Below are positions 1 to 27,635 of a stretch of 27,635 bases of DNA, in pieces; the first letter of the stretch is position 1, and the number at the start of each line of letters is the position of its first letter. The notes under the pieces were generated by a model, which saw only the letters and a program-made list of their open reading frames with translations, was not told the origin of the DNA and did not search any database. Position numbers and translations under genes: made by a program. Source of the stretch: a virus. The DNA lies in IMG/VR virus record IMGVR_UViG_3300037485_000747, positions 1 through 27,635 of that record; one strand, given 5' to 3'.

Positions 1-3000
1 AGTTCGTGTTTGTTCGGTAAATCCAGCCTCTAAGTCTGCCCTTGCTGAAGCATTTTCCTGTTCAATGAATACCGTAGGTAATTGTTTTCTAACTTGTGGC
101 ATCATAATGTTTATAACATTAAAGATATACGCATCAGACTGATCAAAATACGCATTCATTAAACCATAAAATGAAGTTAAATTTAAGTTATTATTATTTA
201 ACTTTTGTGTTGCATAAATTTTAATTAGTGGGGCAAAATCAATTACGTTCTTCTCGTTAAATTGTACGTTTAAGTCAACAAAGAAGTCTGTAATATATGA
301 ACCATTATTAGAGTAAGCCAACTTAGGTATTGTAGAATACCCAACATAGTACTCCAAAGCCTTCCATGTTTCAGGGCTCTGTTGTTGAGATTGAGCTAAG
401 GTAAGTGAACCACCTTGAGTTGGTAATGTTCCATTTTCATAAGGACCATATATAATTGGGTCTTCAAGAAACTTATTTGAGAAGGTTAAGAATAATCTTC
501 TATCAAACATAGATGGGTTTCCATACTTAAACACAACATTATAATTAACAAAGTTTGATAGTATCTGTTGGAATGTCTCATTTTGACTTGATATTACACT
601 TTCCAGTATTGTTTCAGGTGATGTCCCTGTTGGGGTTTTAACCTTAAACAATTCTCTCATAAGGTATTGGAAATTTTTATTGGCCTTATCTGATATCAAA
701 TCTGTACTTGCGTTTGGATTTGCCATTTGATTTAAAAGTTGTAGACTTTGACTACCTTTATTTGCTGGTAATGTGTCAACATAATCATAAATTGACCTAC
801 TAAAGTTTAAGAATTCAGATTCAAACTTATCTAACGTTTCAATATCAAATGTGGTAAATAATTCCTGTATGTCCGTATATTTTGTTTGGTCCCCACTTAT
901 TAAAAAATTTTGTTGTAATTTTTCTGTGTTAAAAATTTCCTTCATATATGTTCCCGGATCATTCTTAACCACTTTACTATTATCAAACCAACCGTATTGG
1001 GGTGCATTCCAGAATAACCTAACAGATCCGTTGAACATTGAGTCGTTATTAACCAACTCTTCTTTCATTGTCCCATTCTTAAAGGCTTCAACTTTTGTTT
1101 GATTTATATTAGAACCAAATGAAGGTAAAGTATAGTAACCGGTACCATCTGTTGTTCTAACAATAACGGACCAAGGCGATACTCTCATACTTCTTTGACC
1201 ATTATTTGGGTCAAAACCTGGTGTTTCAAATATAGTTGAGTTAGTAGTGTTGATTAGTTTTAATTTGCCTGACGTTATAAGTGGTTGTATTTGAGTTGAC
1301 CCAATTCCCTGTAAGAAAGCATTTGCCACTACAAAGTTTGATGTTGTTGCGGTTTGACCTGTTGATATTGAGTACGTTCCCGTACCTCCATTTATACCCG
1401 ATAACTGACTTAATATTGTCACATTACCATTTAACGACGCACCATTTAATACGGAATTTGCCGCCAATATATTACTATCAATTGCGGTTACTTTTAATGG
1501 TGGGTTTAATACAGTGAAACTTGAGGTTAGAGCTGATGTTGGTGTAATATAGTATAACCCATTTCCGTTTGTTGTACCCGATATCTGAACCCCCAATGTT
1601 AAAGTTCCGTTAGTTGATGGACCACCAATTATGGTTCCACTTGTTATTCCGGTACTCGTAAGATTTGTGATATTCGCATAACTTTTAATAACAAAATTAA
1701 CGTTAGTTGCCGTTATTGCAACCGGCATTACATAAGTCCCTATTCCACCTACAACACCCGATGTTTGAGATAAGACACTTGTTGTTACACTTAAAGATGG
1801 TATTTGTATTGGTAAACTTGGTTTAATTAAATCATTACTTATTGAGGTTACGGTTAAAACATTACCATTAAGTGAACAAGTACCAGTAACATCAAATGTT
1901 GTACAATCACCACTAATTGGGGTTACCTCACATTTACCTGTAACTTGTGTTTGACCACTAAATAATTTTAACCCTTGTAAGAACACATTAAAGTCATCGG
2001 TTAATTGTGGGTAGAAACCTGTGTTAATATCAGTAAATGGTTGACTACCTGTTGTTGTATTTTCTAATACAATATCTCTTTGGGTTCCATCAATAAGTAA
2101 GTTAAAACTTTTTGTTGCGGCAGAATTAACTGGGTCCCAATTTTCCAAATAATTAAAGTTAGTCCAAACAGGGTCTAAAATATCTTTACCTGTTTTTTTA
2201 TAAACTTTATAACGGTTCCAAATTGATCCGTATTTTAATATCCAAGCATATGGTAATTTATGAACCGCACCAAATTTCTTTAGTGTTGCAAGTATGTAAT
2301 CTAAATCAGATACCGCACCATTTGCAGATGTTTTGTATTTTTCCCTAAGTGTACCAAGTGGTAAACTATTCAAAAACAAATACGCCGCAGTTCTATATGG
2401 TGATTGATCCGCTTGTTTGTATCTAAAGTTAAAGACTCCTTGTTGAATTGCGTTAATAAAATAAGGTGTGTTCAACATTGAGGTTGTTTGTGTTGGTGTA
2501 AACCAATTTTTATCGTAATTTGAGTATTCTAAATTACCTTCAGTTACAACTTGATCCTCATACTTTCTTGTATTGTAAAAATCCTTCAACGTATCTGTTG
2601 TTGGTGTTACAATTGTATTCTCAAAGTTAAAGTAAGTAAAAGGTCTCTTGTCGTTGTTTGTGTCTGTATCTAAAAAGTTTGTTAATGTTTTGTGTGTGTT
2701 ATTATAAACCAATACCTTTTTAGTGTCAAAAGCTTCTTCCGCATTATTTAAATATTTACCATAAGCTAAATTTAACTTATCCCAAACTATATTAGTTAAT
2801 GGGTATGTGTCGGTAAAATCATATTTGTTAGATGAAGATGAATTAGCAAAATATTGTTCTAAATTACTTAAGTTCTTAGTGTTTGATAATGAAACACTAG
2901 GTTGTGATTTTAACGATTGTATAATATCTGAGTTGTATAGTACATTAGGATTTTGTACCTCACTCTTAATATAAGGCGTTACAAATTCACCTCTAATGTA

Positions 3001-5361
3001 TGATTGCCAACTATCACCTTGTCCCTCATTTGAAATGTGTCTTAGGAACGGCACATAATTAGTTCCGTCAATAAGATACTCTTTTAATTTTTTAGAAAGG
3101 AATGGATTATCCGTACCTAAACTTTTTAATACGTTTGTGGCCTCATCATCACCTTCAGCTTCATACACACTAAGGTCATAACCACTTATTCTATTCATTC
3201 TACTATATAATGAGTTAACAATAATTCTCTCATATATTTCGTAATAATATTTTGATTCTTCTTTGTTTTGGAAAACCTCGTTTGTAACCGGGAAATCAAT
3301 AGCGTTTAACGATATTCTTGATGGTTGTAAATCAACCACATTAAACTCCGCCCCACCAACATCATTTGGATTTAAACGTTCTGTATACCCTTTTATAAAT
3401 TGTTCAACAAACTCAACTTCAGGCCAAATCTCAGAATTGTAAGCCCTATAAGTGCTTGCAACATTTTGTGCACCAGGATAAATCAATTCAAATTTTTCTT
3501 GTTTGTCAGCACCTACGGTCTCTTGTATTACTTGAGGCCAAGGGTATATTGGTTCATTATTTTGTGTTGAGGTTTTAACATCCACACTTGGTGCGGTAGT
3601 TACATTACCAAATATTGCGGCTCTTCTATATTTATTTTCTCTTTGGTCCCAAGCTTTCTTATGAACCTCATCCAATAATCTAAGAAACGCCTCACCTTGA
3701 CAATAGAAAATTGCAAGTATGTTTCTAATAGATGGTGTAAACCCAAGACCATTTTTTGTATCATTAAACTTTGACGCTAAACTTTCAGTAATCAATTGTT
3801 CACAATTACTTCTTATTGTTGACGCTTGTTTCGCCATACCTGTTGTGACATCCATAAATGAATTAGTACCATCAAAATAAAATAATTTTGTTGTTATCGC
3901 TAATTGTATTTCATTTATTAAGTTAGTTTTAAAATTCTCAAACTTAAGTGGGTCAATTGTTCCTTGTGGTGCATTTTGTTGAGATAAATAAGTTTTCTCA
4001 AAATTAACATCTGATTGTGAGGATATTTTTCTACTTAAAGTACCTATTGTTATATTATTTGGAATTTCAGAAGGAACAACTGTTCCACCTACTGTGTAGG
4101 TCCCTTTGACCCCAAAGATTTTATTTTCACTTAAGGTTAAGTTATATTTAGTAATAATACCCTCTAATTCGGCAACAGCCGCTAATCTTTTTTCAAGATT
4201 TAGTTCCTTTTTAAAGTTATAAACATTTTCACCACTTGATTTTAACACAATAGGATTTTTAACATCCATATATGTATTGTACCAAGATGAGGTATAGTTA
4301 AACACTTTTTGTTGGTAAGCCAAAAGATCGTTTGTGTAGTTTGTCATTTCAGTTAACACACCCAAATTTTCTTTGGCAAACTGATTTAAAATATTATCAA
4401 TAAAATTCTGTAAACGATACTTTAATTGGTTAAGAGTTATTTCAGGAAAATTATCATCAATTAAACCTTTTGATTTATAATCGGAATATATTTCCTTCAT
4501 TTTTTGATATCCACGACTAACAACTTTTGGTGCTTGTACGGTGACTGATCCAGTTGAATTACCTTGTTCTGCGGTTCTTGTCCCTTCTAACACAGTATTA
4601 TTATACATGTGTGGTACTGCCATTAAAGCCCCAAAATTAACATAAGATAATAATGTATACTTATAACCATAAAACTTCAACTTAACTTGGAAGTTGTGTG
4701 TTGAAGGGTCAAAAGTTGATGTAAACGATTGTAACATTATTGGGAGTTTTACCGCCTTACCGTAATATCCTTTAATTGTTAATGTAAATTGTGGATATGG
4801 TAATTGGAAAAACGCAGCGTATGGTGAATTATTTCCACCTTCAAATAAAGCTCTACCTTTAACATCTTCTAAGTCAATATCAATAACCGGTAAGAAATCA
4901 AGACCGATACTTACTTTAATTGATTTCATGCCTAATAGTCCGTTATCAACAGCACCAGGTGTCCCGTTTGAGAGTAGGTTTTGAGTTATGTAATAGTCGT
5001 CCGATTTGTTTGGGTTCTTAACTGCGGTTTGGTTAGGTTGATTTACACCCTTACCTTGTAAGGTATCTTTACCTGTTAATTCATCGGCCCAATTATCATC
5101 TAAAAAAGTTCTGAAGCCAGGGTTTAAGAAATTGATCTTTCCTACCGAAATGGTTCTTTGCGAATCATTCATTGCGGTTCCAACCGCTAGTTTTGTTCGG
5201 GGTAAAACATTACATTCAAGGTTGGCGTAATAAACCAAGTCCTCTTGTTTAACTAATCTGTCTTTAACATTACCTTGTTCATCAACAAGTTTATTAGGGT
5301 CTATAAGTGTAATGTTGTCATAATCAAACTCTACTAATATGTTTTCACCGTTATCTGCCAT
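1..5361 (-). CDS. Giant baseplate or tail-fibre structural protein (partial, 3' end outside window)
   Basis: A frame open from an ATG at 5359-5361 to the left edge gives 1787 codons without a stop, so the C-terminus is missing. The first residues of the gene overlap the end of the gp53-like gene by 11 nt, so translation is probably coupled. The N-terminal ~270 residues carry a pattern I associate with baseplate proteins of marine and Bacteroidetes T4-like phages (an acidic DIDLEDVKGRALFEGG stretch, then SPYAAFFQLPYPQFTLTIKG and VPHMY). Residues ~1171-1351 hold three degenerate repeats at exactly 60-residue spacing, each with a G(T/L)Y core, of a kind common in phage fibre and baseplate proteins. 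The position at the end of the tail cluster, after gp53-like, supports a wedge or fibre-attachment role. I cannot assign a T4 gene name. The coding call is certain; the exact role is inferred. Confidence 0.85.
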   Translation of the reverse strand, partial: MADNGENILVEFDYDNITLIDPNKLVDEQGNVKDRLVKQEDLVYYANLECNVLPRTKLAVGTAMNDSQRTISVGKINFLNPGFRTFLDDNWADELTGKDTLQGKGVNQPNQTAVKNPNKSDDYYITQNLLSNGTPGAVDNGLLGMKSIKVSIGLDFLPVIDIDLEDVKGRALFEGGNNSPYAAFFQLPYPQFTLTIKGYYGKAVKLPIMLQSFTSTFDPSTHNFQVKLKFYGYKYTLLSYVNFGALMAVPHMYNNTVLEGTRTAEQGNSTGSVTVQAPKVVSRGYQKMKEIYSDYKSKGLIDDNFPEITLNQLKYRLQNFIDNILNQFAKENLGVLTEMTNYTNDLLAYQQKVFNYTSSWYNTYMDVKNPIVLKSSGENVYNFKKELNLEKRLAAVAELEGIITKYNLTLSENKIFGVKGTYTVGGTVVPSEIPNNITIGTLSRKISSQSDVNFEKTYLSQQNAPQGTIDPLKFENFKTNLINEIQLAITTKLFYFDGTNSFMDVTTGMAKQASTIRSNCEQLITESLASKFNDTKNGLGFTPSIRNILAIFYCQGEAFLRLLDEVHKKAWDQRENKYRRAAIFGNVTTAPSVDVKTSTQNNEPIYPWPQVIQETVGADKQEKFELIYPGAQNVASTYRAYNSEIWPEVEFVEQFIKGYTERLNPNDVGGAEFNVVDLQPSRISLNAIDFPVTNEVFQNKEESKYYYEIYERIIVNSLYSRMNRISGYDLSVYEAEGDDEATNVLKSLGTDNPFLSKKLKEYLIDGTNYVPFLRHISNEGQGDSWQSYIRGEFVTPYIKSEVQNPNVLYNSDIIQSLKSQPSVSLSNTKNLSNLEQYFANSSSSNKYDFTDTYPLTNIVWDKLNLAYGKYLNNAEEAFDTKKVLVYNNTHKTLTNFLDTDTNNDKRPFTYFNFENTIVTPTTDTLKDFYNTRKYEDQVVTEGNLEYSNYDKNWFTPTQTTSMLNTPYFINAIQQGVFNFRYKQADQSPYRTAAYLFLNSLPLGTLREKYKTSANGAVSDLDYILATLKKFGAVHKLPYAWILKYGSIWNRYKVYKKTGKDILDPVWTNFNYLENWDPVNSAATKSFNLLIDGTQRDIVLENTTTGSQPFTDINTGFYPQLTDDFNVFLQGLKLFSGQTQVTGKCEVTPISGDCTTFDVTGTCSLNGNVLTVTSISNDLIKPSLPIQIPSLSVTTSVLSQTSGVVGGIGTYVMPVAITATNVNFVIKSYANITNLTSTGITSGTIIGGPSTNGTLTLGVQISGTTNGNGLYYITPTSALTSSFTVLNPPLKVTAIDSNILAANSVLNGASLNGNVTILSQLSGINGGTGTYSISTGQTATTSNFVVANAFLQGIGSTQIQPLITSGKLKLINTTNSTIFETPGFDPNNGQRSMRVSPWSVIVRTTDGTGYYTLPSFGSNINQTKVEAFKNGTMKEELVNNDSMFNGSVRLFWNAPQYGWFDNSKVVKNDPGTYMKEIFNTEKLQQNFLISGDQTKYTDIQELFTTFDIETLDKFESEFLNFSRSIYDYVDTLPANKGSQSLQLLNQMANPNASTDLISDKANKNFQYLMRELFKVKTPTGTSPETILESVISSQNETFQQILSNFVNYNVVFKYGNPSMFDRRLFLTFSNKFLEDPIIYGPYENGTLPTQGGSLTLAQSQQQSPETWKALEYYVGYSTIPKLAYSNNGSYITDFFVDLNVQFNEKNVIDFAPLIKIYATQKLNNNNLNLTSFYGLMNAYFDQSDAYIFNVINIMMPQVRKQLPTVFIEQENASARADLEAGFTEQTRT
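1311..1850 (-). repeat. Three 60-codon beta-rich repeats in the giant structural protein
   Basis: Three consecutive segments on the minus strand share the pattern (I/L/V)SGxxxGxGxY followed by a Ser/Thr-rich strand. The segments contain VVGGIGTYVMPV, TNGNGLYYITPT and INGGTGTYSIST. The G(T/L)Y codons begin at 1740, 1560 and 1380, exactly 180 nt apart. Sequence identity between copies is low, so they are old duplications. Such SGxxGGxGTYxVS repeats are typical of beta-structured phage fibre or baseplate proteins. Confidence 0.75.
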
Positions 5362-5674
5362 AATAGAAGAAATGATTATTTATTGCGTTTTTATAATCTT
5401 GTAATGAAGCTACTAAAGGAAATGGAATTGTCAACACTGCGCCATCTGGAATGGAGAATTCATATCCACTAAACTGTGGATTTGCCATAAGTATTAACCA
5501 ACCGAAGTATGGTGTTCCGTAGAATTGTTGTGATGTTTTATCCAATCTTGATTGTCCAACAATGTATATGTAGTTCTTATCCGAACTCTTAGAAGGTAGG
5601 GTCACATACGGAACAACTGTTTCTTGTCCGTTTATTAAAAAATCTGTATATCTATTCCAATATTGTAATGCCAT
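5351..5674 (-). CDS. gp53-like baseplate wedge protein
   Basis: A 107-residue protein. The central motif RLDKTSQQFYGTPYFGWLI with the following MANPQ matches the T4 gp53 pattern in which a helix is followed by a Y/FG(N/T)P...W.L(L/M)...N core; this is also LysM-like. T4 gp53 is a baseplate wedge component that ties neighbouring wedges to the hub. T4 gp53 is about twice as long, so this is a compact version. The C-terminal part (IPDGAVLTIPFPLVASLQDY) resembles the 'IPDG..L.IP' end of LysM-type tail adaptors. It starts 1 nt after the stop of the 1693-residue baseplate gene and overlaps the next gene by 11 nt, so it sits in the middle of one operon. The ATG has no visible Shine-Dalgarno. Confidence 0.75.
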   Translation of the reverse strand: MALQYWNRYTDFLINGQETVVPYVTLPSKSSDKNYIYIVGQSRLDKTSQQFYGTPYFGWLILMANPQFSGYEFSIPDGAVLTIPFPLVASLQDYKNAINNHFFYYGR

Positions 5675-5675
5675 C

Positions 5676-8600
5676 TTAATTAAAAGTTACTTTCCCATTA
5701 AATGTATCATTATTATTCAAGTTTTTACTTGAGTATAAATCTTTTATTCTTTTTGTTCTTTGGTCAACATCATCTGTTGGTGGTGTAATGTAATTACATG
5801 TTTTCACCGTTGTGTCAGGTAATTTATATTTAACCGCATTTTCATACGCTTTAGTGGTTGCGTTGTTTTTAAGTTCATCAATTCTTTTAACTAAAGAAGT
5901 ATTAATACTTGTGTATTTAATTTTTAAGTCACCACATATTTTCTTTATTAAATCAATCAATCCAGGGTTTGCTTTAACTTCAGGACCACTAGTAAGCTCG
6001 TTTATAAAAGTTGTGTAATTATCTTCTTTTGTAAATAAAGGAGAGAATGAAATGTAAAATCTATTTTCTTCACAATTACTAAAAGAAGGTGTTGAATTTA
6101 TACTAAACGTACATCCATTACCATCTTCAATTGTTGAGGTGTTTTTTTGGTATAAATCTAATTTAACTAAAGTGTTGACATCGTTATTAAATGCTTTAAT
6201 TGTTTTTGCAACAGAATCCAAATAAACATTTTTAATACTTCCCGGTGTCGTTACAGGAGCAAAGAAAGTATCACCACTTAATTGATAAACAGTAGGTTCA
6301 TTTGTGTCTTGTAATACACCGTCAGTTTGATATACAACCATATCCATTTGTCTAAATATATAATCCAAACCTTGTTGTATAATTGTGAAATTTTGGGTTC
6401 CGTTTTGAACAACGTCTAAAATTGCGGACTGACGATTAGTTGCATTTGTTGTCAACTTTTCTTTTAACTCTCTATTTTCTTTATTAGTTAAATTAGCGTT
6501 ACTACTTTTTAAAAGTGATAATATTGGAGTGTCTCCACTATCAATATCTTTTTTAACTTTATCAATTAAGTCTTCAGTATATTGTTGGAAATTATTTGAC
6601 TTACCGTATATTTCAATTTCAAGTGGGTCAACATATTCTGAAAGTACTCCTTTAGAATATACTCTGTTTTTAGATGCTAATTGTAATACTCCGTAATTGT
6701 AATCAGTTGTAAGTTTGTTTAACATATCGGTATATGTCGTAAAATATTCAACCAACTTATCTTGTAATGATGTAAGGAGTGGGCCATAATCCATAGTTGT
6801 TGGATCAACAATAACTCCAATAGTGTTTTGACCTTTTTTAGGTTGTACACTATTAATAACTGCGGCCTCAGCGGTATTAACTATTGGTAATGCCCCATTT
6901 ATCTTTTCAACAACATATTGATCCAACTTACTTGTATCTTCAGTTGCTACCGCTCTTTCATCATATATTTCAGTATTTGCGTAGTAGTTGAATGAAAGTG
7001 CGTTTTGTAATTGTTGTACGGGTTCTTTAAGTCCCATACCTCCAATTATATTAAAGCCCATCTGTACATTACAAATCATTGGTTGTACACCAATACCTTC
7101 AGGGTTTAAATCTAAAGGTGAATTATCATAACTAAAACTCACACTTGTTGGTACAATCTTACAATGGTAAAAGTCACCAACCCTTAATACCAATATTGGC
7201 GGTGCCCCAAAAGATGTGTTTAACGCATCATTGTATTTTGGTCTTCCATCAGGCCCAATAACAGGTATTGTTTGACCTGGTCTCGTACATTGATTTAAGA
7301 ATGTAAGTCTCGCGTTTAGACCTTCAGGTGTCATTGAGTGGAAAGCCGGATTAAAGAATCTAATTTTATCTTTAATCGTATCATAAACCATTGGGTTAGT
7401 TTCCTTAATAACCTCAAAGTAATCACACTCACTGAAAAGGTTTCTTAATATTTTCTTAGAAATACCTTCCTTAATTTTTTGTTCAACCGTTAACTTAGCC
7501 TCAGGTTTAACGCTTTGTGTTGTAGCGGTTAATACATTAACCGGTGATGGTGGTGTTATTGTTGATTTTGGTGGTGTACTTGTCTCCACAGGTACCGGAT
7601 CATTTTTTGGTATGACAGCTTCAATATTCTTAATTGCAACCCTTCTACATCCCATCGCCGGAACACTATACCATTGGGCAGGATTATTAGATGAATTAGC
7701 ATTTACAACTTGACCAGTTGCGTTTAACGCTTTAGTGGTTACACGACAATTAAGATCAGCATTTAAAACCGTTCCATTGTTTGTGGTATTAACACTAATA
7801 TCGTTAACTGTGGATGCGGTTGTTAAAGGTGATTTTTGATTTTTTGGAATTACAATTTGCTCTCCGTTTGAGTCAAAGGTCATTTTAAATTTACCTTCTT
7901 CTTTATATTGTGATATTGTTTTTTTATCCGATAAAACTTGCGCTAAAAACCATTTCTCAACACTATTATTTCTTCTTTTAGATAATGCAACATTATATGT
8001 TTCAGTCTGTGGTGCAGATGCAGAACCAACTAAATCAATTGTAATAGATCCTTTAGATTTAATTAACACATCATCAATTTGTGTTAATAATTCTTTTTGT
8101 ATAACATTAAAGTTACCTTCAACTACGTCGGTAAAGAAATTAGGTATACTACTTGCAGAATATATTGTTCCCGCGTTATCAACTTTTACAGGTGCTTTTT
8201 GTTGGTAAACACTTTTTTGACCTATATATGTATTATAATAAACATTAAATGGTTGTGCCGCAGTTGTGTTAGGATTTGTTCCTGGTATGTCATTATCAAA
8301 ATAAAAACCTAAACCTTCAAATTTATTCCAATCCGGCGGAACAGGGTCTTCAGCCTTAACCGTACCGTTATTACCTACATTAGTAGTTCCATCTGTTCCT
8401 GAAGCATTTCCGGTCTGAGTACCTACCCCACCCTCAGCGTTTTGTGGTATTGATTCAAAAACTATTTGTTGTTCCTCTACTGTTAATCTTGGGTTATTTA
8501 ATATTTGTTGGTAAGTATATAAATCTTTAGCGGGTATTGTGTTAAACTTAGCCGCCAAATCATACAAGTCATATTTTGTACATCCCGCAAAGAACGAGTC

Positions 8601-10757
8601 AACAATACTTTGTACTCTCTCTTTACCAGCACCTTTCATTTGTTTTTCAATGATTGTGTTCATTACAGAAGGATTATCCACAATGATAGTCCAACTTAAT
8701 GATCCTGATCTTGTTGTATTTTTATACGTATAAATTGGTTCAGGTCTACCCAAGAAAGTTGTTGGGTTGAAGTCCGGTTTTGAGTCATCTGAGAATTTAA
8801 GGTTATAAGGTGGGAACCACATTATACGTCCACCGTTAGGTCCTTTCTCACAAACAGGCAATTCATCATAAGTGAATCCCGGTCTATCAGATGTTCTCCA
8901 TGCCAAGTTCTCAATAGAGAACATATATTTTTTAACCTTACCATCAACAATATTTGTTGATCCAGGATTCTTTAATGGTGCAATGTTTAAGTTATATGTG
9001 TTATCTAAGATTGAGTAGTCCGCTCTCCTACCTTCTTTAGTAATACCCGCACTTTTTTGTAGGTCGGCATATGTAAAGTAAGGAGTATCCTTTTGGAAGA
9101 TTCTACAGTACTCAATCCCCGCTTGTGTTCCATCCGCTTGATTTACATATGAAAGTACCTGAGAACCTTTAGTTATCTCTTTATATCCATCATTAAACAC
9201 TTTAGATACTTGGTTAATCGCAGTACCAACGTGTTTTAGTCTTGCCTGACCTTGTACTTGATCGGCAGAATTTATTAAAGCTTGAGTATTGGCAAGTATT
9301 GACCCTGGTTTGAATGGTATATTTGTTGATTGGTATTGGGTGTAGTCTGCAGTAATTTCATTAAACTCACCATCTAAACTACCAACACCTCCACCAACAG
9401 TTGCGTGGAATCCTGCGTTGTCTTTATATTTTGGTGAGGTCCAAACTAATTGTCCTGCGGTACCACCACCATCACTATACGACCTACCTTTTAAACCAAA
9501 CTTAATAGTTTCTTCATTTCCTTCATAAAGTGTTGCTAATTCTTGAGGACCATATACAATTGATTGTACTTGTTCACCAAAAGCGTTTACGGGAACTTGA
9601 TTTGCTGGTCCGTCAATTTGTGAAGGTTCTGCGTCTTTACTACCGACATAATAACCACCACTTTGTGATGAATCTTGGTTAAATAACCTATCAACCGCAG
9701 CAGATGCCCCCGCTATTAAACCACCAATAACACCTCTATTATATGAAGGTCTATAAATATTATAATCTAATGCCGAAAATAATGCGGATCTTTGTCCGTT
9801 ACCTGTATTCGCAACAAATATTTCTGAAGGATTTCTGTATTTGTTTAATATTGGTGCCAATAATCCACCTGTTAAAGCGTTTGGTACCCCTAAAGCCGCA
9901 ATTGTTTGTGCCGCATTTATAGGTGTATTTTCAATAAAATAATTTCCAGGTATAAATGAAACAGGGAAATAAGTTCCTGTTAATCTGTTGGCTAACGATA
10001 CTGCTGCCAATACAGGATTTTCGGGAACTGTAATTTTCCAATTTCTAATAAAGAATGGTTGTTGACCTGTTGCTAATAAACTCGCAGAAAAAGGATCTGA
10101 TATTGTATCTAAATTTATTACACCTACCGTTGATTGTGCAATCTCTTGTGCGATTCTTTCATTAAACGCAAATTTTAATTGGGTTGCTCCAATTTTTGCC
10201 AAGTAAGTATCGGACGATAATAATCCGTTAGACCCAATTGGGTCATCCTGAAATACAATACTGTATGTTGAATATGACGAATAATTGTAATATCCCGGAT
10301 CCCAATATGGTTGATAAATGTTTTGATTACCAATTATATCGGTAATAATAACCAAATCTTTATATCCACCTGAAGGTCCGAATTTGTTTGTAACATATGC
10401 GGATTCAATAAAGAATTCGTTAATAATATCTAATTGAGTGTCTTGTGGTGCGTAAGGACCTTGATTTGTTCCCTCTGGGTTGTTTGTTGATGCAACACTA
10501 TTTAACCCAATTGGACTACCAAACCCACCTTCAGGTCCGTATTCGTTTAATGGATATAAGTCGTTTGCAAATAAATTTGTTGACACATAGTTGTCAGGTG
10601 AGTTAACCACACTACTAACTGTAAGGTTAGTTTCATAATCAACAGGTGTTGGTCTTGAGGCATATGCTCCGGCAACGCTATACGGTGCTAGATTCTTAAC
10701 TAACAGTTGTTTTCTAAATACCGATGAATTACCAAATGATAATGAACTATCTGACAT
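5676..10757 (-). CDS. Large baseplate protein with an internal OmpA-like domain
   Basis: A 1693-residue virion protein directly downstream of the tape measure gene, where baseplate hub or wedge genes are expected. Residues ~880-970 look like an OmpA C-terminal domain (peptidoglycan-binding fold): a GSASAPQTETYN turn followed by LSKRRNNSVEKWFL matches the NxxLSxxRAxxV signature. The usual Asp of the GHTDxxG loop is replaced. A Pro/Thr-rich linker follows (~1045-1090). Residues ~1195-1265 (SFSYDNSPLDLNPEGIGVQP, then a Gly-rich hydrophobic stretch) resemble phage tail adaptor domains that contact the LysM/gp53-type partner. Residues ~640-720 hold an Arg/Trp-rich strand segment ending TRSGSLSWTIIVDNP. 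The ATG lies 11 nt downstream of a TATTTAT element. No signal peptide or membrane segment. Structural role is strongly supported by context; the exact T4 equivalent is unknown. Confidence 0.8.
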   Translation of the reverse strand: MSDSSLSFGNSSVFRKQLLVKNLAPYSVAGAYASRPTPVDYETNLTVSSVVNSPDNYVSTNLFANDLYPLNEYGPEGGFGSPIGLNSVASTNNPEGTNQGPYAPQDTQLDIINEFFIESAYVTNKFGPSGGYKDLVIITDIIGNQNIYQPYWDPGYYNYSSYSTYSIVFQDDPIGSNGLLSSDTYLAKIGATQLKFAFNERIAQEIAQSTVGVINLDTISDPFSASLLATGQQPFFIRNWKITVPENPVLAAVSLANRLTGTYFPVSFIPGNYFIENTPINAAQTIAALGVPNALTGGLLAPILNKYRNPSEIFVANTGNGQRSALFSALDYNIYRPSYNRGVIGGLIAGASAAVDRLFNQDSSQSGGYYVGSKDAEPSQIDGPANQVPVNAFGEQVQSIVYGPQELATLYEGNEETIKFGLKGRSYSDGGGTAGQLVWTSPKYKDNAGFHATVGGGVGSLDGEFNEITADYTQYQSTNIPFKPGSILANTQALINSADQVQGQARLKHVGTAINQVSKVFNDGYKEITKGSQVLSYVNQADGTQAGIEYCRIFQKDTPYFTYADLQKSAGITKEGRRADYSILDNTYNLNIAPLKNPGSTNIVDGKVKKYMFSIENLAWRTSDRPGFTYDELPVCEKGPNGGRIMWFPPYNLKFSDDSKPDFNPTTFLGRPEPIYTYKNTTRSGSLSWTIIVDNPSVMNTIIEKQMKGAGKERVQSIVDSFFAGCTKYDLYDLAAKFNTIPAKDLYTYQQILNNPRLTVEEQQIVFESIPQNAEGGVGTQTGNASGTDGTTNVGNNGTVKAEDPVPPDWNKFEGLGFYFDNDIPGTNPNTTAAQPFNVYYNTYIGQKSVYQQKAPVKVDNAGTIYSASSIPNFFTDVVEGNFNVIQKELLTQIDDVLIKSKGSITIDLVGSASAPQTETYNVALSKRRNNSVEKWFLAQVLSDKKTISQYKEEGKFKMTFDSNGEQIVIPKNQKSPLTTASTVNDISVNTTNNGTVLNADLNCRVTTKALNATGQVVNANSSNNPAQWYSVPAMGCRRVAIKNIEAVIPKNDPVPVETSTPPKSTITPPSPVNVLTATTQSVKPEAKLTVEQKIKEGISKKILRNLFSECDYFEVIKETNPMVYDTIKDKIRFFNPAFHSMTPEGLNARLTFLNQCTRPGQTIPVIGPDGRPKYNDALNTSFGAPPILVLRVGDFYHCKIVPTSVSFSYDNSPLDLNPEGIGVQPMICNVQMGFNIIGGMGLKEPVQQLQNALSFNYYANTEIYDERAVATEDTSKLDQYVVEKINGALPIVNTAEAAVINSVQPKKGQNTIGVIVDPTTMDYGPLLTSLQDKLVEYFTTYTDMLNKLTTDYNYGVLQLASKNRVYSKGVLSEYVDPLEIEIYGKSNNFQQYTEDLIDKVKKDIDSGDTPILSLLKSSNANLTNKENRELKEKLTTNATNRQSAILDVVQNGTQNFTIIQQGLDYIFRQMDMVVYQTDGVLQDTNEPTVYQLSGDTFFAPVTTPGSIKNVYLDSVAKTIKAFNNDVNTLVKLDLYQKNTSTIEDGNGCTFSINSTPSFSNCEENRFYISFSPLFTKEDNYTTFINELTSGPEVKANPGLIDLIKKICGDLKIKYTSINTSLVKRIDELKNNATTKAYENAVKYKLPDTTVKTCNYITPPTDDVDQRTKRIKDLYSSKNLNNNDTFNGKVTFN

Positions 10758-10768
10758 ATGTTTATTTT

Positions 10769-10775
10769 ATAAATA
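10769..10775 (-). promoter_or_regulatory. TATTTAT element upstream of the large baseplate gene
   Basis: On the coding strand TATTTAT ends 11 nt before the ATG at 10757. It is one of ten same-orientation copies upstream of genes in this window and is proposed as a late promoter element. Confidence 0.5.
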
Positions 10776-10780
10776 CAATA

Positions 10781-12634
10781 TTATACATTTTTTGCACCTG
10801 TAGTTGCGGTTGGTGCGGTACCTCCACCAAGTACATTAGACATTGCATTTGCCGATGTCGGGTCTTGTAATCCTTGTAATACAGCGTTTGTTATTTCTTC
10901 TTTATTCATATTTTTTGTATTTGCATCACCCTCAACTTTAACATTAGCATTTATTGTAAGTTCAGTTTTTGTGGTAGGTTTTTCCATATATGCCTTTGCT
11001 AAAATATCTTTCGTATCTTTTAATACCCCATTCGCAATTGACTCTAACATTGCAACACCTTTAGCTGAAAGGTCTGAAGCATTTGTGACTAATTTTTCTA
11101 AAGAAGCTGCTTGTCCAACAGCATCACCCTTAAATGTTGCAACCGCTAAATCCTCAACCGGTTGGGTTAAACCACCAACTGTTTTTCTCACTCCTTTAGT
11201 GGTAACCTCATCAGACGTTCTTTGAGCTACACTTTTTTCAACACCTTTAAGACCATAAAATAACTTACTTAATGCTGGAGTAGTTGCTTTACCGTATTCG
11301 GCCGCCTTTAATGTACCATCCATTAAACCTTTAATTTGTTTTAATTCATCAAGTTGATCAATCGCCAATTGTTCAACACTTTTACCGGATTCTTCTTGAG
11401 ACATTTTTAAACTTTCAATATCTTTTCCTGTAAGTTGACCCACTTGTTTAAGTTCAACTTCACCTGTTTGTTCATTCTTAATATTGATCATAGCCTTACC
11501 ATCTTTAAGTTGAGCCATTGACGCAATCATTTCTTTTGTTTCTTTATCTTTTGCTAATTCAGGGAATTCAATTTGAGACATTTTCTTATCAAAGTCTGCC
11601 GCATTAATAGACATTTTTGCAAGTTCAGCAGCTCCTGATGCACCCATCATACCCATTGCCTCGGCAACTTCTCGTAATCTACGTTTTGATCCTGGCATAA
11701 TTTCCATTTTACCAGTTGCCTCATTAAACTTGGTAAACTCTTTTGAAATATTTACCATTTCTTTTTGTAATTGTTCAGGGTCGTTTTGTCCCAAGTCCAT
11801 CGCCTTTAATGGATCCAACAACGCACTTGATGTAACACCCAATCTTTGTAACGCCGCAGACATATCAATTGCCTTTTCAGGGTCCATAAGTTTTTCGGAT
11901 AAATCAAAGACAGTATCCATACTTATGCCTAACCTTGATGCTTGAGCCGCCATTGACGTTAAACCTTTAATACCACCTTCAAAATTGTATAGATTCATTT
12001 TGTTTAGGTTGCTAACAACCCCTTTTGAAACTGCATCTACGGATACTCCAACACTTTTAGCGTAATTAGCAACATCTTTCATTTCCTCACCAACATCATA
12101 AATTGAAACTCCAACTTCTCTAAAACTAGATGTTAATGTTCCAACATCTCTACCTGTAAGTTCTGCTGCGGCAGACATTTCAATAATTGCCTCATTTCCA
12201 ATGCTAGCCGCAGTACCTAACTCTTTCGCTATCGCAATAAAGTTTTTAGAAGCAGTACCTTGTTCAAGACCCATTTTTGTTAATTCGGGGGTTGTTTCAG
12301 CAATAGAAAATCTAAATTCATCAAGTCTCTCTTTTGAAACTCCAAAACTATGTTGTATTTCAGTACCTAAAGTATCTAACTCACCAAACGCTTTTCCACT
12401 ACCCTCACTTATAAAATCAAACGAACCCTTTAGTGAATTACCCGCATTATCGGCTATTTTTCCAAGATTGTTAAGTCTTAAGTCCCAACTTAAAGTATCA
12501 TTTATTGCACTTTGAATCGCATCTTTGTTACTTTTATCAATTGTTCCTTTTAAACCATTAACTTGATCAGTTAAACTTTTGGTTTGTTTTTTGTATTCCT
12601 CAATTTGTTTTAGTAACTCATCTTCCTTACCCAT
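10781..12634 (-). CDS. Tail tape measure protein
   Basis: A 617-residue protein lying between the tail assembly chaperone and the baseplate genes, the position of the tape measure in contractile-tailed phages. It sets tail length and is threaded inside the tube. Residues 1-40 are Lys/Glu-rich and predicted coiled coil (heptad-like DELLKQIEEYKKQTKSLTDQ), followed by long Ala/Gly/Met-rich helices with no cysteine-rich or enzymatic motif. The C-terminal part (ELTINANVKVEGDANTKN) resembles the C-termini of other tape measure proteins. The length is close to T4 gp29 (590 aa), suggesting a tail of similar length, around 100 nm. The start ATG is 16 nt after a TATTTAT element and 25 nt after the stop of the frameshift extension. 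Confidence 0.8.
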   Translation of the reverse strand: MGKEDELLKQIEEYKKQTKSLTDQVNGLKGTIDKSNKDAIQSAINDTLSWDLRLNNLGKIADNAGNSLKGSFDFISEGSGKAFGELDTLGTEIQHSFGVSKERLDEFRFSIAETTPELTKMGLEQGTASKNFIAIAKELGTAASIGNEAIIEMSAAAELTGRDVGTLTSSFREVGVSIYDVGEEMKDVANYAKSVGVSVDAVSKGVVSNLNKMNLYNFEGGIKGLTSMAAQASRLGISMDTVFDLSEKLMDPEKAIDMSAALQRLGVTSSALLDPLKAMDLGQNDPEQLQKEMVNISKEFTKFNEATGKMEIMPGSKRRLREVAEAMGMMGASGAAELAKMSINAADFDKKMSQIEFPELAKDKETKEMIASMAQLKDGKAMINIKNEQTGEVELKQVGQLTGKDIESLKMSQEESGKSVEQLAIDQLDELKQIKGLMDGTLKAAEYGKATTPALSKLFYGLKGVEKSVAQRTSDEVTTKGVRKTVGGLTQPVEDLAVATFKGDAVGQAASLEKLVTNASDLSAKGVAMLESIANGVLKDTKDILAKAYMEKPTTKTELTINANVKVEGDANTKNMNKEEITNAVLQGLQDPTSANAMSNVLGGGTAPTATTGAKNV

Positions 12635-12650
12635 AGTAATTCTTTATACA

Positions 12651-12657
12651 ATAAATA
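12651..12657 (-). promoter_or_regulatory. TATTTAT element upstream of the tape measure gene
   Basis: The coding strand reads AAAATATTTATTGTAT; the heptamer ends 16 nt before the ATG at 12634. It lies just inside the intergenic gap after the frameshift ORF. Confidence 0.5.
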
Positions 12658-12659
12658 TT

Positions 12660-12845
12660 TTATTTTTGGTTTTGAGTTTCCTCCACAAATTTTCCAATCA
12701 AATATTTACGAACATAAGTAGGCATGGACATGAACTCAGAGTATTGGGTTCTGAATATTTTTGAGAAATAATAAAATTCGTCTAATATTGTTGCCTTATA
12801 TTGATAAGAAAGGCCGAAAAAACTCAACCCCAAAACCAATCTCAA
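12660..12845 (-). CDS. Frameshift extension of the gp26-like tail assembly protein
   Basis: An open frame in +1 relation to the upstream gp26-like gene, overlapping its end by 50 nt. The only in-frame start before the overlap ends is a TTG (12843-12845); the first ATG lies far inside and would leave about 23 residues. The protein-like part reads GLSYQYKATILDEFYYFSKI, then an aromatic helix and MSMPTYVRKYLIGKFVEET, a pattern similar to the short proteins that follow gp26 in other T4-like phages. It is therefore most likely reached by a +1 shift at TTTTTTC (12822-12816). The shifted product would be 250 shared residues plus 51, about 301 residues. Independent initiation at TTG is the alternative. 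The position between tube and tape measure is where frameshifted tail chaperones (lambda gpG/gpGT, P2 gpE/E') are encoded. Confidence 0.6.
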   Translation of the reverse strand: MRLVLGLSFFGLSYQYKATILDEFYYFSKIFRTQYSEFMSMPTYVRKYLIGKFVEETQNQK

Positions 12846-13566
12846 CGACTGCTTTTTCTCCTGACGGGGTAATTACTTCTTTTGATAGATCTAGTCTTGG
12901 TTCATTATCATAAACAAATCGTCTGATGTATTTTGAATCTGCAATTGGCATCTGTTCAACAAAAGTTGCAATTTTTAATCTATCATCATCACCATCAATA
13001 GATACAATGTGTTTTAATAATTTGGTTGTAACGGTAGGAGCGGTTCTTTCAGAAGGATAAGATTTAATTATTTTTTCAACCTCAAGTCTATCCATCATAT
13101 TTAAAAGTTTTAATTTAACTTTTCTTTTACTTACAGGAAGTGTCGTTTCAAATGTACCGTCGTCTAAAGGGTTTTCATTTGTTTTTTTGTAATTTAACTC
13201 ATCCAATAGAATTGATGTTGTGAATATCTCATCTGTTTTTGGATCCGTAACTTTAATACTATATTCAGGACCAAATGATGTATTTCTTAAGAAAATTAAG
13301 ATAGCTTCAATATCACCATCTAAAAGTTCTTCAGGTCTTAAATCTTTTTCAAATATCTTATTTCTTAATAATGGTAGAATAATACCTTCATTAATATTTT
13401 TTCTTGAATCAATGTCAGATAAAATATTTTCATCTGCCGCTGTTAAATAACCAACTTTTATTGATTTCTTTTTAGATTTGTAAAATACACCTTGAGAAGG
13501 TAATGATACAACATCGTGAGGTAAATTAAATTCTGCTTGTCCAGCAGCGTATGCGTCTTGTTCCAT
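12796..13566 (-). CDS. gp26-like baseplate/tail assembly protein, candidate tail assembly chaperone
   Basis: A 256-residue protein resembling the T4 gp26 family: an N-terminal LPSQGVFY (residues 22-29), a YLTAADENIL helix start (40-49), an acidic LLDGDIEAIL-FLRNTSFG segment (81-99), and a C-terminal G-V-FF-P motif (residues 246-252). The zinc-like Cys pair seen in some relatives is absent. In T4 gp26 is annotated as a hub subunit, but here the gene lies between tube and tape measure and ends in a likely frameshift, which argues for a tail assembly chaperone role (holding the tape measure before tube polymerisation). The conserved FF is encoded by the slippery TTT TTT. The gene lies 84 nt after the tube stop, across a terminator hairpin. 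ATG start, no Shine-Dalgarno visible. Confidence 0.7.
   Translation of the reverse strand: MEQDAYAAGQAEFNLPHDVVSLPSQGVFYKSKKKSIKVGYLTAADENILSDIDSRKNINEGIILPLLRNKIFEKDLRPEELLDGDIEAILIFLRNTSFGPEYSIKVTDPKTDEIFTTSILLDELNYKKTNENPLDDGTFETTLPVSKRKVKLKLLNMMDRLEVEKIIKSYPSERTAPTVTTKLLKHIVSIDGDDDRLKIATFVEQMPIADSKYIRRFVYDNEPRLDLSKEVITPSGEKAVVEIGFGVEFFRPFLSI
12814..12825 (-). other. Candidate +1 ribosomal frameshift site
   Basis: In the zero frame the coding strand reads GAG TTT TTT CGG. A Phe-tRNA on TTT can slip forward onto TTC, after which GGC CTT TCT continues the downstream open frame. The zero frame stops at 12796-12798, seven codons downstream of the slip point. CGG directly after the run is a plausible slow codon in this AT-rich genome. 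A -2 slip would reach the same frame. Confidence 0.5.
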
Positions 13567-13591
13567 GAGTTACTATTTTATAATTAAAAAT

Positions 13592-13626
13592 AAAAAAAGA
13601 CCGTGACTAGTAAAGCCTACGGTCTT
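13592..13626 (-). terminator. Rho-independent terminator after the tail tube gene
   Basis: The arms AAGACCGT (13597-13604 on the plus strand) and ACGGTCTT (13619-13626) pair perfectly over 8 bp with a 14-nt loop. On the minus strand the stem is followed by a run of T (13598-13592). It starts 25 nt after the tube stop codon and would end the abundant tube transcript or reduce read-through into the chaperone gene. Confidence 0.75.
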
Positions 13627-13633
13627 ATAAATA
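13627..13633 (-). promoter_or_regulatory. TATTTAT element between tube gene and its terminator
   Basis: The heptamer abuts the terminator hairpin and lies 60 nt before the gp26-like ATG at 13566. This is the only copy placed upstream of a terminator rather than downstream of it, so either the transcript begins inside the hairpin or this copy is not used as a promoter. Confidence 0.3.
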
Positions 13634-13650
13634 ATTTAATGTTATTTTTT

Positions 13651-14139
13651 TTAGTATACCAATATACATCTATCCATTTGGATACCACAAGTAATACCTG
13701 CAATAGCATCCGAACTATAAGATAAAGAACCCCCATCATAACCTGTAAGGAAAGCCCCTTCAATAATCCATTTCTCAACAACAACTCCTGTTGGGTCTAG
13801 CATCTCAAGGTCAACATTTTTCTTGTAACCCGCAGCATAACCCATACGACCTGTTACTGACTCAGCACATAAACGAATCCATTCCATAACAGCTTGTGAA
13901 GCCGAAGGACCAATTGGGTCACGAAACTTAACTGAAAGTGGTTCCCATTTAAATCTACCCGCAACAAACGTTGAAGTATTTAAGAATTGTATTTCGGTTG
14001 CGCCGATGGTTAATTTAGGTCGAGCGAATGTCTCAACATACCACTCGTTAATACCAAGTGATGAAGGAAATCTTAAGATCCATCGGTTCTCCCTTTTTGG
14101 TTCGTAAGGTATCGGCATTTTCATTAACAAATCAGCCAT
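13651..14139 (-). CDS. Tail tube protein, T4 gp19 family
   Basis: A 162-residue protein, nearly the length of T4 gp19 (163 aa), which polymerises into the inner tail tube through which DNA passes. The family features are clear: an N-terminal RENRWILRFPSSLG strand, a central KFRDPIGPSASQAVMEWIR segment and a C-terminal ITCGIQMDRCILVY strand. The protein is encoded between the HAD-fold gene and the gp26-like chaperone, downstream of the sheath. The ATG is preceded by a long A-rich leader with a TATTTAT element 38 nt upstream, and the gene is followed by its own strong terminator, as expected for one of the most abundant virion proteins. No signal of truncation or transfer. Confidence 0.92.
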   Translation of the reverse strand: MADLLMKMPIPYEPKRENRWILRFPSSLGINEWYVETFARPKLTIGATEIQFLNTSTFVAGRFKWEPLSVKFRDPIGPSASQAVMEWIRLCAESVTGRMGYAAGYKKNVDLEMLDPTGVVVEKWIIEGAFLTGYDGGSLSYSSDAIAGITCGIQMDRCILVY

Positions 14140-14177
14140 ACTATTTTTTTGTTTTAATTTTTGTTTATTTTTTTCTT

Positions 14178-14184
14178 ATAAATA
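14178..14184 (-). promoter_or_regulatory. TATTTAT element upstream of the tail tube gene
   Basis: The coding strand reads CACATATTTATAAG, 38 nt before the ATG. The leader that follows is nearly pure A/T. The rest of the 123-nt gap before the gene (14140-14262) holds only a weak hairpin (ACTAG/CTAGT, near 14240-14251). Confidence 0.5.
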
Positions 14185-14262
14185 TGTGAAAGAAAATTTT
14201 TTTCTATTTACTTCCACTTTTTTTCCAAATATATTCTTACTAGAACTAGTTTTAATTAATAT

Positions 14263-15090
14263 TTAATATTCTTCTTTACCTTGTTTTGATGTAGCATATA
14301 TCTTTAAATCATCTTTATCTGGAAAATGCTTTCTCATTGTTTTTACATTTCTTAGGTCATCATCTGAAAAACCAATATATGGTGTAAAATAATTACTAAT
14401 TTTGTTCTTCATAAATGCCTTCTCTTGTAATTGTTGTGAAAGGTGTCTAACATACATCATAAATTCTTGCATAGCCTTAACTTTTAATTCTTCGGGATTC
14501 GCGGCAGAACCTTCACCAAAAGTTACAGGATGATATTTACCCATATCCAAATAAGCCCTTATTAATTCATCATCAGATAAATCTTCTTCATCCGCTAATT
14601 CTCTATATTTTCTAAGATTTTTAACCAGTTCTTTTGAAGACAATCCGTGTTTGTTTTGTTTAATCAAATTATAAACCGCTTGTTTGAGGATTGAAGGCGT
14701 GTGTCCCCTTGCTGTGATGATTGAGAAAATAGACCCGTTATTAACCGCCTCAACAAAGTCACTCCATGCAGGTCCCGTTTCAGCCGTCATTGCGTCTTTT
14801 AAGAACGCTTTATCACCGGGGATTTTAAAGTCTCTGAATGCTTCGTCATCAAAACCTACTATAGTATGTCCTTCATATGTGAAAGGTTCTTTACCGATTT
14901 CAGTTCTATGTTCGGCAAAATCTTCGGTAGACATACCAACAGTTTTTCCTTTATCGTCTTTCAAATAAATCTTGGTTGGCATGTACATTAAATTGTCATC
15001 CCAGTCAAAAGCATAATACTTCATCGTAGGTTTCATCTGATCGTGAATAATCTCACTCAGTATTTCTCGTACTACTTTTTTATAATTCAT
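14263..15090 (-). CDS. HAD-superfamily phosphatase-like protein
   Basis: A 275-residue protein with haloacid dehalogenase motifs: motif I YAFDWDDN (nucleophile Asp29, Asp31), motif II IITARGH (Thr126), a candidate Lys for motif III (Lys228 or Lys230) and motif IV GFSDDD (Asp243-Asp245). The third position of the DxDx(T/V) motif is Asn. HAD enzymes of this kind hydrolyse small phosphoesters or act on nucleic acid ends; the substrate here is unknown. The region ~55-110 is a cap-like insertion. The N-terminal peptide, residues 1-13, ends in ILSE and resembles a T4-style (I/L)xE prohead protease site, so packaging into the capsid is possible. It sits alone between the sheath terminator and the tube gene with its own TATTTAT element only 4 nt before the ATG. 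Confidence 0.8.
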   Translation of the reverse strand: MNYKKVVREILSEIIHDQMKPTMKYYAFDWDDNLMYMPTKIYLKDDKGKTVGMSTEDFAEHRTEIGKEPFTYEGHTIVGFDDEAFRDFKIPGDKAFLKDAMTAETGPAWSDFVEAVNNGSIFSIITARGHTPSILKQAVYNLIKQNKHGLSSKELVKNLRKYRELADEEDLSDDELIRAYLDMGKYHPVTFGEGSAANPEELKVKAMQEFMMYVRHLSQQLQEKAFMKNKISNYFTPYIGFSDDDLRNVKTMRKHFPDKDDLKIYATSKQGKEEY

Positions 15091-15094
15091 AATA

Positions 15095-15101
15095 ATAAAT
15101 A
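15095..15101 (-). promoter_or_regulatory. TATTTAT element upstream of the HAD gene
   Basis: The coding strand reads TAGATATTTATTATT and then the ATG, leaving only 4 nt. It comes directly after the sheath terminator, so the HAD gene needs its own start of transcription; if this is a -10-type element the mRNA would be leaderless or nearly so. Confidence 0.55.
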
Positions 15102-15112
15102 TCTAGTAAAAT

Positions 15113-15139
15113 AAAAAAGGGGAACTTTCGCTCCCCTTT
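15113..15139 (-). terminator. Strong rho-independent terminator after the sheath gene
   Basis: On the minus strand AAAGGGGAGC, loop GAAA, then GTTCCCCTTT forms a 10-bp stem (one G-T wobble) closed by a GNRA tetraloop, followed by a run of six T. It begins about 20 nt after the sheath stop codon at 15161. The GC-rich core stands out in this AT-rich sequence. Confidence 0.9.
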
Positions 15140-15160
15140 ATGTTTGAATAATAAACCAAC

Positions 15161-18100
15161 TTATATATTCTCAAACGATGCTCCCGTAGGAGTGATGTAG
15201 AATGTGATGTCAATGAACTCAAGTGACCTTGTTGGTTTGATGTAAATCTTACCAGTCATTTGATTTCTATCCAAATCTTCAGGGTCATTAGAAACTGTTA
15301 CTCTAAAGTCATAAAGACCTCTGTCTCTTCTGATCGCATCTAAGATTGGATTCACCGCATTTAAGAAGTCTTGTCTAACCTGTGCGTCGTTCTGTTCAAA
15401 CAACAACCTTACAGATACAGCAGATATCAATTTACGAGCTTGTAATAACAATCTTCTTACGTTAATTCTGTCAAGAGCAGATTCTCTAACTTGTAGAGTT
15501 TTGTTACCCCAAATTACAGTACCAATATCAGAGAAGGTTGCAATTGGGTTAATTCTACCGTTGTAAAGAATGTCTCTATCTTCTTGTGTCAACTTCTTAC
15601 GTGCTTTAATACAGTTAACAATACCACGAGTGTAACCTGCCGCCGCGAACCAAGGGAATGCGATGTTATCAGTTAACGCCAAGTTTCTTGTTACTTGTGC
15701 CGTTGGTGGAATATAAACTTGAGTATTGTTTACACTATCTCTTGTCAATACCCAAGGGTAGTAAGTACAAGTGTAGTTAGAGTCAATACCTGTGTTGTAT
15801 AAGTTATCTACCGCTTCAGTTGGGTAAATAAGACCATCATTTCCTGTAGTTGTTGGTAAGAACATATCGTAGTCAGGGGTTGTTGTGATATACAAAGAGT
15901 CAGCTCTGTTGAATGTAATCATATTAACCGCATCTTCAACCAAGTTACTGTTATTCACATAATCAATACCTGGTGTTACGAATACATTGATGTTTGTTGC
16001 CTCAGGGTTAGCGAATGTTTGTTGTCCTAACAAGTATGCGTAGTAGTCGGTGTTAGCGAATGCCATTGTTCCGTCACCAATTGCGATTTGTTTAAACGCT
16101 CCCCAACCTGTTGCGGAAGGATAAAGTGTTGATGGACATGCTCCTCTTAAGAATCCTCTTCTACCAAGTGAGAACTCATCTGTGTTTGTTCTACTTTCTC
16201 TATAGATATCCCATCCGTCAAATCCTCCTTGTACTAATAAGGTAAACTTACGAGCGAAAAGTCTAAAGTATGGGTTAGCTGGTAATTCAGGGTCTGTTGT
16301 AAATGGTGCATTTCCACAGATAAATCTTGGGTCACCACTTGTTGAGAACTCAGGTCCTATTGTGATACCACTTGCGTTAATATCCATGTGGAAACCTGCT
16401 GATCTGTAGTTAAATGGAACACTATCAATATCACAAGAGTTGATTGGATTTCTCTTACCTACATATTCGTAGTAAGCTGGATCCCATCCGTAACTATTAG
16501 ATATACCTAAGTATGTTCTTCTAACATTGTCACCATTACTTAAAATAGCATCGTTGTTTCCTGATGATAAACCAAATGGTGGATCATAAACTACCTCACC
16601 TGCGTAATCGTATTTCGCTTTGATAATTGGGAATGCTGAGTTAGCACCTGCGTAATTTCTAAAGTTAAATCCGTTGAACCCACAAGGCATTGCATCTATC
16701 GGTGCGTCTTCGTTGATTTCAACCATAATGTATTTAGACATTAATGTGTACTCACCATCTAATGTACCAATCTTAACACCGATAAAGTTGTTTTGTCCCG
16801 GATCCATTGTACAGTTTGTATATTTCTCAAGAACTACTGGGTTAGCATCTGTGTCAAAGTAATCTCTTACTAATACGTCAAATGTACCGTTGTTAAATGT
16901 TTGGTTGATGATTGATAATTTAACCAATGTGTTTGCTCCATCACCATCAGATATTGTGTAGAATCTAAATAGGTCAAATACTTTATTACCTCTTAATTCA
17001 GATACAACCCAAGGCGAGTTAGGAGTTTGATATCTATCTAAGTACCATCCGATTGAATTGATGTCACCACTTTGTGCTGAATCTAAAGCAATAAGTTCAG
17101 AACTTAAACCTCTAATGTACCCTTTATTCCAAGAATAGTTTAACCAAGATTGGAATGTTTCTTCGTTGAATAATGGAACACTAATTCTTGGTTTTTGGAA
17201 GTTAGTTACTCCAAATACTTTTTGAATGTACTCTGAATCATTTTGACTCAATGAAGTTTCAAATGTGAAGTTTGTACCATACTTGTCAGTTACATTAACC
17301 GCAAACTGTAAGAATGGATTTTTAGTTACACCTGAGTACTGACCTGTCATATTTAAAGACACATTTGTAAGACCTGTTACTGAGTAAGCTGGATCTTCAG
17401 CTCCCGCTGCGTAAGTTGAAATACCTCTTGATCTTAATGTTGAAACAACAACATTGTCATAGTTCGTATAAGATGTTCCTGTGTAGTAGTAAATCTTACC
17501 AACAATACTTCCTTGATAACAATCTATATTCACCGGTGTTGGTGTAGGTGTTGGGGAGGTAAATGGTGAAGGTGTAATACAAGGGTTAACAAATGAAGGT
17601 GTCGGTGTCGGAGACAATGATGCCTGTGGTGTAGGTGTTGGGTTAGGGTAGTAAGCCGTAAGACCTGACACATACGTAAAGAATGAGAATCCTGAATAAG
17701 CCGTTCCGCCAGTGTGAGCGAATTGAGAATAATACCAAGAATCATTCAATGGAGATGTTAATGATGTATCGTCAAATGAAACTGAAGGAACTTGGTAAAC
17801 GTTTGTTCCAGCTGTCCATCCCGCACCTTCTAATGTGTTATAATCGTCAGTTGCGATTGATCCAAAATATGAAATCAATTCATCTTCAGCCATATATGGT
17901 TGTGAATCTGTGATTACATTAAAGATTAAATCTTTGATTTGAGCATCTATTGATGAAACCCCACCATTAAACTCTTCATATTGAGTATAAAGTTGAGATT
18001 CAATAGTGTCAGGGAATGTTGTTGTATATCCGATTGTTGATGTACTATTTGTACAACCTGTAAAGTCAACAACGAATGTTAATTCATTTGGAGTAACACA

Positions 18101-18520
18101 AGTTGTCACACAAGTACTGTAATCTGTAACAGAACTTAAACACCATACGTCAATTGTTGATGGATCAACATTTGCAATTGTTGTGATTGACCAAGATGGT
18201 CCCGCATCATATCCTGATAAACCTAGGATTCTTGTTACGAATAATTGATTTGATTGTTGTAGATACGCTTGTGCTATGTAAGCCGCTTCGTATTTCGGAA
18301 TTTGTGTATTCACAAACTTTTCTGGGGATACTCCACCAAATACAGTTTGGAATTCAGTAAAATTCGTAATGAAAATAGGTTCAAATGCCGGACCTATTAA
18401 TGTCTCTCCGACTATCCCTAAGGTAGTAACACCTACACTTTGTGCTACGAAACTTAAGTCAACTTCGGATGTGTACACTCCAGGAGAAACAAAAACCTTA
18501 CTATTTGTGCTAGTTGCCAT
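15161..18520 (-). CDS. Tail sheath protein with large internal insertion
   Basis: A 1119-residue contractile sheath subunit (T4 gp18 is 659 residues). The N-terminus (VFVSPGVYTSEVDLSF then a Gly-rich IVGE-GPAF segment) and the C-terminal ~280 residues (from about residue 840: VFVTPGIDYVN, then a conserved LQVRESALDRINVRRLLLQA helix and a terminal SLEFIDITFYITP strand) are typical of phage sheaths and form the core that contracts around the tube. Between them are several hundred extra residues, including a Cys-containing segment (~130-160) and a Pro/Thr-rich linker (~287-332) with repeated PTPTP blocks that separates surface domains. The insertion is probably displayed on the tail exterior. 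The ATG is 33 nt after a TATTTAT element and the gene ends with a strong terminator. Confidence 0.93.
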   Translation of the reverse strand: MATSTNSKVFVSPGVYTSEVDLSFVAQSVGVTTLGIVGETLIGPAFEPIFITNFTEFQTVFGGVSPEKFVNTQIPKYEAAYIAQAYLQQSNQLFVTRILGLSGYDAGPSWSITTIANVDPSTIDVWCLSSVTDYSTCVTTCVTPNELTFVVDFTGCTNSTSTIGYTTTFPDTIESQLYTQYEEFNGGVSSIDAQIKDLIFNVITDSQPYMAEDELISYFGSIATDDYNTLEGAGWTAGTNVYQVPSVSFDDTSLTSPLNDSWYYSQFAHTGGTAYSGFSFFTYVSGLTAYYPNPTPTPQASLSPTPTPSFVNPCITPSPFTSPTPTPTPVNIDCYQGSIVGKIYYYTGTSYTNYDNVVVSTLRSRGISTYAAGAEDPAYSVTGLTNVSLNMTGQYSGVTKNPFLQFAVNVTDKYGTNFTFETSLSQNDSEYIQKVFGVTNFQKPRISVPLFNEETFQSWLNYSWNKGYIRGLSSELIALDSAQSGDINSIGWYLDRYQTPNSPWVVSELRGNKVFDLFRFYTISDGDGANTLVKLSIINQTFNNGTFDVLVRDYFDTDANPVVLEKYTNCTMDPGQNNFIGVKIGTLDGEYTLMSKYIMVEINEDAPIDAMPCGFNGFNFRNYAGANSAFPIIKAKYDYAGEVVYDPPFGLSSGNNDAILSNGDNVRRTYLGISNSYGWDPAYYEYVGKRNPINSCDIDSVPFNYRSAGFHMDINASGITIGPEFSTSGDPRFICGNAPFTTDPELPANPYFRLFARKFTLLVQGGFDGWDIYRESRTNTDEFSLGRRGFLRGACPSTLYPSATGWGAFKQIAIGDGTMAFANTDYYAYLLGQQTFANPEATNINVFVTPGIDYVNNSNLVEDAVNMITFNRADSLYITTTPDYDMFLPTTTGNDGLIYPTEAVDNLYNTGIDSNYTCTYYPWVLTRDSVNNTQVYIPPTAQVTRNLALTDNIAFPWFAAAGYTRGIVNCIKARKKLTQEDRDILYNGRINPIATFSDIGTVIWGNKTLQVRESALDRINVRRLLLQARKLISAVSVRLLFEQNDAQVRQDFLNAVNPILDAIRRDRGLYDFRVTVSNDPEDLDRNQMTGKIYIKPTRSLEFIDITFYITPTGASFENI

Positions 18521-18553
18521 ACTGAAAATTTCTTTTATTTAATTTATTTTTCT

Positions 18554-18560
18554 ATAAATA
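18554..18560 (-). promoter_or_regulatory. TATTTAT element upstream of the sheath gene
   Basis: The coding strand reads AAAGTATTTATAGAA, 33 nt before the sheath ATG. It is the left half of the inverted repeat in the divergent region. Confidence 0.55.
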
Positions 18561-18596
18561 CTTTCCAAAACACAAAAAACTTTACATTAAGAAAAG

Positions 18597-18603
18597 TATT
18601 TAT
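18597..18603 (+). promoter_or_regulatory. TATTTAT element upstream of the small RHH-like gene
   Basis: The plus strand reads AAAGTATTTATATG, 37 nt before the ATG at 18641. It is the right half of the inverted repeat and shares the AAAG prefix with the sheath copy. Confidence 0.5.
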
Positions 18604-18640
18604 ATGTTGGTATGATTTTATTCTGCCTTTTTTCTACCCT

Positions 18641-18805
18641 ATGGATGACGATATTAAAAAGATAAAAAACTTAAAGATTGACATTGAGGTTCACTCGGTG
18701 TTAAAGAAGTATTGCGACAAACGTGGTATTAAAATGTATAAGTTTTTAGAGAACCTTATTATGGAAAAATGTAAGGAGAAAAAAGATATATACGGAGAGA
18801 GTTAA
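18641..18805 (+). CDS. Small ribbon-helix-helix-like protein, candidate DNA-binding regulator
   Basis: A 54-residue ORF beginning with ATG. Its pattern, strand NLKIDIEVH (10-18), helix SVLKKYCDKRG (19-29), then IKMYKFLENLIMEK (30-43), fits the CopG/Arc-like ribbon-helix-helix fold, in which a beta strand enters the major groove and two helices dimerise. Similar small 'HxxLKxYCxxxGxKMxxF' proteins are common in T4-like phages, usually unannotated. It is the only plus-strand gene in the minus-strand tail cluster. Its TAA stop overlaps the TAA stop of the convergent gp15-like gene (18802-18804). It could regulate the divergent elements just upstream, but that is inference from position and fold. 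Confidence 0.6.
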   Translation: MDDDIKKIKNLKIDIEVHSVLKKYCDKRGIKMYKFLENLIMEKCKEKKDIYGES

Positions 18806-19845
18806 ATTAGTGTTTGATTAAAAGAAATGTTACAAGGTTTTGTATTATCAATCGGTGTAATCTCAACTCTAAAAACATCCCCCGTATTTATTTGACTTAC
18901 CGCAACATCCGTTCCATAGAAATCATCATTGATAAAGACCTGATAAGATGATACGTTATTATTCTCATACTCATTAACATTACAAGTATACTCAAAGAAA
19001 TACTCCTGACTTGTAATACCAACCTCATAAGATAAAGTAAGTCTTGGTGGAATAGTAGGAACTTCTTTTCTTTTTGGTCTTTTAACAGGATTTTGATCCA
19101 CCTCAAAAATCTGAAACGTTCTTGATAATGCTGGATATACCTCAAACTCATCTTCATCAATAAGGAAACCCATCATTGTGAAATCGTATTTTTGAATGTA
19201 GTATTTTCTTTTCTCCAAATCTAAAACTGATTCATCTGAGATATTGTCATTTATAATTGGAATGTAATGTCCTTTAATGTTTTGATATGCTTGTCTTGAT
19301 GCAAATGTTTCCATTACCTTTTTATTAAAGGCATTTATCTCTCTCATTCTATTACAAACAATTGCCACCGTATATTTGATATCAACAGGGACAGGTTGTG
19401 GTATTTTGTATATGTCGGCTCCGTGTCTGTTACCATCCCATGTTGGAACTTCCATGTAGTAATACATTCTTCTATTAGGAATGTTATACATCACAGCAGG
19501 ATTATTTCCGTATTTTACTTCAGGTATTCTAATTGTCGTAACAAAAGGGGGTTCAACATTCTTGTCAATGTTTTGGAAATCCCAAGTCTCAACAAATTGT
19601 TCCCAGTTTTGAGTTGTGATTAAGATATCAACCACAGGAACTACTTTACCCTCTGTTGTAATACCCAAAGTATCACGAACAAAATCCAAAAACCCACGAT
19701 CCAAGTCGGCATGTAATAATGACTTAGGAAGGTAGGTTCCATCCTTAGAAATCATTTCAGCCAATTGTTCTCTTCTTTGGTGAAGTATTTTTGGATACTG
19801 AAGTGGTATCGCTGGTTTTACGGTATGGTTCTTAGGTAATGCCAT
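18802..19845 (-). CDS. gp15-like tail sheath stabiliser / tail terminator
   Basis: A 347-residue protein. Residues ~110-240 (a YGNNPAVMYNIPNRRMYYYM stretch, then PQPVPVDIKYTVAIVCNRMR and a GFLIDEDEFEVYPALSRTFQ segment) resemble the T4 gp15 group, which caps the tube and sheath and joins the tail to the head. T4 gp15 is 272 residues; the extra length here is a Lys/Arg-rich hinge (254-262) and a C-terminal ~80-residue beta-rich domain, possibly Ig- or fibronectin-like. It overlaps the upstream gp14-like gene by one base (TAATG), so translation is coupled. Its stop codon overlaps that of the small convergent gene. The family call is by pattern and neighbourhood only; other neck or tail completion proteins remain possible. 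Confidence 0.6.
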   Translation of the reverse strand: MALPKNHTVKPAIPLQYPKILHQRREQLAEMISKDGTYLPKSLLHADLDRGFLDFVRDTLGITTEGKVVPVVDILITTQNWEQFVETWDFQNIDKNVEPPFVTTIRIPEVKYGNNPAVMYNIPNRRMYYYMEVPTWDGNRHGADIYKIPQPVPVDIKYTVAIVCNRMREINAFNKKVMETFASRQAYQNIKGHYIPIINDNISDESVLDLEKRKYYIQKYDFTMMGFLIDEDEFEVYPALSRTFQIFEVDQNPVKRPKRKEVPTIPPRLTLSYEVGITSQEYFFEYTCNVNEYENNNVSSYQVFINDDFYGTDVAVSQINTGDVFRVEITPIDNTKPCNISFNQTLI

Positions 19846-20357
19846 TATAATCCTCTAAATTCATTTGGTCCGACAGGTGCGGCGATTATTGTTTTGTAAA
19901 AAGGTTTAAAGCCTTTATAAGTATGTTTTAAGTCAGAAGTTACACGACCATCATTAACTACCGTATAATATCTTACAAAGTTTTCAGTATCGTAGTATCC
20001 AATGTAATCACCGAAGTCAATGTCAATATTAAGGTCATCTAATGTTTTTAAGTAAACCGACATTGTAATGTTTCCTGGTTCTAACTGATCAATACGAGTT
20101 GACCCCACCATTTTGTTTTCAGGTGATGCAATTCCAACATAAGCATTAAACTCAACAGGTGGTAAGAAGTTTATACCATCCGTTAATGTCTCACCATAAA
20201 CATCATCAATAGGTGTCTTGTTTCTATCAACTTTATATAGGACGCAGGTAAAGTTCATATCACCAATAAGCCACTCCTGACCCATGCCAATTTCTAGATC
20301 AAAATCCTCACTTCCAAAGAATTTACCTAACCTACTAATAGGAACATTACTCTTCAT
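19845..20357 (-). CDS. gp14-like neck (head-tail connector) protein
   Basis: A 170-residue protein. I chose the ATG at 20355-20357, which starts MKSNVPISRLG, over an upstream non-ATG start because the TATTTAT element ends 15 nt before it and the upstream extension is low-complexity Asn/Lys. The segment DDVYGETLTDGINFLPPVEF followed by ...DIDFGDYIGYY...RYYTVVNDG resembles T4 gp14 (neck protein), where a 'YGE' loop and a 'FG/FGD..' strand are conserved. T4 gp14 is 256 residues, so this is a shorter form. It is followed directly by the gp15-like gene (TAATG overlap), the same order as T4 genes 14 and 15. Role as a neck protein is likely; the exact equivalence is tentative. Confidence 0.5.
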   Translation of the reverse strand: MKSNVPISRLGKFFGSEDFDLEIGMGQEWLIGDMNFTCVLYKVDRNKTPIDDVYGETLTDGINFLPPVEFNAYVGIASPENKMVGSTRIDQLEPGNITMSVYLKTLDDLNIDIDFGDYIGYYDTENFVRYYTVVNDGRVTSDLKHTYKGFKPFYKTIIAAPVGPNEFRGL

Positions 20358-20413
20358 ATTGTTATTTTCTTGATAAATATCTTTTTTATTGTTATTTTTA
20401 ATAAAAAGACAAT
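20358..20413. promoter_or_regulatory. Divergent leader between gp14-like gene and helicase
   Basis: This 56-nt gap carries the minus-strand TATTTAT element and an AT-rich stretch toward the helicase (TTATTTTTAATAAAAAG). I see no TATTTAT on the plus strand and no Shine-Dalgarno before the helicase TTG, so the helicase promoter is unknown. Confidence 0.4.
20373..20379 (-). promoter_or_regulatory. TATTTAT element upstream of the gp14-like gene
   Basis: The coding strand reads AAGATATTTATCAAG, 15 nt before the ATG at 20357. The GATATTTATC decamer is shared exactly with the copy before the superoxide dismutase fusion gene. Confidence 0.55.
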
Positions 20414-22177
20414 TTGGAAAATAGTCAATCACTTATAGAACATAAGGCACTTGATCTGTTGGACTCATATAGTGGGGGTAATAACCACATCCTATATTTA
20501 CAAAACAAGAAATTAAGTTCAAAAAAGTTTTATCCAACAAGAACTCAAGCCGAGTATATTGTAAATTATTATAATACACCACCAAAGGTTGCTCGTAAGT
20601 GGGTTGACCTTGATACGTACTTTGCTAAAAAGTTTGCTGAAGAACGTTATCTTTTAGAAACACCTGAAAAAATCTACATTGAGAAGTTATTGGTAGAAAA
20701 AGAAAAGTCTTACCACATTTGGGGTAAGTTCTTTGAGAAAGATCCATTAACAGAGTTTTGGGTTCCAAAATCATCTTTAATTAAAACTCACACGGTTGAA
20801 AGAGTTGCTGTTGATTATACCAAATACGGTCACCGACCACCTCTTGAGCACCAAAAAGAAGCTATTGAAAAATTAGTTGGATCTAAAAGGTTCATTCTTG
20901 CTGATGATATGGGATTAGGTAAAACAACCTCAACAATTATTGCGGCACTTGAGACAGGTGCCAAAAAAATCTTAATCGTTTGTCCCGCATCATTAAAGAT
21001 TAACTGGCAACGAGAAATTGAAAATTATTCAGATAGACCTGTTTTTATTGCAGAAGGTAAAAAATTTTCAACTGAGTCTGATTTTGTTATCGTTAATTAT
21101 GATATCCTAAAAAACTTCCACGATCCAAAAGAAAAAGATAGTTCATTATTAAACCAATCAAATTTTGATTTGGTAATCTTGGATGAGGCACATATGATAT
21201 CAAATGCTCAGGCTCAAAGAACAAGAATCATTAACCACTTTGTTAAACAAATTAAAAGAGTTTGGTTGTTAACGGGAACACCAATGACTTCTCGTCCAAT
21301 GAATTATTACAATTTGTTAAATATAATTGAAAGTCCTGTTGCTCAAAATTGGATGGCTTACGCTATTCGTTATTGTCAAGGATATCAATTCACCGCAGGT
21401 AAAAGAAAAGTTTGGAACGTATCGGGAGCCTCTAACTTAGAGGAACTAAGAGATAGAACCGCAAAACAAATTCTTCGTAGATTAAAAGAAAACGTATTGG
21501 ATCTACCTGACAAAATTATTAGTCCCGTTTATTTAAGACTCCAATCAAAAGATTACGAAAGTCTTATGGGTGAATATTATGATTGGTACGATAAAAATAC
21601 GGATGAGTCATCATCACTTACGGTTCAGTTCTCAAAACTAATGAAAGTTAGAAAAGTTATTGCAAATGAAAAAGTTAAACAAACAATTGAGTTTGCTGAG
21701 AACATTTTGGAACAAGGTAAGAAAGTAATCATCTTTACCAACTTTACTGACACACTTCAAAGTATCTACCAACACTTCGGTAAAAAGGCTGTTTATCTTG
21801 ACGGTAGTTGTTCAAACTCACAACGTCAACAAGCTGTTGACCTATTTCAGAACGATGAAAAGATTCAGGTGTTTGTTGGAAACTTAAAGGCTGCTGGTGT
21901 TGGATTAACTCTTACTTCCGCTGAGGTTGTTATAATGAATGACTTATCTTTTGTTCCTGCAGAACACGCACAAGCCGAGGATAGAGCGTATCGTTACGGA
22001 CAAAAATCTAATGTACTTGTGTATTACCCATTGTTTGATAATACAATTGAAGGTGCGATCTATGACATTCTTAACAAGAAGAAACAAATCATTAATACCG
22101 TTATGGGTGATGGCGTTATTGAAAACCCTGGTGATGTTGCTGAGGAAATCCTTAAACTAATAAACAAAAGAAGGTAA
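20414..22177 (+). CDS. SNF2-family DNA helicase/translocase
   Basis: A 587-residue superfamily 2 ATPase. Walker A is ADDMGLGKT (163-171), motif II is DEAH (257-260), motif III is LTGTP (286-290), and motif VI is AEDRAYRYGQ (521-530), typical of SNF2/Rad54/HepA-like motors. The N-terminal ~130 residues are a family-specific domain of unknown role. Such phage enzymes act in recombination-dependent replication, fork regression or repair, comparable in function to T4 UvsW. The only possible start near the 5' end is TTG at 20414-20416: an in-frame TAA lies at 20402-20404, and the first in-frame ATG is within the Walker A motif. The gene lacks a TATTTAT element on its own strand, unlike its late-gene neighbours, so it probably uses another promoter class. 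It lies 31 nt upstream of the fusion gene. Confidence 0.93.
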   Translation: MENSQSLIEHKALDLLDSYSGGNNHILYLQNKKLSSKKFYPTRTQAEYIVNYYNTPPKVARKWVDLDTYFAKKFAEERYLLETPEKIYIEKLLVEKEKSYHIWGKFFEKDPLTEFWVPKSSLIKTHTVERVAVDYTKYGHRPPLEHQKEAIEKLVGSKRFILADDMGLGKTTSTIIAALETGAKKILIVCPASLKINWQREIENYSDRPVFIAEGKKFSTESDFVIVNYDILKNFHDPKEKDSSLLNQSNFDLVILDEAHMISNAQAQRTRIINHFVKQIKRVWLLTGTPMTSRPMNYYNLLNIIESPVAQNWMAYAIRYCQGYQFTAGKRKVWNVSGASNLEELRDRTAKQILRRLKENVLDLPDKIISPVYLRLQSKDYESLMGEYYDWYDKNTDESSSLTVQFSKLMKVRKVIANEKVKQTIEFAENILEQGKKVIIFTNFTDTLQSIYQHFGKKAVYLDGSCSNSQRQQAVDLFQNDEKIQVFVGNLKAAGVGLTLTSAEVVIMNDLSFVPAEHAQAEDRAYRYGQKSNVLVYYPLFDNTIEGAIYDILNKKKQIINTVMGDGVIENPGDVAEEILKLINKRR

Positions 22178-22196
22178 TCCTTTTTAGTGTTGGGGA

Positions 22197-22203
22197 TATT
22201 TAT
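22197..22203 (+). promoter_or_regulatory. TATTTAT element upstream of the superoxide dismutase fusion gene
   Basis: The plus strand reads GGGATATTTATCTATA before the ATG at 22209, leaving 5 nt. It shares GATATTTATC with the gp14-like copy, tying this gene to the late structural regulon. Confidence 0.55.
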
Positions 22204-22208
22204 CTATA

Positions 22209-24344
22209 ATGAAAGTCTCAATCAACCATGTAAAATGTGATATGTCTAAGGAAGACAAAAGTCTTGCTAAGAAATTTATTGCGTTTTTACAGACACAATA
22301 TCCATTAAAGAAAGATTTAAAGATTACTTTTTTAGGTGATAGAAAAGGAAAAATGTCTACAGGTAGTAGAACAACTGACTCCGAATTAAAAATATTAACT
22401 AAGGGTAGACTTAATCGCGATATCTTAAGAACATTAGCTCACGAGTGGGTTCACGAACATCAACTAACAATCTTAAATAGAGAACACGGACCGGACATCG
22501 GTGGTAAGAATGAAGACGAAGCAAATGCATTCGCTGGTCAACTTATTAAAATGTTTGAGAAAAAATTCCCAAATAAAGAAGAAATGATGTATGAAAGTAA
22601 GGGAATTGAAAGGAGATTGGTAATCATTAACGAACAACTTTTAATTACAGAAAAAGAAACAATTAAGGAAAACTTAATCGTTGAAATGAAAAAGATTGGT
22701 ATTGAAAAATTACCTTATTCGTATTCATCATTAAAGAAATTCATAGACTCCAAAACAATGGATGTTCATTACAACAAACACTATAAAGGGTATGTTAAAA
22801 AATTAAACGACGCTTTGAGGAACAAAGATGGTGATATGGAGTTGGAAGAAATTGTTAAATCAATCAGTAAGTTTGACGATAAGGTTAGAAATAATGCTGG
22901 TGGTGCTTTTAATCACGCATTATTTTGGAAAATGTTATCTCCAAAGAAACAATTACCAAAAGGTGAAATCCTGAAAAAAATAATATCTGATTTTGGCAAT
23001 GTTAAAAAACTAAAGGATGAGTTTAATGAAGCGGCAAAAGATCGTTTTGGATCAGGTTGGGCTTGGTTGTATCTTGCGAAAGATGGTAAGTTAAAAATTA
23101 TGTCCACACCAAATCAAGATAACCCTTTAATGAATATCGTTAAAGGTGGTGGGTATCCACTTCTTGGTCTTGATGTTTGGGAACATGCTTATTATTTAAA
23201 ATACCAAAACAAAAGAGATGAATACATTAAAAAGTTTTGGGACGTTGTAAATTGGGAGTTTGTTAATGAACTTTATGAATTAAAAACAAAAAAGAAAAAC
23301 TTAAAAGAAAATGTTGATGTTAAAAAAATATTGTCCGAAGCAAAAAACACATCGTTTCCTTTAACACCAAAACAAATAAGAACATTAATTGCCTCACAAT
23401 ATGAAGGTTGTTTTAATCAACAATACAAATATGGTTGTATTGGTAAAATAGAAACAAGAAAATGTAATACCGATGAAGGTGTTTTAGGTGGTGAATACTC
23501 TGAGAAAAAACATGGGGGTAAAAGTCAATGGTCAGTTGTTAATCGTTTTGATACCAATAGTAAAGTTAAAGATGAAATCCAAAAAATATGGATGGAAGAG
23601 ACTGAAGGGTTGGATGACTTTAAAACTTGGATTATAAATCACGCTTATGACTTATTTGGTAACGATGGAATGTATCTTGATAGATTGGCGGGACCTAATC
23701 TTGGGACAATTAAAGTTGGTCAACTCAATGAAGATTACGCTAAACAAATAATTAGAGAATCGTATAATTTAAATCCTGATGAAGAAGGAGTTAGTTATGA
23801 ACTTTATGAACATTGTTCTGGCGATATCAACGATAGAAAAAAAGGTCAAGATTTAGTTTTAAAATTTAAAAATGGAGACACATTGTATTTCCAAGTAAAA
23901 CCTGTTGAGTATCAAAAAATAGTTCTATACGATGGTGATGACAGAGGTTATTATTTTGTTGTACCATCTTGGGCGACACAAAGTAAGTATAAGAGTGAAA
24001 ATGTTGATGTATTAGTTTATGTTGATAGACCTAACCAAAAATACATAATGTTTAGAAACGATCACAATAGAATATTAACAATAAGTAATAAGGCTAAATT
24101 CCCCCCTCATTTATTATATTTCTATGAGTTACCACTTAAAAGTAATTTTAAAGTTCCTGTTTCAAAAGAACCAACAAAAGTTCCAACTAAAAATTCTTTA
24201 AACAGAGATTCGGATAAAGAGATAAATTATTATAAAGAAAGAATTAAGTTTTTTCAAGATAAAATAACACAACTTGGTGGATCTCCAGAACTTAATGAAA
24301 TGGTTAAATATTATAAAAAAGAGTTAGATAAAATTATTATTTAA
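22209..24344 (+). CDS. Fusion protein: zincin-like peptidase, Fe/Mn superoxide dismutase, PD-(D/E)XK-like domain
   Basis: A 711-residue protein with three parts. Residues ~1-130: a zincin-like metallopeptidase domain with HEWVH (78-82) and a probable third ligand, Glu104, in the NEDEANAFAG motif; this domain is widespread in phage virion or accessory proteins. Residues ~160-358: a full Fe/Mn superoxide dismutase. All four metal ligands are present: His187 (MDVHYNKHY), His236 (FNHALFW), Asp322 and His326 (LGLDVWEHAYYLK). The second-sphere His191 and Tyr195 are also there, with Gln303 in STPNQDNPLM and Gly at the AGGAFNH site, pointing to the Mn or cambialistic type. Residues ~385-640: a third domain with Asp548, Gln562 and Lys564 in a D-x(13)-QVK pattern, resembling PD-(D/E)XK nucleases. 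The C-terminus (665-711) is coiled coil. Linkers hold LIVE and ILSE, possible prohead protease sites. It lies before the gp13-like neck gene. Domain calls 1 and 2 are firm; the third is tentative. Confidence 0.85.
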   Translation: MKVSINHVKCDMSKEDKSLAKKFIAFLQTQYPLKKDLKITFLGDRKGKMSTGSRTTDSELKILTKGRLNRDILRTLAHEWVHEHQLTILNREHGPDIGGKNEDEANAFAGQLIKMFEKKFPNKEEMMYESKGIERRLVIINEQLLITEKETIKENLIVEMKKIGIEKLPYSYSSLKKFIDSKTMDVHYNKHYKGYVKKLNDALRNKDGDMELEEIVKSISKFDDKVRNNAGGAFNHALFWKMLSPKKQLPKGEILKKIISDFGNVKKLKDEFNEAAKDRFGSGWAWLYLAKDGKLKIMSTPNQDNPLMNIVKGGGYPLLGLDVWEHAYYLKYQNKRDEYIKKFWDVVNWEFVNELYELKTKKKNLKENVDVKKILSEAKNTSFPLTPKQIRTLIASQYEGCFNQQYKYGCIGKIETRKCNTDEGVLGGEYSEKKHGGKSQWSVVNRFDTNSKVKDEIQKIWMEETEGLDDFKTWIINHAYDLFGNDGMYLDRLAGPNLGTIKVGQLNEDYAKQIIRESYNLNPDEEGVSYELYEHCSGDINDRKKGQDLVLKFKNGDTLYFQVKPVEYQKIVLYDGDDRGYYFVVPSWATQSKYKSENVDVLVYVDRPNQKYIMFRNDHNRILTISNKAKFPPHLLYFYELPLKSNFKVPVSKEPTKVPTKNSLNRDSDKEINYYKERIKFFQDKITQLGGSPELNEMVKYYKKELDKIII

Positions 24345-24352
24345 TCTTTAGA

Positions 24353-24359
24353 TATTTAT
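24353..24359 (+). promoter_or_regulatory. TATTTAT element upstream of the gp13-like gene
   Basis: The plus strand reads TAGATATTTATAGAG, 13 nt before the ATG at 24373 and 8 nt after the stop of the fusion gene. Confidence 0.5.
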
Positions 24360-24374
24360 AGAGAAAAACTCTAT
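24358..24374 (+). promoter_or_regulatory. Small hairpin overlapping the gp13-like start codon
   Basis: ATAGAG (24358-24363), loop AAAAA, CTCTAT (24369-24374) gives a perfect 6-bp stem whose last two bases are the first two of the ATG at 24373. It could lower initiation when folded. It may also be a chance feature of this AT-rich leader. Confidence 0.35.
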
Positions 24375-25503
24375 GGCAATTATTGACGAACCGGAAAGAA
24401 GTAAACTTTACCAAAAGATTAGACACTTATTGGGAGCACCTTTAAGATCAGTTGAACTTGAGGATGAGATGATGGATACTCTATTAGAATTTTCCATTGA
24501 CGATTATTCACAATACGTACAGGATTGGTTGATTGAGGCTCAGTGGACATCATTAGATAATCTTAACTTAGACACACAATCACTTTCAAGAGCATTCCTA
24601 ACCAAAAGTTTAAACTTTGAGGACAGGTACACATACGCATACTCAAAGATTGTTGGTCTACAAGCCGGTGGTGATTGGGTCATTAAAAAAGATTATGTTC
24701 AGTTGGCTCCTAACCAACAGATATATGAAATACCGGCAGGTCGTGAAATCAATGAAGTATTATGGTTTACACCCGCAACTCTTAACAATTTAATGTTTGA
24801 CCCCTGGTCTTTCGGATCTTTAGGTGCGGGAACAGGTCTTGGTGGTGGAGGTGGTCTTGCTCAGATGGGTAACATGGCGGGAAGTTATTTCTTAACACCG
24901 GCTTTTGATATGTTATTAAGAATGCAAGAAATCAATATCCAAAAAAGAATATTACAAGGTGATTTAACTTATTATATTACCGCATTACCTGAAGGTAAAA
25001 AAGCGTTACACCTTTTGAATACTCCTGGTGGTAAGTTTGACTTTGGTAATGGTGAGTTAATGCAAGGTAGAGTTTGGTATTGGTATTATGACTTAGGTCA
25101 AGGAGATAGGGATCAATGTTTGGCGGACAACCCCGATATCATTAGATTACCATCTGACGTACCATTTGATAAAATTAGTTGGTACAAATTAAATAATCCG
25201 GCTCAGGTTTGGGTTCGTAGATGGTTTACCGCTTATTGTAAAGAAACATTGGCAAGAGTTCGTGGTAAGTTTAGTGGAAACTTAAAAACACCTGATGGTG
25301 GTGACTTAACTATGGATTACACTATACTTGCAACTGAAGCCAAAGATGAAAAGTCAAAGTTAATTGATGAACTTATTGGACCTGAAGGTAGATTAACAAG
25401 ATTAAAACCTGAAAAAGTTATGGAGAGAGAAGCGTTACTTGCCGAAAACCTTAACAAACAAATGAAGTTTAGGGCAATGCCAAGACAAATATATGTAATT
25501 TAA
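24373..25503 (+). CDS. gp13-like neck protein
   Basis: A 376-residue protein resembling the T4 gp13 neck protein group of marine T4-like phages. The N-terminus (RKLYQKIRHLLGAP-like, residues 9-23, then ELEDEMMDTLLEFSIDDY) matches the gp13 pattern 'G-P...-eltd-ql...a-dDy'. The C-terminal block (residues 278-330: VWVRRWFTAYCKETLARVRG, then KFSG-L-PDGGDLTMD and acidic helix EAKDEKSKL) is the most diagnostic part. Neck proteins close the portal after packaging and receive the tail. A Gly-rich loop (148-170, with runs GAGTGLGGGGGL) is an unusual insertion. T4 gp13 is 309 residues. Its partner gp14/gp15-like genes lie about 4 kb away on the opposite strand. The gene reads through with a 4-nt gap into the next small gene. 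Confidence 0.7.
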   Translation: MAIIDEPERSKLYQKIRHLLGAPLRSVELEDEMMDTLLEFSIDDYSQYVQDWLIEAQWTSLDNLNLDTQSLSRAFLTKSLNFEDRYTYAYSKIVGLQAGGDWVIKKDYVQLAPNQQIYEIPAGREINEVLWFTPATLNNLMFDPWSFGSLGAGTGLGGGGGLAQMGNMAGSYFLTPAFDMLLRMQEINIQKRILQGDLTYYITALPEGKKALHLLNTPGGKFDFGNGELMQGRVWYWYYDLGQGDRDQCLADNPDIIRLPSDVPFDKISWYKLNNPAQVWVRRWFTAYCKETLARVRGKFSGNLKTPDGGDLTMDYTILATEAKDEKSKLIDELIGPEGRLTRLKPEKVMEREALLAENLNKQMKFRAMPRQIYVI

Positions 25504-25507
25504 TATT

Positions 25508-25855
25508 ATGCCAGTAGTAAGAGAAAAACCAATTAGAAAAACCGTATTCAGAGGTGACAGATCATTAGTGTTAGACACTTTTGATACCGTTATTATTAGT
25601 GATGAATTTTATTCTACTCGTGGTGAAACCCTAATAATTGTTAGAGATGTTGACACTTGTAAGATAAAATTAGATTCCACAACAACAGACAAGATTAAAA
25701 TTAAAACTTTAACTAATTGTATTATTATACCCGATTTAAATCGTATTGACGAAGATTGGGATGAGATTGCGGTAGTTAGAGGTGCTTGTGTTGAATTACA
25801 ACACGTTCATGGTATTTGGTATATTCTTTCGTCTGATGGTGTAAAGATGGGATAA
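25508..25855 (+). CDS. Small beta-rich hypothetical protein, cotranscribed with gp13-like
   Basis: A 115-residue protein that I do not recognise as a named family. The composition and alternating pattern (TVIISDEF, TLIIVRDV, KIKIKTLTNC, WYILSSDGVKMG) suggest mostly beta structure. The C-terminal 'GxWYIxSSDGxKxG' ending is shared with some short virion-associated proteins of T4-like phages. There are no membrane segments, no signal peptide and three Cys residues without a CxxC motif. It begins 4 nt after the gp13-like stop, so it is in the same operon and is probably a structural or assembly protein of the neck or head. A decoration or head-fibre role is only a guess. Confidence 0.6.
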   Translation: MPVVREKPIRKTVFRGDRSLVLDTFDTVIISDEFYSTRGETLIIVRDVDTCKIKLDSTTTDKIKIKTLTNCIIIPDLNRIDEDWDEIAVVRGACVELQHVHGIWYILSSDGVKMG

Positions 25856-25870
25856 CACATTAAATGTGTT
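25854..25870. terminator. Hairpin between convergent genes, weak bidirectional terminator candidate
   Basis: AACACAT (25854-25860), loop TAA, ATGTGTT (25864-25870) makes a 7-bp perfect stem covering both the stop codon of the small gene (25853-25855) and the polymerase stop (25860-25862). There is no proper T tract on either side, so termination is uncertain. The genes are separated by only 4 nt. Confidence 0.35.
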
Positions 25871-27635
25871 GCTCCCACCCTTCTTCAGCCAATTCGTACA
25901 TATAGTTAGGGTCAATACCAACCGACTCCCAAAATTCCACTTCACCTTGTTCCATCTTGATTAGGTTTTCGTAAACGTCATCTTGGTCTTCAGGGCTGAA
26001 TGGTTTACCGTTAATCAATTTACATTGATCTGTCGTATAGAAACTTCTATCTTCAGGATTCTTAATCAATAAAGTATCTCTAACCTCATCATCAAACACA
26101 ATCAATAAAGGTTCTACTCGTTTGTTAAACGTTGCGATTGCTCTCTGAATATTGTATTCACCCAACATCTCAGGATTATTCTCTAAGTCTGAAGGTTCAA
26201 TACGATAACAATTTAATTCTACGTGTGAACCAAGTATTGGCATCTTACCGTGAGTTGCAAAGTATGCGTCCTTATCTTTCTTAGACATTTTCTCATTAAC
26301 CTTTTGAACGTCTCCGTGTGTTGCCTTTGTTCCGTTATTCACATATAGAATCATATCACCAAGATTAACCTGTATCTTATCTCTGATTGCAAGTTCCATA
26401 TGAGCCATTCGTGAGTTAAGATTACCTGCCTTAGTTGTTAGTTTACTACGTTTAATGTAATCCTCAATACTTAATTTAACTTTAGATTTAGATGCAATCT
26501 CAGCTAATGGCACTCTTTGGTCAAATATCTTTTGGATGTATTCGTAGTACCACTCAATGAATTCTTTACCCTCACCTTTAAGTAGTTGTTTTACTCCCTT
26601 ATCCAAGAACTTCTCAATATACTTTGGCATCTTTTTAGATTTGATACTATTACCGGTCAATTTGATTTTACCATTTTGTTCCATAGTTGCGTAGTTCTTA
26701 CGAGCCAAGTTAATACATGAATCCCAAGTACCATCACAATCAAGTCCCATCTCACCTTTCATAAAGATGTCGTTAAACTCTGCAACATCCGCATCATATC
26801 CACGATACTCTTTACCTTCTTTAACCAACCAATTTTTTCCTTTACCAATATAAACTCTATCATCAACACCACCCTCAGGTAAAGAGAAGTTCATACCGTC
26901 GGTATCGCACACTAAAGGACTGTATCCTCTCTTCTCAAAGAACTTTAACATCTGTCGGAGGTATTGTCTACCAGTACAGGTAATCTGTTCACCCATGTCA
27001 ATATCACCCCACGGAAATACATGTGGTGCGGACAATGAACCAAAGAATGCGTTGATAAAGATTTTGATCGGTAATTGTTTACGGTCAAAAGATGTTGATT
27101 TCTTTTTATCAATCGTCTTATATTCTGCGGCCAAGTTCTTATACATGATACGAGAATTACGGAAGTAAGTTAATAAACCTTTCATTGCTCCCGTAATATC
27201 ACACTCAGGGAATACATCGTGAACCAACTGAATAGATGGGTATAGTGAAGAGTAGTCAAGTTTAAGTACGTCCTTAGAATAACCCACCTTTAATAATCGT
27301 GATAGACCACCTACGAAGTTTCTTTTCTCTTCTTTCTTTGGAACCGCTAACCCATTCTTATATGACCAAGCCAACATTACCATTTTCCATAATGTTGCGG
27401 TACCCATTGTTGATGCTCTCTCATAAGTTGTTGGAACCAAAGATGCTAATAGAAACGTTGCTTGGTTGAACTCGTCATCCACAATCAACGTTTCGTCAAG
27501 GTCATCGTCAAGATAACGCTCAACTATGTCGTCCCCATTTGTTTTTATGTATACACTTGGGTGTCTTTCACATACCTCATCAATTTTTGGGTCAATACCA
27601 ACTTTCTTGTACTTACCATTTTCTATTTTTAACCA
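25860..27635 (-). CDS. Family B DNA polymerase (partial, 5' end outside window)
   Basis: The frame is open to the right edge, so the start lies beyond 27635; 591 residues are visible. Polymerase motif A is DYSSLYPSI (27231-27257), motif B is the KxxxNAFFGSL helix (about 27036-27070, IKIFINAFFGSL) and motif C is VCDTDGMNF (about 26886-26912), where YxDTD-type aspartates bind catalytic Mg. These identify family B, as in T4 gp43. The exonuclease domain must be encoded outside the window. The TTG at 27486-27488 is not a convincing start, because the frame continues with polymerase-like sequence upstream. It is the phage's replicative polymerase, convergent with the neck genes. The stop codon is within a small hairpin. 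Confidence 0.93.
   Translation of the reverse strand, partial: WLKIENGKYKKVGIDPKIDEVCERHPSVYIKTNGDDIVERYLDDDLDETLIVDDEFNQATFLLASLVPTTYERASTMGTATLWKMVMLAWSYKNGLAVPKKEEKRNFVGGLSRLLKVGYSKDVLKLDYSSLYPSIQLVHDVFPECDITGAMKGLLTYFRNSRIMYKNLAAEYKTIDKKKSTSFDRKQLPIKIFINAFFGSLSAPHVFPWGDIDMGEQITCTGRQYLRQMLKFFEKRGYSPLVCDTDGMNFSLPEGGVDDRVYIGKGKNWLVKEGKEYRGYDADVAEFNDIFMKGEMGLDCDGTWDSCINLARKNYATMEQNGKIKLTGNSIKSKKMPKYIEKFLDKGVKQLLKGEGKEFIEWYYEYIQKIFDQRVPLAEIASKSKVKLSIEDYIKRSKLTTKAGNLNSRMAHMELAIRDKIQVNLGDMILYVNNGTKATHGDVQKVNEKMSKKDKDAYFATHGKMPILGSHVELNCYRIEPSDLENNPEMLGEYNIQRAIATFNKRVEPLLIVFDDEVRDTLLIKNPEDRSFYTTDQCKLINGKPFSPEDQDDVYENLIKMEQGEVEFWESVGIDPNYMYELAEEGWEQHI

Follow-up and report, generated by a model that had tools for sequence, protein, structure and literature searches.

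The gp26-like gene of the analysed DNA, a viral stretch of 27,635 nucleotides (IMG/VR record IMGVR_UViG_3300037485_000747, hereafter the window), very probably makes two tail assembly chaperones, the longer of which would arise through a +1 ribosomal frameshift. As judged from comparison among relatives, the ORF in the +1 frame (ORF2) is translated as protein and linked to gp26. T4 is cited as an exception to chaperone frameshifting, and a 2022 paper in Virology reportedly holds, according to its title, that the mechanism of T4-like phages is not frameshifting; yet a +1 layout is conserved among T4 gp26 relatives from phages that infect Flavobacterium, Rhodothermus, Bacillus, Streptomyces, Streptococcus and others. 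The layout is unannotated in the database records examined. It suggests an origin for the T4 gene pair gp26/gp51 and corrects the annotation, as the gap that follows the "baseplate hub" genes is coding.

Genomic context of the gp26-like gene

The gp26-like protein belongs to the T4_baseplate family (PF12322), which it matches above the curated cut-off in the profile search (33.8 bits versus 24.5, E 3.7e-8), and it also matches the baseplate hub family phrog_150 (E 5.1e-13). Its gene, the single gp26-type copy in the 27.6-kb record, which is less than a whole genome, lies between the tail tube gene and a tape-measure-like gene assigned by position (Table 1). Family profile searches gave no significant match for the 617-aa product of the latter. 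The corresponding gene is annotated as tape measure in Listeria phage LIS04 and in Flavobacterium phage immuto, where a 36-codon ORF precedes it.

Table 1. Features of the gp26-like locus, in coordinates of the window.
Feature	Position	Strand	Remarks
Upstream neighbour, gp19-like tail tube gene	13651..14139	-	phrog_4542, E 3.7e-22
gp26-like frame 0, putative short chaperone form (TAC-N-like)	12796..13566	-	256 aa, ATG start
Upstream RNA hairpin, proposed +1 stimulator	12832..12856	-	3' end 12 nt before P-site codon
GGGG between hairpin and shift site	12828..12831	-	invariant
Candidate shift site UUU UUU CGG	12814..12822	-	E-site UUU 12822-12820, P-site UUU 12819-12817, A-site CGG 12816-12814
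+1-frame extension, putative C-terminal domain of long form	12663..12815	-	51 aa after shift
Frame-0 stop TAA closing short form	12796..12798	-	same distance in 81/81 window-clade loci (best 80 of 237 relatives plus the window)
Stop TAA of +1 frame	12662-12660	-	
Downstream neighbour, tape-measure-like gene	10781..12634	-	617 aa; by position

Several other features of the window were recorded. Between the tube gene and gp26, a terminator-like inverted repeat (AAGACCGT / ACGGTCTT) with a T run after it was recognized by eye at 13626-13591 (minus strand), its loop being longer than the scan of the window allowed; a terminator is annotated at the equivalent position in the record of Bacillus phage SP-15. 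The 1119-aa sheath protein (15161-18520, minus strand) has its sheath-family matches confined to the last ~280 residues, and a 275-aa gene between sheath and tube (14263-15090, minus strand) is without significant family match. Two giant ORFs of 1787 and 1693 aa (1-5361 and 5676-10757, minus strand) have no PHROG match at E 0.01. An ATTTAT motif, possibly a promoter element, occurs on the sense strand at most 60 nt from the start upstream of 7 of the 15 window ORFs; a scan of the window for sigma-70-type promoters found no excess, and no tRNA genes were found in it.

Conservation of the overlapping +1 frame

Already open ahead of the shift site, the +1 frame continues to its own TAA and, past the shift, specifies the 51 residues GLSYQYKATILDEFYYFSKIFRTQYSEFMSMPTYVRKYLIGKFVEETQNQK. 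A single forward slip at TTT_C would produce a 301-aa fusion, versus the 256-aa frame-0 protein. An earlier note on this DNA had described a gp26-like frame ending at 12796 and an overlapping +1 frame adding 51 residues, which both the reading frames and the relatives confirm. Its further statement that the +1 frame has no suitable ATG holds in that no ATG precedes the conserved region, but TTG codons, which it did not mention, are present there, and ORF prediction begins the +1 ORF at TTG 12845 (a 61-aa version). Pfam and PHROGs searches with the 51-aa ORF2 and with the 61-aa version returned nothing useful.

A gp26 query of viral contigs recovered eight relatives, and the overlap is found in the window and in all eight. 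The window clade was collected with the 51-aa extension as query, the best 80 of 237 relatives plus the window making 81 loci; in every one of these, with 33 distinct junctions, the extension lies in +1 relative to a frame-0 gp26. For a second clade, queried with the gp26 of a Microcystis phage, 80 of at least 600 matches were kept. Among the matches listed, the +1 frame is open in 78 of the 78 loci that reach past the gp26 stop; L134 and L163 were dropped from the counts, as the contig ends before or at the shift site. In L138 and L167 the +2 frame is longer, yet +1 is also open (67 and 64 aa), and in L114 and L175 the contig end falls inside ORF2 (28 and 32 aa). Duplicate sequences were merged before counting, and L077, L005 and L009 were left out of the fused-sequence set because treating each in-frame TTTC as one step broke the frame. 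Homologues with a single uninterrupted frame, or with a separate second ORF starting at ATG, were not seen in these two large clades.

The overlap is also present in cultured phages, namely Microcystis Mel-JY01, Streptococcus GXN1, Listeria LIS04, Bacillus SP-15, Streptomyces pSt2308, LuckySocke and GiJojo, Pseudomonas QdP_Psa3, Flavobacterium immuto and Rhodothermus RM378, and in an Erysipelotrichaceae MAG (locus L193). A viral-contig search with SP-15 gp26 recovered SP-15 alone, and a genome-contig search (query A2) gave one confirmed locus among 61 matched stretches. The earlier note had expected a +1 case to be uncommon in a T4-like cluster; outside T4, the gp26-like loci examined usually have it. 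In two related huge-phage lineages, RAS14 (L182, a Stenotrophomonas phage) and LR756511 (L017), ORF2 lies in the -1 frame instead, with U_UUU_UUU (RAS14, around 4743-4998) and U_UUU_UUC (LR756511, at the end of the gp26-like ORF) seen by eye at the FF motif, which suggests that the direction of the putative shift flips between lineages. An ATG overlaps the gp26 stop in LR756511, so separate translation is possible there.

The extension behaves as a protein-coding sequence. At least 40 aa are open in +1 past the stop at 89 of 89 gp26 ends versus 6 of 268 other long-ORF ends of the same loci, loci short of sequence past the stop being left out. Among 39 distinct sequences, the variability of the window-clade +1 ORF past the frame-0 stop is highest at third codon positions (0.149, 0.096 and 0.411). 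A profile built from 63 second-clade extensions (among the matches listed) recovers all 28 window-clade ORF2s (E 6e-6 to 1.4e-3); the window's own extension (E 6e-5) scores better than each of 2538 decoys, the best of which reached 0.1. The same profile matches the ORF2s of immuto (1e-22), LR756508 (7e-20), LIS04 (4e-6), SP-15 (7e-4) and GXN1 (9e-4). Those of RAS14 (0.15) and LuckySocke (0.83) fail to beat the best decoy, and those of RM378, pSt2308, QdP_Psa3 and L193 are not recovered by it; the assignment of these six therefore rests on position, not similarity.

Shift site and codon usage

The putative shift site is preceded by GAG (12825-12823), and the +1 frame resumes with GGC (12815-12813, minus strand). 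The sequence UUUUUUCGGCCUUUC at the site is invariant among 41 distinct segments from relatives. The window-clade frame-0 codons read TTT GGG GTK GAR TTT TTT CGG CCT TTC, of which TTT, GGG, TTT, TTT, CGG, CCT and TTC are kept in 41 of the 41 distinct segments. The site thus has both the UUU_C P-site and the CGN A-site of the UUU_CGN class of +1 sites, as UUU_CGG in all 41. The GGG codon accounts for 10% of background Gly codons versus 41 of 41 at the GGGG element. A Shine-Dalgarno role for this element is conceivable, although its distance from the P-site is 8 nt, compared with 3 nt in RF2.

Among the 8952 codons of the 15 window ORFs, CGG occurs once, precisely as the A-site codon of the shift site, and in 40 distinct relatives it is found at the site in every case, with just one further CGG among the 50,332 codons of their long ORFs. 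CGC is equally rare. The presence of CGG is in part a consequence of dual coding, since a Gly that follows Phe in +1 requires this codon if both frames are translated. The near absence of CGG elsewhere makes the CGG of the site a plausible pause point, and codon usage suggests that the tRNA reading it is scarce.

The corresponding second-clade site is TTT TTT TGG (among the matches listed), with TTTTTT in 62 and CTTTTT in 3 of 65 sequences and with TGG in 63 and TAC in 2 at the A-site; UGG is not obviously starved. Other lineages have UUU_CGU (GXN1 and MAG locus L193), UUU_CAC (SP-15), UUU_CGC (pSt2308 and GiJojo), UUU_CAG (LuckySocke), UUU_CUA (LR756508), UUU_CCC (QdP_Psa3), UUU_UGG (RM378) and UUU_CUU or CUU_UGG (immuto), and UUU UUU AGU of LIS04 fits less simply. 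As far as these sequences tell, what the lineages have in common is that a UUU_Y P-site lies at the "FF" motif. Comparative evidence thus supports the +1 direction and the TTT-to-TTC slip at GAG TTT TTT CGG that had been put forward from the window itself. The conservation proposed as a check on them is borne out for both frames, which the relatives keep, and not for the exact TTTTTTC, which varies across lineages while the UUU_Y P-site is kept.

Frameshifting versus other explanations

ORF2 overlaps gp26 in another frame and without a start of its own, an arrangement kept across relatives, with TTG codons remaining in the +1 frame within the window's clade. Translational coupling would give a separate 51-residue protein through reinitiation after gp26 termination, or through an internal start, with TTG 12833 or 12845 in place of ATG. 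In its favour, all 81 window-clade loci (best 80 of 237 plus the window) and all 33 junctions have a +1-frame TTG located 18 nt ahead of GGC, and start rules may differ in the host. We nevertheless consider it distinctly unlikely, as the TTG is a by-product of the invariant frame-0 TTT GGG and the +1 residues upstream of the site vary non-conservatively (W/L, N/S), whereas V-E is retained in frame 0. Among the second-clade matches listed, moreover, ATG, GTG and TTG are all missing from the stretch that leads from the preceding +1 stop to the site in 24 of the 65 distinct ORF2s, and two of the clade's ORF2s (L123 and L151) have none anywhere; RM378 and LuckySocke likewise have no start before the site. 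Reinitiation at standard starts is excluded for these start-less second-clade ORF2s. Since TTG is kept in the window clade, the second clade excludes reinitiation there by analogy only, and the frameshift conclusion for the window clade rests on homology and the site itself.

The homopolymer at the site, T6 in the window and T7 in most of the second clade (among the matches listed), might also favour transcriptional slippage, by which the frame of the mRNA rather than that of the ribosome would be altered. This is very improbable, as immuto (TTTCTTTGG), pSt2308, GXN1 and QdP_Psa3 have no more than T3 there with the +1 layout unchanged, and T6C is short for polymerase slippage. A -2 ribosomal shift, known from phage Mu, would have the same frame arithmetic and give the fusion one extra Phe, and re-pairing would be permitted on T6 or T7. 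Such re-pairing fails at the T3 sites of pSt2308, GXN1 and QdP_Psa3, whereas UUU_C re-pairs forward, and the rare A-site CGG favours +1 on a principle given in the available text of PMC3498833, so a -2 shift also has very little probability. To read the overlap as an indel from sequencing or assembly in an error-prone homopolymer run, or ORF2 as a decayed remnant, is scarcely credible, because the overlap is kept in 81 + 78 loci (among the matches listed) and in separately sequenced isolates, which excludes the sequencing error in the T run that the earlier note had allowed for, and because ORF2 evolution shows third-position bias.

Upstream RNA hairpin

Comparison of relatives shows a predicted, covarying hairpin upstream of the proposed +1 frameshift site in the window's clade. 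RNAalifold predicted a 10-pair hairpin from 27 window-clade sequences, with pairing in 97.4% of cells versus at most 57% for slid versions, and 16 cells were altered on both sides versus 4.7 +/- 1.8 in shuffles (0/500). Segments of 31 nt over the hairpin had a mean z of -4.09 in 35 distinct sequences, and in a sliding scan of 14 of these the other positions were mostly near 0, the exceptions being those that cover the slip site and a single one at +60. Against synonymous-codon permutation, 24 of 24 distinct segments had the higher stability, with z between -3.14 and -1.04 (mean -2.12). The sequences in these statistics are related, hence the numbers are not independent tests. The window's own copy has one mismatch.

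The hairpin is absent from most of the second clade (66 sequences among the matches listed, mean z -0.04) and is therefore not general. In a second-clade subgroup of 13 sequences (L099-L111), a separate stable hairpin lies close to the shift site, within roughly 30 nt upstream of the P-site (mean z -2.94), and no upstream hairpin was found in a sample of 20 other second-clade sequences. Downstream RNA structure gave weak z-scores (mean -1.26 and -1.23). A second predicted stem that encloses the slip site, pairing GGGG with CCUU, is not claimed; being almost invariant it says little, although 31-nt segments that span it show stability as well (mean z -2.5 and -2.8). According to the available text of PMC6321510, upstream hairpins raise +1 shifting in E. 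coli extract or a 70S system, at another site.

Relationship to T4 gp26 and gp51

T4 gp26 and gp51 are both members of PF12322 (E 8.8e-64 and 3.9e-52). On phrog_150, gp26 covers positions 14-235 and gp51 positions 13-280 of 282, and gp51, with about 50 extra C-terminal residues, extends some 45 profile positions beyond gp26. As gp51 reaches further along the profile, T4 would encode the short and the long form in two genes; T4 gp26 has no +1 extension (4 codons). The locus is read as one gene making both of the tail assembly chaperone forms that T4 splits over two. The similarity of ORF2 to the gp51 C-terminus is marginal and suggestive only: the profile-profile score of 16.0 lies above all 60 column-shuffled decoys (maximum 15.0), yet with a probability of 2.6%, and the best hmmsearch E of the ORF2 profile versus gp51 was 3.6.

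In the AlphaFold model of the fusion, the N-domain is confident, the linker (246-275) weak and the C-terminus helical. The top PDB match is the HK97 tail assembly chaperone 2ob9, at a Foldseek E of 0.28, which is not significant; VIA-align gave Z 5.1 for it (rmsd 3.9, 91 aligned). Three chains reached Z >= 5 in VIA-align, 3fgx (6.0), 3klu (5.4) and 2ob9 (5.1), and we take 3klu (YqbN) to be a chaperone relative. Position, the two-form design and the weak fold match together favour the chaperone reading, so the suggestion that gp26 be recast as a chaperone-type protein gains support on comparative evidence, and gp26 may function as a chaperone.

Proposed mechanism and evolution

We infer the ratio of short to long product: most ribosomes would stay in frame 0 and stop at 12796, releasing the 256-aa gp26-like form. 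In the others, the P-site tRNA may slip from TTT to TTC at UUU_CGG, in the +1 direction, and the hairpin, refolding behind the ribosome, would probably help to push it forward. If the two forms act as in lambda G/GT, the short one may coat the tape measure protein and the extra domain of the long form may recruit tube subunits.

A broader joint reading, to which we give an even chance, is that the UUU_Y +1 shift is ancestral for the chaperones of T4-related myoviruses. The T4 lineage would have replaced the shift by the gp26/gp51 gene pair, and in some huge phages its direction may have changed to -1 with the FF motif kept. In the window clade the shift would have become a hungry-codon switch, with CGG reserved almost exclusively for the shift site, and there the upstream hairpin may drive the shift, substituting for a Shine-Dalgarno element.

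Comparison with known systems

The locus resembles lambda G/GT in that overlapping ORFs adjoin the gene for the tail tube and precede that for the tape measure, and in that a minority fusion would add a C-terminal domain. It differs in that lambda shifts -1 at a slippery heptamer, whereas here the predicted shift is +1 at UUU_Y in a gp26-family protein, which sets the site apart from the canonical -1 slippery heptamers of tail assembly chaperones. G-T frameshifting is widely conserved "except T4" in the accessible text of a review (PMC5009743). The T4 proteins share the family PF12322 and the short and long forms with the window, but T4 has two separate genes and its gp26 is without the +1 extension.

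The available part of the phage Adele paper describes chaperone fusions of Vandenendeviridae and Andersonviridae through a conserved -1 frameshift at GTTTTT (PMC12846349). These are likewise myovirus chaperone fusions with a conserved poly-T frameshift motif, though their shift is -1 and the one proposed here +1. A +1 shift is called very likely for the tail assembly chaperone of the archaeal myovirus HSTV-2 in the text seen of PMC5009743 and is annotated for the chaperone of mycobacteriophage Karhdo according to that of PMC10793310; both resemble the window in that a +1 shift yields a tail assembly chaperone, a likeness of description, not of sites or proteins. A +1 shift in a gp26-type chaperone was not found reported in the literature searched, where subscription papers were mostly outside reach.

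In influenza A PA-X, UUU_CGU is a demonstrated +1 site at which UUU re-pairs to UUC (PMC3498833, available text). The window shares with it the UUU_C P-site, the CGN A-site and the +1 direction, although PA-X belongs to a eukaryotic RNA virus, has a UCC E-site and is an unrelated gene. Chaperone frameshifting and +1 cases were thus already known, whereas the +1 direction in this setting, the UUU_Y slip and the hairpin are new here, and the window offers a natural bacterial UUU_CGN candidate +1 site that combines a nearly private rare codon with an upstream hairpin.

Follow-up and report, generated by a model that had tools for sequence, protein, structure and literature searches.

Among the known systems closest to the arrangement reported here are the T4 internal proteins IPI, IPII and IPIII and the Alt protein, which bear a capsid targeting sequence and are cleaved by gp21 (PMC9026906, PMC3012670). 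Short N-terminal propeptides direct such cargo into the head (PMC9026906; PMC9958956), where the gp21 prohead protease cuts after the Glu of L/I-X-E (PMC9026906). A late protein, (L/I)-x-E sites and a variable cargo are common to T4 and to the present locus, and, as in T4, a Peptidase_S77 prohead protease and a gp23-type capsid protein are encoded in relatives, together with many tagged genes. However, T4 cargo consists of single proteins with a terminal propeptide, whereas the gene studied here encodes a multi-enzyme chain with sites between its modules and an untagged N-terminus; as the propeptide is missing there, the protein would work like a T4 internal protein rather than be one. The ejection (inner-body) proteins of phiKZ-like giant phages are also similar, in that a gp21-related protease cuts them C-terminal to Glu and they are ejected (PMC5694885, PMC9026906). 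Their motif is S/A-x-E, unlike the (L/I)-x-E found here. To our knowledge, no multi-enzyme polyprotein containing a superoxide dismutase (SOD) exists in phiKZ-like phages.

Viral SODs have been described as well. Chlorovirus PBCV-1 packages in its virion a Cu/Zn SOD, encoded by the late gene a245r and proposed to lower superoxide during infection (PMC7019647). The likeness lies in a late viral SOD inside the particle (a presumed location for the protein studied here), while the Cu/Zn fold, the standalone protein and the algal virus set it apart. By analogy, the SOD part has a precedent in the chlorovirus enzyme, and injected cargo has precedents in T4 IPI and Alt. Fe/Mn SODs of the same superfamily occur in Vibrio phage 2.275.O and PA5oct-like phages, being 29-30% identical to the present one in the SOD region only; that of Vibrio phage 2.275.O is a separate gene, unlike the fusion described below.

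The fusion gene and its domains

The window, as we call the whole stretch of 27,635 nucleotides of viral DNA analyzed (IMG/VR record IMGVR_UViG_3300037485_000747), contains a single open frame of 711 codons, with no competing frame, and the following features:

22209..24344, + strand: whole fusion gene, 711 aa, comprising a zincin-like domain, linker 1, MnSOD, linker 2 and the nuclease-like domain CtA (open reading frame, Pfam, AlphaFold2 model)
22209..22598, + strand: zincin-like domain, residues 1-130, with HEWVH at 78-82 and invariant E102/E104 (BFVD match, standalone homologue)
22599..22691, + strand: linker 1, residues 131-161, of low model confidence, with (L/I)xE at E142, E148, E154 and E159
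22692..23288, + strand: Fe/Mn SOD domain, residues 162-360, Mn-type (Gln303 in NQDNP), with all metal ligands (Pfam, alignment, fold match)
23289..23351, + strand: linker 2, residues 361-381, disordered, with (L/I)xE sites NLKE367/N and ILSE377/A (slash, putative cut)
23352..24341, + strand: nuclease-like module CtA, residues 382-711, with E508, D548, Q562-x-K564 and a C-terminal helical hairpin (model, fold match)
22197..22203, + strand: TATTTAT late-type element upstream of the fusion gene
20414..22177, + strand: SNF2/UvsW-like helicase, conserved upstream neighbour
24373..25503, + strand: neck protein (head-tail adaptor Ad2 type), conserved downstream neighbour

The original prediction had proposed one 711-residue chain holding zincin, SOD and D...QxK parts, encoded between a helicase and a neck gene. 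Both proposals were confirmed: from its sequence, the protein combines a zincin-like metalloprotease domain, an apparently intact Fe/Mn SOD and, after it, a nuclease-like domain with the E508/D548/Q562-x-K564 residues, and the gene is preceded by the SNF2/UvsW-like helicase and followed by a gp13-type neck protein (PHROG "head-tail adaptor Ad2"). Pfam matches on the whole protein fall in the SOD part only.

In the zincin-like domain, an HExxH motif is accompanied by a downstream Glu, and H78, E79, H82, E102, D103, E104, A105 and N106 are invariant. The motif was expected several times ahead of the SOD; it is indeed there, but occurs once. Searches with this domain against Pfam, NCBIfam and PDB sequences gave no profile or sequence match beyond chance level. 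A BFVD fold search, in turn, matched it to a 127-residue phage protein at TM 0.91 to the target and to proteins of phages that carry the annotation "IrrE N-terminal-like" (E 1.3e-4), and because of these fold matches an ImmA/IrrE-type metallopeptidase is its most likely identity. A standalone homologue of 128 aa was found in a related contig (L163:6193-6579), and a hypothetical protein of the cyanophage Synechococcus phage S-SRM01 (H29, 164851-165183) is 30% identical to the zincin domain.

The SOD domain was recognized by Pfam (Sod_Fe_N at 166-244, 3.6e-20; Sod_Fe_C at 250-354, 1.4e-40), both parts exceeding the gathering cut-off (137.9 against 20.9 bits and 72.7 against 27 bits), and by the NCBIfam MnSOD model at 3e-60, yet under its curated equivalog cut-off (203.6 of 363 bits). 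The ligands H187, H236, D322 and H326, the second-sphere H191/Y195 and the Q303-D304 pair are all where they had been predicted, and all of them are invariant in a 38-row alignment. Among 116 distinct SOD modules, one deviates in HYNKHYKGY and four in the residues flanking the D/H ligand motif. An SOD fold is present in the predicted model (Z about 20 against solved SODs), with SODs at the top of 258 PDB matches at E <= 0.001; Foldseek aligned this part with the Sphingobacterium MnSOD 6gsc_A at 51% identity over the alignment (E 2.1e-18). Model residue 162 corresponds to residue 1-3 of the solved SODs, and the stretch at the N-terminal side of the SOD is partly of low model confidence. The Gln in the NQDNP loop suggests a Mn or cambialistic type. 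With a dN/dS of 0.07-0.09, the SOD is under strong purifying selection; this value and the 116 distinct modules rule out a chance motif or frame artefact. Repurposing of the SOD as a structural fold is disfavoured by the near-invariant ligands together with this selection, and its retention as a degenerate scaffold is rejected; the domain is apparently a working enzyme, its activity being predicted.

Phylogenetically, the phage SODs form a single clade (100/100) on a long stem, and their identity to the best-matching SODs of Bacteroidota is about 50%. No zincin-SOD fusion was seen in the 80 top-ranking genome contigs, where the matches are almost all confined to the SOD; one contig (L333) has a longer match span than the others. 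The single clade, its long stem and the lack of the fusion in those contigs rule out recent host contamination. In a record labelled as a freshwater phage (MW462191.1, L378), an SOD is surrounded by transpeptidase, aminotransferase and efflux genes, and this DNA seems to be of bacterial rather than phage origin.

CtA alone (330 residues) was modelled at pLDDT 87.5. In module numbering, its E127, D167, Q181 and K183 do not vary across 32 sequences with identities as low as 26%, and the E-D-QxK positions are as expected for a PD-(D/E)XK nuclease. Fold matches cover model residues 116-265, a common region for I-Ssp6803I (E 2.7e-3, Z 7.5), the SPARDA nuclease (Z 7.8), NhoI, Eco15I, DpnI, Hjc and HinP1I; as these scores are modest (all Z below 8), the nuclease fold is likely rather than proven. 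Two other modules found at this position in relatives, CtB and CtC, are judged nuclease-like from their motifs alone (ExK and SxK, respectively). Profile searches of CtA, CtB and CtC against PDB sequences gave chance-level matches only, no INPHARED phage matched any of the three, and PADLOC returned no result.

The locus and its relatives

The fusion family was found in more than 80 IMG/VR contigs, from uncultured, mostly freshwater T4-related phages. The IMG/VR scan yielded at least 80 loci, and scans with each C-terminal module added further ones; family counts refer to rows unless called distinct, many rows being repeated or near-identical contigs. The C-terminal slot holds one of three unrelated modules (CtA, CtB or CtC) or is empty, leaving a core of 362-367 aa. 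The following arrangements were observed:

With zincin: zincin+SOD+CtA (window); zincin+SOD+CtB; zincin+SOD+CtC; zincin+SOD alone
Without zincin: SOD+CtA-like+CtB; SOD+CtA-like+CtC; SOD+CtB
Split: SOD with a further QxK nuclease-like domain, then CtB or CtA as the next gene
Standalone modules: zincin; CtA; CtB; CtC

In the SOD tree, members bearing CtA and CtB are mixed in supported groups (the window, L001 and L055 with L053; 99/95), and therefore the C-terminal modules have been swapped. Nearly every locus that includes both sides has its SOD gene flanked by this helicase gene and this neck gene. The fusion thus constitutes a family whose modules are shuffled while the locus stays fixed; the original prediction had foreseen neither this nor the linker sites described below. 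In four contigs (L213:3386-4924, L218:3374-4903, L130:3323-4927 and L214:754-2304), the SOD is followed in the same open reading frame by a D...QIKP nuclease-like domain (GGVDAEV...VQIKPY) that differs from CtA, CtB and CtC. The UniProt entry A0A6J5L953, a 501-aa protein of an uncultured Caudovirales phage labelled only "superoxide dismutase", shows 34% identity over 540 columns; too short for the zincin+SOD+CtA arrangement, it is probably the zincin-less SOD-plus-nuclease form of L213 and L218. Another relative encodes a 1003-aa protein (L198:3039-6050, +) with a LETM1-like N-terminal part (by eye), a HEIQH metallopeptidase-like part and CtB. It contains the tag ITEDQYKKL twice in its interior and would be a cargo chain of a second kind.

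The TATTTAT element sits 12 nt 5' of the fusion-gene start. The window holds 15 copies, nine of them 11-67 nt 5' of a gene and on the right strand; besides the SOD fusion, the genes so preceded include tail sheath, tube, hub, tape-measure-like and neck genes, which bears out the claim that the fusion has the same element as virion genes. It was not found upstream of the helicase in the window. Of 99 distinct regions upstream of SOD genes in the relatives, 88 contain it, and in the relative G006 it lies 5' of the portal, terminase, prohead protease, sheath and tube genes; in G006 the helicase also has one, located at most 60 nt away where the intergenic region is divergent. By analogy, its role resembles that of the T4 late promoter and a promoter function may be assumed. 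Late-type expression of the fusion gene is supported. Between the tail tube and sheath genes, the window also encodes, at 14263-15090 (- strand), a protein of 275 aa whose DWDDN motif looks HAD-like by eye; it has a tag-like start (MNYKKVVREILSEII) and a late-type element and is possibly another cargo enzyme.

Constancy of position beside the neck gene and the shared late-type element would also suit a structural or neck-associated virion protein, its domains remaining joined and acting at the head-tail junction or during injection. We regard this as improbable, as module content is highly variable: two relatives have no SOD in the helicase-neck interval, which contains CtB only in one (L232) and a 292-aa protein plus CtB in the other (L241).

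Linkers and putative head-targeting tags

In the AlphaFold2 model, pLDDT falls below 50 over residues 129-171 and 362-381, in contrast to the well-modelled zincin and nuclease domains. The protein has 12 (L/I)xE motifs, six of them within the 52 linker residues. Across non-redundant family linkers, 167 such motifs were observed in linker 1 against 86.5 +/- 7.4 expected, and 113 in linker 2 against 46.7 +/- 5.9, counts never reached in 2,000 composition-preserving shuffles, a statistic that overstates significance since the linker sequences are related and not independent. Other points are stronger than this statistic. Invariant E159 lies three residues ahead of the aligned start of the solved SODs; the zincin-less forms retain this SOD-proximal site, as LISE/AKKIGIEK; and every linker 2 has at least one (L/I)xE site, while proteins without a C-terminal module stop just short of the position of the first of these. 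The linkers thus look like prohead-protease sites, from which the SOD would probably be released as a native-length enzyme.

Could the pattern be merely that of a helical, Glu-rich spacer, the linkers being simple flexible connectors? Linker 1 is helical in the prediction, such spacers are rich in Glu, Lys and Leu, and heptad-like spacing could favour hydrophobic-x-Glu. Nevertheless, [LI]xK, equally possible in a spacer, is at expectation, as are [LI]xD, [LI]xN and [LI]xS; linker 2 is not helical in the model, and tag-like linkers recur between other modules, making this explanation very improbable. We give slightly less credit still to separate products arising by internal translation initiation instead of proteolysis. 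Met160, at the SOD start, is invariant in zincin-containing forms, but its codon is not preceded by a clear Shine-Dalgarno sequence, the zincin-less forms often have Ala there while keeping the (L/I)xE motif, and linker 2 would be left unexplained.

Prohead proteolysis of the chain also agrees with what the relatives encode. The window is a 27.6-kb fragment, and protease and capsid genes were observed in two relatives only, G006 and G002, which encode Peptidase_S77 (7e-24) and gp23 (6e-65). Their major capsid protein has a gp23-like propeptide, alignable with that of T4, with a LINE/ATS site, and the G006 gene adjoining gp23 starts with MDRLNKIIKRVIKE followed by ATSD. Many other genes carry N-terminal tags of the types MKIIITESQYxxLLE and MKRIVRLTESDLxRIVKRVIKE. 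For a tag matrix, only the N-termini encoded by neighbouring, unrelated genes were used (MKIIITESQYxxLLE), SOD-family proteins being excluded. With this matrix, internal linkers of L198, L202, L195 and L237 score 20-27, against a maximum of 13.8 in 336,245 control windows; linkers between the SOD and C-terminal modules score modestly (best listed 9.4, CtC), and the window's own linkers gave no high score. Support from the tags therefore applies to the family, and that from the (L/I)xE motifs to the window. An N-terminal targeting propeptide was not found in the window protein, whose first (L/I)xE is at residue 142, and head targeting would consequently need the internal linkers.

Tagged genes also occur outside the fusion. 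In L195, L198, L202, L208 and L297, consecutive small genes each have a MKIIITESQYxxLLE-type start, like tagged-cargo arrays. The 149-kb relative G006 (L088-L095) has about ten to twenty TESxL-type tagged genes, mostly near one contig end, which are a candidate injected proteome; TATTTAT is found on 8 of 11 tagged genes there, against 49 of 150 genes.

An uncleaved multidomain enzyme, made late and staying in the infected cell as an unpackaged auxiliary antioxidant with extra domains, deserves more weight than the alternatives above, although we still consider it unlikely. Other phages encode standalone SODs (Vibrio phage 2.275.O and the PA5oct group), freshwater phages have been reported to carry genes for defence against reactive oxygen species (PMC6802176), and the core also occurs without a C-terminal module. 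However, such an enzyme leaves unexplained the (L/I)xE enrichment in disordered linkers, the tags common to neighbouring standalone genes and the co-shuffling of nuclease modules. The original prediction of a virion-borne or late-expressed SOD fares well in its second part, given the late-type element, while the linker analysis favours its first part, a presumed virion location.

Proposed fate of the polyprotein

Weighing these results, we lean, with modest confidence, towards a late, capsid-targeted polyprotein that is processed to three enzymes in the prohead and leaves the particle together with the DNA. Its packaging, cleavage and ejection, as well as enzyme activities and targets, are what we infer. 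The polyprotein would be made alongside the virion proteins and enter the prohead core, where a gp21-type prohead protease would cut the (L/I)-x-E sites in both disordered linkers. Three separate enzymes would thereby be freed in the head: a metallopeptidase resembling ImmA/IrrE, a manganese SOD of native length and a nuclease of the PD-(D/E)XK type. Ejected along with the DNA, they would be active during the first minutes of infection. The SOD would clear superoxide around the incoming DNA and proteins, the protease may target a regulatory or defence protein of the host, and the nuclease may attack host or competitor DNA. More tentatively, and just short of an even chance in our judgement, the family may represent a modular cargo strategy, in which interchangeable enzyme modules (metallopeptidase, SOD and at least three nuclease-like types) at the fixed helicase-neck locus are each bounded by capsid-targeting and prohead-protease signals, with new cocktails for host takeover arising by linker recombination.

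Phage SODs and head-packaged injected proteins are each already known. In the searchable literature on SOD fusions, phage polyproteins and capsid targeting in metagenomes, we found no description of the fusion or of a cleavable multi-enzyme cargo chain. The combination of domains had been put forward as possibly undescribed, and this stands for the literature searched, but the fusion is not unique, given its relatives in IMG/VR and the shorter SOD homologue in UniProt. If the proposed route is true, T4-style injected proteins would extend to cleavable multi-enzyme polyproteins, and a sequence tag would be available for reading the injected proteomes of many uncultured phages from metagenomes. 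An active antioxidant enzyme would, moreover, be part of the phage's first protein wave, and a superoxide limit on the start of infection would become testable.
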